A model generated the notes under the pieces. The model had not been told where the DNA came from. It searched no databases and saw only the letters and a program-made list of their open reading frames with translations. From a virus, in IMG/VR virus record IMGVR_UViG_3300042891_000711, positions 1 to 64,000 of that record: a stretch of 64,000 nucleotides of DNA; one strand, 5' to 3'. This document shows positions 1 to 64,000 of this stretch, piece after piece. Within the stretch, counting starts at the first letter, position 1; each line of letters begins with the position of its first letter. A program made the position numbers and the translations under genes.

Positions 1-23
1 TACAACAAAAAGGACTGTATACT

Positions 24-263
24 ATGTTAAACACTAACACAATGGAACAAGCAATGGTTAATACACTTTATTCGATGCAAAATGCTTTTGTAAAACGCAA
101 GTTTGACCCAACTAAGAAAGCAGACTTAGCAGTTTACAAACAGTTTATCACAACTGGTTCATGGGGTGATGCTCCTTGTCCATTTGAACTCGAATGGCCT
201 GCGCTGAATATTCCCAGCATGATTGAGCGTAAGATTTCAGAATACACTGTGCGCAATATTTAA
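24..263 (+). CDS. Hypothetical small protein, 79 aa
   Basis: A short protein with no signal peptide or membrane segment. I do not recognise the family. The N-terminal half is polar and likely helical; the second half carries an aromatic- and proline-rich stretch (SWGDAPCPFELEW). A ribosome binding site (AAAAAGGA) lies about 10 bases before the ATG. A strong terminator follows at 282-306, so this is the last gene of a transcription unit that begins outside the window. Confidence 0.7.
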   Translation: MLNTNTMEQAMVNTLYSMQNAFVKRKFDPTKKADLAVYKQFITTGSWGDAPCPFELEWPALNIPSMIERKISEYTVRNI

Positions 264-281
264 ACCTAGTATTATCTAACC

Positions 282-306
282 AAAGGCTCTTCGGAGCCTT
301 TTATTT
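282..306 (+). terminator. Rho-independent terminator
   Basis: Perfect 8-bp stem (AAAGGCTC / GAGCCTTT) with a TTCG tetraloop followed by TTATTTT. It closes the gene ending at 263 and sits just before a late promoter at 311, so it separates two transcription units. Confidence 0.85.
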
Positions 307-310
307 TGGC

Positions 311-318
311 TATAAATA
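311..318 (+). promoter_or_regulatory. T4-type late promoter motif TATAAATA
   Basis: Exact match to the phage T4 late -10 consensus TATAAATA, 19 bases before the ATG of a probable structural gene and directly after a terminator. In T4 this element is read by sigma factor gp55 with gp33 and the sliding clamp. The motif is all A/T and will occur by chance, so its position is the main support. Confidence 0.65.
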
Positions 319-336
319 TTATATTAGGAATCAATA

Positions 337-615
337 ATGGCATCATACTCACTAACTGCTACTAACACAAGTCAACAGAGCCCTGTACTTAAGAAGGGAG
401 TTATTATACTGTATTCATCGGTATCAATTTATTTTGTAGTAGGTGAAAATCCTGTAGTTGATCCTAACAAGTGCGCACTGCTACGTGCCGGCGAGAGTAG
501 ACAACTGCGTTTTCCCGTTAAGTGTAGTCGTATTGCTGTGCAGGCAGTCAGCACACCTGGAGCAGTAACTATAACTGAGCAAGCTGGCGGAGTAAAAGCT
601 AGCTGTACAGCATAA
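337..615 (+). CDS. Probable structural protein, 92 aa
   Basis: Small beta-rich protein without signal peptide. Its sequence alternates short hydrophobic strands with Thr, Ser and Val, as in small virion or fibre-associated beta-sandwich domains. It stands first behind a TATAAATA late promoter and before a PA14-domain structural gene and a collagen-like fibre gene, which suggests a late virion role. An AGGAA ribosome site precedes the ATG. I cannot name the family. Confidence 0.6.
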   Translation: MASYSLTATNTSQQSPVLKKGVIILYSSVSIYFVVGENPVVDPNKCALLRAGESRQLRFPVKCSRIAVQAVSTPGAVTITEQAGGVKASCTA

Positions 616-645
616 GATTAACTAAATACACTAAAGAGAATAGTT

Positions 646-1605
646 ATGTCAGCAAACGGAATATCAACATTAGCAAGTAAACAGCTTAAACAAGAAGGCA
701 AGCTAGACATTGCCGAAGCCAAACGCCAAGGCAAACTAGTAGCCATTGATGGAACCATTAGCGGGTCTGCGAATTCAAGTCAACCATTTGCACGTACACT
801 TAATGTATTAGATATTAATCTATTACCTACAAAATATTCAGGCAATGTAATTGTTGATAACATCCAAGATGGTAATGTATTAGTAACAGGACGTCCGTGG
901 ACTGATATTGCATGGACATTGCCAGCTGGCATGGACCGCAATGAACCATATAACGGTTCTGGTGGTAGCAATCCTACAGTACCGGGCGCACAATATAAAA
1001 CTGCAGCCGCACGTGGTGTTCCGGCATATTCAGCAAGTGGCATTACCTTTAACGATCTATCAGCGGATGCGCTTACTAGCATTTCAAATGAAGCAGATGG
1101 CTTATATCGTCGCAAATATGTTGGTAAAGTTGTATCAACTTACGGTAATTGGTCCAGCTACGATTCAACATGGTTTGCTGATCCGACACGCGGACCTATA
1201 TCAGAAGCCGTATATGAAGTTGATACCTATGTTAGCTTTGGCTATCGTAGCGACTTGGGCGCAGAAAATGGCTACAGTTTAGAGTGGAAAGGATATCTTA
1301 AAGCACCGGTTACTGGTAACATGCGTTTCTTTGTAGATGTAGATGATGATATTATGGTATGGATTGGAGCAAATGCTTTAGCACCAACTAACTCTAACTA
1401 TCTATTAGCACAAACAGGCGGCACAAGAACAGGCACTAATGGTATTACAGTAGTAGCAGGCAAATACTACCCAGTGCGCATGGCGTTTGTTGAACATGGT
1501 GGTGCAGAACAATTCCAAATCTTTGCTAATAGTTCAGCAGGTGCTACAGTATACAACGGTCAAGACCTAGACTGGGCATACAACACAGCAACCAAAGGCT
1601 ATTAA
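646..1605 (+). CDS. PA14-like domain structural protein
   Basis: A 319-aa protein. The N-terminal 110 residues look like a phage structural segment with a Gly/Asn/Thr-rich part. Residues about 200-300 match the PA14 fold: a tyrosine-rich strand, then GYLKAPVTGNMRFFVDVDDD, then an exposed W-I-G turn, and a late AGKYYPVRMAFVEHGGAEQF segment, which in PA14 domains frames the carbohydrate-binding site. A D-D-D run at the usual ligand loop is visible. PA14 domains bind glycans, so a role in host-surface adhesion is likely. There is no signal peptide, consistent with cytoplasmic assembly into a virion. Confidence 0.7.
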   Translation: MSANGISTLASKQLKQEGKLDIAEAKRQGKLVAIDGTISGSANSSQPFARTLNVLDINLLPTKYSGNVIVDNIQDGNVLVTGRPWTDIAWTLPAGMDRNEPYNGSGGSNPTVPGAQYKTAAARGVPAYSASGITFNDLSADALTSISNEADGLYRRKYVGKVVSTYGNWSSYDSTWFADPTRGPISEAVYEVDTYVSFGYRSDLGAENGYSLEWKGYLKAPVTGNMRFFVDVDDDIMVWIGANALAPTNSNYLLAQTGGTRTGTNGITVVAGKYYPVRMAFVEHGGAEQFQIFANSSAGATVYNGQDLDWAYNTATKGY

Positions 1606-1619
1606 GGTAAATACATATT

Positions 1620-1874
1620 ATGAAGATAGCAGAATTATTCAAACACATGATTGACTTGTTAGATCAAGAAGAACAAGCACAGTCTCAGGAAATTACACCA
1701 GATGAACCCGGTGTTATGGTTCCACCACTACAACAAAAAATTGAAATACTTAAACGTTCACAGGGTATAGACAATGTCTACGATGAAGAACCTGATGAAC
1801 TTGATCATATCAAACGCAACGCTGGTATAGCAGTAATTACCACAGCAGAAGAAGACGAACCTTTTGAAGGATAG
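1620..1874 (+). CDS. Acidic hypothetical protein, 84 aa
   Basis: Strongly acidic small protein, predicted helical at both ends, with several Asp/Glu pairs and a proline-containing middle part. It sits between two late structural genes with 14-base gaps and no terminator, so it is probably co-expressed with them. No clear ribosome site is visible before the ATG. Function unknown. Confidence 0.6.
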   Translation: MKIAELFKHMIDLLDQEEQAQSQEITPDEPGVMVPPLQQKIEILKRSQGIDNVYDEEPDELDHIKRNAGIAVITTAEEDEPFEG

Positions 1875-1888
1875 GATAGGTAATACCT

Positions 1889-2788
1889 ATGTCTATCCAG
1901 TCTGATATAAACAATACCACAAGAACACTTTGGACCAGTAAGACTCCTTACAATGCTAACGTATGGGTAGGTGAAATTGGTCAAATATTCTATAACCCTA
2001 CCTTAGGTTGCTTGAGATTAAGTGACGGAGTTACTGCGGGTGGCCTACCATTATGCGACGGAGCAAACGGCAATGTAGGAGCCACTGGAGCAAATGGTGT
2101 TAGCATTTCAAATGCCACAGTAATTGGTGGCAATTTATTAATCACATTTAGTAACAGTTCTGCTATCTGGGCAGGCAATGTTGTTGGACCACAAGGCATT
2201 CAGGGGAATGTTGGACCACAAGGCATTCAGGGGAATGTTGGACCACAAGGCATTCAGGGGAATGTTGGACCACAAGGCATTCAGGGGAATGTTGGACCAG
2301 CAGGTAATACTTTTATAGGTGGTGACTACGGTTCTTTTTATGATATCACTACACAAACAATATCTAATATTGCCCTAGCGTATAAAGTGCCAATTGGTAA
2401 TACTTCGATCAGCTCCGGAGTTTCTATATCCAATAGCAACATTGTAGTTACTACTAGTGGAGTATACGACATACAATACAGCATACAATTCACTAACACA
2501 GACAATGCTAATCATGATATAGATGTTTGGGTTAGGATTAACAATATAAACTTACCAGACAGCAATAGTAGATTTACTATACACAGTCGAAATAGTAATC
2601 CTGGTGGCGCCGTGGGCAAATTGATAGCAGTCACTCCTATAGTTACTAGCCTTAATGCCAGTGACACTGTACAAATAATGTGGGCCACTGATGATATTGG
2701 TATTGCTATTACCACGTTTGCTGAACAGACTAGCCCAATCAGACCAAAGACACCCGGGGTTATCGTTTATGTTAATCAAATTGCGTAA
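1889..2788 (+). CDS. Collagen-like tail fibre protein
   Basis: A 299-aa fibre protein. The N-terminal 60 residues (TLWTSKTPYNANVWVGEIGQ) resemble the attachment part of phage fibres that begin with a short beta-structured cap. Residues about 98-140 are Gly-X-Y collagen-like repeats (GPQGIQGNV), four in perfect tandem. The C-terminal 150 residues form a beta-rich globular domain resembling C1q/TNF-like trimeric heads (VYDIQYSIQF, WVRINN). Collagen-like shafts in phages form trimers. A role in adsorption is likely but the receptor is unknown. Confidence 0.75.
   Translation: MSIQSDINNTTRTLWTSKTPYNANVWVGEIGQIFYNPTLGCLRLSDGVTAGGLPLCDGANGNVGATGANGVSISNATVIGGNLLITFSNSSAIWAGNVVGPQGIQGNVGPQGIQGNVGPQGIQGNVGPQGIQGNVGPAGNTFIGGDYGSFYDITTQTISNIALAYKVPIGNTSISSGVSISNSNIVVTTSGVYDIQYSIQFTNTDNANHDIDVWVRINNINLPDSNSRFTIHSRNSNPGGAVGKLIAVTPIVTSLNASDTVQIMWATDDIGIAITTFAEQTSPIRPKTPGVIVYVNQIA
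2186..2293 (+). repeat. Four perfect 27-bp tandem repeats
   Basis: Four identical 27-base units starting GGACCACAAGGC and ending GGGAATGTT, at 2186, 2213, 2240 and 2267. Each encodes one nonapeptide, three Gly-X-Y triplets, of the collagen-like shaft. Perfect identity at DNA level means recent expansion, and copy number is likely to vary between relatives. Confidence 0.95.
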
Positions 2789-2837
2789 TTTTTCTTGACT
2801 ATTATAAACTACCATGTTAAACTATCAGTTACAACTC

Positions 2838-2845
2838 AATAAATA
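2838..2845 (+). promoter_or_regulatory. Late-promoter-like motif AATAAATA
   Basis: One mismatch from the T4 late consensus, 7 bases before the ATG of the membrane protein at 2853. Weak evidence on its own. Confidence 0.35.
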
Positions 2846-2852
2846 ATTAACT

Positions 2853-4454
2853 ATGTTATTTGGATTATTCATCTTAGCGGTGGCTTTAAGCATTTCAGCC
2901 GTGGCCGCATACTATTCCATAGCTGGATTAACAGCTATTTTTGCCGCGGCAGTAGTGCCTATTATCATTATGGGTGCTGTACTCGAAGTAGGTAAAATTG
3001 CCGCTACTGTATGGCTACATAAATTTTGGCATCGTGCTAACATACAGTTTAAACTTTATCTTGTTCCTGCCATTTTAGTGCTGATGCTGATTACCTCAAT
3101 GGGGATCTTCGGATTTTTGAGCAAGGCCCACATGGATCAAAACATTACAGTAGGCGATAGTGCCGCTCAGGTGCAGATCTTAGATGAAAAGATTAAAACA
3201 GAACAGGATAATATCAGCGTAAACAAACGAGCCCTACAACAAATGGACGCACAAGTGGACCAAATGTTGGGTCGTACCACAGACGATCGGGGTGCCAACC
3301 GTGCTGTACAAATACGTAAGAATCAAGCCAAAGAACGTAAATCATTGCAAGCAGACATCTCAGCCGCACAAAAGAATATATCAGCATTACAAGCAGAACG
3401 TGCTCCACTGGCCGCACAGAATCGTAAGATTGAAGCAGAAGTCGGACCTATCCGTTACATAGCCGCACTTATCTACGGTGATAACCCAGATGCAAACTTA
3501 CTAGAACGTGCTGTACGTTGGGTAATTATCCTACTAGTGTTTGTATTTGACCCATTGGCACTTATCCTTATCCTGGCCGCAGAGCAAACTATTATGTGGG
3601 CTAGAGAAGACAAGCGTAAGAAAGAAGATGAATACGAACTAGACGATGGACAGCTAACCGACGAACAATACGAAAAAATTAAGCAAGAAGCCGATGTTGA
3701 CGATTACATTGCAATGCAAAAGTTCTTTGATGATGGCAAAGAACTAGCCAAGTCAATTGATGACAACGATGGTCGTTTACCTAATAATTATGCTAGCACA
3801 CAAGCATATTTGCATACTCCTTGGGTTTGGCCCGAACGTACTTCAGATGAAGGACTAGTACCTAAACAACAACCAGTTGACGAAGATCCTTTAGATATTC
3901 CTATACCAGAAGGTGAAGAAATGTGGGCTCAAGAGGCTATTGATACAGACACTAGTAAACAAGACTTAGACAATGCTATTAGTTTAATTGCAGAAATGCA
4001 GGCTAAGTTAGATGTGCTACAAGCAGAGCATGATGCTAAACACGAAGAATTGGCACAGATTAAATCAGTTGATCCAGTTACCCTAACAGACCATTTGGGC
4101 AATCCAATTGCCACATATTATCCACAACCACAACAGGTTATCGCACCAGATTTAAGTATCAATGCTGAACTTGATGGTAATAGTGTAAGTGCTGGATTTG
4201 GTACAACCTTCCCAAAAGCTCCAGTCAAGGGTGATCTTTATCTAAGAGTTGACTATTTACCTAGTCGATTATACAAATGGAATGATATCAAGTGGATCGA
4301 AGTAGACAAAACTACAACTGATGTATATTCATATGATACAGAGTATATCAAACATCTAACAAATAAAATAGCATCTGGTGAGTATGATGTGGAATTACTT
4401 ACACCAGCAGAGCAAGAACAAATTCAACAGTATATTAAAAATAATCCTCAATAA
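2853..4454 (+). CDS. Multi-spanning membrane protein with coiled coil
   Basis: A 533-aa protein. Hydrophobic segments lie at about 2-22, 26-48 and 70-90, then a Gln/Lys/Asp-rich coiled coil spans about 105-200, and another hydrophobic segment lies near 222-245 (WVIILLVFVFDPLALILIL). The C-terminal half is soluble and acidic. Near residue 450 a segment GDLYLRVDYLPSRLYKWND followed by WIEVDK looks like a small beta domain also seen in marine myophage proteins. The arrangement suggests an inner-membrane protein with a large cytoplasmic domain. No enzyme motif is visible. It lies among late genes. Confidence 0.65.
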   Translation: MLFGLFILAVALSISAVAAYYSIAGLTAIFAAAVVPIIIMGAVLEVGKIAATVWLHKFWHRANIQFKLYLVPAILVLMLITSMGIFGFLSKAHMDQNITVGDSAAQVQILDEKIKTEQDNISVNKRALQQMDAQVDQMLGRTTDDRGANRAVQIRKNQAKERKSLQADISAAQKNISALQAERAPLAAQNRKIEAEVGPIRYIAALIYGDNPDANLLERAVRWVIILLVFVFDPLALILILAAEQTIMWAREDKRKKEDEYELDDGQLTDEQYEKIKQEADVDDYIAMQKFFDDGKELAKSIDDNDGRLPNNYASTQAYLHTPWVWPERTSDEGLVPKQQPVDEDPLDIPIPEGEEMWAQEAIDTDTSKQDLDNAISLIAEMQAKLDVLQAEHDAKHEELAQIKSVDPVTLTDHLGNPIATYYPQPQQVIAPDLSINAELDGNSVSAGFGTTFPKAPVKGDLYLRVDYLPSRLYKWNDIKWIEVDKTTTDVYSYDTEYIKHLTNKIASGEYDVELLTPAEQEQIQQYIKNNPQ

Positions 4455-4462
4455 ACAACGCA

Positions 4463-4470
4463 TATAAATA
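4463..4470 (+). promoter_or_regulatory. T4-type late promoter motif TATAAATA
   Basis: Exact TATAAATA, 26 bases before the start of the bS21 gene. It would give late expression of the ribosomal protein homologue. Confidence 0.55.
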
Positions 4471-4496
4471 CATTTCAATAAGGAAGATAGCGATCA

Positions 4497-4733
4497 ATGG
4501 CACAACACGATTCAATGGTAAGAGGCAACACAGTCTACGTTAAGAATGACAACGTAGAACAGGCAATGCGCAAGTTCAAAAAGAACATTCAAGACAGCGG
4601 ACTAATATTAGATTTACGTGCTCGTGAATCATATGAAAAGCCTACACTTAAACGCAAACGCAAAGCGGCTGCGGCAAAACAACGCTGGAAAAAGAAATTA
4701 TCCAGTCAAACACTTCCAGCAAAACTTTATTAA
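4497..4733 (+). CDS. rpsU: Ribosomal protein bS21 homologue
   Basis: A 78-aa protein matching bacterial small-subunit protein bS21: an N-terminal strand with VRGNTVYVKND, then the signature EQAMRKFKKNIQDSGLILDL, then the conserved R-x-x-x-YEKPTLKRKRK motif and a basic helical tail. Bacterial bS21 is about 70 aa, lies near the anti-Shine-Dalgarno region and helps initiation. Phage versions are known in marine myophages and probably replace host bS21 to bias ribosomes to phage mRNA. AAGGAAG precedes the start. It is followed by the dnaK promoter. Confidence 0.92.
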   Translation: MAQHDSMVRGNTVYVKNDNVEQAMRKFKKNIQDSGLILDLRARESYEKPTLKRKRKAAAAKQRWKKKLSSQTLPAKLY

Positions 4734-4752
4734 GAATTACTTGTCAAACTAC

Positions 4753-4781
4753 TTGACAACTAATGTAGTATAGTGTATTAT
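4753..4781 (+). promoter_or_regulatory. Sigma70-type promoter of dnaK
   Basis: TTGACA at 4753-4758, 17-bp spacer, TATTAT at 4776-4781, about 70 bases before dnaK. A late-like GATAAATA lies right after it (4782-4789), so dnaK may be read both early and late. Confidence 0.7.
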
Positions 4782-4849
4782 GATAAATAGTTATGTAGAT
4801 GCCTAATTAGGGTCTACAACTACTACTTGCTTTTTATAAGGAGAAAACA

Positions 4850-6766
4850 ATGAGCAAAAATACAATCATAGGTATTGACCTAGGCACCACTAATTCTTGT
4901 GTGGCCATTCTTGAAAATAACAAATCACGTGTAATTGAAAATAACGAAGGTGCTCGTACTACACCAAGTATCGTTGCCTACGGCGATGAAATTATTGTAG
5001 GTGCTAGTGCTAAACGTCAAGCAGTTACTAATCCAAAAAACACAATCTACGCCAGCAAACGACTTATTGGTCGTAAGTTTGATGAAGACGCTGTACAAAA
5101 AGACATTGACCTAATGCCTTACAAGATCGTTAAAAACGAAAATGGTGATGCATGGGTTGAAGTCAACGGTGACAAACTAGCACCTCCACAAATTTCAGCA
5201 GAAGTTCTGCGCAAAATGAAATTGACAGCAGAAGACTATTTAGGTTACAGTGTAACGCAGGCAGTTATCACAGTCCCTGCGTACTTTAACGACAGTCAAA
5301 GACAAGCTACTAAAGATGCTGGTAAGATTGCCGGCTTGGAAGTACTCCGTATTATTAACGAGCCTACTGCGGCCGCACTGGCATTTGGTTGCGATAAAGG
5401 TGATAAGAAAGACCGTAAGATTGCTGTGTATGACCTAGGTGGTGGTACATTTGATATCAGTATCATTGAAATCAGCGACATCGACGGCGAAAAACAATTT
5501 GAAGTATTATCTACCAATGGTGATACATTCCTAGGCGGTGAAGACTTTGACCAACGTATTATGGAATACTTGGTAGATGAGTTTAAGAAAGAGTCTGGCA
5601 TTGACTTAAAACAAGATATGCTAGCCCTACAACGTCTTAAAGAATCAGCTGAAAAAGCTAAAATTGAATTGTCAAGTTCAACACAGACAGATGTAAACTT
5701 ACCTTACATCACTGCTGATGCAACCGGTCCTAAACACTTGTCAGTTAAACTAACACGTAGTAAGTTTGAAAGTTTAGTTGAAGATTTAATTAAACGTTCG
5801 ATTGACCCATGTAAAATTGCTGTTAAAGACTCTGGTATTAACATCAGTGACATTGACGATGTTATCTTAGTCGGTGGTCAGACACGTATGCCTAAAGTAC
5901 AAGAAGCTGTTGAAGCATTCTTTGGTCGTGCACCACGTAAAGACGTTAACCCAGATGAAGCTGTGGCAGTTGGTGCGGCAATTCAAGGTGCGGTATTGGG
6001 TGGCGATAAGACTGATGTATTGTTACTAGACGTAACTCCACTATCATTGGGTATTGAAACAATGGGTGGTATTATGACCAAGCTGATTAAGAAAAATACA
6101 ACTATCCCAACCAAAGCAAGCCAAACATTCTCCACAGCAGAAGACAATCAACCAGCTGTGACTGTTATGGTAGCACAGGGTGAGCGTGAGTTTGTCAAGG
6201 ACAACAAAGTACTTGGTCAGTTCAATTTAGAAGGTATCGAACCACAACGTCGTGGCCAACCGCAGATTGAAATTACACTTGACATCGATGCTAACGGTAT
6301 TCTTAAAGTAAGTGCTAAAGATAAAGCAACTGGCAAAGAAAACAAGATTACTATCAAAGCTAACTCAGGTCTAACCGAAGAAGAAATTGATGCAATGGTA
6401 CGTGATGCAGAAGTTAATGCTGATGCAGATAAAAAATTGCGTGAATTAGTTGATGCACGTAACCAAGCTGAAGCACAGGTTCACGATGTTAAGAAAACTG
6501 TAGAAGAAGCTGGTGACGCGGTAACTGCTGAACAGCATACTGCAATCAATGATGCAATTACCGCGGTTGAAGAAGCCATCAAGGGTGATGATGTAGAAGC
6601 TATTAAATCAGCAATGGTAAAATTAGCAGAACCAGTAGCACCAATCTATCAAGCTAAACAAGCACAAGAGTCAGCAACAGTTGAGCCTGGTGCACAAACA
6701 GCTTCAGATGCGCAAGATGGTGTTGTTGATGCTGAATTTACAGAAGTTGACAAGGAGAGTAAATAA
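4850..6766 (+). CDS. dnaK: Chaperone DnaK (Hsp70)
   Basis: Full-length 638-aa Hsp70, the same size as Escherichia coli DnaK. The ATPase domain shows phosphate loop 1 ([13 protein letters not shown]), EPTAAAL, and phosphate loop 2 (DLGGGTFD). The substrate domain follows ([14 protein letters not shown]) and the lid ends with VVDAEFTEV, as in bacterial DnaK. It binds unfolded peptides using ATP. No DnaJ or GrpE lies nearby, so it probably uses host co-chaperones. AAGGAG is at the usual distance from the ATG. The stop overlaps the next start, so DnaK and the small heat-shock protein are translationally coupled. Confidence 0.97.
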
Positions 6767-7230
6767 TGAAACAAGTTTACACAACCCTTGACATCCCTAG
6801 CATCTATAAGTTTGCTATCGGCTTCGATGAGTTATTTTCACAACTGCAACACTTAGAGCAACGCGGTAAGGATTCGGGCTACCCACCGTTTAATCTAATT
6901 AAACTAAACGAAACTAACTACGCCATTGAATTAGCAGTAGCTGGTTTTGCTGAAGATGAATTAGATGTAGAAATTGAAAACGGTGAATTAGTTATCCGCG
7001 GCACTAACCGTGAAGTCAGCTTAGAAGAAGCTCTTCATGACCTTGAACATAATCCAGTTGAGTATATCCATCGTGGTATTGCGGCTCGTGACTTTGTTAA
7101 ACGCATCAAGTTAGCCGAGGGTGTAGAAGTTAACTCAGCACACGTTAAGAACGGTATCCTAACAGTTAAATTGGAACAATTCACACCTGAACCAGTTAAA
7201 CAAAAGGTTGCAATTTCTTTCGAAAAGTAG
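6766..7230 (+). CDS. IbpA-type small heat-shock protein (Hsp20)
   Basis: A 154-aa protein with an alpha-crystallin domain from about residue 40. The start of the domain (YPPFNLIKLNETNYAIELAV then AGF) and the end (LVIRG, then IAARDFVKRIKLAEGV) follow the IbpA/IbpB pattern. A segment of about 20 residues (EEALHDLEHNPVEY) is inserted at the dimerisation loop region. Small heat-shock proteins hold aggregating proteins until DnaK refolds them, which fits the overlap with dnaK. Myophages commonly carry one Hsp20 gene. Confidence 0.93.
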   Translation: MKQVYTTLDIPSIYKFAIGFDELFSQLQHLEQRGKDSGYPPFNLIKLNETNYAIELAVAGFAEDELDVEIENGELVIRGTNREVSLEEALHDLEHNPVEYIHRGIAARDFVKRIKLAEGVEVNSAHVKNGILTVKLEQFTPEPVKQKVAISFEK

Positions 7231-7294
7231 TAGTATAGTAATAAGGGTGGAGGAAACTCCACCCATCCTCAACAAAAATACAAAGAGAGAAGAT

Positions 7295-7600
7295 ATGGCC
7301 AAGGCAATTGCAAAAGTTAAAACAACACCAAACTTATCAGTCAAAGAACCCAGTATGTACAAGGTCATTTATATCAATGATAATGTAACAACTATGGAAT
7401 TTGTTATTGAAAGTCTGCGTGTGGTATTTGATATTGCCGTTGACACTGCAATTGAAATTACACAAACTATTCACGAAGAAGGCAGTGCAACAGTTATTGT
7501 GTTACCTTATGAAATGGCAGAACAAAAAGGTGTTGAAGCAACACAACTTGCTAGAGCAAATGGCTTTCCACTTGTAATTAAACTTGAACCTGCTGCATGA
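7295..7600 (+). CDS. clpS: ClpS, N-end rule adaptor of ClpAP
   Basis: A 101-aa protein. The core matches ClpS: YKVIYINDNVTTMEFVIESL, then TIHEEGSATVIVL, then ARANGFPLVIKLE. The residues that bind N-degrons are present: Asn-Asp in IND, the Met in TMEF and the His in IHEEG. ClpS hands proteins with destabilising N-termini to ClpA-ClpP. The start at 7295 was chosen because AAAGAGAGAAG precedes it and it fits family length. ClpP is encoded separately at 38813. Phage ClpS may direct degradation of chosen host proteins. Confidence 0.92.
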   Translation: MAKAIAKVKTTPNLSVKEPSMYKVIYINDNVTTMEFVIESLRVVFDIAVDTAIEITQTIHEEGSATVIVLPYEMAEQKGVEATQLARANGFPLVIKLEPAA

Positions 7601-8214
7601 GAAACTTGTTAGTAATAGGTGATAGTTTTTGTGATCACAGATATATAGATACAGACTGGCCTGTGTATTTGTCGAACCTATTAAATTTAAATTTAATTGG
7701 TGCCGGTTTACCTGGCGAATCTTGGTGGTTCATAAGAGAACATTTTATGAAAATTTATACATCGGATGAATTTAAAAAAACTGATCTTATTGTATATTGT
7801 CACACTGACCCAAATAGGATTATTGGTACTGATGGTACCTTACGCATAGGAGATGACGATCCGGATGTTATTAAACTTTATTTGACAAAATTACAAAATC
7901 TTAAATTCAATGATTGGTGTTGTCGACAATGGTTCAAAGAATTAAATAATCTATTAGCGGACAAAAAAGTAATACATGTTCAAAATTTTCCTTTAACTTC
8001 TAAATATTTTAATAAGTTAAACGGAGTTAAAGTTGATAGAACGACATTGTACGATTTAAGTTTAAGAGAACTTACCGATTGTAACAAATTCATATATGAT
8101 ACTAGAAACAACCATTTCAGCACAGAAAATAATTTAAAAATTGCAAACATGTTATTTGAAATAGTTAATACAACCACTAATTGGCAGAATGAAACTCGGG
8201 AATTACAATTTTGA
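7597..8214 (+). CDS. SGNH/GDSL hydrolase-like protein
   Basis: A 205-aa protein. It opens with LLVIGDSFCDH, the block I serine motif (GDS) of SGNH hydrolases; GAGLPGESWW is near the expected block II Gly; and NNHFSTENNLKIANML near the C-terminus holds the catalytic-type His (block V). The block III Asn is probably in YCHTDPNR. Such enzymes cleave acyl or acetyl esters, in phages often on glycans. The ATG overlaps the clpS stop. It could instead be an inactive relative, as the Asp of block V is not obvious. Confidence 0.65.
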   Translation: MRNLLVIGDSFCDHRYIDTDWPVYLSNLLNLNLIGAGLPGESWWFIREHFMKIYTSDEFKKTDLIVYCHTDPNRIIGTDGTLRIGDDDPDVIKLYLTKLQNLKFNDWCCRQWFKELNNLLADKKVIHVQNFPLTSKYFNKLNGVKVDRTTLYDLSLRELTDCNKFIYDTRNNHFSTENNLKIANMLFEIVNTTTNWQNETRELQF

Positions 8215-8696
8215 TTTTTAATAAAATTAAAGAACTCAAGCAAGAAGGTAAGAAAATTGGTATAACTTTTAGTACGTTTGACATGCTACATGCTGGCCAT
8301 ATAGCTATGTTAAGCGAAGCTAAAAATCATTGTGATTACCTAATTTGTGGTCTACAAACAGATCCAACTATTGATCGTCCCGATACTAAGAATAAACCTA
8401 TTCAAAGTATTGTTGAACGTCAGATCCAGCTAGCCGCTTGTCGCTATGTAGATGAAGTAGTTATCTACCAAACAGAACAAGACCTAATTGACCTGTTGCT
8501 AATCTTACCATTGGATGTGCGTGTCTTAGGTGTTGAATATGAACACGAAGAGTTTACAGGGCGAGAGGAATGTATGATGCGTAACATTGAATTGGTATTT
8601 AATGGACGTGACCATAGTTTCTCTAGTTCAAGTTTGCGTAAGCGTGTAGCACATGCTGAAACAATTAAACTATTAAAGGATGAGCATAATGGGTAA
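8211..8696 (+). CDS. Cytidylyltransferase-like nucleotidyltransferase
   Basis: A 161-aa protein with the nucleotidyltransferase HxGH motif (STFDMLHAGHIAML) near residue 25 and a late SSSSLRKR motif in the place of the ISTT signature. GLQTDPTIDRPDTKNKP corresponds to the R-P-x-K nucleotide-binding loop of TagD/RfaE-like enzymes. It probably transfers CMP or AMP to a small phosphate such as glycerol-3-phosphate or a heptose. The start is TTG at 8211, overlapping the previous stop. Together with nearby sugar enzymes it could make activated surface building blocks. Confidence 0.8.
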   Translation: MIFNKIKELKQEGKKIGITFSTFDMLHAGHIAMLSEAKNHCDYLICGLQTDPTIDRPDTKNKPIQSIVERQIQLAACRYVDEVVIYQTEQDLIDLLLILPLDVRVLGVEYEHEEFTGREECMMRNIELVFNGRDHSFSSSSLRKRVAHAETIKLLKDEHNG

Positions 8697-8868
8697 TATT
8701 AAAATTGGTTTATTAATGATCATTGCATGGCTTGCATTAGTGTGGGCAGTGTATGGTTCAAGTGTAGAACACATCACTATGAAATATGATTGTGCTATTG
8801 CAGAAATTAGCCCAGATGTTCCGCAAACTGTTAAAGAACAATGTAGAAAGTTGATGCAGAAGAGATAA
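8689..8868 (+). CDS. Small membrane-anchored protein, 59 aa
   Basis: One N-terminal membrane helix (GLLMIIAWLALVWAVYG) then a soluble segment with two cysteines (MKYDCAIAEISPDV, QCRKLMQKR). The ATG at 8689 was preferred over 8680 because AAAGG sits at a good distance. This C-AEISPD pattern recurs in myophage small proteins as far as I recall. Function unknown; possibly an envelope or superinfection factor. Confidence 0.7.
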   Translation: MGNIKIGLLMIIAWLALVWAVYGSSVEHITMKYDCAIAEISPDVPQTVKEQCRKLMQKR

Positions 8869-8869
8869 C

Positions 8870-9622
8870 TTACTTAGTTCTAGGTCCTAATCCGGGTATC
8901 CAACCTAAACTAATATACTCGTTAAATAACTCAGGTGATATGTATTTTCTATCACATGTTTCCTTGTTATGTACCCAGCGTTTGCCAATAAGTGATTGTT
9001 TAATCTTTTCCGCTTTTTCGTCTGAGCAAGGTGGGCGAACATTCCACCCAGGAGTTCCTGCTCGTAGTTTGCGAGTAACAGATATTTTAGATACTTCTTC
9101 ATCTGTTCGAGCAATACCTTTATTCCAACTTGATTGCCCTTGCCTTGATAATGATAACTTTTCTCTCCATTCGAGAGTAAAATCTTCTGATGTGCGTCCT
9201 GTTTTTCTACCGTAGTTAGGATTGAGCGGACCTGTTAAAGTTTTAAGATATTCTGCTCGTTGTGATTTAAGTTTTTCGTATATAGTAGATGTCATTTTGT
9301 AGTCGTGTTTGCTGTTCTTACCTTTACAGCACATACGCCAAGCCGCGTGAAACATTTTAATTTGTGCCTGGCCTGTAGTCATTTTTGGTAGTAATAAATG
9401 ACAAACAAAGTGTTCTCGTGCTGTTAGGCTTACTAAGTTATCTTTAGAATTATTGCCACCTAAACTTTTTGGTATAATATGATGGCGTTCTATATATGTT
9501 TCTGGTGATAAAGTTCTTGACTTTGCGTTAGATACTATGTTAAAATAATACTTAGAATATTTATTTTGTAAATACATTTGCTGTAACTCCTTTTCAGTTA
9601 TAGAGTAGTTGGATATCCCCAT
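8870..9622 (-). CDS. HNH homing endonuclease with NUMOD-type region
   Basis: A 250-aa minus-strand protein. The HNH core is ERHHIIPKSLGGNNSKDNLV followed by SLTAREHFVCHLLL. C-terminal Gly/Arg/Lys-rich segments (GRKTGRTSEDF, LSRQGQSSWNKG, KQSLIGKRW) resemble NUMOD3 DNA-binding repeats of phage homing endonucleases. The start at 9622 avoids overlap with the exonuclease gene; longer forms would run into it. A GATAAATA motif (9640-9647, minus) precedes it. It is a free-standing mobile gene in T4-like genomes and no intron is seen. Confidence 0.85.
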   Translation of the reverse strand: MGISNYSITEKELQQMYLQNKYSKYYFNIVSNAKSRTLSPETYIERHHIIPKSLGGNNSKDNLVSLTAREHFVCHLLLPKMTTGQAQIKMFHAAWRMCCKGKNSKHDYKMTSTIYEKLKSQRAEYLKTLTGPLNPNYGRKTGRTSEDFTLEWREKLSLSRQGQSSWNKGIARTDEEVSKISVTRKLRAGTPGWNVRPPCSDEKAEKIKQSLIGKRWVHNKETCDRKYISPELFNEYISLGWIPGLGPRTK

Positions 9623-9639
9623 ATCGCGAACTACATTAT

Positions 9640-9647
9640 TATTTATC
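9640..9647 (-). promoter_or_regulatory. Late-promoter-like motif GATAAATA (minus)
   Basis: One mismatch from TATAAATA on the minus strand, 17 bases before the HNH gene start. It lies in the divergent gap to the plus-strand exonuclease. Confidence 0.4.
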
Positions 9648-9662
9648 TCATAAAGGAATAAA

Positions 9663-10202
9663 ATGAGTTTTTCGGTTATGCTTGATTTAGAAACACTAAG
9701 TACCCGCCCAGAAGCAACTATCTTAACATTTGGCGCTATTAAGTTTAGCCCATACAATCAAGAGCCTATGACAGATGGTATCTACTATCGTATTAATGTT
9801 GATGAACAAATTGAGTTAGGTAGCCATGTAGACGAAAACACTGTAGCATGGTGGGGCACCCAAGCAGAAGATGTGCGTGAAGAAGCACTTAGTCCTGAGA
9901 ACCGTATTAGCCTAGAAGAGTTCACACAAAACTTAAATCGTTTCCTAGTAGGTGCTGACAATATTTGGGCACAAGGTCCGGTGTTTGATATTGTTATTTT
10001 AGAAAACTTATACAGACGATTGGGCAAACCTTGTCCATGGCAGTTCTGGCAGATCCGTGATAGTCGTACTTTGTTAAGTAGTCTAGGTGACCCACGTGAA
10101 AAGAACAAAGCAGGCCTGCATAATGCATTAGAAGATGCAGTCAGTCAAGCGCAGGCAGTCCAGTACGTGTTTAAACAAGCCGGAATTACGGAGAAACGAT
10201 AG
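9663..10202 (+). CDS. dexA: DexA-like 3'-5' exonuclease (DEDD family)
   Basis: A 179-aa nuclease. ExoI motif: VMLDLETLSTRPEATILTFG (Asp-x-Glu). ExoII: GPVFDIVILENLYRR. ExoIII: HNALEDAVSQAQAVQYV, giving the His and the last Asp of the DEDDh type. WWGTQAEDVREEAL matches the family of phage T4 DexA and similar 3'-5' exonucleases. T4 DexA degrades DNA 3' to 5' and is dispensable. The next gene overlaps its stop. Confidence 0.85.
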   Translation: MSFSVMLDLETLSTRPEATILTFGAIKFSPYNQEPMTDGIYYRINVDEQIELGSHVDENTVAWWGTQAEDVREEALSPENRISLEEFTQNLNRFLVGADNIWAQGPVFDIVILENLYRRLGKPCPWQFWQIRDSRTLLSSLGDPREKNKAGLHNALEDAVSQAQAVQYVFKQAGITEKR

Positions 10203-10522
10203 TGGAAATTATATTTGGTAGAGAAAACGCAGAAAAACTGCGTGAAAAGTACACTGTATTAGATTTAGAAACAGTTGAGCGAGATGGTGCAAGTCTTGAA
10301 GTATTTTGCCTAATTCCTGCTGATAAAATTAGCCTAGGTGATTTGCCTACGCTAGAACAATACACTAATCTACATGCAGAATTTTTACAAGGTTATAAGA
10401 ATAAACACTACGACTACTGTCGTCAGTGCATCACTTACCTAATGGGTAAGTTCTCCGGTGAAGTTGATACATTCTATGAAGAAATACTACGTAGAATTGA
10501 TCTAGAAGACCCTCCAAAGTAA
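10202..10522 (+). CDS. Hypothetical protein, 106 aa
   Basis: Starts with GTG overlapping the stop of the exonuclease gene, so it is likely co-translated. The sequence is mostly helical and acidic with LVDLETV-like and HYDYCRQCITYLMGKF segments; two close cysteines lie at CRQC. I do not know the function. Gene order with dexA suggests a nucleic-acid role but this is only context. Confidence 0.7.
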   Translation: MEIIFGRENAEKLREKYTVLDLETVERDGASLEVFCLIPADKISLGDLPTLEQYTNLHAEFLQGYKNKHYDYCRQCITYLMGKFSGEVDTFYEEILRRIDLEDPPK

Positions 10523-10544
10523 TACTATAAGTTAATTATATCAG

Positions 10545-10576
10545 AGCCCCCGTTAAATAATAATAACCGGGGCTTT
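10545..10576 (+). terminator. Probable terminator before the curli locus
   Basis: AGCCCCCGTTA pairs with TAACCGGGGCT with one C-C mismatch around an A/T loop, followed by only TTT. It separates dexA's unit from csgF. The short T-run makes it weaker than the others in the window. The csgF start lies 4 bases after it, so the stem may also mask the start region. Confidence 0.5.
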
Positions 10577-10579
10577 CGC

Positions 10580-11077
10580 ATGAACAAACGTATGGTCTGC
10601 AATCTTTTATTGGTCGTCACGTTGACTGCTAGCGTTAATATTGCCAAGGCTGGCGAAATGGTGCACACATTCAGTAGCCCGGCATTCAGCGGACAGGGCT
10701 TTGGAATACATGCCCTTACGATTAAACAATTAGAAGATCAGGCCAAGGACAAGCGTGAATCTGCGGCAGAAGCTATACAGGCCAAAGCAGAATCTGCTGC
10801 ATTGAATACTCCGCAGGCTAGATTCATTGCTAACTTAGAATCAAGAATTTATAGTCAACTAGCAAAACAGCTAACTGACAGCATGTTTGGTGAAGGTGCT
10901 ACCTGTACTACAGCAGGAGTGGTATGCGGTAATATACCAAACCTGGGCGGTAACAGTATCGAGTGGAGTCTAGGCGCAGGTAGCGATAGTGGATTAATTA
11001 TTATTACTATACAGGATCTGGCTAATGTTGATAATGTAACAACAATGAAAGTGCCAGCAGGGACCTTTTACTTCTAA
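10580..11077 (+). CDS. csgF: Curli secretion accessory protein CsgF
   Basis: A 165-aa exported protein with signal peptide ending near NIAKA. The mature N-terminus GEMVHTFSSPAFSG follows the CsgF pattern G-x-M-x-x-x-F-x-x-P-x-F-x-G, which in Escherichia coli inserts into the CsgG barrel and narrows the pore. The C-terminal part (ARFIANLESRIYSQLAKQL, and SGLIIITIQDL) also fits CsgF. It is longer than the 138-aa bacterial protein through a charged Ala-rich linker at about 50-75 and a Cys-pair loop at about 110-118. It overlaps csgG by the TAATG arrangement. Confidence 0.88.
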   Translation: MNKRMVCNLLLVVTLTASVNIAKAGEMVHTFSSPAFSGQGFGIHALTIKQLEDQAKDKRESAAEAIQAKAESAALNTPQARFIANLESRIYSQLAKQLTDSMFGEGATCTTAGVVCGNIPNLGGNSIEWSLGAGSDSGLIIITIQDLANVDNVTTMKVPAGTFYF

Positions 11078-11943
11078 TGAAAAAGTTATTAATTCTTTTA
11101 TTAGCAGTAACATTAGGCGGATGTGCCACGGGTAGTGTGATTCGTGAAAAAGTCACAGGTGAACAATTTGATAAACCTGAAGTAGTACGTGAAACATACT
11201 TTACTAAACCGGAGAATAGAGTATTGCCTCCAGCAGGCGGTCCTGTTCCTATAGCAGTGTATAGTTTCTTAGATAAAACAGGACAACGTAAGAATATACC
11301 TAACGTGGCTAGTTTTAGTACAGCAGTATCGCAGGGTGCAGAAGCATACTTAATCGGCGCCTTACAAGATGTAGGCGACCAACGTTGGTTTACTGTGTTA
11401 GAACGTGTAGGGTTAGACAACTTGATTAAAGAACGTCAGATGATTCGTCAGATGCGTGAACAATATCAAGGTAGAGAAGCCAAGTCATTACCACCAATGA
11501 TGTTTGCTGGTGTTATTGTTGAGGGAAGTGTAACAGGCTACGATAGTAACCTGCTTACAGGTGGTAGTGGTATGCGTATTTTGGGTATAGGAGCTCAAAC
11601 ACAATACCAAAGTGACACGGTTACAGTTACTCTAAGAACAGTAAGCGTTAATACAGGTGAAGTATTAACAACTGTAACAGTTACTAAAACAGTATTAAGC
11701 TACATGGATAAATTTGGTATATTAAAGTTTGTTGAAGAAGGCACAAAAGCCATTGAAGCTGAATCTGGTATGAGTATTAACGAAAGTGTCAATAAGGCAA
11801 CTAATCTAGCAGTCAAAGCAGCTGTGGTTGCTACTATTCGAGAAGGAGTTCGAAAAGGGCATTGGGCATTTAAGGAAGAGCCTAAGCCTGTAGTACAAAC
11901 AGATGGTATAACATATCCGCTGTTAGAAACAAAAAAACAATAA
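11077..11943 (+). CDS. csgG: Curli secretion channel lipoprotein CsgG
   Basis: A 288-aa lipoprotein with lipobox LGGC at residues 13-16. The body follows CsgG: PVPIAVYSFLDKTGQRK, then WFTVLERVGLDNLIKERQMI, IVEGSVTGYDSN, DTVTVTLRTVSVNTGEVL, and the C-terminal helix region. CsgG forms a nonameric outer-membrane channel that exports curli subunits. The barrel strand segments around 130-150 and 180-200 are intact and the length matches bacterial CsgG (277 aa), so it is likely functional. It lies between csgF and curlin-repeat genes; csgE is not visible. Confidence 0.95.
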   Translation: MKKLLILLLAVTLGGCATGSVIREKVTGEQFDKPEVVRETYFTKPENRVLPPAGGPVPIAVYSFLDKTGQRKNIPNVASFSTAVSQGAEAYLIGALQDVGDQRWFTVLERVGLDNLIKERQMIRQMREQYQGREAKSLPPMMFAGVIVEGSVTGYDSNLLTGGSGMRILGIGAQTQYQSDTVTVTLRTVSVNTGEVLTTVTVTKTVLSYMDKFGILKFVEEGTKAIEAESGMSINESVNKATNLAVKAAVVATIREGVRKGHWAFKEEPKPVVQTDGITYPLLETKKQ

Positions 11944-11973
11944 TAGGATTTTAAAAATCCAAGGAGCATGACA

Positions 11974-12759
11974 ATGAAATATAATTTAAAAGCAACGGTA
12001 AGTATGATGTTTTTAGCTTTGTCAACGTCGGTAATAGCCGCAGGTCCAACAGGCCCTAACCGTGTTTACATTGAACAATTGGGTAACACCAATAATGTTA
12101 CAATTGAACAGGTTGGCGGAACTAACGATGTTGGTGGTACTGCTGGTAGTGTAGCAGTTGACGCAACAGGTCTAAGTACACTAACAGTAACAGCACCAAG
12201 TACTAGTAACTATGCTACAATCAACGGTAGCAATAATGGTGTTACTATAACGCAAACTGGTGATGATAACCAAGCGCAGTATAATATTAAAGGTGGTACT
12301 AACACCTATACAAGTACTGTAACTGGTAGCGGCAATCAAAATAAACTTACTATTGGTAACACCAACACTAACGGTATGCGTAATACTGTTACTGAGTCAG
12401 TTACAGGTAGTACTAATATGTTGATTACTAATATTGTTGGCAGTGATAATGCGTTATCAACTACTATTGGCGGCGATAATAACCAATTAACCATTGGTGT
12501 AACTACTAGCAATGCCGATATTACTAACACTATTAGTGGTAGCAACAATATATTTAATATACAACAAATTGATGCTGCAGGCAGTGCTGGTCATAGTTTA
12601 ATTACATCAACTACAGGTGACTACAACAGTATTACCACACAGCAACAAGGTACAAATGATACTACATTGAACATTAGTACAACTGGTGATCATAATACGA
12701 TTACAGTACGTTCAAGCAGCGGTGCTATAGTAAGCCCAGTATCAGCAATAGTGAGATAG
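11974..12759 (+). CDS. Curlin-repeat protein (CsgA/CsgB-like)
   Basis: A 261-aa secreted protein. Signal peptide ends near SVIAA. The mature part holds degenerate curlin repeats of about 20-25 residues with Gln-x-Gly-x-x-Asn spacing, for example VYIEQLGNTNNVTIEQVGG, GVTITQTGDDNQAQYN, NIFNIQQID and ITTQQQG. Ser/Thr/Asn/Gly-rich composition is typical of CsgA-type amyloid subunits, though it is larger and less regular than the 151-aa CsgA. The start at 11974 was chosen because AAGGAG is 7 bases before it. It follows csgG by 30 bases and is the likely CsgG substrate. Confidence 0.82.
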   Translation: MKYNLKATVSMMFLALSTSVIAAGPTGPNRVYIEQLGNTNNVTIEQVGGTNDVGGTAGSVAVDATGLSTLTVTAPSTSNYATINGSNNGVTITQTGDDNQAQYNIKGGTNTYTSTVTGSGNQNKLTIGNTNTNGMRNTVTESVTGSTNMLITNIVGSDNALSTTIGGDNNQLTIGVTTSNADITNTISGSNNIFNIQQIDAAGSAGHSLITSTTGDYNSITTQQQGTNDTTLNISTTGDHNTITVRSSSGAIVSPVSAIVR

Positions 12760-12762
12760 TCA

Positions 12763-13854
12763 ATGAAACTATTGCTTGCCGTGGTATGCTTATTAGCATA
12801 TACCAACAGTTGGGCGGGCATTGGAACTGTAAGCGATACTAAAGGTACCGCTTGTTCAATAGAGCGTGCTAAACAGACCCTGCCTGGCAACAAAGGTGCC
12901 TCCATAGAAAGTATGGATACCTATGTTACAGGCGGCTGTGTTAGCAACATTACATTTAAAGATGACACCAAAGTAAAAATAACAGAAAACAGTCGACTAA
13001 TGATAGACGACTTTGTCTTCGATCCTAAAAAATCTGACGCAGGCAAACTAGCACTTAAAGTAGGCATGGGCACAGTGCGCTATGCCAGCGGTCAAATTGC
13101 TAAGAATAATCCACAACGAGTAGACATTAAAACTCCCACAGCCAGTATTGCTGTTCGTGGTACAGACTTTAACATGACTGTAGACGAAGCCGGTCAGAGT
13201 TTGGTAATTCTTGTGCCTAGTTGTAAAGACGGTGAAAAGATCAAAGAATATGAACTAGAAGAAAACTTATGTAAAGTGGGTAAGATTGAAGTTAGTACAC
13301 TGGCTGGTATAGTTACGTTAGATAAAGCATTTGAAGGTACCTATGTTACATCGGCTAACATGATGCCTAGTCCTCCAGCTATTATTAACACAATTGAAAG
13401 TAAGATTGGTAACAGTCTTATTATCACCCGCCCACCTGAAATTGTCAAGGCTAGTAAAGAAGCAGGTAAAAGCAAACGTGATCTAGAACAAGAAGAATTA
13501 GAAGCTATCCAAGCAAGTCAACTTGCTCAACGTATAGCCAAAGAAGGCGAAGCTAAAGCTACGGTAATGCCTTACAGTTTTGACAGTGGTAAATCAGGAT
13601 GTAATCCATCAATTAACGTCTGCGTCAAGTGGGAAAATCCTGATGGCGACAGTCTACAGGCCAAAGGTCGAGGAATAGCGTTTCGTCAAAGTGAAGATCA
13701 CTATGCGGAAGTTAAAACACAGGGCTACGAAAGTAATACGTCGATTGAAATAACACATGATGATAATATTGCTTCAGCTACAATTGGCTCAGGCGATCCA
13801 GGTGGTAATGTAGTACGTATCAAACAGAATTCTGGAGTGTTAAGACGACAATGA
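12763..13854 (+). CDS. FecR-domain periplasmic protein
   Basis: A 363-aa exported protein. Signal peptide ends near NSWA. Residues about 20-135 form a FecR-like beta domain: GGCVSNITFKDDTKVKITEN, LKVGMGTVRYASGQI, and the signature VDIKTPTASIAVRGTDF. A second segment (STLAGIVTLDKAFEGTYV) may be another sheet; a charged coiled-coil part (about 225-265) follows. It is not the anti-sigma type FecR because no N-terminal cytoplasmic domain or inner-membrane helix is present. In the curli locus it may scaffold or sense exported subunits. In some bacteria FecR-domain proteins are encoded beside CHASE2 cyclases, and one is encoded at 21801. Confidence 0.8.
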   Translation: MKLLLAVVCLLAYTNSWAGIGTVSDTKGTACSIERAKQTLPGNKGASIESMDTYVTGGCVSNITFKDDTKVKITENSRLMIDDFVFDPKKSDAGKLALKVGMGTVRYASGQIAKNNPQRVDIKTPTASIAVRGTDFNMTVDEAGQSLVILVPSCKDGEKIKEYELEENLCKVGKIEVSTLAGIVTLDKAFEGTYVTSANMMPSPPAIINTIESKIGNSLIITRPPEIVKASKEAGKSKRDLEQEELEAIQASQLAQRIAKEGEAKATVMPYSFDSGKSGCNPSINVCVKWENPDGDSLQAKGRGIAFRQSEDHYAEVKTQGYESNTSIEITHDDNIASATIGSGDPGGNVVRIKQNSGVLRRQ

Positions 13855-14987
13855 AACGACTCCTTTTAATCTTATTGTTAGTTTGTTCCGATACCCGGGC
13901 AGCAGGAATTACGGGTCTTAATTATCAAAATTATGCCGCAGGCGGTGCGCAACCCTCGTATACTCAAGATGCCAACGGTAACATCACCAATCGCACACTA
14001 TTAAGTACTGGAACTGTAAACACAGTAGGATTAACCACTAGTAGTGGGGCAGGCTTGCCTACTCGCAGTGATGGCTTTATTGTTCGTTTCTATGGTTACA
14101 TTAATATCGCAACAGCAGGCACCTACTACTTTGGCGGACAAGCCGACGACGGTATACGTATTAAAGTTGATGGTGTTTCTGTAGTCGACAGTTGGATTGA
14201 AAGTGGCGGAGCATTTAGACAAAGTAGTTCTATTACATTAGCCGCAGGTGTTGTTGCTGTGGAAGTGATGTTTTACGAGAACGGTGGCGGACAAATGGTT
14301 AACTTTCAGTGGTACACTCCGGGAGCAACAGCATGGGCTATGGTACCCACAGCGTCAACAGCCACCGATAATACCTATTGGGCGCCTGCAGCTCCTGCAC
14401 TATGCTGTGGGGGTAGTTCGTCAAGTTTTAATGCTAGTCCATCTAATGTAACAAAAGTACAGTCATACGCCACAAGGAATACCAATGACAGTCAAGTCTA
14501 CATAGACCAAATTGGTAATGACAATGAGATTACAGTTGATCAAACGGGTACTAAAAATAACTACACAGAATACAATGGTGGTGGTAGTTTCAATACCGTT
14601 AATATCTCACAAACTGGTAATAGTTCAACAACAGCAAACTATGTAGAACTAAATGTCAACGGTGATAGTAATACAGTAAATCTAACACAGCAGAGTACAG
14701 GCGGTGCTAAAGGTATCTACGCTACAGTTAACGATGACAATAATAATGTCACAGTCTTACAAAAAGACAGTGGTAATGCTTACTTAAACTTAAACTTGAG
14801 TGGTGGTAATAAGACAGTGGACATAACTCAACAGGGCAGTGCTAATCACATGGCCGACATTACATTAAGCGGTGCTGGTGCTAGAAGTTTAAACTTAAAT
14901 CAGCAAGGTGCAGTACAACAATTTTATAGTATCAATAGTAGTTGTGCTAGTAGTTGTCAAGCTATAACAGTAATACAGGGGCAATAA
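13851..14987 (+). CDS. PA14-domain and curlin-repeat fusion protein
   Basis: A 378-aa secreted protein with signal peptide ending at TRAA. Residues about 50-170 form a PA14 domain (GFIVRFYGYINIATAGTYYF, then DDGIRIKVDG and MFYENGGGQMVNFQW) with the expected Asp-Asp glycan-binding loop. A CCGG linker follows, then at about 205-378 a curlin-repeat block: VYIDQIGNDNEITVDQTG, NTVNISQTG, NTVNLTQQS, NVTVLQKDS, KTVDITQQG. It ends with a paired-Cys stretch. The design suggests an amyloid-forming fibre part carrying a sugar-binding head. Its ATG overlaps the previous stop. Confidence 0.82.
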   Translation: MKRLLLILLLVCSDTRAAGITGLNYQNYAAGGAQPSYTQDANGNITNRTLLSTGTVNTVGLTTSSGAGLPTRSDGFIVRFYGYINIATAGTYYFGGQADDGIRIKVDGVSVVDSWIESGGAFRQSSSITLAAGVVAVEVMFYENGGGQMVNFQWYTPGATAWAMVPTASTATDNTYWAPAAPALCCGGSSSSFNASPSNVTKVQSYATRNTNDSQVYIDQIGNDNEITVDQTGTKNNYTEYNGGGSFNTVNISQTGNSSTTANYVELNVNGDSNTVNLTQQSTGGAKGIYATVNDDNNNVTVLQKDSGNAYLNLNLSGGNKTVDITQQGSANHMADITLSGAGARSLNLNQQGAVQQFYSINSSCASSCQAITVIQGQ

Positions 14988-15056
14988 CAGCACTTAACTT
15001 AGCAATTATTAAGTTTAAATATTAAAAACGACATTAAGATCGTAAGGAGCAAGTCT

Positions 15057-17105
15057 ATGAAGAAAATAACATTAGCATTGATGCTAGCGGGTGTATTTGG
15101 TTTGAATCAAGCAATGGCCGCAAATGCAATCATCGAAAATGAATACGTAAGAGCAGGTGTAAACGAAAGTACAGGTACACTAGGATCTGGTGGTGGCACA
15201 CGTCCGGGTCTACAGTATGACAATACAGGTACAAGTACTTGGCCCGGCAACAGTAGCCAAGGCGACTATCTAACACCGGGTAGCCCATTTGAAGGTTACA
15301 CAGTTAGATTAGAAGAAGCTGATGGTACACTAATCCGTTCATATACAAATAACAATACCGGTGGTGCACAAATTTCCGGCGGTGCTTGGGTAACTACTCC
15401 AACTGCTGACAGTGCTGTATGGGCTGCAACTACCAGTGACTTTGGTATTCAAAATACCTACAGCTTACCGGCTGGTCAAAAGTATATTGAAATTGACACA
15501 CAGATTACAGCAAGTATAGCTATACCTAAACTATGGTTTGGCCGCTTTATTGATCCTGATGCTATGCCTATGCCAGGTGATACGAGTGCTACAGACAATG
15601 CACGTGGCTACGGTGCAATTCCAACTACAAACGTAGTGTTTAGCGAAGCAACAGTAAGCCGTTACGCATTAGGTTTATACTCATCAGCAACTAACGTGGG
15701 TACAGGTATTAGCCCTATGTGGACAACTAATCCTAAGGACTACTACACAAACGTTGGCGGATACAATGTAGGTAACGGAGATCATACAATTGGTTTAGGT
15801 TTCTTAATGAGTGGCGTAAGTGCAGGTGACATTGTACACTTTAACTATGCTTATATCTTTGGACCAAGCGCATTTGGTGCGGCTACTTCGGCAGTTAGTG
15901 GTGGCGCTGGTGGTGGTACTCCTGGCACTGTTCCTGGAGGCGGCACGCTAGTTGACGTAGGTTCAGCAACAGATGCAGCGTCGGGTACACCAACACCTCC
16001 TCCTGCTCCAACAGTAACAGGCACAAGCACATCAACTATTACTATTAGCGATGTTACTGCGATAAGTGCAACATTACCAGTTATTACAGCGAGCCTAGCA
16101 CACCATGATGCTACAGAAGCCGCAGGTGTACAAACAATTGCACGTGAAACAACTACTAACGTAACAACTCCAATGGAACGTACATTAGTAACTAAAGTAC
16201 GTACAACCAGCACATGGAGTGATAGTACAACCACATTCGTTGATGCGGCTCCTGTGACTGATGTTACAGTATCGAACAGCGTAGCAACTTCAGTAGCTAA
16301 TGCTAGCTTCGGTGGTCGTGTTGATCAATACACACAATTAGCAGAACTAAACACAGGTATCAATCGTGGCTTAAACTCACAACTATTCCGTAAAGATATG
16401 GTTGATGGAAAGGGTTACAGAATGTACATGGGTGTTGCACATTTAGACAGCGGCGCAGGTAACGGCTATGATGCTAAGTCAGATAAATTTAACATTGGCG
16501 TTGAAAAAGATGTTAAAGCCTACTGGACGTTAGGTGCTCAATATACCAATGTTAATACATCATTAACAGGTGTTGACAGTGCCACTAAACAAAACAAAAA
16601 TCACTTGGGTGCTTATAGTATCTTAACTAAAAATAATTGGATCTTAAAAACAGATTTGGGTCTAGCTGATAACAGTCTTAAATCAAATCGCAACGTAGCG
16701 GGTTTATTCTACAATGCCAGCAGTACTGATGGAAACGATTGGTGGTTAAGTAACCGTGTTTATACTCCTAGCTTAAACGGCTTCCGCCCATACGCAGGTT
16801 ATACATATGGTAAAGATAAACGTGATGCTTACACTGAAACAGGTAGTATACAAAGTGCTAGAACTGTGGCCAGTGTAACTGACACCAATGACTACAGCGA
16901 AATTGGTGTGCGCTATGATAAGACCATTAATAAACTAATATTGTCGGGCGAAGCAGGTGTTTCTAGTGATAGCTACAAAGATATTAAAGGTGAAGTAAGT
17001 TATCTAGTTAATGCACGTAGCAGAATTAGCATAACAGCAAGTAGACAGGAACATAAGGACTTGTCAACTAACCAAATTGGTTTGCAAGGTAAGATAGATT
17101 TTTAA
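15057..17105 (+). CDS. Outer-membrane beta-barrel protein with N-terminal passenger
   Basis: A 682-aa exported protein. Signal peptide ends near AMAA. Residues about 25-280 form a soluble beta-rich region, 280-330 a Gly/Pro/Thr-rich linker, 330-420 a Thr/Ser/Val-rich segment, and about 430-682 alternating amphipathic strands typical of an outer-membrane barrel, ending in KIDF with the terminal Phe needed for BAM recognition. The order passenger, linker, barrel resembles autotransporters, though I see no classical passenger helix. AAGGAG is at good distance. It closes the curli locus before a strong terminator. Confidence 0.75.
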   Translation: MKKITLALMLAGVFGLNQAMAANAIIENEYVRAGVNESTGTLGSGGGTRPGLQYDNTGTSTWPGNSSQGDYLTPGSPFEGYTVRLEEADGTLIRSYTNNNTGGAQISGGAWVTTPTADSAVWAATTSDFGIQNTYSLPAGQKYIEIDTQITASIAIPKLWFGRFIDPDAMPMPGDTSATDNARGYGAIPTTNVVFSEATVSRYALGLYSSATNVGTGISPMWTTNPKDYYTNVGGYNVGNGDHTIGLGFLMSGVSAGDIVHFNYAYIFGPSAFGAATSAVSGGAGGGTPGTVPGGGTLVDVGSATDAASGTPTPPPAPTVTGTSTSTITISDVTAISATLPVITASLAHHDATEAAGVQTIARETTTNVTTPMERTLVTKVRTTSTWSDSTTTFVDAAPVTDVTVSNSVATSVANASFGGRVDQYTQLAELNTGINRGLNSQLFRKDMVDGKGYRMYMGVAHLDSGAGNGYDAKSDKFNIGVEKDVKAYWTLGAQYTNVNTSLTGVDSATKQNKNHLGAYSILTKNNWILKTDLGLADNSLKSNRNVAGLFYNASSTDGNDWWLSNRVYTPSLNGFRPYAGYTYGKDKRDAYTETGSIQSARTVASVTDTNDYSEIGVRYDKTINKLILSGEAGVSSDSYKDIKGEVSYLVNARSRISITASRQEHKDLSTNQIGLQGKIDF

Positions 17106-17131
17106 TAAATTGCCCCGAAAGGGGCTTTTTA
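17100..17131 (+). repeat. Copy 1 of a 32-bp duplicated gene end and terminator
   Basis: Identical to 19488-19519, covering the last coding bases, TAATAAATTG and the GCCCC-GAAA-GGGGC terminator. Both copies follow genes for outer-membrane barrel proteins. The duplication may reflect joint acquisition or recombination. Confidence 0.85.
17112..17130 (+). terminator. Rho-independent terminator
   Basis: GCCCC-GAAA-GGGGC stem-loop followed by TTTTT. It ends the curli-type operon. The same 32-base block occurs after the porin gene at 19488-19519. Confidence 0.9.
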
Positions 17132-17136
17132 ATAAC

Positions 17137-17144
17137 TATAAATA
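17137..17144 (+). promoter_or_regulatory. T4-type late promoter motif TATAAATA
   Basis: Exact motif just after a terminator and 5 bases before the ATG of a 32-codon membrane peptide. Confidence 0.5.
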
Positions 17145-17149
17145 CTATT

Positions 17150-17248
17150 ATGTATACATGGCGCGAACGTATTATTTTCTTTGAAATTGTCCTTTTCTTC
17201 ACCCTTGTGTTTTCTATCCCCTACATAGAACAACTAATCCAACTGTAA
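17150..17248 (+). CDS. Possible 32-aa membrane peptide
   Basis: Short reading frame starting MYTWRERIIFFEIV with one hydrophobic helix (IIFFEIVLFFTLVFSI) and a positive N-terminus. It lies between a late promoter motif and the Pho-box region. No ribosome binding site is visible, so the start, and even expression, are uncertain. Confidence 0.4.
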   Translation: MYTWRERIIFFEIVLFFTLVFSIPYIEQLIQL

Positions 17249-17298
17249 CAAAAATTTAATCTGTTTGTAACGCTACTGTAATCTTTGTGTGTTTAAAT
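17243..17298 (+). promoter_or_regulatory. Pho-box array and promoter of the phosphate operon
   Basis: Two 7-base half-sites TTGTAAC (17265-17271) and CTGTAAT (17276-17282) separated by the 4-base GCTA match the architecture of the PhoB box (CTGTNAT-N4-CTGTNAT). A further CTGTAAC at 17243-17249 is in 11-base phase, 22 bases upstream. A -10-like TTAAAT lies at 17293-17298, about 10 bases after the box, the spacing used by PhoB-activated promoters. Host PhoB would switch on the two genes below under phosphate limitation. The transcript would start near the ATG at 17305, meaning a leaderless mRNA, in line with the lack of a ribosome site. Confidence 0.7.
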
Positions 17299-17304
17299 AT
17301 AATT

Positions 17305-18054
17305 ATGACCACAAGATATAAGACCATTTGTATATCCGACTTCCATCTTGGCACTAAAGATGCCAAGGCCGATCTATTAAACAATTTCCTTAAACATCAC
17401 ACCTGCGAAAATTTATTTCTTGTAGGTGACATAATCGACGGCTGGAAAATACAGCAGAACAAATGGCGTTGGCATCAAAGCCATACTAATGTAATACGTA
17501 GGATATTAGGCTATAGTAAACGAGGATGCAATGTAACCTATATAACTGGCAACCATGACGAATTCCTTCGTCCGTTAGTTAGTCATGGTTTTAATCTAGG
17601 TAATATTCGTATGGCCAATCAGGCAGAATACCGTAGTATCGATGGGGAACTATTTCTTATCACACACGGCGACTTGTTTGATGGTGTTACTAGACTAGCA
17701 CCGTGGTTAGGATTTTTAGGTGACAAGATGTATGATGTTGCTTTGTGGTTTAATAACTACTTTAACTTTGCCCGTAGAAAATTAGGGTTTGGTTATTGGA
17801 GTCTGAGTAAGTTTTTAAAAGCTCGTGTTAAAAAAGCAATGGGGTTTGTGTTTAAGTTTGAGCTTACTATGTTACAGTACGCACAAAAACGTGGATACGA
17901 TGGTGTTATCTGCGGACACATACACACACCCGAAATTAAACACATCAACGGCATGATTTATATGAATGACGGCGATTGGGTTGAAAGTTGTAGTGCCCTG
18001 GTAGAAGATTATGAAGGACGCTGGGATATTATATATTGGAATGAAATCAAATAG
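17305..18054 (+). CDS. Metallophosphoesterase, LpxH-like family
   Basis: A 249-aa calcineurin-like phosphoesterase with all metal-binding blocks: ISDFHLG, GDIIDGW, TGNHDEF, THGDLFD and GHIHTPE. The order and length match UDP-2,3-diacylglucosamine diphosphatase (LpxH) type proteins in which a helical cap (about 125-190) covers the active site. The exact substrate cannot be read from sequence: it could act on lipid A precursors or another phosphate ester. Control by a Pho box and coupling to a phosphate porin favours phosphate scavenging. The ATG at 17305 was chosen over an upstream GTG because it sits at the expected transcription start. Confidence 0.85.
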   Translation: MTTRYKTICISDFHLGTKDAKADLLNNFLKHHTCENLFLVGDIIDGWKIQQNKWRWHQSHTNVIRRILGYSKRGCNVTYITGNHDEFLRPLVSHGFNLGNIRMANQAEYRSIDGELFLITHGDLFDGVTRLAPWLGFLGDKMYDVALWFNNYFNFARRKLGFGYWSLSKFLKARVKKAMGFVFKFELTMLQYAQKRGYDGVICGHIHTPEIKHINGMIYMNDGDWVESCSALVEDYEGRWDIIYWNEIK

Positions 18055-18065
18055 GAGAAAGATGA

Positions 18066-19493
18066 ATGACGATACAACAGGTTAAATCAATAATGTATTA
18101 TGTAGTAATAGCATTTGCGCTATCAATGGCAGGGTTAAAGCAAGCGCATGCCGACAGCACCACTGACATTGTTAACGCACTAGTTATGAAAGGTGTACTT
18201 ACAGAAGAAGAAGGCGCATTATTAAATAAAGGACACAGTGGAGAAACAGGCGCTGCTAAAAAAGAAAAAGACACTACTGTTCATGCGGCTAGTAAAATGA
18301 GCATTCGTGGCTATTTACAAATGCGTAACACTACTATGCTCAGTGGTGATGAAGGAGTTAACCTTTGGTCAGATCGATCTGTAGGTGATAAAAACTCTCT
18401 TGCTGATCAAGACAAAAATTTCTTAATTCGTCGAGCACGTGTGATTATTTCTGGTTCTGCCGGTGACCGTTTAGATTACTACATTCAACCTGACTTTGCT
18501 AGTACAGCAGGTACTACAGGTAACGTAGCGCAATTACGCGATGCTTATGGTGATGTCAACTTGACCAAAGACAAAGTCCACCGCGTTCGTGTTGGACAAA
18601 GTAAAGTACCATATGGCTTTGAAAACTTACAGTCTTCACAAAATCGTCTAGCACTTGATCGTGCTGACGCATTTAATAGTGCGGTACGTGATGAACGTGA
18701 CTTGGGTGCGTTTTACTACTACACACCGGATAATGTGCAAAAACTCTTTAAAGAAATTCAAGATGGCGGACTAAAACACTCAGGCAACTACGGTATGTTT
18801 GGTTTAGGTATATATAACGGCCAAGGTGCTAACCAACAAGATCGTAACGACAACTACCATGTAGTGGCACGTGCTACTTACCCATGGAAAACTGAAAGCG
18901 GTCAAATTTACGAAGCTGGTGTACAGGGTTATACAGGCAAGTATGTAAGAACAGGCAGTGCTTATAGAAAAAATATGGGCAACAATGTCTACGCAACTAA
19001 AACACCAACATTAGAACCAGGCAATACAACTGGATTTAAAGATGAGCGTGTGGGTGTGAGTTTTATGATGTACCCTATGCCTTTCGGTTTGCAAGGTGAG
19101 TGGAACTGGGGTAAAACTCCTGGCTTAGATACTGCTGCTAGTACTGACGGCATTATTAAAGAAACTAATTTAAACGGTGGCTACATTCAAACTATGTATA
19201 AAATTGATAACTTCAAGGTGTTAGATACCAATGGTACATTAATTCCATTTGTTAGATGGCAATACTTTGATGGTGCGTCAAAAGCAGAAACTAACTCACC
19301 AATGAACAAAGTTAACGATTGGGAGTTGGGTGCTGAATGGCAAATTGCTCCAGAAGTTGAACTTGTGGCTTACTATCATATGATGAACCGTAGCAATTTA
19401 GTAACAGGCGCATCAGCTACTACACTAGTAAAACAAGACTATGCTAACTTTAAAGCAGATGCTTTACGGGTTCAGCTACAGTATAACTTTTAA
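18066..19493 (+). CDS. Phosphate-selective porin O/P family protein
   Basis: A 475-aa outer-membrane porin. Signal peptide ends near AHA. An N-terminal region (TTDIVNALVMKGVLTEEEGA) like the helical lead-in of OprO/OprP is followed by a barrel that opens with MSIRGYLQMRNT and continues with LIRRARVIISGSAGDRLDYY and QLRDAYGDVNL, typical of Porin_O_P. It ends QLQYNF with a terminal Phe. OprP-like porins carry phosphate or polyphosphate in through basic residues in the pore. AGGAG precedes the start. It follows the phosphoesterase under one Pho-box promoter. Confidence 0.9.
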   Translation: MTIQQVKSIMYYVVIAFALSMAGLKQAHADSTTDIVNALVMKGVLTEEEGALLNKGHSGETGAAKKEKDTTVHAASKMSIRGYLQMRNTTMLSGDEGVNLWSDRSVGDKNSLADQDKNFLIRRARVIISGSAGDRLDYYIQPDFASTAGTTGNVAQLRDAYGDVNLTKDKVHRVRVGQSKVPYGFENLQSSQNRLALDRADAFNSAVRDERDLGAFYYYTPDNVQKLFKEIQDGGLKHSGNYGMFGLGIYNGQGANQQDRNDNYHVVARATYPWKTESGQIYEAGVQGYTGKYVRTGSAYRKNMGNNVYATKTPTLEPGNTTGFKDERVGVSFMMYPMPFGLQGEWNWGKTPGLDTAASTDGIIKETNLNGGYIQTMYKIDNFKVLDTNGTLIPFVRWQYFDGASKAETNSPMNKVNDWELGAEWQIAPEVELVAYYHMMNRSNLVTGASATTLVKQDYANFKADALRVQLQYNF

Positions 19494-19519
19494 TAAATTG
19501 CCCCGAAAGGGGCTTTTTA
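19488..19519 (+). repeat. Copy 2 of the 32-bp duplicated gene end and terminator
   Basis: Identical to 17100-17131; follows the porin gene. Confidence 0.85.
19500..19518 (+). terminator. Rho-independent terminator after the porin gene
   Basis: GCCCC-GAAA-GGGGC stem with TTTTT, identical to the terminator at 17112. It closes the Pho-box operon. Confidence 0.9.
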
Positions 19520-19567
19520 TTGGATTAAATAGTAGACAACGGACAAATAAGAGTATAAAATAACTGT

Positions 19568-20359
19568 ATGAAACATATCGGAATTATAGGCTTTGGTTAT
19601 GTAGGCGGCGCAGTCGCAAGTAGCTATGCCAACGAACGAATATTAATCAACGACCCGTACAAATATCCAGATACTTCAATCAGTTATGAAACACTTATGA
19701 AAAAGTGTCGTGTGATATTTGTCTGCGTACCTACTCCGCAATCGGATGATGGCACCTGCAACACCAGCATATTGGAATCGGTATTACAAGGACTAGTGGG
19801 CTACGATGGTTTGGTAATTTGCAAATGTACAGCACCACCCAATGTATATACAAGACTTGAAACAGACCTAGCTCTTAAACTTGTGCATGTTCCAGAATTT
19901 TTAACACAGGCACGTGCAAAGTATGATTATGTTAATCCACATAAAATAGTAGTTGGCTGTAAGAAAAAGTTACGCGACGAAGTTGCTGAAGTATTAATGG
20001 CCAGTGCTATCAACTTTGACCGTGTTAATATTGAATACTGTGACATTGCCACTGCTAGTTTTTTTAAATATTTTGCTAACAATATGTTGGCCATTAAAGT
20101 TGTATTAAACAATGAGTTTAGTGTATTAGCCAGTGCCTTAGATGTAGAGTGGAATGAAGTTGCTCGTATTGCTGCAACTGACTCAAGACTAGGTAATACA
20201 CATTGGGCAGTGCCTGGTCCAGATGGACAAGCTGGATTTGGCGGAGCATGCTTTCCAAAAGACACTGCGGCATTTGCTACAATGGCAAAACCGTATAATA
20301 TACCGTTGTCTGTACTTGATGCAGCTATACAAGCAAACAAGTTAATGAGGGATGAATAA
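19568..20359 (+). CDS. UDP-glucose/GDP-mannose dehydrogenase-like protein (short)
   Basis: A 263-aa protein. NAD-binding start IGIIGFGYVGGAVASSY, then IFVCVPTPQSDDGTCNT, HVPEFLTQARAKYDYV and the catalytic cysteine block GGACFPKD near residue 224. These follow the UDP-sugar 6-dehydrogenase family, which oxidises the C6 alcohol to a carboxylate. The C-terminal domain of the bacterial enzymes (about 130 residues) is missing, so substrate specificity or dimerisation may differ. Short versions occur in marine myophages. A role in surface-sugar or DNA-base sugar chemistry is possible. Confidence 0.8.
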   Translation: MKHIGIIGFGYVGGAVASSYANERILINDPYKYPDTSISYETLMKKCRVIFVCVPTPQSDDGTCNTSILESVLQGLVGYDGLVICKCTAPPNVYTRLETDLALKLVHVPEFLTQARAKYDYVNPHKIVVGCKKKLRDEVAEVLMASAINFDRVNIEYCDIATASFFKYFANNMLAIKVVLNNEFSVLASALDVEWNEVARIAATDSRLGNTHWAVPGPDGQAGFGGACFPKDTAAFATMAKPYNIPLSVLDAAIQANKLMRDE

Positions 20360-20427
20360 TGATAGGATCATTAATATCAGTAATGGTAATTGGTATAATA
20401 GTAATGATTGTAGCAATATTTCACTAA
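20359..20427 (+). CDS. Possible 22-aa membrane peptide
   Basis: Starts in the TAATG overlap with the dehydrogenase stop and encodes one hydrophobic helix (MIGSLISVMVIGIIVMIVAI). Overlapping starts of this kind are common here, so translation by coupling is plausible. No other evidence. Confidence 0.4.
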   Translation: MIGSLISVMVIGIIVMIVAIFH

Positions 20428-20507
20428 AATACGAGAAATTTAGCTGTCTTTAATGATTTTACGTATGTTTTTTCACCGTTTTAGGTGCTACTATATGTAT
20501 AAGTACT

Positions 20508-20538
20508 AGTAACAACAAAACATGTTGTGGTACTTTTT
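20508..20538 (+). promoter_or_regulatory. Hairpin plus T-run upstream of pqqA
   Basis: AGTA-ACAACA pairs with TGTTGT-gg-TACT around an AAACA loop and is followed by TTTTT, 24 bases before the pqqA start. It looks like a terminator or attenuator. Since pqqA has its own strong ribosome site and terminator, it may be read from upstream by partial readthrough, or from a promoter near 20480-20505 (TATATGTATAAG). Untested. Confidence 0.4.
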
Positions 20539-20561
20539 AATAATTTACTAGGAGAAATACT

Positions 20562-20633
20562 ATGTGGACTAAACCAGCAGCTACTGAAATGCGTTTCGGT
20601 TTTGAAGTAACTATGTATGTAATGAACAAGTAA
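20562..20633 (+). CDS. pqqA: PqqA, precursor peptide of pyrroloquinoline quinone
   Basis: A 23-aa peptide beginning MWTKPAATEMRFGFEVTMY. Bacterial PqqA is 22-29 aa with the start MWxKP, the Arg-x-Gly-Phe-Glu-Val-Thr-Met-Tyr core and a late Asn. The Glu and Tyr that PqqE links to build PQQ are present (E15 and Y19 here), three residues apart as required. An ideal AGGAG site is 7 bases before the ATG and a perfect terminator follows. No other pqq gene is in the window. PQQ is the cofactor of methanol dehydrogenases, so the phage may feed the host enzymes with extra precursor. The gene is too short for routine gene finders. Confidence 0.9.
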   Translation: MWTKPAATEMRFGFEVTMYVMNK

Positions 20634-20656
20634 TTTATTGTTCCGTACTGCAATAA

Positions 20657-20679
20657 CAAAAGCCCTTCGGGGCTTTTGT
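20657..20679 (+). terminator. Rho-independent terminator after pqqA
   Basis: Perfect 9-bp stem CAAAAGCCC / GGGCTTTTG with TTCG loop. It gives pqqA a very short, self-contained transcript end. Confidence 0.85.
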
Positions 20680-20783
20680 CACGAATACGGGTTATAAATT
20701 TTTTTAATGATAGGTATAAGAAAATTTAATTAGACAAGTGAAGTTAATAAGTGTAGTATATAATTTTAATCAAGGAGAAATAA

Positions 20784-21350
20784 ATGAGTTTAATCGGAAA
20801 ACAAGTAGAAGAATTTAAAGCACAAGCATACCAACAGGGTAAGTTTGTAGAAGTATCAGAGCAAGACTTAAAAGGTAAATGGAGTGTGTTATTCTTTTAT
20901 CCAGCAGACTTTACATTTGTCTGCCCAACAGAATTAGCAGACCTACAAGACGTATACGCAAGTGACTTCAAAGGCTTAGGCGTTGAAGTATACAGTGTAA
21001 GCACAGACACACACTTTGTACACAAAGCATGGGCAGATGCTACAGACACAATCCGTAACATCACCTACACAATGATTGGTGATGCTAACCATCAGTTGGC
21101 TCGTCAATTTGGTGTGCTAATTGAAAGCGAAGGCTTAGCCGACCGCGGTACGTTTGTTATTGATCCAGATGGTGTAGTACAGATCATTGAGATCAATCCA
21201 GGTGGTGTAGGTCGCGATGCTAAAGAGTTGCTACGTAAAGTTAAAGCAGCAAAATACACACGTGAACATCCAGGTGAAGTATGCCCGGCTAAATGGCAAG
21301 AAGGAAGTGCTACACTAGCACCAAGTTTGGATTTAGTAGGTAAACTATAA
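20784..21350 (+). CDS. ahpC: AhpC-type 2-Cys peroxiredoxin
   Basis: A 188-aa peroxiredoxin of the AhpC/Prx1 group. The peroxidatic cysteine is in [16 protein letters not shown] and the resolving cysteine in [27 protein letters not shown] and the C-terminal tail match full-length AhpC (187 aa in Escherichia coli). It reduces hydrogen peroxide and organic peroxides, using AhpF or thioredoxin from the host. CAAGGAG precedes the ATG. It is flanked by terminators and lies in convergence with cytochrome c. Confidence 0.95.
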
Positions 21351-21353
21351 AAC

Positions 21354-21380
21354 AAAAAGCCCCAATTAAGGGGCTTTTTT
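21354..21380 (+). terminator. Bidirectional terminator between ahpC and cytochrome c
   Basis: Perfect 10-bp stem AAAAAGCCCC / GGGGCTTTTT with AATTAA loop, flanked by A and T runs, so it works for both converging genes. Confidence 0.9.
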
Positions 21381-21381
21381 A

Positions 21382-21681
21382 TTACTGCGTCAACACCCAT
21401 TTAACGAGCGTTTTAATATCCTCGTCTTTGATCTGTGGACTCATTGGCGGCATTGGAATAGGACCCCATACTCCACTACCACCTTTCTTAACTTTGGCTA
21501 TAAGTTTAGCCTCTGCGTCAGCTTGACCTTTATATTTGGCAGCAACATCTCGATACGCCGGACCTAATATTTTTTTATCAACTGCGTGGCAAGCTAAACA
21601 GCCACTTTTCTGTGCCAATGCCTGATTAGCATTTGCTGTGATACAACTACCTAATAATAATACTGCTAAAATAGTTTTCAT
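21382..21681 (-). CDS. Periplasmic c-type cytochrome (c551/c552 type)
   Basis: A 99-aa protein with signal peptide ending near ANA and one haem site SGCLACHAVDK. The axial methionine is probably in GPIPMPPM. KKILGPAYRDVAAKYKGQ and IKTLVKWVLTQ match small class I cytochromes of the c551/c8 group that shuttle electrons between quinol- or dehydrogenase-side enzymes and oxidases. It needs host cytochrome c maturation. AAAGGATC precedes the start. A phage-encoded cytochrome c is uncommon; its closeness to pqqA suggests respiratory support. Confidence 0.9.
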   Translation of the reverse strand: MKTILAVLLLGSCITANANQALAQKSGCLACHAVDKKILGPAYRDVAAKYKGQADAEAKLIAKVKKGGSGVWGPIPMPPMSPQIKDEDIKTLVKWVLTQ

Positions 21682-21765
21682 TTTGATCCTTTCATAAAAA
21701 TTGTACCTGCATAGTATTTAACATCTATGTAAGAAAGAAGTTTATTTTTTTTGATTGAATTTCTC

Positions 21766-21794
21766 TTGACAAAAAACCCAAAAGAGTAAATAAT
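21766..21794 (+). promoter_or_regulatory. Sigma70-type promoter of the CHASE2 cyclase gene
   Basis: TTGACA at 21766-21771, 17-bp spacer, AATAAT at 21789-21794. The ATG lies 6 bases after the -10, at the expected transcription start, so the mRNA would be leaderless. Confidence 0.6.
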
Positions 21795-21800
21795 AGTAAT

Positions 21801-23825
21801 ATGATGAAAAATAAACTTAAAAAACTCCTAGTCAGTCCGTGGACTGCATTAATTACATTAGCTGTTATTGTGGTAGTAATCCTACAAGGACCTACGTTTG
21901 TAGAGTCAGTTAGACTTAGATACTTTGACACCCTCATTGGCGGCAAGGCTCCTACAGAAAATAATATCTATACTGTAAACATAGATGAAGCTACATTAGA
22001 CAAGTATGGACAATGGCCATTCAAACGTGACAAGTATGCCAACCTAATTGATGACCTGTACAAACATGGCGCCGGCCTAGTTGTTTGGACTGTTATGATG
22101 CCAGAAGCAGATCGTCAAGGTGGCGATGCGGCCTTAGCATTAGAGTTAGAAGATCATCCAGTTATCTTAACTAACATGCCAAGTCAAACAACTAAAAACA
22201 TTCCACGTAAACCAGGCAGTGCTGTTATTGGTGATGAATACAGCGACACAATTATCACCTATCCAGGTATTATTGCTAACATTCCGGAACTAGAACGTAA
22301 TGCCGCAGGTGTTGGTATTGCTAATACGTTTCCAGAAGTGGATGGTGTTAATCGTCGACTACCATTGTTTGTTGGTTATGACAATAACGTATATCCAAGT
22401 ATTCCATTAGAAGTATTACGTGTTATATCACAGGACTCAACTTTCCAAGTTAAGTTAAATGAATTTGGTGTAGAGAAAATGCGCATACCAAGTTTCCGTC
22501 CTATTAGCACAGACAGTTTGGGTCGTATCTGGGTAGACTGGAGTCAAAAGTCGACACAGGTATCAGCAGTTAATTTACCTAAAGACTTTGGTGGTGCTGT
22601 GGTTATTGTAGGCCTAAGTGCCGCAGGTTTAGCTAATCCTGTGCCAACTAGTATCGGTAGTGTATGGCCACAAGACATGCAGGCCGCTGTTATTGGCACA
22701 CTTGCTAACAACGTAAACATTGAACGTCCATTCTGGGCAGACAACGCCGAACTGTTAGCTCTTATTGTTATCTCACTTATTATTTTAATCTTAAGCCGTT
22801 GGGTATATGTTGGCTTAGGAGTTGGTGTTGTATTGCTTGCGGCAATTACACCTGTAACAATGTATGCGTTTGCACACTATAACTTCTTGTTTGATGCTAT
22901 TGTGCCCACAGCAGGTGGTGTACTGGTTATGCTACACGCTTATGGTGTTAAATTCATCAGCGAGTTCTTACAGAAACAACAGATCAAGAAACAATTTGGT
23001 AGTTATGTCAACCCTACTATTGTTGAACGTTTACAAAAGAATCCAGAGCTGATTAAACTAGGCGGCGAACGTAAAGAACTTTCAATTGTTATGACTGACC
23101 TACGTGGCTTTACTACATTAGGTGAATCGTTTGGTGATGATGTAGAAGGACTTACACAGATCATGAACGACTACATGACCGCATTGAGTATTCCTGTGCT
23201 TAAGAATGATGGTACTTTAATTAAGTTTATTGGTGATGCTAGTTTACACGTACATGGTGCTCCATTAGACGATGTTGACCACGCTAAGACTGCGGTTAAG
23301 ACAGCACTTGAAATGATCAAAGCCATTGAAGACTTTAACGTAGAACTTACAGCTAGTGGTCGACCGCCGGTTGGTATGGGTGCAGGTGTTAACACAGGTG
23401 AAACCTTAATTGGTAATATTGGTGCTAAGAGCAAGTTTGGCTATGATGTCTTAGGTGACAGTGTAAGTACTGCGGCACGGTTAGAAGGACAGACTAAATC
23501 ATATGGTGTATTACTAATCATTGGTCCTAAGACTGCTGAATACTGTAAAGATGCGTTCCCTGTAGTATGGTTAGACAACATTGCTGTTAAAGGCAAAACA
23601 ATTGGTCTAGACATTTACACAGTTGGCCGTACTAATCTTTATATGCATGAAGAATATCGTAAAGAATATACTCGAGGTTCATGGAGTAAGGCTATTGTAT
23701 GGGCTAAAAAGTTAGTTAACAATGATGATGTTGACATTAAACATTACTATGAACTAATGATTGAACGCATGGAACAGGGTGTTCCTGCAAACTGGGACGG
23801 AACATATCATGCTACAAGTAAATAA
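21801..23825 (+). CDS. CHASE2-domain class III adenylate cyclase
   Basis: A 674-aa membrane enzyme. One N-terminal helix (about 13-30) leads to an extracytoplasmic CHASE2 domain (about 35-310: LRYFDTLIGG, WPFKRDKYANLIDDL, AAGVGIANTFPEVDGVNRR). Three hydrophobic segments at about 315-385 follow, then a class III cyclase domain (about 415-600). Metal Asp in IVMTDLRGFTT and in LIKFIGDASLHVHG are present, as are the Lys and Asp that select adenine (IKFIGD, GYDVLGD). The position normally Asn in V-N-x-A-A-R is Ser here (DSVSTAARLEG); Arg is kept. It probably makes cAMP in response to a periplasmic cue, perhaps at reduced rate. Confidence 0.9.
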   Translation: MMKNKLKKLLVSPWTALITLAVIVVVILQGPTFVESVRLRYFDTLIGGKAPTENNIYTVNIDEATLDKYGQWPFKRDKYANLIDDLYKHGAGLVVWTVMMPEADRQGGDAALALELEDHPVILTNMPSQTTKNIPRKPGSAVIGDEYSDTIITYPGIIANIPELERNAAGVGIANTFPEVDGVNRRLPLFVGYDNNVYPSIPLEVLRVISQDSTFQVKLNEFGVEKMRIPSFRPISTDSLGRIWVDWSQKSTQVSAVNLPKDFGGAVVIVGLSAAGLANPVPTSIGSVWPQDMQAAVIGTLANNVNIERPFWADNAELLALIVISLIILILSRWVYVGLGVGVVLLAAITPVTMYAFAHYNFLFDAIVPTAGGVLVMLHAYGVKFISEFLQKQQIKKQFGSYVNPTIVERLQKNPELIKLGGERKELSIVMTDLRGFTTLGESFGDDVEGLTQIMNDYMTALSIPVLKNDGTLIKFIGDASLHVHGAPLDDVDHAKTAVKTALEMIKAIEDFNVELTASGRPPVGMGAGVNTGETLIGNIGAKSKFGYDVLGDSVSTAARLEGQTKSYGVLLIIGPKTAEYCKDAFPVVWLDNIAVKGKTIGLDIYTVGRTNLYMHEEYRKEYTRGSWSKAIVWAKKLVNNDDVDIKHYYELMIERMEQGVPANWDGTYHATSK

Positions 23826-23828
23826 TAA

Positions 23829-24986
23829 ATGAAAAATCAAATCAAATCAATTGGATTTGCATTAGACCCCGCAGGAACTCCATCTTTTCTATTAGACTGG
23901 GAACTTACTAAGAAATGTAATTTAGATTGTAGTTATTGTGATATTGGAATCGAAGGTGGTCATGATAATAGTATTCCACACCCGCCATTAGACGAATGTT
24001 TGTCTACAATTGATTTTTTGTATGAGTATGTGGATTTATACATGCAGAACAAAAAACCAACTCAGCGCAAAGTTATATTAAATGTCTACGGGGGCGAAAG
24101 TTTATTTCATCCTGACATTGTTAAAATTTTACAAGCGTGTCACGAAAAACACAATAACTATGCAGATCGATGGCATTTAACCATAACCACTACAACAAAT
24201 GCAGTAATTAATAAAAGCATATGGGCAAAAATTGTACCATTGATAGATGAATTTACGGTTAGTTATCATGCTGAAAATTTACCTAAACAAGAAAAATTGT
24301 TCTTTGATAATCTATTATTATTAAAGTCACATAATAAACGAGTTAAGTGTGTAGTAATGATGCACAATCAATTTGAGTTATGGGGCAAGTCTATTAATAC
24401 AATTGAATTTTGTAAAGACCATGACATCAAACACGTAGCAAAGCCGTTTGATAATGAAGATCTATCATACACCACTGAGCAATTTGATTATTTAAAAAGT
24501 TTTTGGATTAAAAATACACCATCTAAAAATGTTGATAGTTCGACAAAAAATTTAAAAACCATAGGCATTACAGAAAAAGTAGTGAGTATATGCGAAGGCC
24601 GTGCCTGTTGTGGTGGCCGCAAATTATCTTTAAATAATGATTTAAAATCTTCGGTCACTTTTATACCTAGGCAAGGATTTTACGGATGGAGTTGTAGCGT
24701 TAACTGGTTTTTTTTATTTGTTCAACAGGTAACTGGCAATGTTTATTTCAATAAAGATTGTCGTATGTCGTTGAATAATCGAGTTGAACCTATTGGTAAT
24801 TTATCTAATACTGCGGAAATATTAACTACATTGCAAACACAATTCGAGACTAAGTCGATGCCAGTAATACAATGTGCAAAACATCTATGTAAATGTGGGT
24901 ACTGTGCGCCTAAGGCTCATACTATCGAAGATTTTAAAGAATTAATTGCAAGGAATGTTGTGACTGATGTTATTAAATTTGAATAA
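23829..24986 (+). CDS. Radical SAM protein with C-terminal cysteine-rich region
   Basis: A 385-aa protein. The cluster motif CNLDCSYCD (CxxxCxxC) sits near residue 36 after LLDWELTKK. NVYGGESLFHPDIVKIL corresponds to the GGE SAM-binding motif. The C-terminal third has many cysteines (CEGRACCGGRKL, GWSCSV, CRMSLNN, CAKHLCKCGYCAPK), typical of auxiliary Fe-S clusters (SPASM/twitch). Such enzymes modify peptides or nucleotides. No partner peptide is adjacent. It is not convincing as PqqE. It overlaps the next gene by 20 bases. Confidence 0.8.
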   Translation: MKNQIKSIGFALDPAGTPSFLLDWELTKKCNLDCSYCDIGIEGGHDNSIPHPPLDECLSTIDFLYEYVDLYMQNKKPTQRKVILNVYGGESLFHPDIVKILQACHEKHNNYADRWHLTITTTTNAVINKSIWAKIVPLIDEFTVSYHAENLPKQEKLFFDNLLLLKSHNKRVKCVVMMHNQFELWGKSINTIEFCKDHDIKHVAKPFDNEDLSYTTEQFDYLKSFWIKNTPSKNVDSSTKNLKTIGITEKVVSICEGRACCGGRKLSLNNDLKSSVTFIPRQGFYGWSCSVNWFFLFVQQVTGNVYFNKDCRMSLNNRVEPIGNLSNTAEILTTLQTQFETKSMPVIQCAKHLCKCGYCAPKAHTIEDFKELIARNVVTDVIKFE

Positions 24987-25767
24987 AATTTTATTTATCG
25001 GCATGTTGCTTTGTATAGGTACAGCAACTGCAAAGCCTATTACTGCCAAAAGTTTCTTAGTATCTGACACTAGTGGCGAAGTTATATTAGAAAAGAATGC
25101 CGACCGAGTACAACCTATTGCTAGTATTACTAAACTAATGACTGTAATGGTGGTTTTAGATGCTAATCAAAACTTAGATGAGATGATTACTCTAGATCGT
25201 AAATTAGTTGGTAAGTATCACACTCGATTGCCTCGTAGTGTTAAACAACTGACTCGTGGTGAACTAATTGACCTTGCTATTGTTAAGAGTGATAACCTTG
25301 CCGCGTATACCCTAGGCGCTAACTATCCAGGTGGGCTAGCTCGTTGTATAGCTGAAATGAATCACATTGCATTTGTGCTAGGTATGTCCAGTACAACATT
25401 TGCCGACCCAACAGGGTTAGATGCAAACAATGTTAGTAATGCCCGTGACCTAGGCAAATTAGTTCTAGCCGCAAACGAATATACAGAGATTACCGAAGCA
25501 AGTGGTAAACCTCAAGTAAGTATAAAAGTTAAACGCCGCTGGTGGCAGTTCGGCAACACTAATCCACTGGTTAGAAATACCAATGATGTACGAGTAAGTA
25601 AGACTGGTTATATAAATGAAAGTGGTGGCTGTGTGGTTATGCTACTTGATACTGAACTAGGACAACGTGTGATTGTGTTACTTGGCAGTAAGAATACTCG
25701 TACTAGATTCCCAGAAGCACAAAAAATCGCTGTAACAGTAAGCCACAGCGATATTGATGTTGATTAG
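24967..25767 (+). CDS. D-alanyl-D-alanine carboxypeptidase (S11 family)
   Basis: A 266-aa exported enzyme with signal peptide ending near TATA. Active-site motifs of serine peptidase S11 are present: ASITKLMT (SxxK), KSDNLAAYTL (SxN) and VSKTGYIN (KTG). It is closest to the short PbpG/DacD type without the C-terminal amphipathic anchor (DacA is about 400 aa). It trims the terminal D-Ala of peptidoglycan stem peptides or cuts cross-links. A phage copy could weaken or remodel the wall before lysis. A minus-strand terminator lies inside its 3' end. Confidence 0.88.
   Translation: MLLNLNKILFIGMLLCIGTATAKPITAKSFLVSDTSGEVILEKNADRVQPIASITKLMTVMVVLDANQNLDEMITLDRKLVGKYHTRLPRSVKQLTRGELIDLAIVKSDNLAAYTLGANYPGGLARCIAEMNHIAFVLGMSSTTFADPTGLDANNVSNARDLGKLVLAANEYTEITEASGKPQVSIKVKRRWWQFGNTNPLVRNTNDVRVSKTGYINESGGCVVMLLDTELGQRVIVLLGSKNTRTRFPEAQKIAVTVSHSDIDVD
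25721..25752 (-). terminator. Minus-strand terminator of the lipase operon
   Basis: On the minus strand ATCGCTGT and ACAGCGAT form a perfect 8-bp stem with an 11-base loop, followed by TTTTTT. It lies about 12 bases past the stop of the gene at 25764 and is embedded in the 3' end of the plus-strand carboxypeptidase gene. Confidence 0.75.
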
Positions 25768-26096
25768 TCACTACCGCCACTAGCGGCGTTGTCATCTTCC
25801 GATTTCTTCTTGTGTTTGCTTAGATCGTTAATTTCTTTTTCAGCTTCGACACGTTCATACTCAATTGTTTTACCACGTAGGTGTAGGACAGTGTTTACTT
25901 TTTGATTCAAACGTATAAGATCATTGTCTAACATACGTATGCGATCTATCAAGGCAATAAGCACAGTATTTGCGTCTGAAATGACTGGTTTTACCTCTTT
26001 TGTGGCCCATTCCCATACGTATTTGATAATGAATCCCATACCCACTGCCATAACAATGGGAAAGCCATATTTGTTTACTAAATCTACTACATCCAT
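25764..26096 (-). CDS. Small holin-like membrane protein with coiled coil, 110 aa
   Basis: One N-terminal hydrophobic segment (KYGFPIVMAVGMGFIIKYVW) then a helical, charged part (IRMLDNDLIRLNQKVNTVLH) and a Lys/Glu tail. It is a paralogue of the protein at 27581: both have GFP-x-x-MA-x-x-x-G then a helix with D-x-R-x-x-x-x-x-x-D. Proteins of this shape in phages resemble small holin-like or BhlA-like proteins, but no lysis function is proven. It is the last gene of a minus-strand operon. Confidence 0.65.
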   Translation of the reverse strand: MDVVDLVNKYGFPIVMAVGMGFIIKYVWEWATKEVKPVISDANTVLIALIDRIRMLDNDLIRLNQKVNTVLHLRGKTIEYERVEAEKEINDLSKHKKKSEDDNAASGGSD

Positions 26097-26644
26097 AATA
26101 AAATCCCTTGTAACATTAAGAATACACCTGCGCCTGCCATAAAAAAGCTACCCCAGAAAAGGGCCATGCTAACACTTAAGATACTAGCTGATAGCAACAC
26201 AATGCTTAGTTGGTATGCTGTTGACGCATAACCTACCCATGGTAGTTGTTGTTTGTAATGGTCACGATCTGCTTCTAATGCTTTAGCCTGAGCAAACAAT
26301 GCTGGTTTACCTTCTTCACCTAACTCGTAACTAGCGGCTTTGTCAGTAAACTTCTTAGCTTTAGCAGGATCTGCGATTTGTTGTGCAGCTAGTTCATACT
26401 GTGTTTGCTTAATGCTTTTAGCTTGGTAGAACGCCCAGATGTCATTGGCCTGAATAGTGTTGTTCATTACTTTACTGTTTAGACTACCCTGTAGCCACAT
26501 GTTAAATGCTAACAATGCCGCAAAGATGTTGATAACTAAACCAGCTTTTGATTTAATTAACTTTTCAGTTGCTGAAACATCTTCTTCAACACCGTCTTTC
26601 TTTTGACGTGTTACCATCTTGATTACTGTATCGTGTAATGCCAT
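26087..26644 (-). CDS. DUF4337-like membrane protein
   Basis: A 185-aa protein. Hydrophobic segments lie near residues 35-55 (INIFAALLAFNMWL) and at about 135-185. The middle contains NDIWAFYQAKSIKQTQYELA, the hallmark of DUF4337, whose members pair one N-terminal and two C-terminal membrane helices around a helical periplasmic or cytosolic part. Function unknown. The start at 26644 overlaps the lipase stop (TAATG). It forms part of the late minus-strand operon. Confidence 0.75.
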   Translation of the reverse strand: MALHDTVIKMVTRQKKDGVEEDVSATEKLIKSKAGLVINIFAALLAFNMWLQGSLNSKVMNNTIQANDIWAFYQAKSIKQTQYELAAQQIADPAKAKKFTDKAASYELGEEGKPALFAQAKALEADRDHYKQQLPWVGYASTAYQLSIVLLSASILSVSMALFWGSFFMAGAGVFLMLQGILLWM

Positions 26645-27423
26645 TATCCATTGTCCCCATTCTTCCAACGCTCTAAGATTTCAGCATAGCGTGTAATGCT
26701 GTGATTAGTAAAGAAGTTAATTTCTTTACGTTTAAGTCCTACTAAGAACCCACGCCACACGTCTTTAGTAACCTGCCACGCTGTTGGAGCACGTAAGTGA
26801 CCATAGTGATTCATATAGTACATACCACCAAAGTGTTTGTATGGCCAGGGCGGAACACGGGCTACGATATCAGCATTGTTTACAAAGCGGAAGTGTAGTA
26901 CACCTGTTGCTTCAATTTTATTGATGTAATTTTTAGTGCCTACTTTTGGACTACCATAGGTAAACAAGGCCTGCGGACTGGGGCAATCTTCTGAATACTG
27001 CAGACGATAAGCAACCAATGTAGCCATTGCGGCTCCTAGACTGTGTCCAGTACACCATACCGTACGTGATTTACCATGATCATCAGCAAGGTCTTTTAGT
27101 TTAGGCCAAATATTATCAACTGATTCTTTAAATCCACGATGTATCCATTTTACACCTGACGCACTTTTTACTGGGCGAGCTTTTAGGTCACTAGCAATAT
27201 CAGCGAACTCTGTTGGTTGTGTGCCGCGGCAGGCAATAACTAGATCAGTTTTGTTTTCTAACCAGTATGCTTGACTACCCTTAACATCAATTAAGGTTGC
27301 TTTAAAACCTAATTGTTTAAATTCTTTCTTACCTTCTGCTTCATCTAAATAAGCAAGTTCGCTAATCTTAGCAAACAACCAGGCTTGCTCGGTGAAAGGT
27401 CTCATATTTAACGCTGTTGTCAT
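26644..27423 (-). CDS. Class 3 lipase (alpha/beta hydrolase)
   Basis: A 259-aa hydrolase of the fungal-lipase-like family. LVIACRGTQ gives the oxyanion loop region, WIHRGFKESVDNIWPKL the family spacer, VWCTGHSLGAAMATLVAYRL the nucleophile Ser (GHSLG), NNADIVARVPP the acid Asp and FTNHSITRYAE the His. No signal peptide is seen, so it acts inside the cell or leaves through holes made by membrane proteins. It probably hydrolyses phospholipid or glyceride esters. In an operon with holin-like proteins it is a good candidate for membrane disruption at lysis. Confidence 0.88.
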   Translation of the reverse strand: MTTALNMRPFTEQAWLFAKISELAYLDEAEGKKEFKQLGFKATLIDVKGSQAYWLENKTDLVIACRGTQPTEFADIASDLKARPVKSASGVKWIHRGFKESVDNIWPKLKDLADDHGKSRTVWCTGHSLGAAMATLVAYRLQYSEDCPSPQALFTYGSPKVGTKNYINKIEATGVLHFRFVNNADIVARVPPWPYKHFGGMYYMNHYGHLRAPTAWQVTKDVWRGFLVGLKRKEINFFTNHSITRYAEILERWKNGDNG

Positions 27424-27572
27424 ATTGCTATTCCTATTAAAAATCCTACTAACATACCCACTACAAAAAATCTAAACAAGTCGGCATCATGCCAAACTGC
27501 CTGTTTCTTCAACCATTCTTGAGTGTGTTCGGGTTGCTTTTCTAACCATACTTGATGTGGTAATTTAAACAT
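27420..27572 (-). CDS. Small membrane protein, 50 aa
   Basis: Starts MFKLPHQVWLEKQPEH and ends with a hydrophobic helix (FFVVGMLVGFLIGIAI). AGGAGATAAT precedes the ATG, and the TGA overlaps the lipase start (ATGA), giving translational coupling. The tail-anchored layout is holin- or antiholin-like, but no family is recognised. Confidence 0.7.
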   Translation of the reverse strand: MFKLPHQVWLEKQPEHTQEWLKKQAVWHDADLFRFFVVGMLVGFLIGIAI

Positions 27573-27580
27573 ATTATCTC

Positions 27581-27862
27581 CTAGTCGCGTCGAGCGTCAT
27601 TTTTACCGTCTGCACGTGCAATACGGTCTGTGTCTGGTTTTAAACCTAAAGCATTACTGACGATAGTATCAATACGGATAACATCATGGTTCATAGTTTT
27701 AACGCGATTGTCCAATGCAGTGATGATGCCAGCCATACCTTTAATAGAACCAAGTACGCCAGCTAATAGTAGTTTGATAGTAAGATAAACAAAGTACCCG
27801 CCGGCTAATGCCATTGCAACGGGGAAGCCCAGATCGCCAATTAGTTTGAAGATGTCGCCCAT
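27581..27862 (-). CDS. Small holin-like membrane protein, 93 aa
   Basis: First gene of the minus-strand operon. One long hydrophobic stretch (GFPVAMALAGGYFVYLTIKL) followed by an amphipathic helix (ITALDNRVKTMNHDVIRID) and a charged C-terminus. Paralogous to 25764-26096. A strong AAGGAG site precedes the ATG. Expression from the minus-strand TATAAATA at 27898 would be late. Holin-like assignment is from shape and context only. Confidence 0.65.
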   Translation of the reverse strand: MGDIFKLIGDLGFPVAMALAGGYFVYLTIKLLLAGVLGSIKGMAGIITALDNRVKTMNHDVIRIDTIVSNALGLKPDTDRIARADGKNDARRD

Positions 27863-27897
27863 TAACTGCTCCTTGAATTTTGTTATTATTGTACAAG

Positions 27898-27905
27898 TAT
27901 TTATA
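27898..27905 (-). promoter_or_regulatory. T4-type late promoter TATAAATA (minus strand)
   Basis: Exact motif on the minus strand, 36 bases before the start of the lipase operon. It lies back to back with an early-type promoter of the plus strand (27914), making a clean early/late divergent switch. Confidence 0.65.
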
Positions 27906-27913
27906 GATTTTGG

Positions 27914-27942
27914 TTGACTTTTTGGTTAGATGGCTGTATAAT
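27914..27942 (+). promoter_or_regulatory. Early-type phage promoter, copy 1
   Basis: TTGACT (27914), 17-bp spacer, TATAAT (27937). The context TTTTGGTTGACTTTTTGG is shared with copies at 28268 and 41110, and in part with 51028 and 61268. Confidence 0.85.
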
Positions 27943-27974
27943 GCTATACATAAACTGTTAATAAGGAAGAACAA

Positions 27975-28259
27975 ATGGCATACGTAGTCTACAACAAAGA
28001 AACAACTAAAACAATACGAGCTAAAGCATACGGTAAAGAATACTATGCCACAGAAGCTGCCGCTAAAGCGTTCTTAACACGTATGGTTAAAATGGGCTAT
28101 CGTAAAGAAGACTTTGCAGTGGCAGAAATTGGTAACTTTCGAGCTAACATTGAAAAATATGAAAATGTTACTAACTTAATGTCGGGTAAACAAGTTCGTC
28201 AAAGTGTTAACACTCCATTAAGTTGTGATGTTAGCTCAGAAACTTATTGGAGTATGTAA
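27975..28259 (+). CDS. Hypothetical protein, 94 aa
   Basis: Basic N-terminal half with AKAYGKEYYATEAAAKAFLT, a pattern of small phage early proteins in which an 'aa-A-K-a-x-L' helix follows a beta hairpin. The C-terminal 30 residues look disordered. First gene after an early-type promoter; AAGGAAG is before the ATG. Function unknown. Confidence 0.75.
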   Translation: MAYVVYNKETTKTIRAKAYGKEYYATEAAAKAFLTRMVKMGYRKEDFAVAEIGNFRANIEKYENVTNLMSGKQVRQSVNTPLSCDVSSETYWSM

Positions 28260-28267
28260 GATTTTGG

Positions 28268-28296
28268 TTGACTTTTTGGTAAAATGACTGTATAAT
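28268..28296 (+). promoter_or_regulatory. Early-type phage promoter, copy 2
   Basis: TTGACT (28268), 17-bp spacer, TATAAT (28291), with the shared TTTTGG flanks and TGACTGTATAATG -10 context. Confidence 0.85.
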
Positions 28297-28329
28297 GTTA
28301 CACATACACTAACAACACAGGAGCAATAA

Positions 28330-28650
28330 ATGAACTTACAAGCTATTCACAACGAAGCATATCAAGCAGCAGTTAACGCAGAAAACGCTTACCTAGCTCA
28401 ATACGGTGAACGTGCATACTGTGGTTTTGCATGGGTTAACGTGTACGTAGATCGTACTAACTCAAAAGAAGCTAAAGGTTTAATGGATATTGGTTTTAAG
28501 AAAGACTATCGTCCTAAATGCTTAAACATGTGGAAGCCAGGTAACTACAATGGTCAAAGTATGGATGTGTTAGAAGAAGGTGCTCGTGCTTATGCAGAAG
28601 TATTAAGCAAATATGGTTTCCGTGCTTATGCTGGTTCACGTGCTGACTAG
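28330..28650 (+). CDS. Hypothetical protein, 106 aa
   Basis: Compact soluble protein with aromatic residues and GFAWVNVYVDRTNSKEAKGL in the centre. No recognised domain. It has its own early-type promoter and a GGAGCAATAA leader before the ATG. The next gene starts 2 bases after the stop. Confidence 0.75.
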   Translation: MNLQAIHNEAYQAAVNAENAYLAQYGERAYCGFAWVNVYVDRTNSKEAKGLMDIGFKKDYRPKCLNMWKPGNYNGQSMDVLEEGARAYAEVLSKYGFRAYAGSRAD

Positions 28651-28651
28651 T

Positions 28652-28873
28652 ATGGAAGTTATACGAGAAGTAACTGAATGGAAGGTTGATTACCGACAGC
28701 CAAACCATGTTTACCTAATGAGTGGCGAACGGGTTATTGGCTATCAAAAATGGGGCGAAGGTCTTCCTATCTACTTCAATCACAAAGCCAAGTTCGACAA
28801 GCGCGGCCGTAAGTTTGTAAAAATTCCTTTAAAAGACAGTGTGTTTAAAGTCGTTGACATTTTAATTAAATGA
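28652..28873 (+). CDS. Hypothetical protein, 73 aa
   Basis: Small beta-rich, basic protein (NHVYLMSGERVIGYQKWGEG, FDKRGRKFVKIPL). The start at 28652 follows the previous stop directly and was preferred to an upstream GTG that would overlap. The last codons contain the -35 of the next promoter (28854). Confidence 0.7.
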   Translation: MEVIREVTEWKVDYRQPNHVYLMSGERVIGYQKWGEGLPIYFNHKAKFDKRGRKFVKIPLKDSVFKVVDILIK

Positions 28874-28882
28874 TTGTATAAT
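28854..28882 (+). promoter_or_regulatory. Sigma70-type promoter of the UV endonuclease gene
   Basis: TTGACA (28854), 17-bp spacer, TATAAT (28877). The ATG at 28889 lies 6 bases beyond the -10, so the transcript is probably leaderless. Confidence 0.75.
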
Positions 28883-28888
28883 AATCTT

Positions 28889-29914
28889 ATGAATACTAAA
28901 CGCATAGGCTTTGCTTGTAAGTGGATTGATAGCCCAGATCAGGTTAATGGTATCAAACCGCTAGATGATGCTAAACAGTATAACACTGGCAGTACAACAG
29001 TAGCATGGCTTAACCGCCAAACTAAGGAAGTTGCCGAAGAAAAACTATGGGACCTAATGGTAGGTAACATAGAATCAACACGTAAGTTAATTGAAAGAAT
29101 TGGAACATTAAATGGCAACCTTAGGATGGTTCGTATCAGCTCTGATATACTACCAGTATACACTCAGTCTGATTGGAGTTATTTTTGGCGCAAGCCTGAT
29201 GTCGTTGGTTATTGCGAGCAAGCCTTGGGTAAGGTGGGCGAGCTTGCTCGTATGCTTGATGTCCGCTTATCTTTTCACCCAGGTCAATTCACTGTACTTG
29301 CAAGTGATAATGACGACATTGTTCACAGAAGTATAGCAGAGTTCGAGTACCATGCGGACATGATCCGTTGGATGGGCTATGGTCAAAAGTTCCAAGACTT
29401 CAAGTGTAATGTACATATCGCAGGCCGACGTGGCGCACAAGGTATACGCGATGTGTATCCTAGACTAAGTGTCGAAGCACGTAATACTATTACTATCGAA
29501 AATGAGGAGATGAAACATGGACTTGTGGATTGCCTTGAGCTTTATGATCTTGTGCCAATTGTGCTTGATATACATCATCATTGGGTCCGAGAGGGAGAAT
29601 ATATCTCAAGTAATGACCCAAGAGTTGCGAAGGTTATTGAAAGTTGGCGTGGCGTGCGTCCTGCTTGTCATTACAGCGTATCTCGCGAAGACGTATTGGT
29701 TGGGCACGATACTAGCATTGCCCCTGACTACCAACAGCTATTAGAAAATGGTTACAAAAAAAGTAAAATGCGAGCACACAGTGACTTCTATTGGAACACT
29801 GTGGTTAACGACTGGGCATTAGAACACTTAGCCTGGGCAGATATCATGTGTGAAGCTAAGGGTAAGAATCTTGCTTCATTTGCTCTATATGATCAATGGC
29901 AAAAATCATTATAA
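28889..29914 (+). CDS. uvsE: UV damage endonuclease (UvdE/UvsE family)
   Basis: A 341-aa protein with the UvdE TIM-barrel pattern: FACKWIDSPDQ, VRISSDILPVYTQSDWSYF, LSFHPGQFTVLASDND, a conserved ENEE, VLDIHHHWVREGEY, CHYSVSRED and MRAHSDFYWNTVV. The metal-binding His, Glu and Asp of the family are all in place. The enzyme nicks DNA 5' of UV photoproducts. In phages it stands in for T4 DenV-type repair and fits life in sunlit water. The upstream in-frame extension is excluded by the promoter position. Confidence 0.93.
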   Translation: MNTKRIGFACKWIDSPDQVNGIKPLDDAKQYNTGSTTVAWLNRQTKEVAEEKLWDLMVGNIESTRKLIERIGTLNGNLRMVRISSDILPVYTQSDWSYFWRKPDVVGYCEQALGKVGELARMLDVRLSFHPGQFTVLASDNDDIVHRSIAEFEYHADMIRWMGYGQKFQDFKCNVHIAGRRGAQGIRDVYPRLSVEARNTITIENEEMKHGLVDCLELYDLVPIVLDIHHHWVREGEYISSNDPRVAKVIESWRGVRPACHYSVSREDVLVGHDTSIAPDYQQLLENGYKKSKMRAHSDFYWNTVVNDWALEHLAWADIMCEAKGKNLASFALYDQWQKSL

Positions 29915-29941
29915 GTAATCTTGGCCAGTATAAGTAATTGC

Positions 29942-31186
29942 ATGGCCCAAGATTATAATAATAAATTCCCAATAAAAACCAACACTGCATGTCAGAGCAA
30001 ATGGACATGGAGCACTATATGGCTTAATAAAGGTCAGACATCGAGTTGTCATCGAGTTAATAGTGTTCCCTTAGATTCATCAAACTTTGGTAATTTTCAC
30101 AATCTTCCAAAAAAGATTAATGACCGTGAGTTAATGTTAAAAGGTGAGTGGCCCACTGGTGGTTGCGAATACTGTCGAAAAATAGAAGATGCCGGCGGTT
30201 GGAGTGACAGGCAACATAATAATGATATTGGCGGCTATACTCCTAAGGAATTAGTTGATAATCCGTTAGCCACACATGTAACACCGCGTATTGTTGAAAT
30301 ATTTGCCCGCAATACCTGTAATCTTTCCTGCATCTATTGTGCTGAAGATCTAAGTAGTCAAATACAAGCCGAAAATAAAAAATACGGATATGCCAATGGT
30401 GTACCCAAAGTACCTGTTATTAACATCGATCAAAATAATGCATATTTTGATCAATTCTTAGATTGGTTAGATAATAACATACAAGATCTGTCCAGGTTGC
30501 ATTTACTCGGTGGTGAAACATTCATACAACACGACCTTATGGAAAGTGTATTGGGTATTATCGAACGCAGGCCGAACCCCAATTTACAATTAAATATTTT
30601 TAGTAATTTCAATGCACCAGAGAAGCACTGGTATAGTTATATCAATCGTATTAAAGATTACTGTGCATCTGGAAATTTAGGTCGGTTTGATTTAACCTGT
30701 AGCATAGACTGTTGGGGGGCCCAGGCTGAGTATGTGCGCAGTGGATTAAAACTTGATGTGTTAGAAAATTATCTTGCATGGGCCGCAGAACAAAGCGAAG
30801 ATTGGTTATATTTAAATGTTAATCAGACTGTCAGTTCGATGACTATTAAAACTATGCCAGATTTAATTAAAAAAATTAATCAATACAGCAAGCATAGACA
30901 TATAGGACATTATTTTATGTTAGTCGACGGTGACCGATATCATCATCCAGACATATTCGATTATTCGTTATGGGAAGAAGATTTTGTTAATATTTTTAAT
31001 GTTATGAAAACTGAGTCTGCCGAAGATAAAGAAACTCTACAACGAATGATTGGCCTGCAAAAACGTTTACAAAATACCTGTAAAAAAGATCCTATTATAA
31101 TAGGTAAATTACACGCTTACCTAGATGAATTGGATCGCCGCCGTGGCACAGATTGGCGAGCACTGTTTCCTTATCTAATTAACTAG
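29942..31186 (+). CDS. Radical SAM protein with N-terminal twitch-type cysteines
   Basis: A 414-aa protein. Cysteines CHRV and CEYC near residues 30-75 precede the radical SAM motif CNLSCIYCAED near residue 130. LLGGETFIQHD is the GGE motif. The order N-terminal Fe-S region then barrel is shared with the genes at 39433 and 52998. ATG 29942 was chosen; a TTG at 29921 is possible. Function unknown; these phage proteins may modify RNA, peptides or sugars. Confidence 0.78.
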   Translation: MAQDYNNKFPIKTNTACQSKWTWSTIWLNKGQTSSCHRVNSVPLDSSNFGNFHNLPKKINDRELMLKGEWPTGGCEYCRKIEDAGGWSDRQHNNDIGGYTPKELVDNPLATHVTPRIVEIFARNTCNLSCIYCAEDLSSQIQAENKKYGYANGVPKVPVINIDQNNAYFDQFLDWLDNNIQDLSRLHLLGGETFIQHDLMESVLGIIERRPNPNLQLNIFSNFNAPEKHWYSYINRIKDYCASGNLGRFDLTCSIDCWGAQAEYVRSGLKLDVLENYLAWAAEQSEDWLYLNVNQTVSSMTIKTMPDLIKKINQYSKHRHIGHYFMLVDGDRYHHPDIFDYSLWEEDFVNIFNVMKTESAEDKETLQRMIGLQKRLQNTCKKDPIIIGKLHAYLDELDRRRGTDWRALFPYLIN

Positions 31187-32296
31187 GGTTTTAAAGATAT
31201 TATCATAGGCTATGGCTTGATCGTTATAGCCTATTTCCTTGAATAGCGACTGACAATTAGCCAGTAGTTCACGATTAATAATATGTTTGAACTCACCGTA
31301 GAAGTGATGGAAATTGTACTCTACGATTGGCGCTATGGCCTCTATAACACGTTGTTTTTCTTCTGCACTTAACGCACAATACCAGGCAATCTGCGCAACA
31401 ACAGCTTCTGTACGTAGATCGTTATCTATAATAGTATCGTAGCTTTCATCTATAATGCCTTCAAAGGTTTTAAAACCATATGATTTTAAATAGGCTAAGT
31501 TACCTGGTGCAGCCAGCAACATAAATGGTTGCTTCATTACAATAGGTTTAAATATCTTTTCTGTTAGATGTAGTTTGTCGTAGTAGAACACTGTTTCTGT
31601 AACTATGTGCCAAAAGCTATCGTTTGTGCATCGTGGGATATCTGCACTAGCACTGCCTAATATATGCTCGTTGTCAATGATTAATGGTGTACTAGGTAGG
31701 TGTAGTTTAATATGGTCAATGGCTCGTTGCGATAACTTTGTATTAACATTTGTAATTTCTTCTTGCCACGGGGCCTGTTCGGTGTCTAATCCAAAACTAA
31801 TTTGTCCGTGCTCTAATAGTAATTCTTCAGCTAGCTTACTAACAAAATAACAACGATAACTACGATCATTTGATACTAGACGATTAAATGTTATATAATC
31901 GTACTTGTAGTCCTTAACCACTTGTTTGTTATAATTTAATGCATAAAATCCTCGATACCAATCAAGCGCGGCAAAACCATGAAAGAAATAATATAACAAA
32001 TTATAATTATGCGTGGAAATTATCTTATCTATTAATGGAGATTTTTCGCTAACAACAAAAGTAATTGTATCTAAAATTTCTAATTTTAATTCTTTAATAA
32101 ATGCCTGCATATTTGTTTCTAATATTGGTTCCTGATCATAGAAAAAAATAGCAGATACGGTATCGATATTAAATACATATAAGTCGGTTAGTGCTCCTAT
32201 TTTAGCAGGTACCACTCCGCCAGGCAATGCAAGTATTGTTTGATCTTTAAAGATAGTAGAATGAAAAAATTCGTAAACATGATCAATTTGGAGCAT
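31175..32296 (-). CDS. Glycosyltransferase-like protein (TEK-motif family)
   Basis: A 373-aa protein. The C-terminal half has HIVTETVFYYDKLHLTEKIF followed by KPIVMKQPF and LKSYGFKTFEGIIDESYD, a pattern shared with the protein at 59923 and resembling the nucleotide-sugar binding half of GT10-like enzymes (T-E-K, P-I, G-F). The N-terminal half has DQEP. Start ATG 32296 was chosen over TTG 32311, which would overlap the divergent gene. The donor and acceptor are unknown. Confidence 0.6.
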   Translation of the reverse strand: MLQIDHVYEFFHSTIFKDQTILALPGGVVPAKIGALTDLYVFNIDTVSAIFFYDQEPILETNMQAFIKELKLEILDTITFVVSEKSPLIDKIISTHNYNLLYYFFHGFAALDWYRGFYALNYNKQVVKDYKYDYITFNRLVSNDRSYRCYFVSKLAEELLLEHGQISFGLDTEQAPWQEEITNVNTKLSQRAIDHIKLHLPSTPLIIDNEHILGSASADIPRCTNDSFWHIVTETVFYYDKLHLTEKIFKPIVMKQPFMLLAAPGNLAYLKSYGFKTFEGIIDESYDTIIDNDLRTEAVVAQIAWYCALSAEEKQRVIEAIAPIVEYNFHHFYGEFKHIINRELLANCQSLFKEIGYNDQAIAYDNIFKTLVN

Positions 32297-32299
32297 TAA

Positions 32300-33544
32300 A
32301 TGTCGTCTCAATTAAAAACAGTAGGATTCGTTGGAATCGGTAAATTAGGTCTTGCGTGTGCGGAAGTAATGGCACAATCATATGCGGTCACTGGCTATGA
32401 TATTTACCCACGTACCAGTGATAAGATAGCAATATCTGATACATTAGAAGGAGCAGTAAAGGGTAAAGATGTTATCTTTGTTGCTGTACAAACACCACAC
32501 GATCCAATCTATGATGGTTCACAACCAATTACACACTTACCAAACAAAGACTTTGATTACACAATTGTAAATCAAGTGTTGGCAGATATTAATCAATATG
32601 TTACACCGGATCAACTTGTAGTGTTAATCAGTACAGTACTGCCTGGCACAACACGTAGAGAACTACGCAAACATATTACCAACGCACGTTTCATCTATAA
32701 CCCATACTTAATTGCTATGGGCAGTGTGGCATGGGATATGGTTAACCCTGACATGATTATTATCGGTACAGAAGATGGTAGTGTAACAGGTGATGCTAAG
32801 TTGCTTACAGACTTTTACGCACCACTAATGCAGAACAATCCGCATACAGCAATTGGTACCTGGGACGAAGCAGAAGCAATTAAAATCTTCTATAATACAT
32901 TTATTTCAACTAAAGTTGGCTTGGTAAACATGATACAAGATGTTGCAGTAAAGAGTGGTAACATTAATGTTGATGTAGTAACTGACGCATTATGTGCGTC
33001 GACTATGCGTATTATTAGTACCAAGTATATGACAGCGGGTATGGGTGATGCCGGGCCGTGTCACCCACGTGATAACATTGCGCTACGTTGGCTGGCTGAA
33101 AATTTAGACCTGGGCTACGATATTTTTAATACAGTTATGCATGCCCGTGAGATACAAGCAAAGAATCTTGCCAAATATCTTAATGATTTACAAGACCTAA
33201 CTGATTTACCTATAGTTATACACGGAAAAGCCTACAAGCCAGATGTGGACCTATTAGATGGTAGTTACAGCCTTTTAATTGGTAGTTATCTAACTGAAAT
33301 GGGTGCAAAATATGTTTATTCTGACCCGTTAACAGGTGATGTTGTTGTTGACGGAACAACTGCTATTGTACTACTGGCACATAATAGACAAATCACCTAC
33401 GGTTACACAGGCACATTTCCAGAGCAACAACTGTATTATAAACTTGGATTAAGCAGTATTGTAGTCGACCCGTGGCGAAAATTTACAACAGATACATCAT
33501 CAATTAAAGTAATACATTATGGTAACACCCGTGGACAAGTTTAA
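32300..33544 (+). CDS. UDP-glucose/GDP-mannose dehydrogenase family protein
   Basis: A 414-aa protein with all three domains. NAD-binding start VGFVGIGKLGLACAEVMAQ, then VQTPHDPIYDGSQP, LISTVLPGTT, YNPYLIAMG, and the catalytic-Cys block GPCHPRDNIALRWL. The C-terminal UDP-binding region includes GKAYKPDVDLLDGS. Unlike the short relative at 19568, it is near full length. It may make a uronic acid for a surface sugar. GGAGC precedes the ATG; the divergent gene starts 3 bases away. Confidence 0.85.
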   Translation: MSSQLKTVGFVGIGKLGLACAEVMAQSYAVTGYDIYPRTSDKIAISDTLEGAVKGKDVIFVAVQTPHDPIYDGSQPITHLPNKDFDYTIVNQVLADINQYVTPDQLVVLISTVLPGTTRRELRKHITNARFIYNPYLIAMGSVAWDMVNPDMIIIGTEDGSVTGDAKLLTDFYAPLMQNNPHTAIGTWDEAEAIKIFYNTFISTKVGLVNMIQDVAVKSGNINVDVVTDALCASTMRIISTKYMTAGMGDAGPCHPRDNIALRWLAENLDLGYDIFNTVMHAREIQAKNLAKYLNDLQDLTDLPIVIHGKAYKPDVDLLDGSYSLLIGSYLTEMGAKYVYSDPLTGDVVVDGTTAIVLLAHNRQITYGYTGTFPEQQLYYKLGLSSIVVDPWRKFTTDTSSIKVIHYGNTRGQV

Positions 33545-34034
33545 TATTGAACCATTTTGGGATGATAGTTTTAAACAACTCGACTATTCAGTAGAAGCAT
33601 TTAACAATCCTAACGACACAGCACAATGGATGGAACAAGGCTACCCTGGTAAGTTCACTGGTGCTATGTGCGATATGCGTAAGCCTCAACCCGTTTGGAA
33701 TGCTATGTTTGTTAAATACTTTAATCGTCTTGGATGGAAGGATGTGGGCACTAGTTATTATCGAATGAGCAGTGGTACTATACTACCAGTTCATCGAGAT
33801 ACATATAAAAGATATATAGAACTATTTGACCTTAACGGGCAAGAACATACTATACATCGTGCTATAGTATTCTTGGAACCCTGGGCCAGCGGCCATTATT
33901 TAGAAGTTAATAATGAACCATTTATTAAATGGTCAGTTGGTGATGTAGTAACGTGGTGTTACGATGCACCACACATGGCGGCCAACATGGGATTGACTCC
34001 TAGATACACATTACAAATAACAGGACACGTATGA
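33519..34034 (+). CDS. 2-oxoglutarate/Fe(II) dioxygenase-like (AspH-type fold)
   Basis: A 171-aa protein. ILPVHRDTYKRY gives a His-x-Asp iron pair, and a distal His in APHMAANMG with RYTLQITGHV gives the second His and the Arg for 2-oxoglutarate. WSVGDVVTWCYDAPH is typical of the cupin core of aspartyl-hydroxylase-like phage enzymes. The substrate is unknown. Overlaps both neighbours slightly, which indicates co-translation in a set of small-molecule enzymes. Confidence 0.72.
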   Translation: MVTPVDKFNIEPFWDDSFKQLDYSVEAFNNPNDTAQWMEQGYPGKFTGAMCDMRKPQPVWNAMFVKYFNRLGWKDVGTSYYRMSSGTILPVHRDTYKRYIELFDLNGQEHTIHRAIVFLEPWASGHYLEVNNEPFIKWSVGDVVTWCYDAPHMAANMGLTPRYTLQITGHV

Positions 34035-34945
34035 AATTAAGCACGAGCAATGAGTGGGGAAAATTAAAGAGTATTATAGTTGGGTCAGCGACACATGCTA
34101 ACTGGCCCAATACCGATCCGGTATTCTCACAGGAACATCTAAAGACAGCCTGGCATGAAACACCAGTGCCTAGTGGCGCAGTGCCGCAATGGATTGTAGA
34201 TGAAGCAAATGAAGATTTAGATGAACTTGCTGGAGTATTAACTAAGTTGGGCATAGAAGTATTCCGTCCACGTGAAATAAACTTTGTTGAACGTGGGGGT
34301 ATGTATAATTACTGTCCACGTGATAGACTATTACTATCAGGAGATTGTGTAATTGATCCAGCTATGATGTATCCGTGTCGTGACCAAGAAATTGAAGCAT
34401 TAGATTTCGTAATGGATGCTGCACGTACAATCTGCCCAATGCCACGCGATCAAGGTTATGTTATGGATGCTGCTAACGTATGCAGACTTGGTGACACTTG
34501 GTTATACCTACTCAGCGACAGTGGAAATCAATTAGCATTAGATTGGTTACGTAAAAAATTACCACACATTAACATAGAAGCATGTAACTTTTATAATGGA
34601 GTGCATATAGACAGTACGATTGTTCCGTTGCGTGAAGGATTTGTTGTACTTAATGCCAGCAGGGTAACACCGGATAATTGCCCTCGAGCCTTTGATGGTT
34701 GGACTAAACTTTGGGTTACTGATGTAGAAGCACAAACATTTCATGAATATCCTTATGCTAGTAAATGGATTGGTTTGAATATGTTGAGCATAGATCCTAA
34801 TACAGTAATTGTTGACCGAGCACAGTATAGACTTATAGAAGACTTGGAACGTGCTGGTTTTGTAACAATTCCGTTACAATTACGACATAGCAGAACACTT
34901 GGCGGTGGATTCCACTGTGTAACACTTGATTTAGTTAGAGATTAG
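34031..34945 (+). CDS. Glycine amidinotransferase-like enzyme
   Basis: A 304-aa protein of the pentein (GATM/AGAT) fold. Family marks: STSNEWGKLKSIIVG at the start, PRDRLLLSGD, VMDAANVCRLGDTWLYL (Asp), GVHIDSTIVPL (His) and the C-terminal catalytic Cys in TLGGGFHCVTLDL. Such enzymes move an amidino group from arginine to an acceptor amine, or hydrolyse it. It is shorter than the human enzyme but matches marine phage versions as far as I recall. Overlaps the upstream gene by 4 bases. Confidence 0.85.
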   Translation: MKLSTSNEWGKLKSIIVGSATHANWPNTDPVFSQEHLKTAWHETPVPSGAVPQWIVDEANEDLDELAGVLTKLGIEVFRPREINFVERGGMYNYCPRDRLLLSGDCVIDPAMMYPCRDQEIEALDFVMDAARTICPMPRDQGYVMDAANVCRLGDTWLYLLSDSGNQLALDWLRKKLPHINIEACNFYNGVHIDSTIVPLREGFVVLNASRVTPDNCPRAFDGWTKLWVTDVEAQTFHEYPYASKWIGLNMLSIDPNTVIVDRAQYRLIEDLERAGFVTIPLQLRHSRTLGGGFHCVTLDLVRD

Positions 34946-35006
34946 CACAGTCTGTTAATGTGTTTAATTAAGATTTAACTAAATATTTGTAACATTTGGA
35001 TATATC

Positions 35007-35738
35007 ATGACCAATAGCTTCGCAAGCTACACCCAGGCATCACTTAATGCTTTACAATTTAATCTTAAAAGTCAAGATGCGATTAATAAAAAGCAAGAGA
35101 TATTAACCGGTATTGCAGCCTATTATAAATCTAATCCCACAAGTATATTATTTGTTGGGTTCAGTCCATTGATGTTAGGTGTAACTTATAAACAGATATT
35201 TGTCACCAACATAACCGCTGAAACAAAAAATTATCTCGATGCTAGCGACATTAAATACACATATATAGATACAAAGGATTTACCAGGATATAAGAAACAA
35301 TTCTCCTGGGTAGTGGCAGGTGATGAATATTTTACCTTTGCCCGCACTGAAGAAGAGCAACAGACCAGTGTGGAAATAATTGCCAGTCTAGCTAAAGATT
35401 TGATAGTCACAACATTACGTGATTATAAAAATCAAAACTTTAAAGACCGTGAGTTTAGTCAACCACAGGCAGTTTATAATCACAGTGACAGTATGGTATT
35501 TTTAGAATATCACAAGTATGAGTATTCAGATAAGAATGCTTGGGCAACGACGGTATACGAAATGCAGGATGCCAATACAAAGTCATATGGTCCGTTTAGT
35601 CGTCGTGCAATGTTTTTTAAACAGTTGGCAAAGTTTAGTATCGATGCTGGTGCTCGACAATTTTATGTACACAAGGATTTAATGTACAAAAGTCTCATAC
35701 GTAGAAACTATGAGCATGTAATATCAATTTCAATTTAA
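35007..35738 (+). CDS. Hypothetical protein, possible methyltransferase fold
   Basis: A 243-aa protein. SILFVGFSPLMLGV and YTYIDTKDLPGYKKQFSWVV look like the glycine-rich and Asp-ending first strands of a Rossmann-type methyltransferase, but the usual GxGxG is missing. A late SMVFLEYHKYEYSDKN segment and ARQFYVHKDLMY follow. It sits directly before a virion-type gene. Assignment is weak. Confidence 0.6.
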   Translation: MTNSFASYTQASLNALQFNLKSQDAINKKQEILTGIAAYYKSNPTSILFVGFSPLMLGVTYKQIFVTNITAETKNYLDASDIKYTYIDTKDLPGYKKQFSWVVAGDEYFTFARTEEEQQTSVEIIASLAKDLIVTTLRDYKNQNFKDREFSQPQAVYNHSDSMVFLEYHKYEYSDKNAWATTVYEMQDANTKSYGPFSRRAMFFKQLAKFSIDAGARQFYVHKDLMYKSLIRRNYEHVISISI

Positions 35739-35756
35739 AGTTTTTCAAGTGAGTAT

Positions 35757-37025
35757 ATGGATATCAATGAACAATTACAGCCCATTGTCGCCGGGCTAAT
35801 AGACAATCTCAAAGTATCAATTGAGCAAGAACTACATGACAAAGTCAGTGCCGAAGTAATTAAGAAAATTGCCAGTACTGAACTTGATGCAGTAGTTGAT
35901 AGTTTGGTCAAAAAACAAATTGGCGATCGTCTTGACAAATTTAATTTTGCTGATACTAGTAGAGAACAGTTAACTGCGCAGATTGCAAAGATTACAACTG
36001 ATGTTAATAAAACTGTAATTGACAAAGCCAACGTACAGATCACACAAGAAATAAAAAAACAATTAGCCACAATTGATCTTAATTTAATAGTTAACGAAAT
36101 CGTTAAGTCTAAATTACTCGAGCTGATTAAACTACATAATTTTCCAGAGAGAAGTATTGCGCACACTGCTATAAATTTCCAAGGGCTTGGACTATCCGGT
36201 GATGCAATTAACGGTGGTATTATCGAGAACTTTGGCAGTACGGGTATAGAAGACCGCGCTAGTTTTGTACAGCTTACACTCATGGATCACGCCTGTGCAT
36301 TTGAAGGGCCTGTATTTGCACCTAGTGCAAAGATTACAGGTGACTTAACAGTAGATGGCGCACTAACACTCAATGGCACAGTATCAGAAACAAGCCCTGG
36401 ATTTGCACAGTTAGTCGATGCCGCTGGCAGTGCTGTTATTGGTAAACTTGATGCACAGTTGTTCACGGGATTCAGTGATATAGTATTTGGTAGAATACAG
36501 GAAACTGGAATTGACCTAGACAAGATTACCCAAGGCGGTAAGGAAATTGTCAAGGGATCGCAACTAGGCTATCACATTGTCGACAGTAACCTGCAACGTG
36601 TGGGAGTGGTCAAAGATCTTCAGACATCGGGTGAGAACTTACTAAGCGATACACTGTACGTTACACAGCGTAGAGTTGGAGTTAATACTATAGATCCAAG
36701 TGCTGTGTTTGCAGTATGGGATGAAGAAGTTGAACTTATTGTAGCTAAACGTAAAACAGATGTTGCTTATATTGCAACACCACGTAAGCAACAACTAGTA
36801 CTCGGTAGTAACGGCAAAGAAAATATTGTACTTGATACCGATGGTAGTGCGCATATAGAGAACTTAGTAGTGGGCCGTGTTGCAATGACATCGGCCACCG
36901 CAGTGCCAAACTATGCCGGAGAAATGGCACAGATTGTCTATAATGAATTGCCTGCACCAGGTAGTCCTATTGGGTGGGTATGTATTGGCGGATCACGATG
37001 GGCTAAGTTTGGAATGATTGAATAA
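35757..37025 (+). CDS. Virion structural/fibre protein with coiled-coil N-terminus
   Basis: A 422-aa protein. Residues 1-125 are a long coiled coil (EQELHDKVSAEVIKKIAS). From about 140 a beta-rich part begins (NFQGLGLSGDAINGG; KITGDLTVDGALTLNGTVS), the latter a typical phage fibre beta-helix element. A late segment (VGVNTIDPSAVFAVWDEEVE; LVLGSNGKENIVLD) resembles the end of marine-phage fibre or baseplate decorations and terminates with GSRWAKFGMIE. It is probably a trimeric attachment protein. Confidence 0.72.
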   Translation: MDINEQLQPIVAGLIDNLKVSIEQELHDKVSAEVIKKIASTELDAVVDSLVKKQIGDRLDKFNFADTSREQLTAQIAKITTDVNKTVIDKANVQITQEIKKQLATIDLNLIVNEIVKSKLLELIKLHNFPERSIAHTAINFQGLGLSGDAINGGIIENFGSTGIEDRASFVQLTLMDHACAFEGPVFAPSAKITGDLTVDGALTLNGTVSETSPGFAQLVDAAGSAVIGKLDAQLFTGFSDIVFGRIQETGIDLDKITQGGKEIVKGSQLGYHIVDSNLQRVGVVKDLQTSGENLLSDTLYVTQRRVGVNTIDPSAVFAVWDEEVELIVAKRKTDVAYIATPRKQQLVLGSNGKENIVLDTDGSAHIENLVVGRVAMTSATAVPNYAGEMAQIVYNELPAPGSPIGWVCIGGSRWAKFGMIE

Positions 37026-37034
37026 TTAAATAAC

Positions 37035-37637
37035 ATGAATATTGCTATTACTGGGCATGCATCGGGGATAGGCCATGGCTTGTATAATTTCTACAAAAAT
37101 GAAAACTGTACAGGATTTGATTTAACCAATGGATATAATATCAATACTGATATTGATGATATATTAATTAAAAGTCGACACTGTAATATTTTCATCAATA
37201 ATGCTTATAGTAAAAATAAACAAACCGAGCTAGCCATAGCATGGCATAAAATGCATGCAGATGATGATTATTTATTAGTGAACATCAGCAGTACATTTGT
37301 TAATCTGTCCAAAGATGCCCAATTTAAAATAAAATCACCGTGTTTAATGGAATATATTAAATACAAAACAAAATTAAATCAAGCCTCTGAGTTTATTAAC
37401 ATTAGCAATAATAAATGTCGGAGTGTTACAGTCTTAGTTGGATTAACTGATACTCAATTTATCAATAGTTGGGCTACTCAATTTACACCATACGAGTTGG
37501 AGTATTTTACTAAGTTAATTGCAGAATGTAGTCTATTAGAAATTGCCGATGTAGTTGATACTGTGGATTTTGTCATACGGTCTAATAACAATCGAAAGTT
37601 TATATCAAATATATCCTTATCGAATAAAATAGGTTGA
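37035..37637 (+). CDS. Short-chain dehydrogenase/reductase-like
   Basis: A 200-aa protein. IAITGHASGIGHGLYNFY is the TGxxxGIG cofactor loop, IFINNAYSK the NNA motif, NISSTF holds the Ser, and YIKYKTKLNQ the YxxxK pair. The length is short for the family (about 250). It likely reduces or oxidises a sugar or small alcohol with NAD(P)H. The sugar-nucleotide genes at 32300 and 19568 may share a pathway. The start ATG is 9 bases after the previous stop. Confidence 0.78.
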   Translation: MNIAITGHASGIGHGLYNFYKNENCTGFDLTNGYNINTDIDDILIKSRHCNIFINNAYSKNKQTELAIAWHKMHADDDYLLVNISSTFVNLSKDAQFKIKSPCLMEYIKYKTKLNQASEFINISNNKCRSVTVLVGLTDTQFINSWATQFTPYELEYFTKLIAECSLLEIADVVDTVDFVIRSNNNRKFISNISLSNKIG

Positions 37638-37662
37638 CAAATACAAATAATTAGCGTATAAT
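37634..37662 (+). promoter_or_regulatory. Sigma70-type promoter of the DksA-like gene
   Basis: TTGACA (37634), 17-bp spacer, TATAAT (37657), 34 bases before the gene. Confidence 0.8.
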
Positions 37663-37695
37663 ACTTACACTATAAAGTTAATAAGGAAATGACAA

Positions 37696-37935
37696 ATGGT
37701 TACCGATGAGTTTCAATACAATAATGAAGAAGAAGCAGAAATGGGTCAGCTTCATGCTATTCATAATAACATGAATCACATTGCCGCGGTACAACGTGAA
37801 TTAGCTAAACAAGCAGCACAACCAAGCCTTGAGCACTGTGAAGAATGTGGCGATGAAATTCCACGAGCACGACAACTTGCCATACCTGGTGTTAGGCTTT
37901 GTGTTTTTTGTAAAGAACGTGCTGAACGACATTAA
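37696..37935 (+). CDS. TraR/DksA-type zinc-finger protein
   Basis: A 79-aa protein. The C-terminal half has the DksA/TraR four-Cys zinc finger: HCEECGDEIPRARQLAIPG then RLCVFCKERAE. The N-terminal half is helical, as in TraR, which inserts in the RNA polymerase secondary channel and mimics DksA plus ppGpp. A phage protein of this size likely modulates host transcription. AAGGAAATGAC precedes the ATG. Confidence 0.85.
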   Translation: MVTDEFQYNNEEEAEMGQLHAIHNNMNHIAAVQRELAKQAAQPSLEHCEECGDEIPRARQLAIPGVRLCVFCKERAERH

Positions 37936-38804
37936 TGTTAACAATCGAATACGCTGATCCTTGCAATCTTTCCGATACAGTAACTCTACGGTATAAATTA
38001 AGAGATCATGCCGTAACTAAAAAGTGGATCGAACGATTACTGCTGGCACAGCATCAATATTCAATTGACGCTCCTACTAGATTTTATGGATTTGGTTCTA
38101 TAGAAGATCAAACAGCAGATGCTATTAATCGAATTAACCAATGTATTGCACAGATTAATGCGCATGAACCTATTATCAACAGAATCCTGTCTGACATCAC
38201 AGATCAGGATACATTAAATTATCTACATAATATCTTTGAAGTATATCACGGTTTATTGGATCAACAAACTCATAAGGTATGGCAAGGTGCGCCGCAAGAA
38301 ATTAGACTAGCACTGGCAGATTTAAACTTACTTGTCCATCGCTGTGAAAGTGTACAAAGGGGAGCGCAACCTCGCCATGTAGTAACCTATTACGGGTTAC
38401 CTAAAACAGAACTATTGGCTATAGAAGATTATACATTGTTTGAACCAACTGTACAGTTTGGTACAGTGTATTTGAACTATGCTGAAATTGGCAAAACTTT
38501 GGATGACTTAGCTGTGGATAATGATAGCTATATTGCAGATGCTGCATTCCAACCATACAGACATTATAGTGCAGATTTTAATGTTAAGTTTTATTCAACG
38601 GATCGTAGACAAGCGGATGAACAATCTGCTATAATAAAACAGTATTACGATTTGCATAGTAAGTTCTTTGAAAATCGTAACTTGCCCTGGGGTCATCCGT
38701 ATTTAAATAGTGGAGCAATACCCTTGGCAGATTTAATTAACGCAACCAATGTAATAGAACAATTAACCACTAGACAATATGTCAAATCAGTAACTTTAAT
38801 TTAA
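37935..38804 (+). CDS. Hypothetical protein, 289 aa
   Basis: Soluble, helical protein without a recognised motif. [19 protein letters not shown] opens it and an His/Tyr-rich stretch ([12 protein letters not shown]) lies near 150. The ATG overlaps the stop of the zinc-finger gene (TAATG), and clpP follows 8 bases later, so the three form one operon. No function can be assigned. Confidence 0.75.
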
Positions 38805-38812
38805 GGAATCAC

Positions 38813-39433
38813 ATGTCAACTTTAGTCCCAATGGTAGTAGAACGTACAAGTCAAGGCGAACGTAGCTATGACATTTATTCACGTTTGCTTAAAGATCGTA
38901 TCATCATGTTAGATACAGATGTTAACGAGCATACTGCTAGTTTAATTGTAGCGCAGATGCTGTTCTTAGAAAGCGAAAGCCCAGAGAAAGACATATTGTT
39001 CTATATCAATAGCCCGGGAGGCAGTGTTACAGCAGGTCTAGCTATCTACGATACGATGCAGTTTATTAAATGCGATGTGTCAACTATTGTACTCGGACAA
39101 GCATGTTCAATGGGTAGTTTCCTAGCACAAGCTGGTGCACCAGGCAAGCGTATTGTTCTGCCAGAAGCACGTACAATGATTCACCGTGTTAGTTCGGGTA
39201 CTCCGGGTACACGTGGTTCAGTTCATGTACAAGACCTACAGTTTGAAGATGCTAAACGTAGCTTTGAAGAAAGTGTACGTATTAACAAGCGTTTAACAGA
39301 ACTGTATGCACGCCATAACACTGCTGGTAAAACATATGACGAACTATATGAAGCAATGAAGTTTGATACATTCTTATCAGCAGACGAAGCAGTGGCCTAC
39401 GGTTTAGCTGACGAAGTGATCACTAAACGTTAA
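38813..39433 (+). CDS. clpP: ATP-dependent Clp protease proteolytic subunit ClpP
   Basis: A 206-aa serine peptidase matching bacterial ClpP (207 aa in Escherichia coli). The start [20 protein letters not shown] is typical. Catalytic Ser is in [13 protein letters not shown], His in [13 protein letters not shown], and Asp in [20 protein letters not shown]. It forms a double heptamer with ClpA or ClpX from the host. Together with phage ClpS it could redirect protein turnover. AAGGAATCAC precedes the ATG. The next gene overlaps the stop. Confidence 0.96.
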
Positions 39434-40749
39434 TGCTTAAAGATACATTTTGCTCCAGTCCCTGGTTCCATATTAGAATAGATCCTGCGGGTAAATACCT
39501 ACCTTGTCGATGGAGTAGTCACCAAGATACTACAGGTTATACTGTGGCTAACATTACTATTTTAGGATTTATGAACAGTGATATCATGCAAGGTATCCGA
39601 GCTAAGATGTTAGATGGCGAGTCTGTGCCTATGTGTAGTTCATGTCATTATGATGAGTCTAACAATAAAGTAAGTGGTCGGCACCGTCAACTACTTAAAA
39701 GTGCAATTAACGTTGATAATTTTGATAAGACATTTTGCAGCAGTCCGCATTGGCCGATGTTTGAAAATACCTTTGCAAATGCTGAGAATGACAATTATCA
39801 ACCGGTTGATTTTCAAATTGATCTGGGTAATACTTGTAATAGTGCGTGTATTATGTGCTCACCGACTTATAGTAGCAAATTGGCTGCAGAATATCCTAAA
39901 CTAATTAATTTTGAGCCCACGTTATTTAAACAGTCGCAATCTTTTAAGAATTGGGCAGATGATCCGGCTTTGGTAGATAAGTTTGTTAATGAATTGTCAG
40001 CTATTCCTGGTATCAAATACATACATTTCTTAGGTGGCGAGACCCTATACTTAAAAAGTTTTTATGATATCTGCAATCGTTTGATAGAATTAGATCTAGC
40101 TAAAAATATTAGTATAGGTACTACTACTAACTGTACTGTTTACTCTGAAGAGCTTGAATATATTATTCGTAATTTTAAACATGTGCATTTGGGACTTAGT
40201 GTAGAAGCTATACATAACGTTAACGATTATATACGTTACCCTAGCAACATTAAGCAAGTGTCTACAAATATTGCTAGATTTTTACAGTTACGCGAATTAT
40301 ATAATATACAATTGAGCTTGCGCATCACTCCAAACATTTTTAGTATCTATTATTTAGATACTATATTCAAATTGATGCTTACTGAACAAGTTATTGCAGA
40401 AAGTTGTTGGATACTACATAATCCAAGTTGTTTACGTATCGAAGTACTACCTAAAGAATTAATAGCAGTATGTTTAGCTAAAATTAACCAAGTTATCCAA
40501 CAGTATCATTTGGTTCAAGATACTCAGACTATTATTAATCGACGTAGGGAAGATTTAATAGATCCTGTTATCAGCCAGATTATTTTCGAATACAAACATC
40601 TATTAGAAAACGTAATAGTACCCAACAACGTAGAAGAAGAACGCTATAACCTAGTCAAATACATTCGAGCATTTGAGCAAGTACACAATAATACAATTTT
40701 GGATTATCTACCCGAATATGAAGAATTTTTACGAAGCTACGGTTACTAA
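39433..40749 (+). CDS. Radical SAM protein with N-terminal SPASM/twitch-like cysteines
   Basis: A 438-aa protein. FCSSPWFHIRIDPAGKYLPC at the start and MCSSCHYDES near 55 resemble the auxiliary cluster region of twitch/SPASM proteins; the main cluster motif CNSACIMC lies near residue 135. HFLGGETLYLKSFYDIC holds the GGE motif. The architecture agrees with those at 29942 and 52998. It follows clpP in a TAATG overlap. Its substrate is unknown. Confidence 0.8.
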   Translation: MLKDTFCSSPWFHIRIDPAGKYLPCRWSSHQDTTGYTVANITILGFMNSDIMQGIRAKMLDGESVPMCSSCHYDESNNKVSGRHRQLLKSAINVDNFDKTFCSSPHWPMFENTFANAENDNYQPVDFQIDLGNTCNSACIMCSPTYSSKLAAEYPKLINFEPTLFKQSQSFKNWADDPALVDKFVNELSAIPGIKYIHFLGGETLYLKSFYDICNRLIELDLAKNISIGTTTNCTVYSEELEYIIRNFKHVHLGLSVEAIHNVNDYIRYPSNIKQVSTNIARFLQLRELYNIQLSLRITPNIFSIYYLDTIFKLMLTEQVIAESCWILHNPSCLRIEVLPKELIAVCLAKINQVIQQYHLVQDTQTIINRRREDLIDPVISQIIFEYKHLLENVIVPNNVEEERYNLVKYIRAFEQVHNNTILDYLPEYEEFLRSYGY

Positions 40750-41101
40750 ACCTGGATTAAAATTAGATCTAGTAATTGCATTAGATCCTGTAGAACAATG
40801 CGTTTGCGTTTTATTGGTTAACGATGAGGTTATACATGACGGATTGTTGTCTAGCCCCAAAGTGATTACACGCCGGCTACTTATTGATAACCCTATAAAA
40901 ATTAAGGCTATTGTTACACGCCGTCACCCAGAAGCTGTGAATCTTAGTGTTAGTATAGATAACTTGCCAATTATACCGTTGTATCAGCACGTGGCTGTGC
41001 CTGCAACTGACTATATTGATTTCAATGGTGAGTGGACCTTGACTATACCTAAGTTTTATCCATGGTATCATCAGGTTACTGGACAAGGCTGGATAGCCTA
41101 A
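40718..41101 (+). CDS. Hypothetical protein, 127 aa
   Basis: Beta-rich soluble protein (LDLVIALDPVEQCVCVLLVN; LSVSIDNLPIIPLY) without a known domain. The ATG at 40718 lies inside the end of the radical SAM gene (32-base overlap) and was preferred over an upstream start. It ends just before an early-type promoter. Function unknown. Confidence 0.65.
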   Translation: MKNFYEATVTKPGLKLDLVIALDPVEQCVCVLLVNDEVIHDGLLSSPKVITRRLLIDNPIKIKAIVTRRHPEAVNLSVSIDNLPIIPLYQHVAVPATDYIDFNGEWTLTIPKFYPWYHQVTGQGWIA

Positions 41102-41109
41102 TATTTTGG

Positions 41110-41138
41110 TTGACTTTTTGGTTAGATGATAGTATAAT
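41110..41138 (+). promoter_or_regulatory. Early-type phage promoter, copy 3
   Basis: TTGACT (41110), 17-bp spacer, TATAAT (41133). Shares the TTTTGGTTGACTTTTTGG block with the copy at 27914. Confidence 0.85.
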
Positions 41139-41174
41139 GTGTTTGTAAGTTAATTAAACAACAGGAGAATTAAA

Positions 41175-41372
41175 ATGCGATTCGAAGTTAGTTACAAAAC
41201 TCTAGCACGTGGACTTAGTGAAAGTGGTGGTGTTATTCATGGCACTGACGGTCCGAGTAATTATGTTGTAGTAGTAGAAGCAGCAAACCAGAACTATGCA
41301 GAAAATCAAGTACGCAATATGAATGGTGGTGCTGATCGTTGTATCATTCAATATGCACGTCATATTGGTTAA
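41175..41372 (+). CDS. Hypothetical protein, 65 aa
   Basis: Small beta-alpha-beta type protein (MRFEVSYKTLARGL; NYVVVVEAANQNYAENQVR). The pattern looks like a compact ferredoxin-like fold. First of three small genes behind an early-type promoter with tight spacing (13 and 8 bases). AGGAG precedes the ATG. Confidence 0.75.
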   Translation: MRFEVSYKTLARGLSESGGVIHGTDGPSNYVVVVEAANQNYAENQVRNMNGGADRCIIQYARHIG

Positions 41373-41385
41373 GGAGAAATAAATT

Positions 41386-41583
41386 ATGGCAAGTAAAGAA
41401 GCAAATCGTACTATTGTAACAGGTGTTGATAATTTCACAGTTAACATTATGGACAATGGTTTTACGGTGGAGTACACTGGTAATAACAGTGACAATGATT
41501 GGATCACTTCAAAGACTATTGTCGGTGATGTTGATAAACTATGTGAAATCATTCGTGGAATTGTTGTTATCCCACGTTCTTAG
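41386..41583 (+). CDS. Hypothetical protein, 65 aa
   Basis: Small acidic beta-rich protein (DNFTVNIMDNGFTVEYTGNN). Second of three co-transcribed small genes; AAGGAG precedes the ATG. No family recognised. Confidence 0.75.
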   Translation: MASKEANRTIVTGVDNFTVNIMDNGFTVEYTGNNSDNDWITSKTIVGDVDKLCEIIRGIVVIPRS

Positions 41584-41591
41584 GAGATATT

Positions 41592-41915
41592 ATGTCTTTA
41601 TTTAAAGTAGCAGGTGTTTCAACATTAAATGGTGTTACCAAAGTACGCTTTGCTAATGATTTCGTTAGTCGAGTTAAAATGTTAATTAAGTCAGGTCATA
41701 CTGATATTGAATTAATTGAATTGGCAGAGCCACAGTCTAAATCAGAAGTAGTTAAGTATCTTAAAACCACTGACTTGATGCAAACAGCTCGATATGCAGA
41801 AGCAATTAATCTAGCGGATGAGAAGTATAACCTTAACTATGCAGTTAAATTATCTAAACCCAAAGTAGAGCTAAGTTTGGCTGCTATCAAGGCACGTGCT
41901 GGCATAGTTGCTTAA
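41592..41915 (+). CDS. Hypothetical protein, 107 aa
   Basis: Mostly helical, slightly basic protein (VKVLIKSGHTDIELIELAEP-like centre; YLKTTDLMQTARYAEAINLA). Third gene of the early cluster; AGGAG is 7 bases before the ATG. The pattern is common in myophage small early proteins but has no known role that I can state. Confidence 0.75.
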   Translation: MSLFKVAGVSTLNGVTKVRFANDFVSRVKMLIKSGHTDIELIELAEPQSKSEVVKYLKTTDLMQTARYAEAINLADEKYNLNYAVKLSKPKVELSLAAIKARAGIVA

Positions 41916-41965
41916 TATAGTATAATTCTGTTACAGAATATTTACACCTTAAAGGTTAAATACTG

Positions 41966-41988
41966 ATAACGGCGCCCTGTTATTTTTC
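41966..41988 (+). terminator. Stem-loop with T-run in a short leader
   Basis: ATAACGG pairs with CCTGTTAT (one G-T wobble) and is followed by TTTTT. It may terminate the early cluster, or act as an attenuator in the leader of the next gene (start 42014). A smaller palindrome ACCTTaAAGGT lies just upstream at 41945-41955. Confidence 0.5.
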
Positions 41989-42013
41989 CGACGCCCGATA
42001 GGAGGAATACAGA

Positions 42014-42454
42014 ATGCGTAAAATACTAATGTTGTTAACAGCATCTTTGATTCAAACTGCGACGGCTGCTGATTTACCCAGGGAAATGTACATGCCCAAT
42101 GATGCTGGTGGGTTTGTTGTGTTAACCACACGACCATGTACAGTTGAAAAGATAGCAGAAGAATATCCGTATCGTGCTTATGCTACAGAAAGTTCTGAGT
42201 TGGTCAATCACGAAGGATGCTGGAATAGTCCAGACACTTCTGAAGTGCCTACTCAATTGATGTCAAAGTCAGAAGGAGCAGGTCCAGCACCCACTATACG
42301 TGTTATACCTTTGGTTAATACTTGGTGGGTAGAAGCTGGCAGAATGACATTTATGCAACGAAGTTTTAGTCCGGAAAAGAAGAGATATCGTAGTAATGGT
42401 ACAATTGAAATAACGTTGCCGTCGATTGTAGTAAAACCGCAGGAAGTAAAATGA
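42014..42454 (+). CDS. Exported hypothetical protein, 146 aa
   Basis: Signal peptide ends near ATAA. The mature part has two cysteines (TRPCTVEKI, HEGCWNSP) likely to pair in the periplasm and a proline-rich middle. GGAGGAATAC precedes the ATG. Location in the periplasm is the only functional hint. It is followed, with ATGA overlap, by a 43-aa basic peptide. Confidence 0.75.
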   Translation: MRKILMLLTASLIQTATAADLPREMYMPNDAGGFVVLTTRPCTVEKIAEEYPYRAYATESSELVNHEGCWNSPDTSEVPTQLMSKSEGAGPAPTIRVIPLVNTWWVEAGRMTFMQRSFSPEKKRYRSNGTIEITLPSIVVKPQEVK

Positions 42455-42582
42455 AAACACGTAAACTAGTAAGAAAAATGTATAGAGCCTGTGTACGACA
42501 CAATGTAACAAAACAAAAGAAATTGTGGTTAAAAATACTTAAAAAGTCTTTAAAACATAAACATACTGAAACTATGCAGTAA
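42451..42582 (+). CDS. Basic peptide, 43 aa
   Basis: Starts MKTRKLVRKMYRACVRHN and is rich in Lys, Arg and His, with a C-terminal HKHTETMQ. Overlaps the upstream stop (ATGA) and has AGGAAGTAAA before the start, so it is likely translated. A nucleic-acid binding role is possible but unproven. Confidence 0.6.
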   Translation: MKTRKLVRKMYRACVRHNVTKQKKLWLKILKKSLKHKHTETMQ

Positions 42583-42595
42583 ATAGTTATAGTTA

Positions 42596-42623
42596 CAGTA
42601 GGTATGCTGGCCAGCATATACTG
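42596..42623 (+). repeat. 13-bp inverted repeat with 2-base bulge
   Basis: CAGTA-GG-TATGCT and AGCATA-TACTG flank GGCC; the inner 16 bases (42603-42618) are a perfect palindrome. No T-run follows, so it is not an ordinary terminator. It lies in the 128-base gap before the gene at 42711 and may be an operator or RNA structure. Confidence 0.6.
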
Positions 42624-42710
42624 AGGTATGTTAGGTAACACATGATTTTCGGCCTCGATCTTGTATAATTAATAGTATAAGCAGTACTTTTAATCACAGG
42701 AGAAGTTGAA

Positions 42711-42953
42711 ATGTTAGCACGTAGTTTAATATTTGTGGCACTATTAGCAGTGGGTGTAGCACAAGCAGATGAGCAGAGTAATGTTGTTAATCAACAGCAA
42801 CTAGCTAAACGTTCATATGCGGCACCTGTTAAAGAGAAAGAAGTTCTTGAAGGTGCTAGTGTAACAGAAGAAGTAGTAGTTGATAAAAAACATCAGACGT
42901 TGCGTTTACACATGTTAGGAAAACTTCCATACATGGAAAAAGCAACTGATTAA
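42711..42953 (+). CDS. Exported small protein, 80 aa
   Basis: Signal peptide MLARSLIFVALLAVGVAQA, then a charged, Gln/Glu/Val-rich mature peptide with no cysteine. AGGAG precedes the ATG. A TATAAT at 42664 may be its -10, though a good -35 is not seen. Its stop is only a few bases before the tmRNA acceptor piece, so the two may share a transcript. Confidence 0.7.
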   Translation: MLARSLIFVALLAVGVAQADEQSNVVNQQQLAKRSYAAPVKEKEVLEGASVTEEVVVDKKHQTLRLHMLGKLPYMEKATD

Positions 42954-42955
42954 AG

Positions 42956-43021
42956 AAATTGTTGTAGAAGCTCTAAAGTAATACATGTTGGACGGCGGTT
43001 CGATTCCGCCCAGGTCCACCA
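42956..43021 (+). ncRNA. ssrA: tmRNA acceptor piece (permuted, two-piece tmRNA)
   Basis: The 3' half of tmRNA is encoded first. The T arm is GGCGG-TTCGATT-CCGCC (42994-43010). CAGGTCC (43011-43017), discriminator A and CCA (43019-43021) follow. CAGGTCC pairs with GGGCCTG at 43085-43091, the 5' end of the coding piece (one G-T wobble), making the alanine acceptor stem. ACATGTTGG pairs with TCAACACGT of the coding piece as helix P2. The 5' end is approximate. This gene order is known for permuted ssrA of alphaproteobacteria and some others. Confidence 0.85.
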
Positions 43022-43084
43022 AAAGCATATTGTCACTAAGGTCCCGTAAGGATTATGTCTTTGGCAAGATAGTATGCTTCTGAT
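43022..43084 (+). other. Intervening segment of the permuted tmRNA
   Basis: The stretch between the encoded CCA and the 5' end of the coding piece. AAGCATA (43023-43029) pairs with TATGCTT (43073-43079), closing a loop that brings the two mature ends together, as expected for a segment cut out by host RNases such as RNase P on the 5' side. Confidence 0.75.
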
Positions 43085-43290
43085 GGGCCTGACCAGGTTT
43101 CGACAGCGTGAGATAGGATAAGAGTCAACACGTGGGGTCACGTAAAATACAAAACTCGTAAATGCAAACGCAAATACAAAAGACGTAGTTAAAGTGTCAA
43201 TGGGTCGTGGCTTCCGCTTCGGTTCACGCACTGAAGCTTTAGCAGCCTAAGAAACTGCTCGTCCGGGGTAGCTATACCTTGTTACCAAAA
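43085..43290 (+). ncRNA. ssrA: tmRNA coding piece (permuted, two-piece tmRNA)
   Basis: Starts GGGCCTGACCAGGTTTCGACAG, matching the 5' tmRNA signature (tRNA-like D-loop). The tag reading frame appears to run from GCA at 43164 to TAA at 43248-43250 and ends GAA GCT TTA GCA GCC, giving E-A-L-A-A, the usual ALAA protease signal. From that resume codon the tag would be 28 residues, beginning ANANTKDVV, much longer than the 10 residues of Escherichia coli. The 3' end is estimated and lies before the terminator at 43296. tmRNA frees stalled ribosomes with host SmpB. Confidence 0.85.
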
Positions 43291-43295
43291 ATAGT

Positions 43296-43325
43296 AGAAA
43301 GCTCACTTCGGTGGGCTTTCTTTTT
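43296..43325 (+). terminator. Rho-independent terminator of the tmRNA
   Basis: Eleven-bp stem AGAAAGCTCAC / GTGGGCTTTCT with TTCG loop and TTTT. Strong. Confidence 0.92.
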
Positions 43326-43327
43326 GC

Positions 43328-43355
43328 TTGACATTTCTATAAAAGAGTGTATAAT
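43328..43355 (+). promoter_or_regulatory. Sigma70-type promoter
   Basis: TTGACA (43328), 16-bp spacer, TATAAT (43350), 31 bases before the ParB-like gene and right after the tmRNA terminator. Confidence 0.8.
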
Positions 43356-43386
43356 AGCGTTATAGTTAATTAAGAAGGAAAAGACG

Positions 43387-44535
43387 ATGACAACATACGC
43401 AGATAAAGCAAACAGTTTTTATAATCAGAAAGAGAGTCACTTTATATCCTTGCGCGAACGATTGGTCGAAAGCCTGGGAGATACTTTCGAACCGTTACTA
43501 GATCGAATTGCTGAAGAATTTAAGCGCAGACATACGCAATGGGAACAATTTACTGATTTACAGATTTGTCAAGCAATTATGGTTCCTATGGACAAAATAT
43601 TAATTGACACTACAATGCAACGTAAAGTAAATCTTCAACATATTTTGAATATTTTGCATTATTTTAAAGAAACAATGATCATGGCTATTCAAGTATATGA
43701 AGATCCAACTCGCCCTGGTTATTATATTGCATGGGACGGGCAACACACGGCCCTTGTACTGTATATCTTAGCAACTAAGGTTTTTGGCCAACGTATTGCT
43801 AATTTAATGGTTCCAGTAGTTGTATACAGTATTAAACAAAAAGCAGATATACGTCGTAACTTTATTTTGCTTAATGGTGATGCCAAAGATCCTTTGGATT
43901 TTATTGATATTTTACGTCAGATGATTTGTGGTGTGCGTATCGATGGTAGCGAGGATAAAATTTGGCAAGCTGCCGAACTTAAACAACGCTATTTGGAGAA
44001 AGCTGGATTATTTGCCACCGATGCCAAGTTTGGTGATGAGAATGAATCTGGAGCATTTACTTTGCTTGCAGATACTTTATGTAGTAAAAGTGACAAGACT
44101 CTCAAAGATCCAGAAGTAACTCGAATGTTTGCAGATTATTGGGTATTAATTAACCAAGCTCGACCAGTTGACGCTAAGGAAGCTAGACAGTTATATGAAT
44201 TTTTTGACGCTTGTTTCCGTGAAAATATTACAGTAGATAATGCGTATCTTAAAGAATTTGCGCAGTTTACATTGGATTATTTTGATGCAGATTTTAATTC
44301 AAAAGGTCCGTTTTGGGATAAAGTAAAAATGGCTTATGATAAATGGTATCGTAAGGCTAATCCAGAAGGCGAATTAGATGAACGCACTGGTGAGATTAAG
44401 ATTAAGGGATTCACAAAAGAATGGAAATGTGGAGGGCCGTTCTTACTAGCTCAATTACGTGCGAGTACTAAATTGCAAGTACCTAATTACGATGCAGACA
44501 GTGATTTTGTTCCAGCTAAAAAGGATCTTTGGTAA
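43387..44535 (+). CDS. ParB/DGQHR-domain protein
   Basis: A 382-aa protein. YYIAWDGQHTALVLYILAT near residue 115 is the ParB-nuclease/DGQHR signature (D-G-Q-H-x-x-x), preceded by a VPMDKILID strand. The C-terminal two thirds are helical with no recognised domain. Related folds include ParB, Srx and DndB. The next gene, an HNH nuclease, overlaps its stop, so they act together or are a mobile pair. AAGGAAAAGACG precedes the ATG. Confidence 0.75.
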   Translation: MTTYADKANSFYNQKESHFISLRERLVESLGDTFEPLLDRIAEEFKRRHTQWEQFTDLQICQAIMVPMDKILIDTTMQRKVNLQHILNILHYFKETMIMAIQVYEDPTRPGYYIAWDGQHTALVLYILATKVFGQRIANLMVPVVVYSIKQKADIRRNFILLNGDAKDPLDFIDILRQMICGVRIDGSEDKIWQAAELKQRYLEKAGLFATDAKFGDENESGAFTLLADTLCSKSDKTLKDPEVTRMFADYWVLINQARPVDAKEARQLYEFFDACFRENITVDNAYLKEFAQFTLDYFDADFNSKGPFWDKVKMAYDKWYRKANPEGELDERTGEIKIKGFTKEWKCGGPFLLAQLRASTKLQVPNYDADSDFVPAKKDLW

Positions 44536-45005
44536 TGGCTAAACTACGTACCCCAGACCAAGATAAACATAAGAATTTTAGGTTACTTACTGCGCAGTTG
44601 CGTACTACACCGGTTTGTAAGTTGGAAGATTGTTGCAACCCACTTAGCGACTATGAAGGACCTGGCAGTGATAGTTTATGCCGAGAACATCAACTTGAGC
44701 AAGTCGAGTATGGTGGAATGGGCAAAGCAAGTCGTCCGCATACATTTTACCGTGCTTGGGTATGCACTAAATGTAAGTACGACGCAAGACTCGATCCTGA
44801 GATTTTAGAAATTGAAGATCCATGGGATCAATTGGTAGTTATGCGCGGAGTGATGCATGGTGACCATTTAATTCGTAAGAGTGATGGCGGCAAGGATACT
44901 AAAGAAAACATCAACGCACTTTGCTGTAGATGTCATATGATTAAAACTTATAAAGAGAAAGATTATCTTAAAGGTAATAAAAATAAATCTACAGAAACCC
45001 GTTGA
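44535..45005 (+). CDS. HNH endonuclease
   Basis: A 156-aa protein. The HNH core is MHGDHLIRKSDGGKDTKENI followed by NALCCRCHMIKT, with two Cys pairs (CTKCKYD; CCRC) forming a zinc ribbon. An additional Cys cluster is near the start (VCKLEDCCNPL, SLCREH). ATG 44535 overlaps the preceding stop. It may be a homing or restriction-type nuclease. Its operon partner is a ParB-like protein. Confidence 0.85.
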   Translation: MAKLRTPDQDKHKNFRLLTAQLRTTPVCKLEDCCNPLSDYEGPGSDSLCREHQLEQVEYGGMGKASRPHTFYRAWVCTKCKYDARLDPEILEIEDPWDQLVVMRGVMHGDHLIRKSDGGKDTKENINALCCRCHMIKTYKEKDYLKGNKNKSTETR

Positions 45006-45030
45006 CATAAGTAATTATCTGTAATACACT
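45002..45030 (+). promoter_or_regulatory. Sigma70-type promoter of groES-groEL
   Basis: TTGACA (45002), 17-bp spacer, TACACT (45025), 64 bases before groES. The -10 is weaker than in the other promoters. No CIRCE element is seen in the leader. Confidence 0.55.
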
Positions 45031-45093
45031 ATGTATTTCGTGCCTGACTTAGGGCGTGTACATAATTTTATTTGCTTAATAAAGGAGTAATAA

Positions 45094-47002
<1,909 letters not shown>

Positions 47003-47028
47003 TAACTTAATAAGTTAGTTGTTTATAA

Positions 47029-47056
47029 AATAGCACCTTCGGGTGCTATTTTTTTG
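47029..47056 (+). terminator. Rho-independent terminator after groEL
   Basis: Perfect 9-bp stem AATAGCACC / GGTGCTATT with TTCG loop and seven T. Confidence 0.92.
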
Positions 47057-47063
47057 GTTGTGC

Positions 47064-47071
47064 TATAAATA
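47064..47071 (+). promoter_or_regulatory. T4-type late promoter motif TATAAATA
   Basis: Exact motif right after the groEL terminator and 36 bases before the tail-fibre gene start. Confidence 0.65.
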
Positions 47072-47107
47072 CTACAGTAAATTCATTTAATGGGGAATAT
47101 AGGAACC

Positions 47108-48142
47108 ATGGCAAATAGTAACTTTGTAGTACACAATGGCTTAACAGTTGGGCCACTAACAATTAACGCAACAACAGGTGATATATCAACATCGGGTAAT
47201 GTGACATTAACTGGTAGTGGAGCAGTTACAGGCCCCGCAGCAGCTGGTACATTAACCGGAGCAACTTTAGCAAGTGGTGTTACTGCCAGTAGTTTAACTT
47301 CAGTTGGCACATTAACAAGTTTGGCAGTAGGTGCAATCACAACAACCGGGACATTAGCTGGCCCAGCAACATTTACAATCGATCCAGCAGCAGTTGGTGA
47401 CAATACTGGTACTGTGGTAATTAAAGGTAACTTACAAGTTGACGGCACAACAGTAACAGTAAATTCAGCTACAATGTCCGTAACTGATTTAAACATTACA
47501 GTAGCTAAAGATGCGGCAAATGCCGCTGCGGCTGATGGCGCTGGGTTAACAGTTGCTGGCGCAAGTGCTACAATGCTTTACACAAGCTCAACTGATACAT
47601 TTAACTTTAACAAAGGTTTAGTTAGTACGTCGGCTGTATTAAGCGGTGCTATTACTATAAACAGTGGTAACGGTGTTACGGCAATAATCAACGGCGGCAC
47701 TAACGGCGTAGGTAATATTGGTTCATCAACTACAGGATTTAACACAGTATTTGCTAAGTCAACATCAGCACAATACGCTGACGTTGCAGAAAATTATGCA
47801 GGTGATGCAGCAATTGAGCCAGGTACAGTGGTACACTTTGGTGGTGAGCAAGAAGTTAGTGTGTGTGATGCAGACATGTGTTCAGCAGTAGCAGGTGTAG
47901 TTTCAACTAACCCAGCTTACTTAATGAATTCAGAAATTACAGCAGAATATGTAGTTGCAGTAGCGTTTACTGGTCGTGTGCCATGTAAAGTTACTGGTAC
48001 AGTACGTAAAGGTGATTTAATGGTATCTGCTGGTAACGGTCGTGCAAGAGCAGAAGCTAATCCAAGTGTTGGATCAGTAATTGGTAAAGCATTACAAGCA
48101 TCAGATGGTGATGCAGTAATTGAAGTAGTTGTTGGAAGATAA
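47108..48142 (+). CDS. Tail fibre protein with self-processing type C-terminal domain
   Basis: A 344-aa protein. MANSNFVVHNGLTVGPLTIN is a common start of marine myophage fibres. Thr/Gly-rich beta-helix repeats follow (TSGNVTLTGSGAVTGPAAAG). From about 225, STSAQYADVAENYAGD, AGVVSTNPAYLMNSE and GRVPCKVTGTVRKGDLM form a domain similar to the C-terminal chaperone-like (peptidase G2 type) domain of phage fibres, which helps trimerisation. The ATG at 47108 has AGGAA before it. The C-terminal domain is shared with the next gene. Confidence 0.82.
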   Translation: MANSNFVVHNGLTVGPLTINATTGDISTSGNVTLTGSGAVTGPAAAGTLTGATLASGVTASSLTSVGTLTSLAVGAITTTGTLAGPATFTIDPAAVGDNTGTVVIKGNLQVDGTTVTVNSATMSVTDLNITVAKDAANAAAADGAGLTVAGASATMLYTSSTDTFNFNKGLVSTSAVLSGAITINSGNGVTAIINGGTNGVGNIGSSTTGFNTVFAKSTSAQYADVAENYAGDAAIEPGTVVHFGGEQEVSVCDADMCSAVAGVVSTNPAYLMNSEITAEYVVAVAFTGRVPCKVTGTVRKGDLMVSAGNGRARAEANPSVGSVIGKALQASDGDAVIEVVVGR

Positions 48143-48168
48143 TTAAACTACAATAGCACAACAATGTG

Positions 48169-48192
48169 AATAGGACCTTCGGGTCCTATTTT
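48169..48192 (+). terminator. Rho-independent terminator between fibre genes
   Basis: Perfect stem AATAGGACC / GGTCCTATT with TTCG loop and TT tail; partly overlaps the next late promoter region. Confidence 0.8.
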
Positions 48193-48194
48193 CG

Positions 48195-48202
48195 TATAAA
48201 TA
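48195..48202 (+). promoter_or_regulatory. T4-type late promoter motif TATAAATA
   Basis: Exact motif 23 bases before the start of the long fibre gene and right behind a terminator. Confidence 0.65.
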
Positions 48203-48225
48203 CATAGAATAATACGAGAATCCAC

Positions 48226-50376
48226 ATGGCATTAACTAGACCAACCGCATATCAGATCAATACAGTGTCTACAACTATTAGTGATCCGTTGACTGTACTA
48301 AATCAAGGTAGTACTGCGGCAAACATAGATATTGGTTTTATTTTAAATCGCAGTCCTTCTGCTAATGTTGCAATAGTCTGGCAAGCATCAAGCAATCAGT
48401 TTATTCTCGCAAATACATCTAGTTCCGGTTCAACAAATGCTAACATTACTGTTAGTAATTATGCCAATCTTCGTGCAGGTAATGTGTTGGCTACAACAAT
48501 AACTACAACAAATTTAGTAGGTGATGCTAATATTACTGTTACCGGTAGTATAATACCAAGTGCAAATGTAACTTATGATTTAGGTAGCCCAACGCAGCGT
48601 TGGCGCGAAGGCTGGTTTAGTGGGTCGACTATACATATTGGTGACGAATCTATTAGTGTAGATACCAATGGTAAGTGGACATTTAGTAGTAAAGGATCTA
48701 CTGTAAATATGGGTAAAGATCACCCATTTGATGTTCCGACAGCTACATTGACTGGTAATATTACTGCTGCAAATTTTAATTTCTCAAACGGTAATAGTAT
48801 TTTTGCAACTATTAATTCAACAATAGCAACTGCTAATACCAATATGAAAGGGTATGTTGATGGGCAGATATCAACTACTACCACAGCAATAACCACAGCT
48901 AACACTAACTTAAAAGGTTATACTGATAACTTAGTCACAACTGCTAATACTAATCTTAAAGGTTATATTGATGCAGCTAATACAATTCAGTCAAATCAAG
49001 TAGCTGGTGCTAATTCAGCTATTACCACAGCTAATACCAACTTAAAAGGTTATGTCGATGGACAGATATCAACTACTACTACAGCTATAACCACAGCTAA
49101 TACCAACTTAAAAGGTTATGTCGATGGACAGATATCAACTACTACTACAGCTATAACCACTGCTAACACTAACCTTAAGGGCTATACTGACGGACAGATA
49201 TCAACTACTACCACAGCGATAACCACTGCTAATACTAACCTTAAGGGTTATACTGATAACTTAGTCACAACTGCTAATACCAATATGAAAGGGTATGTTG
49301 ACGGGCAGATTACTAATTTAGTAAATAGTGCTCCGAGCACATTAGACACACTAAATGAACTGGCAGCTGCATTAGGTAATGATGCCAATTTAAGTGCATC
49401 ACTAACATCGATGATTGGCAACGTGCAGGCAAATGTTACCACCGCTAACACCAACATGAAAGGCTATGTTGATGCGGCTAATACTATTCAATCAAATCAA
49501 ATCGGTTGGGCCAATGCATCTATATCAGCTGCTAACACAGCAATAACCACTGCTAACACTAACATGAAAGGCTATGTTGATAATGGATTAACAGCACGTG
49601 TTACAAGTGTTTCGGGAACCGCACCAGTTACATCAAGTGGTGGAACTACACCGGCAATTAGTATGGCGGCTGCAACCGCATCAGTTAACGGTTACATGAC
49701 CAGCACCTATGCTAGTAAATTAGATGGTATTGCGGCTGGTGCAACTAACGTAACCAATACTAATCAACTTACTAACGGTAATGCATTTGTTACAGCATCA
49801 GTTACATTAACCACTGCAGCACAAACAAACATTACGTCAGTTGGTACACTAACATCATTGGCTGTCAGCGGTGCAATAACAGTTAATAGTGGCGCAGCGG
49901 TAACTGCTATCATTAATGGCGCTACTACTGGTGTGGGCAATATTGGTAGTTCGACTGTGGGATTTAACACAGTATTTGCCAAATCAACCTCAGCACAGTA
50001 CGCTGACTTGGCCGAAGTTTATCGTAGCGATCGTAACTATATTCCAGGCACTGTGGTTGTATTCGGTGGTACTAGTGAAGTTACAGTAAGTTTAACCAGT
50101 CACGATACCAAAGTTGCAGGTGTAGTATCTACAAATCCTGCATATCTAATGAATAGTGAGTTAGAGGGTGTAGCAGTAGCTCTACAAGGTCGTGTACCCT
50201 GTCGTGTATTAGGTCCAGTAGTTAAAGGCGATCGTGTAGTTACCAGCGATGTACGCGGCGTAGCAGAACGCTTAGACATGGGCAAATATCAACCAGGTTG
50301 TATCATTGGCAAAGCGTTAGGCACAATACCCGATGGTGAAATAGCCACAATCGAAGTAGTAGTTGGACGTAATTAA
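48226..50376 (+). CDS. Long tail fibre protein with tandem repeats
   Basis: A 716-aa fibre protein. MALTRPTAYQINTVSTTISD is an N-terminal adaptor seen in marine myophage fibres; DLGSPTQRWREGWFSGSTIH follows as a known short fibre motif. Residues about 200-460 are repeats of TANTNLKGYVDGQI type, predicted as a long coiled or beta shaft. The C-terminus (STSAQYADLAEVYRSD, AGVVSTNPAYLMNSE, GPVVKGDRVVTSD) is homologous to that of the previous gene. It is likely the main receptor-binding fibre. Confidence 0.85.
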   Translation: MALTRPTAYQINTVSTTISDPLTVLNQGSTAANIDIGFILNRSPSANVAIVWQASSNQFILANTSSSGSTNANITVSNYANLRAGNVLATTITTTNLVGDANITVTGSIIPSANVTYDLGSPTQRWREGWFSGSTIHIGDESISVDTNGKWTFSSKGSTVNMGKDHPFDVPTATLTGNITAANFNFSNGNSIFATINSTIATANTNMKGYVDGQISTTTTAITTANTNLKGYTDNLVTTANTNLKGYIDAANTIQSNQVAGANSAITTANTNLKGYVDGQISTTTTAITTANTNLKGYVDGQISTTTTAITTANTNLKGYTDGQISTTTTAITTANTNLKGYTDNLVTTANTNMKGYVDGQITNLVNSAPSTLDTLNELAAALGNDANLSASLTSMIGNVQANVTTANTNMKGYVDAANTIQSNQIGWANASISAANTAITTANTNMKGYVDNGLTARVTSVSGTAPVTSSGGTTPAISMAAATASVNGYMTSTYASKLDGIAAGATNVTNTNQLTNGNAFVTASVTLTTAAQTNITSVGTLTSLAVSGAITVNSGAAVTAIINGATTGVGNIGSSTVGFNTVFAKSTSAQYADLAEVYRSDRNYIPGTVVVFGGTSEVTVSLTSHDTKVAGVVSTNPAYLMNSELEGVAVALQGRVPCRVLGPVVKGDRVVTSDVRGVAERLDMGKYQPGCIIGKALGTIPDGEIATIEVVVGRN
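48830..49310 (+). repeat. Tandem repeats of 66 bp and degenerate relatives in a fibre gene
   Basis: Units built on AACACTAACTTAAAAGG-type DNA encode TANTNLKGY-x-D steps. Two successive copies with 66-base period (from 49025 and 49091) are almost identical and others are diverged, showing recent duplication in the fibre shaft. Confidence 0.85.
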
Positions 50377-50379
50377 CAG

Positions 50380-50408
50380 TTGACAATTGGATTAATTTCG
50401 TGTATTAT
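50380..50408 (+). promoter_or_regulatory. Sigma70-type promoter
   Basis: TTGACA (50380), 17-bp spacer, TATTAT (50403). The next ATG is 13 bases after the -10, so the leader is very short. Confidence 0.65.
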
Positions 50409-50421
50409 ATAGCTTATTAAT

Positions 50422-51024
50422 ATGAAAATTAAAGAACTTATGGAATCTATTTCTTATTCTTGGTTAACAACTGTTCAACAGGCATTTATTAACCAGGGAG
50501 TAAACTATATCGATCCTGTTATTACTACAGTAAAGAATTTACACACAGGCGTAGTAGGAAGACATACCGGAATCTATATAATTTTCAAAGAAGCACCCGA
50601 CGGTACTGTATTTTATTACCTAGGTATTGCTACTAAAGGCAATACCATTCATGCTCGATTTCAGCCGCACTATGCCAAACTAACAGTTAATTTATCTGCA
50701 ATGTATGGTCCTAATTTAGAACCTCGCCCAGAAACTCGCTGGATGTTTCCAAAAAATTGGCGCAAAGGTGTTAAACAACATTTTTTAGATAATCCGGATG
50801 ATATTCCTGATTATTGGACTGGCAAACAAAAACGAGGTGTACAACCTATTAATCATGAGTGGAAACCAATTTGGAAACAGGGAGTTGATATTGACAACTT
50901 GTCCGTGGCTATTTGGAATTTAAGTTCAGCCGATGCTGTACAAATTGATAAAATAGAAACTTCATTAATTCAAACTCTTAAGCCAATTTTCAATGGCGCA
51001 AAAACAAAAGTACGCACAAACTAG
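50422..51024 (+). CDS. GIY-YIG-like nuclease
   Basis: A 200-aa protein. TGIYIIFKEAPDGTVFYYLG gives the GIY...YLG pair, followed by IHARFQPHY with the conserved Arg and IDKIETSLIQTLKPIFN with the late Glu and Asn of GIY-YIG domains. The spacing is somewhat long, so activity is uncertain. It may be a homing-type or repair nuclease. It lies in front of the ligase gene. Confidence 0.68.
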   Translation: MKIKELMESISYSWLTTVQQAFINQGVNYIDPVITTVKNLHTGVVGRHTGIYIIFKEAPDGTVFYYLGIATKGNTIHARFQPHYAKLTVNLSAMYGPNLEPRPETRWMFPKNWRKGVKQHFLDNPDDIPDYWTGKQKRGVQPINHEWKPIWKQGVDIDNLSVAIWNLSSADAVQIDKIETSLIQTLKPIFNGAKTKVRTN

Positions 51025-51027
51025 CTC

Positions 51028-51056
51028 TTGACTTTTTGGTTAAATGACTGTATAAT
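51028..51056 (+). promoter_or_regulatory. Early-type phage promoter, copy 4
   Basis: TTGACT (51028), 17-bp spacer TTTTGGTTAAATGACTG, TATAAT (51051). The spacer matches that of the copies at 27914, 28268 and 61268. Confidence 0.85.
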
Positions 51057-51074
51057 ACACTTATAAATTAATAA

Positions 51075-52421
51075 ATGAGTGTATACATGATAAATGCTAT
51101 TTTAGAAGAAGTTGCTAACGAACCTAGTAAGAATGCAAAAATTGCTATCCTTACCCAGCATAAAGACAATAAAGAACTACAAGAAGTTGTTCGTCTTGCC
51201 TATGACCCAACTGTAAACTTCTTTATTAAAAAAATTCCTCAATACGAAACTAAAATGCGCATTGACTTCATGACCATGTCCGAAGCATTTTCGTTATTAG
51301 AAACGTTAAGCACACGTAAAGTTACTGGTACTGCTGGTATTAATCAGCTTAAACTTATACTCGAATGTGTATCAGCAGACAATGCAAAAGTAATTGCTAA
51401 GGTTGTGGATCGCGACCTACGTGCTGGCTTCGGTGAGTCAACAGCAAACAAAGTATGGAAGAATTTAATTCCAGAGTTTCCGTATATGCGTTGCGCACTA
51501 CCAAAAGCTGCCAAGTTAGATGAGTTTAGTTGGACAGATGGCGTTTACAGTCAGCTCAAAGCTGATGGTATGTTTGCCAATGTAAATCATACAGAGGACG
51601 GTGAAGTACAAATTCTAAGTCGTGCAGGATCATTATTTCCACAGCAACACTTTGCACATTTAATTGCCGACGTACAAAAAACATTTCCTGTAGGCACACA
51701 GTCACACGGTGAATTATTAGTTAAACGTGATGGTACAGTGCTACCACGTCAAATTGGTAATGGTATCTTAAACAAGGTACAAAAAGGTGGCGATATCGGC
51801 CCAAACGATGAGATTGTATACCTAGTATGGGACCAAATAGCTCTAACTTCAGTAGTTTCTAAAGGTACTTATAATGTACCTTATCAACTTCGCTTTGCTG
51901 AATTAGCAACACAAACGATGCGAGCAGAATGTATTGAGCTTATCGATACACGCATTGTACATAATATGGAAGAAGCACTTGCTCACTATCGTGAAATGCT
52001 AGATGCAGGTATGGAAGGTACAATTATTAAAAACGCCCTAGGTATTTGGAAAGATACTACTAGCAAAGACCAAGTTAAGATGAAACTTGATATTGATGTT
52101 GATTTGGTTATTATGGGTTTTAATGCCGGCAATGGTAAAAATGAAGCAACGTTTGGTTCTATTGTTTGCCAATCAAGTGATGGCTTATTAGAAGTAAACA
52201 TCAGTGGCTTTACAGATGAAGTGCGTTTAGAAGTACATAATAATCGAGACCGACTACTTGGTACCATTGTCACAGTTAAAGGCAACAGCATTATGCCACC
52301 GACGGGTAATAACACAAAATACTCATTGTTCCTTCCACGATTTGCTGAATTTAGAACAGACAAGCAAGTAGCAGATGACTTAGACAAAGTTATCGAACAG
52401 TTTGACAATGCTATTAAATGA
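51075..52421 (+). CDS. ATP-dependent DNA ligase (T4 gp30-like)
   Basis: A 448-aa ligase. Motif I is YSQLKADGMFANVN (active-site Lys in KADG), with GELLVKRDG (motif III), EGTIIKN (motif IV) and QVKMKLDIDVDLVI (motif V). The N-terminal part (KVTGTAGINQLKLILECVSA) matches the DNA-binding region of T4-like ligases. It seals nicks in duplex DNA during replication. T4 gp30 is 487 aa. The next gene's ATG overlaps the stop. Confidence 0.93.
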   Translation: MSVYMINAILEEVANEPSKNAKIAILTQHKDNKELQEVVRLAYDPTVNFFIKKIPQYETKMRIDFMTMSEAFSLLETLSTRKVTGTAGINQLKLILECVSADNAKVIAKVVDRDLRAGFGESTANKVWKNLIPEFPYMRCALPKAAKLDEFSWTDGVYSQLKADGMFANVNHTEDGEVQILSRAGSLFPQQHFAHLIADVQKTFPVGTQSHGELLVKRDGTVLPRQIGNGILNKVQKGGDIGPNDEIVYLVWDQIALTSVVSKGTYNVPYQLRFAELATQTMRAECIELIDTRIVHNMEEALAHYREMLDAGMEGTIIKNALGIWKDTTSKDQVKMKLDIDVDLVIMGFNAGNGKNEATFGSIVCQSSDGLLEVNISGFTDEVRLEVHNNRDRLLGTIVTVKGNSIMPPTGNNTKYSLFLPRFAEFRTDKQVADDLDKVIEQFDNAIK

Positions 52422-52726
52422 TAGTAAAATTAATAAACTGGCTATCAAGGATATTACCTTTGACTAAAAATTATAAACTAGCGCAAGAAGCTAACAGGGG
52501 CACTGTCTACGGTGCTATGGTAGAAATTACTAAGAACCCACGCTTGTGGCGTAATAGTCCTGTGGGACGTGAGTATTGCCATTTCACAGAAGAAGGACGC
52601 GAGGTTATTGTAGACCTAATGCAGGATCTATTGCGCACTGTGGCTGTATTAGAACGTAAAGCTGTAGATCAACGAGCTAAAGAAATTACAATTGATATAT
52701 TAAAGGGAAAACATGAAACTGACTAA
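52418..52726 (+). CDS. Hypothetical protein, 102 aa
   Basis: Helical basic protein (NYKLAQEANRGTVYGAMVEI; HFTEEGREVIVDLMQDLLRT). No domain recognised. Overlaps the ligase stop and the next gene's start, so it is in the same operon and may support replication. Confidence 0.7.
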   Translation: MIVKLINWLSRILPLTKNYKLAQEANRGTVYGAMVEITKNPRLWRNSPVGREYCHFTEEGREVIVDLMQDLLRTVAVLERKAVDQRAKEITIDILKGKHETD

Positions 52727-52985
52727 AGAAGAATTGGTAGCAAAATTAAGAGACCGTGTATGCGAAGTAACATTTACTAAAGTAAACGGCGAAACTCGCA
52801 CTATGCCCTGTACCCTTAGAGCAGACCTTGTGCCTGCGTATGAGCGTAAAACACCGGTTAAAGAAGCCACTGAAAAGGAATCTGCTACACTTAGCGTATG
52901 GTGTATAGACAAACAGGCATGGCGCAGTTTCCGTGTAGATTCAGTAACTGACATTAAAATTCACCTTGAATTACACGGATTTTAA
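52713..52985 (+). CDS. WYL_2 (Sm-like) domain protein
   Basis: A 90-aa protein. EVTFTKVNGETRTMPCTL, then LSVWCIDKQAWRSFRVDSV are the signatures of the Sm-like beta-barrel family annotated as WYL_2 or DUF2693 in T4-like phages. Its role there is unknown, though a nucleic-acid link has been suggested by the fold. AAGGG precedes the ATG. Confidence 0.78.
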   Translation: MKLTKEELVAKLRDRVCEVTFTKVNGETRTMPCTLRADLVPAYERKTPVKEATEKESATLSVWCIDKQAWRSFRVDSVTDIKIHLELHGF

Positions 52986-52997
52986 CTAAAAGTTGAC

Positions 52998-54140
52998 ATG
53001 AAAAACTATTGCCGATTAATATTCCAAAATCTGTACGTAGAAAAAGTTAATACAACACAAAGTAAGTTAGGATTTTGTTGCAACAGTAAAACTACAGAAC
53101 CAGTCGACACTGTTACTTTTAATCATCCTACCCTCGAATCTGGTCGAAAGCATCTATTAGACACAGGTGAGTTGCCTTCTTCGTGTAGTTTATGTATTGA
53201 TAATGAACGTAACGGGTCTATATCAATGAGATTAAGTGCAAATAATAGTGATTATAAATCCGGTATAGAAACTAAATTAACTAATATCCAATATAATTGC
53301 GACACAGTATGTAATTTAAAATGCATTGTCTGTAGTGGCCAATACAGTTCGTCGTGGATTGAAGACGAAATTAAATTGGGTCGGCCTAATCGAATTCGAA
53401 TGATTCCGACTAAAAATAACGCATTAATATATAATTTAGATTTAAGTAATATTGTTTCGGTGTATTTTAATGGCGGCGAACCATTTATGTCATTAGACCA
53501 CATTAAATTTTTAACTCATTTGATCAATGTTAGTGATCCGAGTAAAATAACGGTATACTATAATACTAATGCAACTTGGCCAATAACTGAGGCAATGTTA
53601 GATGTATGGAATAAGTTTGAAACAATTGAGATAATGTGTAGTATAGATGGTATTGGTGAGGTGTTTGAATACGTTAGGTTTCCGGGAAATTGGAAAGAAG
53701 TTGAAAAAAATCTAATAGAGTTTAACCAAATCAACCAACCAAATATAAAAATTAGAATAACTCCTGCAATAGGTATTCATAATATATTATATATAGATCA
53801 ATTGCTATCATGGTGTAAAGAAAATAATTTTAAAACGTCGTTTGATAAAGATTTCACTGAGGTAAATACCGTCGGTGGTATATTCACGCTGCACAATTTC
53901 CCCAAAGAACACCATGATTATCTATTAGCTTACCTATCGTCAACTTGGTTAAATGATAAAAAACGTCAGCAGTTAATAGCAGCAATTACTCCACTTGCAG
54001 AACAAACTACCGATTGGATCGACCAATTAACACGGCTTGATAGGATTAGAGGAAATAATTGGAAAAAAAGTCTATCTAAACTATATAAGCTAAATTCCGA
54101 TTATTTTGATAAAATAATGGTTGACAACGTCATTAACTGA
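52998..54140 (+). CDS. Radical SAM protein with N-terminal cysteine pairs
   Basis: A 380-aa protein. FCCNSK and SCSLCID lie ahead of the radical SAM motif CNLKCIVC near residue 110; YFNGGEPFMSLDHIKFL is the GGE region. The arrangement equals those at 29942 and 39433. The base composition is more AT-rich than that of neighbouring genes, hinting at a recent arrival. Substrate unknown. Confidence 0.8.
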   Translation: MKNYCRLIFQNLYVEKVNTTQSKLGFCCNSKTTEPVDTVTFNHPTLESGRKHLLDTGELPSSCSLCIDNERNGSISMRLSANNSDYKSGIETKLTNIQYNCDTVCNLKCIVCSGQYSSSWIEDEIKLGRPNRIRMIPTKNNALIYNLDLSNIVSVYFNGGEPFMSLDHIKFLTHLINVSDPSKITVYYNTNATWPITEAMLDVWNKFETIEIMCSIDGIGEVFEYVRFPGNWKEVEKNLIEFNQINQPNIKIRITPAIGIHNILYIDQLLSWCKENNFKTSFDKDFTEVNTVGGIFTLHNFPKEHHDYLLAYLSSTWLNDKKRQQLIAAITPLAEQTTDWIDQLTRLDRIRGNNWKKSLSKLYKLNSDYFDKIMVDNVIN

Positions 54141-54149
54141 GTATATAAT
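54121..54149 (+). promoter_or_regulatory. Sigma70-type promoter
   Basis: TTGACA (54121), 17-bp spacer, TATAAT (54144), 57 bases before the winged-helix-like gene. It overlaps the end of the radical SAM gene. Confidence 0.8.
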
Positions 54150-54206
54150 ATACACATGCTTAGAAATTAAGCAAAACTTTTATTAATCGTTATGGAGAAG
54201 TAAACA

Positions 54207-54455
54207 ATGGCAAATTTAGCTAAAGTAACAAATCAAGTAGCATTCTTAGAAAAATACCTACGCGGTACAGGTAAAACATTAACAGCGGCTCAAGCATCTG
54301 CTAACTACGGTATCAAAAATTTACCAGCTCGTATGTCAGAGTTCCGTAAATGCGGTCTGGTAGTTAAAACAGAAGTAAACACCACAGGCAAAACTGCTTA
54401 CGCTGTTACTGCTCGTGATGTTAATGGTTCACGTGCTCGTGCTTTTATTGCTTAA
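54207..54455 (+). CDS. Small winged-helix-like protein, 82 aa
   Basis: FLEKYLRGTGKTLTAAQASA, NYGIKNLPARMSEFRKCGLV and VNTTGKTAYAVT resemble a compact winged helix-turn-helix: helix, turn, recognition helix, wing hairpin. Related small proteins in T4-like phages are thought to bind DNA. It has its own early promoter and strong terminator, so it may be an abundant regulator. GGAGAAG precedes the ATG. Confidence 0.72.
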   Translation: MANLAKVTNQVAFLEKYLRGTGKTLTAAQASANYGIKNLPARMSEFRKCGLVVKTEVNTTGKTAYAVTARDVNGSRARAFIA

Positions 54456-54480
54456 TTAAGCGATAGAAGTTGTAACCATA

Positions 54481-54506
54481 AAAAAGCCGCGTAATGCGGC
54501 TTTTTT
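54481..54506 (+). terminator. Bidirectional Rho-independent terminator
   Basis: Perfect 10-bp stem AAAAAGCCGC / GCGGCTTTTT with GTAAT loop between converging genes; works on both strands. Confidence 0.9.
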
Positions 54507-54508
54507 GT

Positions 54509-55042
54509 TTATACTGTTGGTAGTTCGGATTTGTTTATCTGTACATCGTCGACATAAAATTCTTCAACTATTGTATTGTTAAGAGATGCCGCAAGAGCAA
54601 TTACTGCATCTAACCGTTCACGATATTCTACATTGTATTGATAAGATAATTCTTCAACATCATTATATGTGTGTATAACTGTATATGTTAGGGAAAATGG
54701 ATTATAGTTTGGTTTTGTATCTTTAAATTTTACATTGTTTAAAAAATTGTCAATTACATTGCTGCCGTAGTCTAAATATTCATCGGTTTGATTAATTGAA
54801 TTAATTGATATAGCATTAGTAGAACGACTGAGTAACCATTCTTTTATGTCCGGGCGTAATTCATCGATTCTGTCAGAAATTTCCTGCCATGTAATTTGTT
54901 CAGCGTAATGGCACGAACAATCAATAGTTTGGTCGGTTATTGGTGCAACAGATATTGGGTACATTCCTCGTTCGGAATTTTCAACCCAGAAAACGTCATT
55001 TAATGTTGGTCTTGAAGCGATAAGTTTATATACTGCTGACAT
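54509..55042 (-). CDS. Hypothetical protein, 177 aa
   Basis: Soluble minus-strand protein with a Cys-x-Cys-His segment (IDCSCHYAEQITW), an acidic middle and VIHTYNDVEELSYQYNVEYR. AGGAAG precedes the ATG and GATAAATA stands 21 bases upstream, suggesting late expression. I do not recognise it. Confidence 0.7.
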   Translation of the reverse strand: MSAVYKLIASRPTLNDVFWVENSERGMYPISVAPITDQTIDCSCHYAEQITWQEISDRIDELRPDIKEWLLSRSTNAISINSINQTDEYLDYGSNVIDNFLNNVKFKDTKPNYNPFSLTYTVIHTYNDVEELSYQYNVEYRERLDAVIALAASLNNTIVEEFYVDDVQINKSELPTV

Positions 55043-55062
55043 TGTATTCTTCCTATTTTAAT

Positions 55063-55070
55063 TATTTATC
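55063..55070 (-). promoter_or_regulatory. Late-promoter-like motif GATAAATA (minus)
   Basis: Upstream of the minus-strand gene ending at 54509; lies back to back with the plus-strand promoter at 55077. Confidence 0.4.
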
Positions 55071-55076
55071 TTTTGC

Positions 55077-55105
55077 TTGACTTTGGGATGAATTTATAGT
55101 ATAAT
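55077..55105 (+). promoter_or_regulatory. Sigma70-type promoter of the endolysin gene
   Basis: TTGACT (55077), 17-bp spacer, TATAAT (55100), 32 bases before the start. Confidence 0.8.
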
Positions 55106-55136
55106 ACACTTGTTTTAAACATTAGAGAAAGCGTAT

Positions 55137-55706
55137 ATGATTAAACGTGGCCTAATTTACTTTATTATTGCAGGTGTGCTATACATATTATTTGTGCAGG
55201 ATCAACGTATGGATCGAATGGAAGAACATGTATTCGAAATACATGATGATGTTGAAATAATCAAGGAAGCAGTGTTAGAACGCAGTGCAAGTAGAATTAA
55301 CTATACTCCGCGAGAGTTTGAATGTTTGGTTCGTAATATATACTACGAAGCTGGTGTTGAAAGTGACCTGGGCAAGTATGCAGTTGCACAGGTAACACTT
55401 AACCGTAAGAAATCAGGTTATTGGGGTAAGAATATATGCAACGTTGTATATTCAAAAGCACAGTTTTCGTGGACTAAAGTTAAAGAACGTGCATGGACTA
55501 GACCTAAAGATGCAACGTGGACTCGCAGTAGAGAAATTGCAAGCCAGGTATTAAATAATGGAGTTAGAGTAAAACCATTAAAGAAAGCCTTGTTCTACCA
55601 CGCAGACTATGTTAGACCAGACTGGCGTGACAAAGGTAAACGAGTAGCAAAGATAGGGCAACATATTTTTTATACACAAGCAAAAGGAAATTCAATTAAA
55701 CTATGA
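55137..55706 (+). CDS. SleB-type cell-wall hydrolase with signal anchor
   Basis: A 189-aa protein. Residues 5-20 (GLIYFIIAGVLYILFV) form an N-terminal membrane anchor; a coiled linker follows; from about 60 the Hydrolase_2 (SleB) domain runs: EFECLVRNIYYEAGVESDLG (catalytic Glu), VAQVTLNRKKSGYWGKNICN, VVYSKAQFSWTK, and ALFYHADYVRPDW. SleB-family enzymes cut glycan strands. In phages it serves as a signal-anchor endolysin or a virion hydrolase. AGAGAAAGCG precedes the ATG. Confidence 0.88.
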   Translation: MIKRGLIYFIIAGVLYILFVQDQRMDRMEEHVFEIHDDVEIIKEAVLERSASRINYTPREFECLVRNIYYEAGVESDLGKYAVAQVTLNRKKSGYWGKNICNVVYSKAQFSWTKVKERAWTRPKDATWTRSREIASQVLNNGVRVKPLKKALFYHADYVRPDWRDKGKRVAKIGQHIFYTQAKGNSIKL

Positions 55707-56140
55707 AATACTTCAGTTACGGAATGAATACTAATCTAACACAAATGGCTCGCCGCTGTCCACAGGCAGTGAGTTTAGGGGCCGCAGTATTACCAGGCTT
55801 CCGCTTTGAGTTTAAATCATTTGCCACTGTAGTTGCTGATTATACTAGTGATGCAGTTGGAGTAGTTTGGGAAATCTCAGATGACTGCGAGGATGCCTTA
55901 GACATATTAGAAGGCTACCCTGTTTACTACACTAAACAAATAGTTACAGTGTTGATTGATGGTACCTTGCATACTGCTATGACCTACTTAATGTACCCGG
56001 ATGAACAACTTAGCTTACCAAGTAACAGTTATTATAATATGGTAGCAGATGGTTATGAGGACCATGGCATTAGTTTGGTTCAACTCGAAGATGCTGTTGA
56101 CCGTGTTCATATGATGTATGGTGAAGCATATTGCAGTTGA
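55703..56140 (+). CDS. Gamma-glutamylcyclotransferase-like protein
   Basis: A 145-aa protein of the AIG2/GGCT fold. YFSYGMNTNLTQMARRCP is the substrate loop, GVVWEISDDCEDALDILEGY contains the catalytic Glu in LEGYPVYY. GGCT-like enzymes release 5-oxoproline from gamma-glutamyl amines. In phages they are frequent and of unknown role. The ATG overlaps the endolysin stop. Confidence 0.82.
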   Translation: MKYFSYGMNTNLTQMARRCPQAVSLGAAVLPGFRFEFKSFATVVADYTSDAVGVVWEISDDCEDALDILEGYPVYYTKQIVTVLIDGTLHTAMTYLMYPDEQLSLPSNSYYNMVADGYEDHGISLVQLEDAVDRVHMMYGEAYCS

Positions 56141-56165
56141 CAACATCGGCTGTTTAGTGTATAAT
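56137..56165 (+). promoter_or_regulatory. Sigma70-type promoter
   Basis: TTGACA (56137), 17-bp spacer, TATAAT (56160), 34 bases before the next gene. Confidence 0.8.
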
Positions 56166-56198
56166 ATAAAACATAAACTAGTGTAATGGAGAATATGT

Positions 56199-56900
56199 AT
56201 GGCCACTGAGCAAGAAAAAGAAGAATTATTGCAGACACTTAAATTTACACCTCGTACTTATCGTGTGGAAATTTGGGGCCGTGGGGGTGAAATTTACTGG
56301 GGTAAAGTTGACCGTAAGATCTACGATTTCTTTAAAGAAAAAGAGATTGATATCGAACAGTATGCTGGTAGTTGGGAAGAACGTATGTGGGACGATGTTC
56401 CATTTGATATGCGTCCATTTGACCCGGGCAGTCCGTACGAATGTGATGATGTACATACCAGTGGTGCTACATTTGATGACTCTAGCACCATCGTAGTCTA
56501 TGATGAAACTGGTGCAGAGGTTTGGACTAGTACCTTAGGGCAAGATGCACTGTCCGACAATGGTGCTGAATGTGACTGTATCGATGAAAAGTATATCAGT
56601 GACTATCCTGCGGGTACTGTAGTGTTCTATGGTGCCCAGGGTGAAAAAGGTACGTTCTTTGGCAATGATTTTGAGCTTAAATCTCCGTTTGATCCTAACA
56701 AACTACGTGTACTCTATGAAGACATGGATGGTTGGGAAATTACCACCGGCGTGCAATATGATGGTGAAGACATCGATGGTAACGACTACGATACTACAGG
56801 TAAGTGGGGTGAAAACAAGTGGATTATTGTAGGTGGCGAACCAATCTATCAAGGTGTGGAACGTGATGAAGATGACTACAGTGACGAGGAAGAGGATTAG
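56199..56900 (+). CDS. Acidic hypothetical protein, 233 aa
   Basis: Strongly acidic protein ending in a run of Asp/Glu. EIWGRGGEIYWGKVDRKIYD opens a beta-rich domain; AGTVVFYGAQGEKGTFFGND is a second one. DNA-mimic or protein-binding roles are conceivable from the charge but there is no further support. GGAG precedes the ATG. Proteins of this pattern occur in marine myophages. Confidence 0.72.
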   Translation: MATEQEKEELLQTLKFTPRTYRVEIWGRGGEIYWGKVDRKIYDFFKEKEIDIEQYAGSWEERMWDDVPFDMRPFDPGSPYECDDVHTSGATFDDSSTIVVYDETGAEVWTSTLGQDALSDNGAECDCIDEKYISDYPAGTVVFYGAQGEKGTFFGNDFELKSPFDPNKLRVLYEDMDGWEITTGVQYDGEDIDGNDYDTTGKWGENKWIIVGGEPIYQGVERDEDDYSDEEED

Positions 56901-56904
56901 TATA

Positions 56905-57057
56905 ATGGATTATTTATTATTAGCAATAGCAGTACTCACAGCAATAGGACTAGGATTAGTTTATTTGGTTTTTGAAACTAATGTCGCCGGCTCGGGTACT
57001 AGTTGTACAGGTAATTGCAATCAAGGCCGTAACTGTAATTGCAAGGGTTACAAGTAG
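56905..57057 (+). CDS. Membrane-anchored Cys-rich peptide, 50 aa
   Basis: One hydrophobic helix (YLLLAIAVLTAIGLGLVYLV) followed by a tail with five cysteines (SCTGNCNQGRNCNCKGYK). The CTGNCNQGRxCxC tail recurs in phage small proteins and may bind metal or form disulfides. It starts 4 bases after the previous stop and the next gene's GTG overlaps its TAG. Confidence 0.75.
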   Translation: MDYLLLAIAVLTAIGLGLVYLVFETNVAGSGTSCTGNCNQGRNCNCKGYK

Positions 57058-57437
57058 TGGCAACAGTATATCCGGGCTATCGTTCAACACCTACTACAAG
57101 TAATATCACCTTAGGTAGTGGTGGTGCCGGCACAAGTACTGTTAGTGTAACTGGAGCAGGCGGTAGTGGTGGTGTATTAATGGCTGGTAGTGCTGGTACT
57201 AATTGGACTACTGCGGCTAAAACAACGATGCAGGGACAACTACAGTTAGACGGCGCCAACCCAGATATTATGATTGGTGGAAAAAGTATGGTAACATGGA
57301 TGCAAAAAGTAGAGCAACGTCTTAGCATACTCGAACCCAAACCAGAATTACTGGCCAAATACGAAGCACTACAACAGGCATACGACCATTACAAAACACT
57401 CGAAGCATTACTACACGGAACAGAAAATGATTCATAA
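57057..57437 (+). CDS. Small structural-type protein, 126 aa
   Basis: GTG start overlapping the previous stop. N-terminal Gly/Ser/Thr-rich beta part (TVSVTGAGGSGGVLMAG), then DIMIGGKSMVTWMQKVEQRL and a C-terminal coiled coil rich in Glu, Leu and Tyr. The coiled coil with the preceding ILEPKPELLAKYEAL motif resembles small virion-associated proteins of myophages. Confidence 0.65.
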   Translation: MATVYPGYRSTPTTSNITLGSGGAGTSTVSVTGAGGSGGVLMAGSAGTNWTTAAKTTMQGQLQLDGANPDIMIGGKSMVTWMQKVEQRLSILEPKPELLAKYEALQQAYDHYKTLEALLHGTENDS

Positions 57438-57606
57438 GATTGATATATACAGTGATGTTGCTCGTACTGCAAAGTGTATTGATTGGTGTAATAAGAACTT
57501 AAATAACAATGAGTGGGATTTAAAATTACTGTCAATGGCTCCACTGCATTACGCATTTGAATTTAAAGATCCACAGATACATTTAATGGCAGTTATGGCA
57601 CACTAG
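57427..57606 (+). CDS. Hypothetical protein, 59 aa
   Basis: Starts MIHKIDIYSDVARTAKCIDW, with two cysteines near residues 17-21 and a C-terminal FEFKDPQIHLMAVMAH. Overlaps the previous gene by 11 bases. Similar short proteins occur in T4-like phages; role unknown. Confidence 0.65.
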   Translation: MIHKIDIYSDVARTAKCIDWCNKNLNNNEWDLKLLSMAPLHYAFEFKDPQIHLMAVMAH

Positions 57607-57614
57607 GGAATAAA

Positions 57615-58439
57615 ATGAGAAACTATTGGACTTGTAGTAAATTTGCTGATTGGCTACGCGGCACTCCTAAATTAGATGCTGGCACAAGCGAGGAATGGAA
57701 CAAGTGGAATAAGGATGCTAAGTCAGCACACCCATTCCGTTTTTGGTTAGCAGAAGAAGCACTAAGTGATCTAGACGATGCGTGGAATTATATTCCCGGC
57801 AAGATTAACGATGTACGCTATTATATCGATAATCGTTTTCTATCAAAAACACACGCACTAACCAGTCGTTTGAGTAAAGGGCAATGGCATGAATTTGAAG
57901 AACGCTTGCTACATAGCATATTCGATACATTTGTGGACTTTATTGAAATTGACACTGCGTGGAATCACTGTATGTGGAATGACGACGCACAGAAAAAATT
58001 CAATATGCCTTGGTGGAGGGGACAATGGTATACTCGTTGGTTCCGGCGCTGGCGTTGTGCTGACGCAGCTATAGCTCACCTAGAATGGGAAATGACTTTA
58101 AAGTATGATGACAACTGGATAAAGAAAACTGATCCATTATACGGTACCTTTACACCACAGGCAGAAGCCGCTAAAGAGAAATGGGCCTTGTACTACTGGT
58201 GGAAACATGTTCGTCCGCAACGTGCTGATGCATATGACTACTGTGGCTGGACACAATACTGCGAAGACACTAGAGCTAAAGATGGAGATGATTGGCTGTT
58301 TGGTAAAGAAAGCAAAAAAGATAAAAAACGCAGTAAGGCTATCTTAGATGCCATGGATCGTCTTGAACAGCAGTATGACGCAGAAGATGAAGTTATGTTA
58401 ATTCGTTTAGTTAAATTAAGGAAATCGCTATGGACTTAA
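57615..58439 (+). CDS. Trp-rich hypothetical protein, 274 aa
   Basis: Unusually rich in Trp (over 20), Tyr and Asp, with a basic Lys patch near the end (KESKKDKKRSKAI). MRNYWTCSKFADWLRG at the start and WWRGQWYTRWFRRWRCADA in the centre are the marked features. No known domain. The type is conserved in T4-like phages as far as I recall, perhaps a host takeover factor. The next gene overlaps by 10 bases. Confidence 0.72.
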   Translation: MRNYWTCSKFADWLRGTPKLDAGTSEEWNKWNKDAKSAHPFRFWLAEEALSDLDDAWNYIPGKINDVRYYIDNRFLSKTHALTSRLSKGQWHEFEERLLHSIFDTFVDFIEIDTAWNHCMWNDDAQKKFNMPWWRGQWYTRWFRRWRCADAAIAHLEWEMTLKYDDNWIKKTDPLYGTFTPQAEAAKEKWALYYWWKHVRPQRADAYDYCGWTQYCEDTRAKDGDDWLFGKESKKDKKRSKAILDAMDRLEQQYDAEDEVMLIRLVKLRKSLWT

Positions 58440-58741
58440 TGATATCAATATTTAATATAATAATAACAGGATATATTACATTTTGTGTATTGTTTACAAC
58501 ATTCTTTATTGTTAAATTTTATTCTAACTATCGAAAAGAAATTACTAAGATCAAATCTCCAGACCAACCCGATATTTCAGCAGTTAAATTAGTTAGTGTT
58601 GAAGTTGTCGAGAATCGAGTAATGATGTATGATGCTGTAACACACGCATTTATCTGTCAGGCGGATACAGAAGAAGCACTGTGGGCCACAGCTGAAGCAA
58701 TGTTTCCGGGCAAATCATTACTGCGTTATGTTAGCACTTGA
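58430..58741 (+). CDS. Membrane protein, 103 aa
   Basis: N-terminal membrane helix (MISIFNIIITGYITFCVLFT) followed by a soluble part with VSVEVVENRVMMYDAVTH and DTEEALWATAEAMFPG, which looks like a small beta-alpha domain. Overlaps the previous gene and ends at the next promoter. Function unknown. Confidence 0.7.
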   Translation: MDLMISIFNIIITGYITFCVLFTTFFIVKFYSNYRKEITKIKSPDQPDISAVKLVSVEVVENRVMMYDAVTHAFICQADTEEALWATAEAMFPGKSLLRYVST

Positions 58742-58766
58742 CAAATAACTAAATTTACTGTATAAT
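58738..58766 (+). promoter_or_regulatory. Sigma70-type promoter
   Basis: TTGACA (58738), 17-bp spacer, TATAAT (58761), 33 bases before the next gene. Confidence 0.8.
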
Positions 58767-58798
58767 ACTTGTATTGATAATTAAGAAAGGTACTAATT

Positions 58799-59002
58799 AT
58801 GAGCACACCTGTGTATATGGATATTGAACAAGCATATAGCATTGTACAGTGGGCAGGCGAAGCGTACGGACATCGCAATCTTTGGGGTGCATTAGATAGC
58901 ATGGAAAAGAATTGGGACGATCTAGACAAACAAGAGCGCACTGCCTATAACATGATTAAGAAAGACTTAATTGCAACTACTAGTACTGGCGCAGAAGGAT
59001 AG
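58799..59002 (+). CDS. Hypothetical protein, 67 aa
   Basis: Helical small protein (DIEQAYSIVQWAGEAYGHRN; WDDLDKQERTAYNMIKKDL). First gene of an early-type unit. No family recognised. Confidence 0.7.
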   Translation: MSTPVYMDIEQAYSIVQWAGEAYGHRNLWGALDSMEKNWDDLDKQERTAYNMIKKDLIATTSTGAEG

Positions 59003-59006
59003 TTAA

Positions 59007-59399
59007 ATGAGTATGCACATGGAAAAAGCATATCTTACCACAACAGGTAAGAAGAAAGGCAAGGAAAAATTCCGTACTGCCGCACATGCACAAAGGGCTC
59101 GTATGAACGAAGAATCGTGGAAAGAATTACAAAAGCGTTGGGGCATCGAGCAAGAAGAAAAGAAACGCAATCGTGCGCTTAAGGCACCTGCTTACAAACC
59201 TTCAGAACCTTACCGTAGGGATACTGGCCCACGTATCGCTAGTTTAGAAACAACTGGACCAGGTGTTTGTACTCGTCCAGCAGATAAAGTCTATACTGGC
59301 ACAGCAATGATTGGCATTGGGCAACTACACAAGTCAAATGCTATTCCTGTATTCAGTCAAGAAGATGCTGTTGATATTAGTAAAATGCGGAGAGGGTAA
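59007..59399 (+). CDS. Basic hypothetical protein, 130 aa
   Basis: Highly basic, with a Lys/Arg-rich first half (TTGKKKGKEKFRTAAHAQRA), pointing to nucleic-acid or ribosome binding, and a Pro/Gly-rich second half. The stop overlaps the next start. Function unknown. Confidence 0.68.
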   Translation: MSMHMEKAYLTTTGKKKGKEKFRTAAHAQRARMNEESWKELQKRWGIEQEEKKRNRALKAPAYKPSEPYRRDTGPRIASLETTGPGVCTRPADKVYTGTAMIGIGQLHKSNAIPVFSQEDAVDISKMRRG

Positions 59400-59530
59400 T
59401 GACAGAAGATAAAGAATTAAAACTTGTCTGTCAGAGAAATGCAACAAGAATCGGTGACACTGAATATTATCGAGTAGAGCAAGCCCTTAATGAATTGTTT
59501 TATACAGTTAAAATCGTTAAATTTTGTTAA
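59399..59530 (+). CDS. Hypothetical peptide, 43 aa
   Basis: Starts in the TAATG overlap with the preceding gene: MTEDKELKLVCQRNATRIGD, then a short helix and VKIVKFC. AGAGGG lies just before the start. Probably translated by coupling. Role unknown. Confidence 0.6.
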   Translation: MTEDKELKLVCQRNATRIGDTEYYRVEQALNELFYTVKIVKFC

Positions 59531-59544
59531 AAGATGGAAGTATA

Positions 59545-59727
59545 ATGAAAAAGTTTATTGGGTGTGTAGTAAGTCGAGTGTTGTATTGGTTAGGTGATTT
59601 AGTGAGTAAACCAATGGATAGGTTTGATTGGGCGTGGTTATACCCGTTATACAATCGTTTAATGATTAGTAGTTTACTAGTACAGGATTGGGCAAGGAAT
59701 ACTACACCGTGGTCTATAAACAAGTGA
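59545..59727 (+). CDS. Hypothetical protein, 60 aa
   Basis: Contains hydrophobic and aromatic helices (CVVSRVLYWLGDLVSKPMDR; AWLYPLYNRLMISSLLV), amphipathic and likely membrane-associated. GGAAG precedes the ATG; the TGA overlaps the next ATG. The same pattern is known from myophage small genes. Confidence 0.68.
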   Translation: MKKFIGCVVSRVLYWLGDLVSKPMDRFDWAWLYPLYNRLMISSLLVQDWARNTTPWSINK

Positions 59728-59951
59728 TGGGTTCTGGATACATTAATTATTGGGGTAGTATGTGGGACAGCAGTTGGGAATGGCAGTTAACATTTGCTTG
59801 GTTCCCGTGTAGTTTAGACAGCGGTCGTTGGATTTGGTTTAAAAAATATTATCACGGGGTCAGAGTAATACATGGTCCAGGTACCCCAGTTATCTTACAT
59901 CAGTATATGACACCAGAAGAGTTTACTTGGCATCAATTAATACAGTCTTAA
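59727..59951 (+). CDS. Hypothetical aromatic-rich protein, 74 aa
   Basis: Rich in Trp, Tyr and His (NYWGSMWDSSWEWQLTFAWF). Start 59727 overlaps the preceding stop. Its last 29 bases overlap the converging minus-strand glycosyltransferase-like gene. No recognised family. Confidence 0.65.
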   Translation: MGSGYINYWGSMWDSSWEWQLTFAWFPCSLDSGRWIWFKKYYHGVRVIHGPGTPVILHQYMTPEEFTWHQLIQS

Positions 59952-60936
59952 GTTTATTGTGAAATTGTTGTTGCCAGTCAGTTTCGAACATAATCCGTTT
60001 ATTGTGCTCGACTATTTCACATATTTGTTCTAACACATCTGCCTGCGGTACAGTAGTTAAATATTCCATTTGTTTAAATGCTTGTTCAAATCTAGTAGTT
60101 GAATCTTCAATAGTATCATAAGTTTCATCAATAATACCATCAAATGTTTTAAATCCTAAACTGCGAAGATTACGCAGATAGTGTTGCCCGCTAAACACAA
60201 TAAACAATCTTTCTGCTAGTATAGGTTTAACAATCTTCTCAGTATAAAAACTATAATCATTGTCGAAGTTTGTTTCTGCCACAATGCTGTAGGCAGTTTG
60301 ATTATATATGCTGATAGGTACAATAGTACTAATGCTCATTTCGCTATTGTGATATTTAACTTTACCTATACTATGGGTAATCGAGTCAAGTGGAATCATA
60401 TCACTTTCCCAAATAAAATTATCATTGTTAGATAATTCTAAATGCGCAAATTTATAATAGGTCATCACGGATAATTTATCTATGCCTGATGTAATTGCTT
60501 TATTATGTATAAAATCTCTATGCAGTCTTCTGCAGCCTAATAATATATCAAATACTTTTTCTTTAGGCTTGAACGGAGTTAGTTGTGCTAGTGCATCGTG
60601 TTGTTGATAAAACAATCGAGTATTAGTAAACCAATCCATCCAAAGATCCGATTTAACACCACAGACAAATCCACAGGTGAAATATTTTATTTTATCAAAC
60701 TGATAACGCCGCATAAAATCAACAGTAGTTCGATGTAACTCCGATACTAATATAACAACGCAATCACAGTGGATTAATGCTTGACCTACATCAAGTTCAA
60801 AATCAGTATTATATGGAAATGGTACGTGGAATACTGCCTGTGTAGCAAGGGCAATATTGTCAGTTGGTGTGATGTTAAGACAATTTAAATGGTATCGGCA
60901 AACGTCTGAGTTTGTATAAACGCTTGCCGATATCAT
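59923..60936 (-). CDS. Glycosyltransferase-like protein (TEK-motif family), paralogue
   Basis: A 337-aa protein that shares with 31175-32296 the segment SIVAETNFDNDYSFYTEKIV followed by KPILAERLF and LRSLGFKTFDGIIDETYD. The Glu-Lys pair in TEK and the Gly-Phe turn resemble the nucleotide-sugar binding site of GT10-like enzymes. Two copies in one phage suggest glycan or DNA-base modification. The downstream end converges with 59951. Confidence 0.6.
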   Translation of the reverse strand: MISASVYTNSDVCRYHLNCLNITPTDNIALATQAVFHVPFPYNTDFELDVGQALIHCDCVVILVSELHRTTVDFMRRYQFDKIKYFTCGFVCGVKSDLWMDWFTNTRLFYQQHDALAQLTPFKPKEKVFDILLGCRRLHRDFIHNKAITSGIDKLSVMTYYKFAHLELSNNDNFIWESDMIPLDSITHSIGKVKYHNSEMSISTIVPISIYNQTAYSIVAETNFDNDYSFYTEKIVKPILAERLFIVFSGQHYLRNLRSLGFKTFDGIIDETYDTIEDSTTRFEQAFKQMEYLTTVPQADVLEQICEIVEHNKRIMFETDWQQQFHNKLKTVLIDAK

Positions 60937-60939
60937 GTA

Positions 60940-61209
60940 TTACTTAGCGGCTACTGGCGTTTTTGCCTTAGCTGCAGGTTTCTTTTTACCGTAATATGGT
61001 TTACGTTTCTTAGCTGGTGCAGCAGTTGTTTTAGCTGGCAATGGTGCTAATTTAACTTCAGCCACTGTGCCTGCACGTTGTCTTGTTGGTTTCGCTGGCG
61101 GAATATATATAGCAGTTGCTACTTCAGCCTTAGCTGGCGGTGTTAAAATTTCTTTAACAGTTTCTTGTGGTGCGCCAAAACCAAAAAGTTGTTTGATAAA
61201 ATTAATCAT
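60940..61209 (-). CDS. Lys/Ala/Pro-rich basic protein
   Basis: An 89-aa protein. The first 20 residues (MINFIKQLFGFGAPQETVKE) look amphipathic; the rest is Ala/Pro/Lys/Thr-rich with a KKRKPYYGKKKPAAKAK tail, similar to histone H1 or TonB-like linkers. It may bind DNA or membranes. AAGGAG precedes the ATG and AATAAATA lies upstream, suggesting late expression. It stands 3 bases before the glycosyltransferase-like gene. Confidence 0.65.
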   Translation of the reverse strand: MINFIKQLFGFGAPQETVKEILTPPAKAEVATAIYIPPAKPTRQRAGTVAEVKLAPLPAKTTAAPAKKRKPYYGKKKPAAKAKTPVAAK

Positions 61210-61227
61210 GTAGTTCTCCTTGTACAG

Positions 61228-61235
61228 TATTTATT
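61228..61235 (-). promoter_or_regulatory. Late-promoter-like motif AATAAATA (minus)
   Basis: One mismatch from TATAAATA, 18 bases before the basic-protein gene; near the divergent early promoter at 61268. Confidence 0.35.
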
Positions 61236-61267
61236 CATTATATACGCATAGATAAAATTTATTTCGG

Positions 61268-61296
61268 TTGACATTTTGGTTAAATGACTGTATAAT
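61268..61296 (+). promoter_or_regulatory. Early-type phage promoter, copy 5
   Basis: TTGACA (61268), 17-bp spacer, TATAAT (61291). Spacer and downstream TATAATGTTACACATAC match the copy at 28268. Confidence 0.85.
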
Positions 61297-61328
61297 GTTA
61301 CACATACAATAACAAAACGGAGTACAAT

Positions 61329-61607
61329 ATGACTACAATTAAAACACAAGCTGATTTAGATTGGGAAATACAAGCATACGGTATGTCAGAAGCTTCGGTT
61401 AAGCATCTTGTAGAAACACAGGCTTTTCCAGGTACAGAGTTGATGTTTGCCGCTGGTATGTTAAGTGATGCACAACAAATTATGGATCCAGAGTGCAATG
61501 ATGAAGGTTGGGTAAGTCCAGAAACTGCCAACCGTGCTCGTCAATATATTAATGTTGCCAAGTATATTATGTTTAACTTGATGCGTGAAGAAAGAGAGGC
61601 TGCTTAA
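61329..61607 (+). CDS. Hypothetical protein, 92 aa
   Basis: Helical protein (WEIQAYGMSEASVKHLVETQ; ETANRARQYINVAKYIMFN). First gene in an early unit of overlapping small genes. ACGGAG precedes the ATG. Unknown function. Confidence 0.72.
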   Translation: MTTIKTQADLDWEIQAYGMSEASVKHLVETQAFPGTELMFAAGMLSDAQQIMDPECNDEGWVSPETANRARQYINVAKYIMFNLMREEREAA

Positions 61608-61804
61608 TGATAGATGGTCTTGAGCATGTGGGTGATGATCATAAGTGTAGTGTTTGCAGTTGTGAATTTACCGAAGATGAAGGCGGCATATTAGGATTCT
61701 TTGGTATGTTGCCTGTAGCATTTTGTCCGTTTTGTTTTAGTTCGATGTGTGATATGGTTAGTCAATTGTCAATTGATGAAGATCTTGAAGAGGAAGGTGA
61801 ATAA
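61607..61804 (+). CDS. Small zinc-ribbon protein, 65 aa
   Basis: Cys pairs CSVCSCEF and CPFCFSSMC, about 25 residues apart, form a probable zinc ribbon; the C-terminus is acidic. Such phage proteins can bind nucleic acids or RNA polymerase. Starts by TAATG overlap. Confidence 0.72.
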   Translation: MIDGLEHVGDDHKCSVCSCEFTEDEGGILGFFGMLPVAFCPFCFSSMCDMVSQLSIDEDLEEEGE

Positions 61805-62232
61805 TGGGCTTAGACATGTATGCGTATGCCGCCGCTAGAGACGGACAACAAAAAGAATTTTGGGCCGGCGGTGAGTACGATCCAGATACTGGTGATTATA
61901 TCAATCCCAAGGTAGCCAAACCAATTGAAATTGCCTATTGGCGCAAACACCCTAACTTGCATGGTTGGATGGAAGAACTTTGGCGCAGTAAAGGTTCACC
62001 TGCAGATGACGATGATGACACAATGTTCAACGGTATCGAACTTGAACTAACATGGGAAGATATTGACATGTTAGAGGAAGATATCAATCAAGGTGCACTA
62101 CCTGGTACAAGTGGTTTCTTCTTTGGTGATCCGGCAGACGATTATTATCGTGAAGATGACTTAAAGTTCATTAAAGAAGCACGTAGTCAATTGTTCTTAG
62201 GCTTACGTGTATTTTATAATTCAAGTTGGTAA
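61804..62232 (+). CDS. MGLDMY-type phage protein, 142 aa
   Basis: Starts MGLDMYAYAAARDGQQ, the hallmark of a widespread phage family of unknown function. Acidic central stretch (PADDDDDTMFNG) and GLRVFYNSSW end. Overlaps the previous stop by the TAATG arrangement. Confidence 0.78.
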   Translation: MGLDMYAYAAARDGQQKEFWAGGEYDPDTGDYINPKVAKPIEIAYWRKHPNLHGWMEELWRSKGSPADDDDDTMFNGIELELTWEDIDMLEEDINQGALPGTSGFFFGDPADDYYREDDLKFIKEARSQLFLGLRVFYNSSW

Positions 62233-62242
62233 GGAGAATAGT

Positions 62243-62425
62243 ATGGATAAGGCAATTAAAGTAATTAAAGGTATTGGTGAAGTTGGTATTGATACTGAAG
62301 CAAGTCCGGGCAATGGTCCTTACTATGTTAAGCACTATCGTACAGGCTATGATGTCTGTGGTTTTGACAGTGTAGAAGAAGCACTAATGGAGTTAGAATT
62401 TGTCGAAGATGGGACATTGGCTTGA
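62243..62425 (+). CDS. Hypothetical protein, 60 aa
   Basis: Small soluble protein with a GPYYVKHYRTGYDVCGFDSV segment. AAGGAGAATAGT precedes ATG 62243. The stop overlaps the TTG start of the next gene. Confidence 0.68.
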   Translation: MDKAIKVIKGIGEVGIDTEASPGNGPYYVKHYRTGYDVCGFDSVEEALMELEFVEDGTLA

Positions 62426-62649
62426 TTAACCACACGCTACAATGGTTAGGCACAAGCTGTTTGATTGCTATGTATGTGATCATGAGTTTTTATCCTGAGC
62501 TATATCCTGTGAACATTATCCTTGGAGTCACCGGCGGCGTGTTTTATTTTGCCTGGAGTTTCCGTGTAGCTAACAAGCCGCAGATGTTGGTTAATGCCGC
62601 AGGTATATTAGTATGTTCAGCCGGATTAGTTAAATTATACTTTACCTAA
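62422..62649 (+). CDS. Small multi-spanning membrane protein, 75 aa
   Basis: About three hydrophobic helices (SCLIAMYVIMSFYPELYP; ILGVTGGVFYFAWSF; LVNAAGILVCSAGLVKL). TTG start overlapping the previous TGA. It has the size of a holin but lies in an early-type unit. Function unknown. Confidence 0.68.
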   Translation: MINHTLQWLGTSCLIAMYVIMSFYPELYPVNIILGVTGGVFYFAWSFRVANKPQMLVNAAGILVCSAGLVKLYFT

Positions 62650-62689
62650 CATTCGACTTAAATAAGTATATAATAAGGAAACAGCCACA

Positions 62690-62905
62690 TTGGCAAAAGA
62701 AGAAGTCTTAAAATTCAGTGGAGTAGTCGAAGAAGTACTAGGCAATTCCATGTTCAGAGTTAAATTAGAAAACAATCACACTGTAATAGCGTATATTGGC
62801 GGTAAACTGCGTAAGTTTACTATTAAAATTATTCTTGGTGATAAGGTTGATGTTGAAATGTCACCTTATGACTTATCTAAAGCACGAATCGTATATAGGA
62901 AATAA
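62690..62905 (+). CDS. infA: Translation initiation factor IF-1
   Basis: A 71-aa protein of the IF-1 OB fold: [40 protein letters not shown] and [17 protein letters not shown] match bacterial IF-1 (72 aa) at nearly every conserved site, including the Arg/Lys surface that binds the 30S A site. Start is TTG with AAGGAAAC upstream. A TATAAT at 62669 may be its -10. Phage IF-1 is very unusual; with bS21 and tmRNA it points to control of translation initiation. Confidence 0.93.
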
Positions 62906-62906
62906 C

Positions 62907-63230
62907 ATGATTACATTACAACCAACTGCTATTGCAAAACTTAAAGAATTATTTGCTGAAGAAGATAATCCAAATATAAAACTACGTGTTTTTGTACAAG
63001 GTGGTGGATGCTCGGGTTTTCAATATGGATTTACCTTTGACGAAGAAGTTAACGAAGACGACTTTGATCTAGAGTTTGATGGTGTACGTTTACTAGTAGA
63101 CAGCATGAGTTCAAGTTACTTACAAGGTGCAGAAATTGAATATGTTGAAAGCATAAATGGCAGTTCTTTTAGTATTAAAAATCCACAGGCAACAACTACT
63201 TGTGGATGTGGTAGTAGTTTTTCAGTTTAA
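62907..63230 (+). CDS. erpA: A-type iron-sulfur carrier (ErpA/IscA family)
   Basis: A 107-aa protein. [20 protein letters not shown] contains the first Cys and [11 protein letters not shown] the last two; the ALVDS-type centre ([19 protein letters not shown]) matches ErpA. It delivers Fe-S clusters to apo-enzymes. The four radical SAM proteins in this window need such clusters, which gives a possible reason for it. ATG 62907 lies one base after the infA stop. Confidence 0.92.
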
Positions 63231-63248
63231 CTAATTTTACCCAACAAG

Positions 63249-63269
63249 CCCGCCGAGTGCGGGTTTTTT
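63249..63269 (+). terminator. Rho-independent terminator
   Basis: CCCGC / GCGGG stem with CGAGT loop and TTTTTT, after the Fe-S carrier gene. Confidence 0.8.
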
Positions 63270-63303
63270 ATTGACTAGACAAATTAAACAATAATAGTTT
63301 TAA

Positions 63304-63311
63304 CATAAATA
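63304..63311 (+). promoter_or_regulatory. Late-promoter-like motif CATAAATA
   Basis: One mismatch from TATAAATA, 27 bases before a structural gene and right after a terminator. Confidence 0.45.
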
Positions 63312-63338
63312 CTTAAACAAGTATATTAGAGTGAAACT

Positions 63339-64000
63339 ATGACCATAACTACAGCACAATTTATTGCAATTAATACCGGACTTGTAGCAAATGACGGAAC
63401 CGGAGATGATTTACGCACAGCGTTTACTAAAGTAAATGATGCGTTTGCTAATATTGCAGATATTGGTTTCAATGCAGCAAATATCAGTGCCAGTGGTGCT
63501 ATCGAAGTAACCGGAAATGTAACTGCTGGAAATGTTAGTGCTACAAATTTATACGGTCTTATTCAGACCCCAACACAATCACAAATTACATCACTTGGCA
63601 CATTAACTGGTGCAAATATTAGTGGCGTCACACGTATTACAAATACTACTCAATCATTACAATTTAACAGCGGTGCATTAGTAATTGATGGTGGTGTTGG
63701 TATTGCTAAAGACGTATATATTCAAGGCAATTTGTATGTTGCTAATGCACTTGCAACTAGTGTAACAACCTTAGTATCGACTAGCCCGTTGGTATTTTTT
63801 GATACTGTTCCATCATATCCGTATAACTTTGACATTGGCTTCTTTGGAAGATTTACCGGTGGCGTTGGGAATTTAAGTCAGTTAACTGGCTTTGTGCGCA
63901 ATGATGCTGACGGTAAATGGAATTTATTTAGTAATGTAGCAAATGCTACAGTTACCACACAAATGTCATTGACCAATGCCAAATATGATACGTTAGTACT
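63339..64000 (+). CDS. Tail fibre/structural protein, 3' end beyond window
   Basis: First 220 residues of a fibre-type protein. ITTAQFIAINTGLVANDGTG then DDLRTAFTKVNDAFANIA is a well-known opening of marine myophage structural proteins; Asn/Thr/Gly-rich beta-helix repeats follow (GNVTAGNVSATNLYGLI, SLQFNSGALVIDGGVGIA). The frame is open at the window end, so the C-terminus cannot be judged. Confidence 0.8.
   Translation, partial: MTITTAQFIAINTGLVANDGTGDDLRTAFTKVNDAFANIADIGFNAANISASGAIEVTGNVTAGNVSATNLYGLIQTPTQSQITSLGTLTGANISGVTRITNTTQSLQFNSGALVIDGGVGIAKDVYIQGNLYVANALATSVTTLVSTSPLVFFDTVPSYPYNFDIGFFGRFTGGVGNLSQLTGFVRNDADGKWNLFSNVANATVTTQMSLTNAKYDTLV

Follow-up and report, generated by a model that had tools for sequence, protein, structure and literature searches.

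The Lake Baikal methylophages VP_266 and VP_139 were reported in 2020 to encode the PQQ precursor peptide PqqA together with methanol dehydrogenase (Coutinho et al., PMC7678222), and the same study stated that these genes are missing from the isolate P19250A. In 2026, pqqA, pqqD, and pqqE were included among listed reservoir viral genes (PMC13188868). In the Methylophilaceae, 3 to 12 copies of pqqA are accompanied by what is usually a single pqqBCDE set (PMC4109929). Phage PqqA is no first, as this kind of gene has been known since 2020 (PMC7678222) and is widespread. Here we describe a pqqA gene carried by a phage that lacks both the remaining PQQ genes and methanol dehydrogenase and compare it with viral and bacterial counterparts; the window referred to throughout is the whole stretch of 64,000 nucleotides that was analyzed, which forms part of a record of 218,902 bp.

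Results

The pqqA gene occupies positions 20562 to 20633 of the window (+ strand) and runs through 23 codons from ATG to TAA; its translation is MWTKPAATEMRFGFEVTMYVMNK. A preliminary description had read this ORF as a near-perfect PqqA retaining the Glu and Tyr that become PQQ and had proposed a comparison with known PqqA sequences, and this reading was borne out: both curated family models matched over their full length, with 42.4 bits for Pfam PF08042 (E value of 6.4e-11; cutoff, 21.1; model positions 1 to 19 of 19) and 40.4 bits for NCBIfam TIGR02107 (cutoff, 20; model positions 1 to 21 of 21). Both scores are approximately twice the curated cutoffs, and Glu15 and Tyr19 are present, spaced E-x3-Y like the two residues from which PQQ is made. 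Apart from the window ORF, the 218,902-bp record has no PqqA match, and the match is, on these scores, far beyond chance; PHROGs contained no match to the peptide. Members of the PqqA family are short ORFs of about 20 to 30 amino acids with their own translation start, and at 23 amino acids the gene is preceded by a Shine-Dalgarno sequence, AGGAG (20550 to 20554, + strand), 7 nt before the ATG, the ribosome site that had been claimed for it. The terminator suggested at the same time corresponds to a strong terminator-like hairpin predicted by folding 3' of the gene (20656 to 20679, + strand; ACAAAAGCCC-TTCG-GGGCTTTTGT); the 67-nt hairpin region has a folding energy of -21.5 kcal/mol and a z score of -4.1, and 0 of 200 shuffled sequences were as good. 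Further upstream, an element conserved in the relatives L321 and L466, TATAAGTACTAGTAACAAC (20498 to 20516, + strand), would match the T4-type late promoter TATAAATA but for a single base and is regarded as a candidate element only.

The record has a GC content of 38% and represents a T4-like phage of about 219 kb. Comparison with PHROGs identified an exonuclease, a baseplate hub/tail lysozyme, and a portal of the T4 type. Many genes have the T4-type late promoter motif TATAAATA 26 to 44 nt ahead of them. A host-like metabolic gene therefore lies in a genome that also encodes virion components, in keeping with the original claim that the peptide is phage encoded, and judged by its sequence context the phage-borne pqqA is probably an auxiliary metabolic gene. 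A bacterial or chimeric contig, with the gene lying outside any phage, might be suspected from the many host-like genes on the record and from the fate of one match in our survey, CAKLQF020000010.1 (L276), which is labeled Acinetobacter phage MD-2021a but turned out to be bacterial, carrying ppk, fur, and a complete pqqABCDE operon. The portal, baseplate hub/tail lysozyme, exonuclease, and late promoter motifs on the window phage's record, together with the presence of pqqA in the complete genomes of cultured phages, render such an origin extremely improbable.

No PQQ biosynthetic enzyme accompanies the peptide. PqqE (TIGR02109) and PQQ alcohol dehydrogenase (TIGR03075) had no match in the 218,902-bp record, which thus contains no PQQ-dependent methanol dehydrogenase, and tblastn searches of the record with Methylophilaceae PqqB (a 102-amino-acid fragment), PqqC, PqqD, PqqE, and XoxF returned nothing; these searches with real host proteins superseded a strict PqqE-motif expression that had given no matches. 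Nowhere in the 219-kb record do pqqB, pqqC, pqqD, and pqqE lie beside pqqA as in a pqqABCDE operon. The earlier remark that pqqA has no further PQQ gene in its vicinity consequently holds, by profile search and tblastn, for the entire record, and the phage brings the substrate only. A radical SAM ORF at 23829 to 24986 was considered as a PqqE candidate and rejected, as it matched several radical SAM models weakly, none above the cutoff, and PqqE was not among them. Elsewhere in the window, a phage-borne tmRNA gene (42915 to 43321, + strand) scored above threshold against two Rfam models, with 111 bits for permuted tmRNA and 98 bits for betaproteobacterial tmRNA. Chaperone-like ORFs at 4850 to 6766 and 45094 to 47002 of the window and at 84566 to 87759 of G000, which by eye resemble DnaK, GroES/GroEL, DnaJ, and ClpB, form an unusually full chaperone set with an Hsp20 gene at 6766 to 7230 of the window (Pfam).

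The gene immediately downstream of pqqA encodes an AhpC peroxiredoxin (20784 to 21350, + strand; NCBIfam); ahpC also adjoins pqqA in L024 and L119, and in L321 and L466 it lies downstream of pqqA with an HNH-like ORF in between. The neighborhood shared with relatives further comprises genes, all assigned by Pfam, for a metallophosphoesterase (17287 to 18054, + strand), which is 96% identical in L321, a phosphate-selective porin (Porin_O_P; 18066 to 19493, + strand), and a CHASE2-adenylate/guanylate cyclase (21801 to 23825, + strand). This CHASE2 sensor-cyclase is 53 to 98% identical in the relatives. L321, a 104-kb contig, is a close relative in which most shared proteins are approximately 90 to 96% identical to those of the window phage, and its genes are arranged in the order curli genes, porin, xoxF, metallophosphoesterase, phosphate-binding protein, Porin_O_P, pqqA, HNH-like ORF, ahpC, cytochrome c, and CHASE2 cyclase. 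The window follows this order except that a 682-amino-acid ORF with no assigned family (15057 to 17105, + strand; placed by synteny) replaces the porin and xoxF; unlike L321, the window also has a UDP-glucose dehydrogenase gene before pqqA. The TIGR03075 methanol dehydrogenase, absent from the window phage, is present in this close relative. In L466, xoxF ends about 200 bases before pqqA, and two further xoxF contigs (L320/L037 and L491) also carry pqqA. Among the window phage and these relatives, xoxF is gained or lost but pqqA stays. Curli-type secretion genes in the window (10580 to 13854, + strand), encoding CsgF-like, CsgG-like, curlin-repeat, and FecR-domain proteins, are kept in L321 and are more diverged in L320 and L099.

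The preliminary description had envisaged a methylotroph host, and the gene content agrees. The window peptide is letter for letter the PqqA of Methylophilus, Methylotenera, Methylopumilus, and related metagenome-assembled genomes, and 120 bacterial loci with the same motif were overwhelmingly from Methylophilaceae. A periplasmic c-type cytochrome gene (21382 to 21681, - strand), 0.75 kb from pqqA, encodes a protein 68 to 74% identical to Methylophilus cytochromes, and in a comparison of this cytochrome with 185 genomes drawn from the class, the best score was obtained with a Methylophilus genome. Because of the identical peptide and the similarity of the cytochrome, the host is probably a member of the Methylophilaceae. 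The host genomes checked here contained two to six dispersed pqqA copies and one pqqE. Five marine Methylophilaceae genomes (L148, L151, L224, L235, and L244) have two tandem pqqA genes about 200 bp apart whose sequences differ.

The preliminary description had also proposed that related phages be searched for the peptide, and pqqA was found in nine isolate records and in at least 301 IMG/VR contigs. A degenerate search of IMG/VR for EMRFGFEVT-type PqqA yielded at least 120 contigs, every listed match being a short PqqA ORF, and searches for the EI type and the D type yielded 63 contigs and at least 120 matches, respectively, with 118 real PqqA ORFs among the D-type matches listed. Among the matches listed, all 183 E-type sequences and 118 of the 120 D-type sequences had Tyr19, a residue that the searches did not demand. 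No pqqB, pqqC, pqqD, or pqqE gene was detected by tblastn beside pqqA at any of the 121 viral loci among the matches listed or, again among the matches listed, in any of 63 EI-type and 120 D-type contigs, with 1 to 15 kb read per contig; the same queries found these genes adjoining pqqA at 22 to 29 of 120 bacterial loci. A scan of IMG/VR for PqqC, which requires exact peptide words, found nothing. In a second large group of viral PqqA peptides (L325 to L444), residue 9 is Asp and most sequences end in IANR or VMNR; some of these peptides resemble methanotroph forms. A motif for the Pseudomonas/Acinetobacter form of PqqA gave one match in viral contigs, inside a long unrelated ORF, and a VGMEVT-form motif gave 29; two of these, in L281 (a 265,895-bp contig) and L295, putatively viral IMG/VR contigs from one metagenome, look like a stand-alone Methylobacterium-type PqqA, and most of the remaining matches lay in unrelated ORFs.

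All nine methylophage isolate records identified here (Venkman, P19250A, MEP301, MEP401, MEP402, and four Melnitz records) contain PqqA; the Methylophilales phages HIM624-A and MEP431 to MEP434, known from the taxonomy, did not turn up in the searched collection. The search of phage isolates also recovered PqqA in the metagenomic phage record ctXG6705, and MW202697, a relative of MEP402 by terminase, had no PqqA match, so the gene is not present in all relatives. In P19250A, Venkman, MEP301, and MEP402 the gene lies in unannotated gaps, contrary for P19250A to the published statement (PMC7678222), and in Melnitz the site is annotated on the opposite strand. The Melnitz, MEP401/402, and Venkman papers that we searched do not report pqqA, and the word is absent from the MEP301 paper; within the literature searched, the breadth of distribution, the substrate-only pattern, and the unannotated presence in isolates appear unreported.

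Hosts with so many stand-alone copies of pqqA (PMC4109929 and the genomes checked here) offer ample opportunity for capture, and viral copies could in principle be neutral hitchhikers. The ratio of nonsynonymous to synonymous polymorphism (pN/pS) outside the search motif was, however, 0.22 in 105 distinct viral genes, close to the 0.24 of bacterial copies and not near 1, which indicates that viral pqqA is under purifying selection. A Shine-Dalgarno sequence of at least 4 nt preceded 121 of 121 viral pqqA genes among the matches listed, and a hairpin within 57 nt downstream followed 76% of viral genes, versus 94% of bacterial genes. Single-linkage clustering was too loose for lineage counts, and under the stricter limits used instead the viral loci fell into dozens of gene-sharing groups (33 or 61, depending on the threshold), numbers that are inflated by short contigs. 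Several T4-like phages related to the window phage have pqqA in the core replication region, between the translational repressor gene regA and hsp20, a location that also speaks against host contamination. Selection, translation signals in all of the viral copies, and recurrence in many groups, at recurrent sites, and in all isolates found make neutral carriage very unlikely.

Discussion

We consider it likely that phage pqqA is a dosage gene that feeds host PqqE, PqqD, PqqC, and PqqB and so sustains PQQ and methanol oxidation during infection. This model starts from the gene and its signals, its conservation and breadth, the absent enzymes, and the neighborhood, all of which were observed; the steps beyond these, namely expression, processing by host enzymes, and a rise in PQQ, we infer. 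During infection of a member of the Methylophilaceae, a small transcription unit of the phage itself would give rise to the 23-amino-acid precursor. Host PqqD would then present it to host PqqE, which would cross-link Glu15 and Tyr19, and a host peptidase, PqqB, and PqqC would complete PQQ. The extra PqqA would keep PQQ, and hence methanol dehydrogenase (XoxF/MxaF) and electron flow, going as host transcription declines. The peptide alone would suffice because each PQQ formed costs one PqqA molecule, whereas an enzyme can act repeatedly, and additional copies would therefore be the cheapest way to raise PQQ. The supply of more substrate to a single pqqBCDE set, in line with the function put forward in the preliminary description, would also fit the biology of hosts with many pqqA copies, and PqqA availability has been described as rate determining for PQQ in Methylovorus (Ge 2015, as cited in PMC11317620). 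The pairing of pqqA with xoxF in relatives and the nearby host-type cytochrome c point in the same direction. Since hosts already own several copies of pqqA, any added benefit hinges on dosage or on host shutoff; pqqA was reported to be dispensable in Methylobacterium extorquens AM1 (Toyama and Lidstrom 1998, as cited in PMC11317620, where it is pointed out that this work did not cover orphan copies). The absence of methanol dehydrogenase from the window phage counts against the model, as does a host assignment that is drawn from gene similarity.

The provision of a peptide without its enzymes would also be expected of a decoy or inhibitor that ties up PqqD/PqqE, so that host PQQ synthesis falls or a different radical SAM pathway is blocked. 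The viral sequence, however, does not differ from that of functional host PqqA, and nearly all viral copies retain Glu and Tyr; as an unaltered substrate it would be processed, and in relatives it is accompanied by PQQ-requiring xoxF, so that we regard a decoy role as highly improbable. An involvement of PqqA or PQQ in lanthanide handling or signaling, and not in the supply of cofactor to methanol dehydrogenase, draws on the binding of lanthanides by PQQ, the lanthanide dependence of XoxF itself, and the suggestion that orphan pqqA copies could belong to lanthanide uptake (PMC11317620); no lanthanide gene was identified near pqqA and the recurrent partner is xoxF itself, and we judge this role to be unlikely.

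With dosage as the preferred reading, it seems reasonably probable that the supply of substrate alone is a general strategy, repeatedly acquired across unrelated groups of methylotroph phages and missed as the gene is shorter than annotation cutoffs. If so, PQQ supply would be a common bottleneck of infection in methylotroph hosts, and phage pqqA points to the provision of a cofactor substrate as a limiting step that is relieved by viruses. In lakes and seas, methylotrophs act as a sink for methanol, and a single 23-amino-acid peptide seems to have become something that their phages find worth carrying. It is encoded by a recurrent auxiliary gene that length-limited gene finders miss even in published isolate genomes.

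Like the window phage, Baikal VP_266 and VP_139 are T4-like methylophages with PqqA; they have a GC content of 35%, and a boost of methanol oxidation was proposed for them (PMC7678222). The window phage differs from that type in its lack of methanol dehydrogenase. Stand-alone chromosomal pqqA genes of the Methylophilaceae share with the window gene the same peptide, a Shine-Dalgarno sequence of their own, and usually a hairpin after the gene, whereas the window copy belongs to a phage that has no pqqBCDE gene. As with cyanophage psbA and other auxiliary genes of the dosage type, the phage supplies a component of host type that infection uses up, but the product of phage pqqA is a 23-amino-acid cofactor substrate peptide and not an enzyme or a reaction-center protein.

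Follow-up and report, generated by a model that had tools for sequence, protein, structure and literature searches.

The window analysed here, 64,000 nucleotides long, is part of a 218,902-base (218.9-kb) virus record and encodes a sensor cyclase together with an upstream group of curli and FecR genes (Table 1). In the cyclase, a single N-terminal membrane helix (about residues 9–29, by model and hydropathy) precedes the CHASE2 domain and further membrane helices follow it, which is the flanked layout of a CHASE2 receptor. An AlphaFold2 model of the 674-residue protein had a mean pLDDT of 87.5. Its cyclase part matched CyaB of P. aeruginosa (3r5g) with a Z score of 22.9 (2.1 Å over 188 residues) and CyaC with a Z score of 22; the PF00211 and 3r5g matches place this domain in the class III cyclase fold. 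The sequence-only reading, which had proposed a CHASE2 sensor, membrane helices and a class III cyclase, is thus confirmed by Pfam, hydropathy and the model.

Table 1. Curli/FecR genes, cyclase domains and active-site residues in the window (positions are those of the 64,000-nucleotide stretch).
Feature	Position	Strand	Evidence
csgF, curli export accessory	10580..11077	+	PF10614, E 4.9e-11
csgG, outer-membrane curli pore, lipoprotein signal	11077..11943	+	PF03783, E 1.4e-49; NCBIfam CsgG below cut-off
Curlin-repeat protein, CsgA/B-like	11968..12759	+	PF07012
FecR-domain protein with export signal	12763..13854	+	PF04773, E 1.2e-10
Second curlin-repeat protein, PA14 domain	13851..14987	+	PF07691, PF07012
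CHASE2 sensor/class III nucleotide cyclase	21801..23825	+	ATG start, 674 aa; Pfam; PHROG 35576 full length, E 3e-209
CHASE2 sensor domain, residues 21–329, predicted periplasmic	21861..22787	+	PF05226, E 1.4e-36; hydropathy; model
Three membrane helices, about residues 313–331, 335–360, 367–400	22737..23000	+	AlphaFold2 model; hydropathy peaks 319–353, 362–380
Linker, residues 391–420, placed sensor/core recombination site	22971..23060	+	DNA identity steps
Class III cyclase catalytic domain, residues 425–599, Ser-type core	23073..23597	+	PF00211, E 9.6e-18; 3r5g match
Metal Asp433	23097..23099	+	Alignment
Ile474 (Asp in all Asn-type cores) and Lys475	23220..23225	+	Alignment
Metal Asp479	23235..23237	+	Alignment
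His483-Val484-His485, His-x-His invariant in Ser-type cores	23247..23255	+	78/78 Ser-type sequences; 77/77 readable scan loci
Asp549, base-contacting (Thr/Ser in Asn-type cores)	23445..23447	+	Alignment
Ser556, replacing transition-state Asn	23466..23468	+	Direct reading, alignment
Arg560, transition-state Arg	23478..23480	+	Alignment

The record contains one Guanylate_cyc domain. NCBIfam provided no family name for the cyclase, which belongs to a very large viral family; PHROG 35576 spans it end to end. At least 598 relatives were found in IMG/VR (393 in a separate search); the cultured-phage relatives were those of methylophage Melnitz (41% identity) and pelagiphage HTVC008M (37%). Relatives on genome contigs were recovered with an alignment query, a single-sequence scan having returned none. 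A sigma-70-like site (TTGACA-17-AATAAT, 11/12) at 21766-21794 ends six bases before the cyclase ATG, and a promoter there would leave the transcript nearly leaderless. Such sites were no more frequent than chance (12, against 13 in shuffled sequence), and this promoter was set aside for that reason.

Several other genes in the window resemble host or envelope functions. An AhpC-type peroxiredoxin (20784-21350) exceeded the NCBIfam equivalog cut-off and is up to 72% identical to Burkholderiales copies, a likeness that hints at, and does not prove, a betaproteobacterial host. Convergent with it on the minus strand is a small c-type cytochrome (21382-21681) with its own PHROG family and no assigned function. 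The small membrane proteins at 25764-26096 and 27581-27862 (both minus strand) belong to a single family, PHROG 18771, which has no assigned function, and have a holin-like size and layout; a class 3 lipase accompanies them near the cyclase, and similar proteins adjoin it in two loci from bacterial bins discussed below (L084 and L087). Host-like protein-quality genes were found at 4850-6766, 7208-7600, 45365-47002 and 42929-43341, the set comprising a DnaK-like protein (67–69% to annotated DnaK), ClpS, a full GroEL and a tmRNA candidate. A search for the T4-type capsid (PF07068) gave no match, and neither did its control search.

Two features go beyond the sequence-only reading: the upstream curli/FecR module (10580-14987) and the residues that covary with the active-site Ser. 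Here csgF, csgG, a curlin-repeat gene, the FecR gene and the cyclase are linked in this order, and by sequence inspection the FecR, CsgF, CsgG and curlin proteins all carry export signals. The curli genes lie 6.8–11 kb upstream of the cyclase with other genes between, and the whole is not one tight operon here. The intervening stretch at 15057-19493 is an envelope-related island whose content varies among relatives; it encodes a presumed outer-membrane protein of 682 aa with no Pfam match (15057-17105), an LpxH-like phosphoesterase (17287-18054) and an OprO/OprP-type porin (18066-19493). Melnitz and HTVC008M share this gene order, with the cyclase last. Among viral loci whose upstream sequence extends 9.5 kb or more, csgF, csgG, curlin and FecR genes were all present in 38 of 41; the block sometimes lies downstream on the opposite strand, and its distance to the cyclase varies. 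Of 76 bacterial loci, 38 have a FecR gene close to the CHASE2 cyclase, in many cases no more than 100 bases away, and curli genes are absent there. Most simply, phages would have combined a FecR/CHASE2-cyclase pair of bacterial origin with a cassette for curli export. The podovirus form of the module is described with a histidine kinase before csgF (PMC9599517); no HATPase_c domain was found in the 218.9-kb record, which may be incomplete.

Direct reading and alignment of the cyclase bore out the earlier statement that the metal Asp residues, the Lys and Asp for ATP and the late Arg are conserved and that the transition-state Asn is Ser: the V-N-x-A-A-R motif here is V-S556-T-A-A-R. Lys597 is also present, by the same evidence. 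The class III metal and Arg residues Asp433, Asp479 and Arg560 are invariant among readable viral relatives. The base-contacting residues are the adenylyl-type Lys475/Asp549, and the guanylyl Glu/Cys pair is absent. Since Lys/Asp is the textbook ATP-specifying pair of class III cyclases, ATP is the predicted substrate. A canonical bacterial CHASE2 class IIIb core carries Thr or Ser at 549 and Asn at 556; Asp549 and Ser556 stand here instead, and judged by these aligned residues the core is a variant of that class, not a canonical member. A sequencing error or misassembly as the source of Ser556 was rejected, as 105 viral loci have the same Ser.

When relatives were aligned at this site, Ser proved to be no lone lesion. 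Among 157 readable viral cores, positions 549 and 556 were Asp and Ser in 105, Thr and Asn in 51, and Ser and Asn in one (HTVC008M), with no mixtures; the viral loci are partly redundant, and such counts do not represent independent events. Sequences for the tree analysis described below were made distinct, and those for the AU test were thinned. Nine positions divide Ser-type from Asn-type cores almost completely. Near the active site the Ser-type has Ile474, Ser481, His483, His485, Asp549 and Ser556, and its Asn-type counterparts are Asp474, Ala483-x-Trp485 in nearly all, Thr/Ser549 and Asn556. Moreover, in an independent scan viral contigs were searched with nothing but a DNA pattern encoding Gly-Asp-Ala-Ser-x-His-x-His, and every locus so selected with a readable motif (77/77) carried Asp549 and Ser556. 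On this evidence the change from Asn to Ser is, by its residue pattern, not decay; it is one among several fixed changes that define a distinct core.

The two core types differ in their distribution. In loci from bacterial genomes, Asn was found in 76 of 79 and Asp with Ser in three; about 30 further alphaproteobacterial CHASE2 cyclases all had Asn, as did 30 of 30 Burkholderiales relatives. These bacterial sets total about 130, a few of the alphaproteobacterial and Burkholderiales entries repeating earlier loci. The three exceptions (L084, L085 and L087) lie on contigs of metagenome-assembled genomes (MAGs) of 9.7, 36 and 11.5 kb, and the curli/FecR module is present on them; from this block and the short contigs, we read them as phage contigs inside MAGs. 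L087, binned as Pirellulales, has two ClpP-like protease genes by eye (7539-8102 and 9300-9893) and is probably such a contig. Furthermore, the His-x-His signature was found in none of 398 Pseudomonadota genomes. The Ser-type core thus appears only in phages in this sampling. The sequence-only reading had named a common Ser in active CHASE2 cyclases as evidence against it. The outcome is split: Ser is common in the sampled phages, where it is the majority state, and absent from genuine bacterial cyclases.

These data also bear on whether the phage simply acquired a host gene to raise cAMP in general, as an auxiliary metabolic gene with no functional tie to curli. Potential sources are plentiful: CHASE2 proteins occur in 67 of 142 Alphaproteobacteria genomes and similar cyclases in 149 of 200 Burkholderiales genomes. 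However, the linkage of csgF, csgG, curlin and FecR genes to the cyclase persists on either strand and at varying distances, it recurs in cultured phages of two hosts, and hosts yielded no example of this core type. We consider simple capture very unlikely.

To compare the histories of the two domains, the Ser/Asn label was mapped on trees of each. On the cyclase-domain tree the label changes once, at a split with support 100, whereas on the CHASE2-domain tree it changes 23 times (shuffled mean, 43). Forcing one Ser-type clade on the CHASE2 tree made the log-likelihood 969 worse and was rejected (p-AU 3e-6); the two large trees were built by a quick method, and the AU test on 70 rows supports the conclusion. 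One change against 23 indicates that catalytic cassettes have been exchanged beneath the sensors; the break falls close to residue 400. Individual pairs show the same: the L012 and L024 proteins are about 90% identical in CHASE2 and 57% in the cyclase, one being Ser-type and the other (L024) Asn-type; the CHASE2 domain of L024 is 82% identical to that of the present protein. At the DNA level, identity to the window steps at about residues 391–420: for L007 it falls from about 93% to about 69%, and for L005 it rises from about 73% to about 90%. L011 has an additional identity step near residue 600. The steps at about 391–420 and near 600 show that sensor, core and tail are exchanged separately. 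Sequence comparison thus offers clear evidence that phages exchange Ser-type and Asn-type cores beneath interchangeable sensor domains.

The Ser-type core has a dN/dS of 0.04–0.11, which indicates strong purifying selection. Ma1120, a natural cyclase with a Lys-Asp-Ala-Arg set (Ala164, without the Asn), is an active adenylyl cyclase, and its A164N substitution lowered kcat/Km for ATP from 1.25 to 0.13 (x10^6 per M per s as printed), about tenfold (PMC4215837). Loss of the Asn thus need not abolish activity and putting it back may harm, which makes restored Asn unreliable as a positive control. For the mammalian adenylyl cyclase this residue was reported to be essential (Yan 1997, as cited in PMC4215837), and by that analogy the Ser-type core could be slow. 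One alternative is an impaired or inactive pseudo-cyclase that has kept a scaffolding or nucleotide-binding role, all Ser-type members lacking a transition-state residue that is normally needed. However, both metal Asp residues, Lys475 and Arg560 are invariant in Ser-type cores, the selection just described acts on them, and the natural K-D-A-R enzyme is active and becomes worse with Asn. We hold a pseudo-cyclase to be improbable, and the reduced activity suggested in the sequence-only reading is unsupported on the same three grounds: purifying selection, invariance of the other catalytic residues and the Ma1120 precedent.

A second alternative, a changed product being one suggestion of the sequence-only reading, is that the Ser-type core has another substrate or a product other than cAMP, giving the phage a signal separate from host cAMP. 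Several active-site positions have been rewritten together, including two new His residues beside the second metal Asp, and the same sensors carry both core types, which would be sensible if output chemistry were under diversifying choice. Against this, the Lys475/Asp549 pair specifies ATP, the guanylyl Glu/Cys pair is lacking, and the residues of clade D uridylate cyclases are absent; we give this reading little weight. A broader proposal, speculative and on balance unlikely, is that the Ser-type is a class III subclass invented by phages whose chemistry or regulation differs (it might make another cyclic nucleotide or be insensitive to host control) and which spread as an exchangeable cassette wiring one envelope sensor to either output. 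No report of the activity of any phage CHASE2 cyclase was found in the literature. By its residues, the phage membrane sensor probably makes cAMP.

Taking together the observed architecture, module linkage, coupled residues, restriction to phages in the sample, cassette exchange and purifying selection, we regard it as likely that this receptor cyclase is the signalling arm of the curli (type VIII secretion)/FecR module and makes cAMP via its Ser-type core. The periplasmic CHASE2 domain would most likely sense the state of the envelope or of secretion. Gene neighbourhood and predicted topology make the exported FecR-domain protein a plausible partner: with its export signal and a CHASE2 domain facing the periplasm, contact between the two would be possible. 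CHASE2 would then drive a cytoplasmic catalytic dimer that is predicted to convert ATP to cAMP. The virus record yielded no cNMP-binding domain (PF00027), so that a cAMP receptor would be the host's, and the cAMP may act on the host through such receptors. The interference with nucleotide-based defence proposed in the sequence-only reading found no support here.

Compared with known systems, the phage protein shares with the Pycsar cyclase PycC a generic class III domain (PADLOC E 1e-10); it differs in lying near curli genes, and no Pycsar effector was identified. The clade D uridylate residues of AnPycC are F60, K104 and F109 (PMC11224242), and at the corresponding offsets (-2, -2 and +3 of the metal residues Asp433/Asp479) the phage protein has Met431, Ile477 and Leu482. 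Pycsar membership was rejected on these base-recognition residues. With Ma1120 of Mycobacterium avium (PDB 4wp8; fold Z 18.9) it shares the Lys/Asp pair, the Arg and the lack of Asn, but Ma1120 has Ala164 where the phage core has Ser. Ser-type cores make it possible to test how a class III cyclase performs when it lacks the transition-state Asn. Bacterial CHASE2 class IIIb cyclases have the same domain order, linker, fold, metal residues, Lys and Arg, often with FecR adjacent; their cores have Ser/Thr549, Asn556, Asp474 and mostly Ala483-x-Trp485, whereas the phage core has Asp549, Ser556, Ile474 and His483-x-His485.

The closest known system is the pelagiphage type VIII secretion module with FecR and adenylate cyclase, described in mSystems 2022 (PMC9599517), with earlier partial accounts for pelagimyophages (PMC7029224) and the methylophage Melnitz (PMC9004378). 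The parts of these papers available to us propose aggregation, superinfection exclusion, uptake or lysis timing as roles, and contain no mention of active-site types or cassette exchange. In the literature found, curli-linked phage cyclases were previously known from gene content only. With two discrete cores, one confined to phages in our sample and both exchanged beneath sensors, it becomes directly testable whether the second-messenger output of the host is altered by phages; Melnitz, which infects an OM43 host, and HTVC008M, which infects HTCC1062, form a natural pair here, with a Ser-type and an Asn-type core respectively. The present locus agrees with the pelagiphage module in having csgF, csgG, curlin repeat, FecR, second curlin repeat and cyclase in order, the cyclase being 37–41% identical to those of HTVC008M and Melnitz. 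It differs in its 219-kb record, in the 6.8 kb of other genes before the cyclase and in that no histidine kinase was found. The module itself is known; the new part, as judged from these comparisons, would be its phage-only catalytic core variant and the exchange of cassettes.
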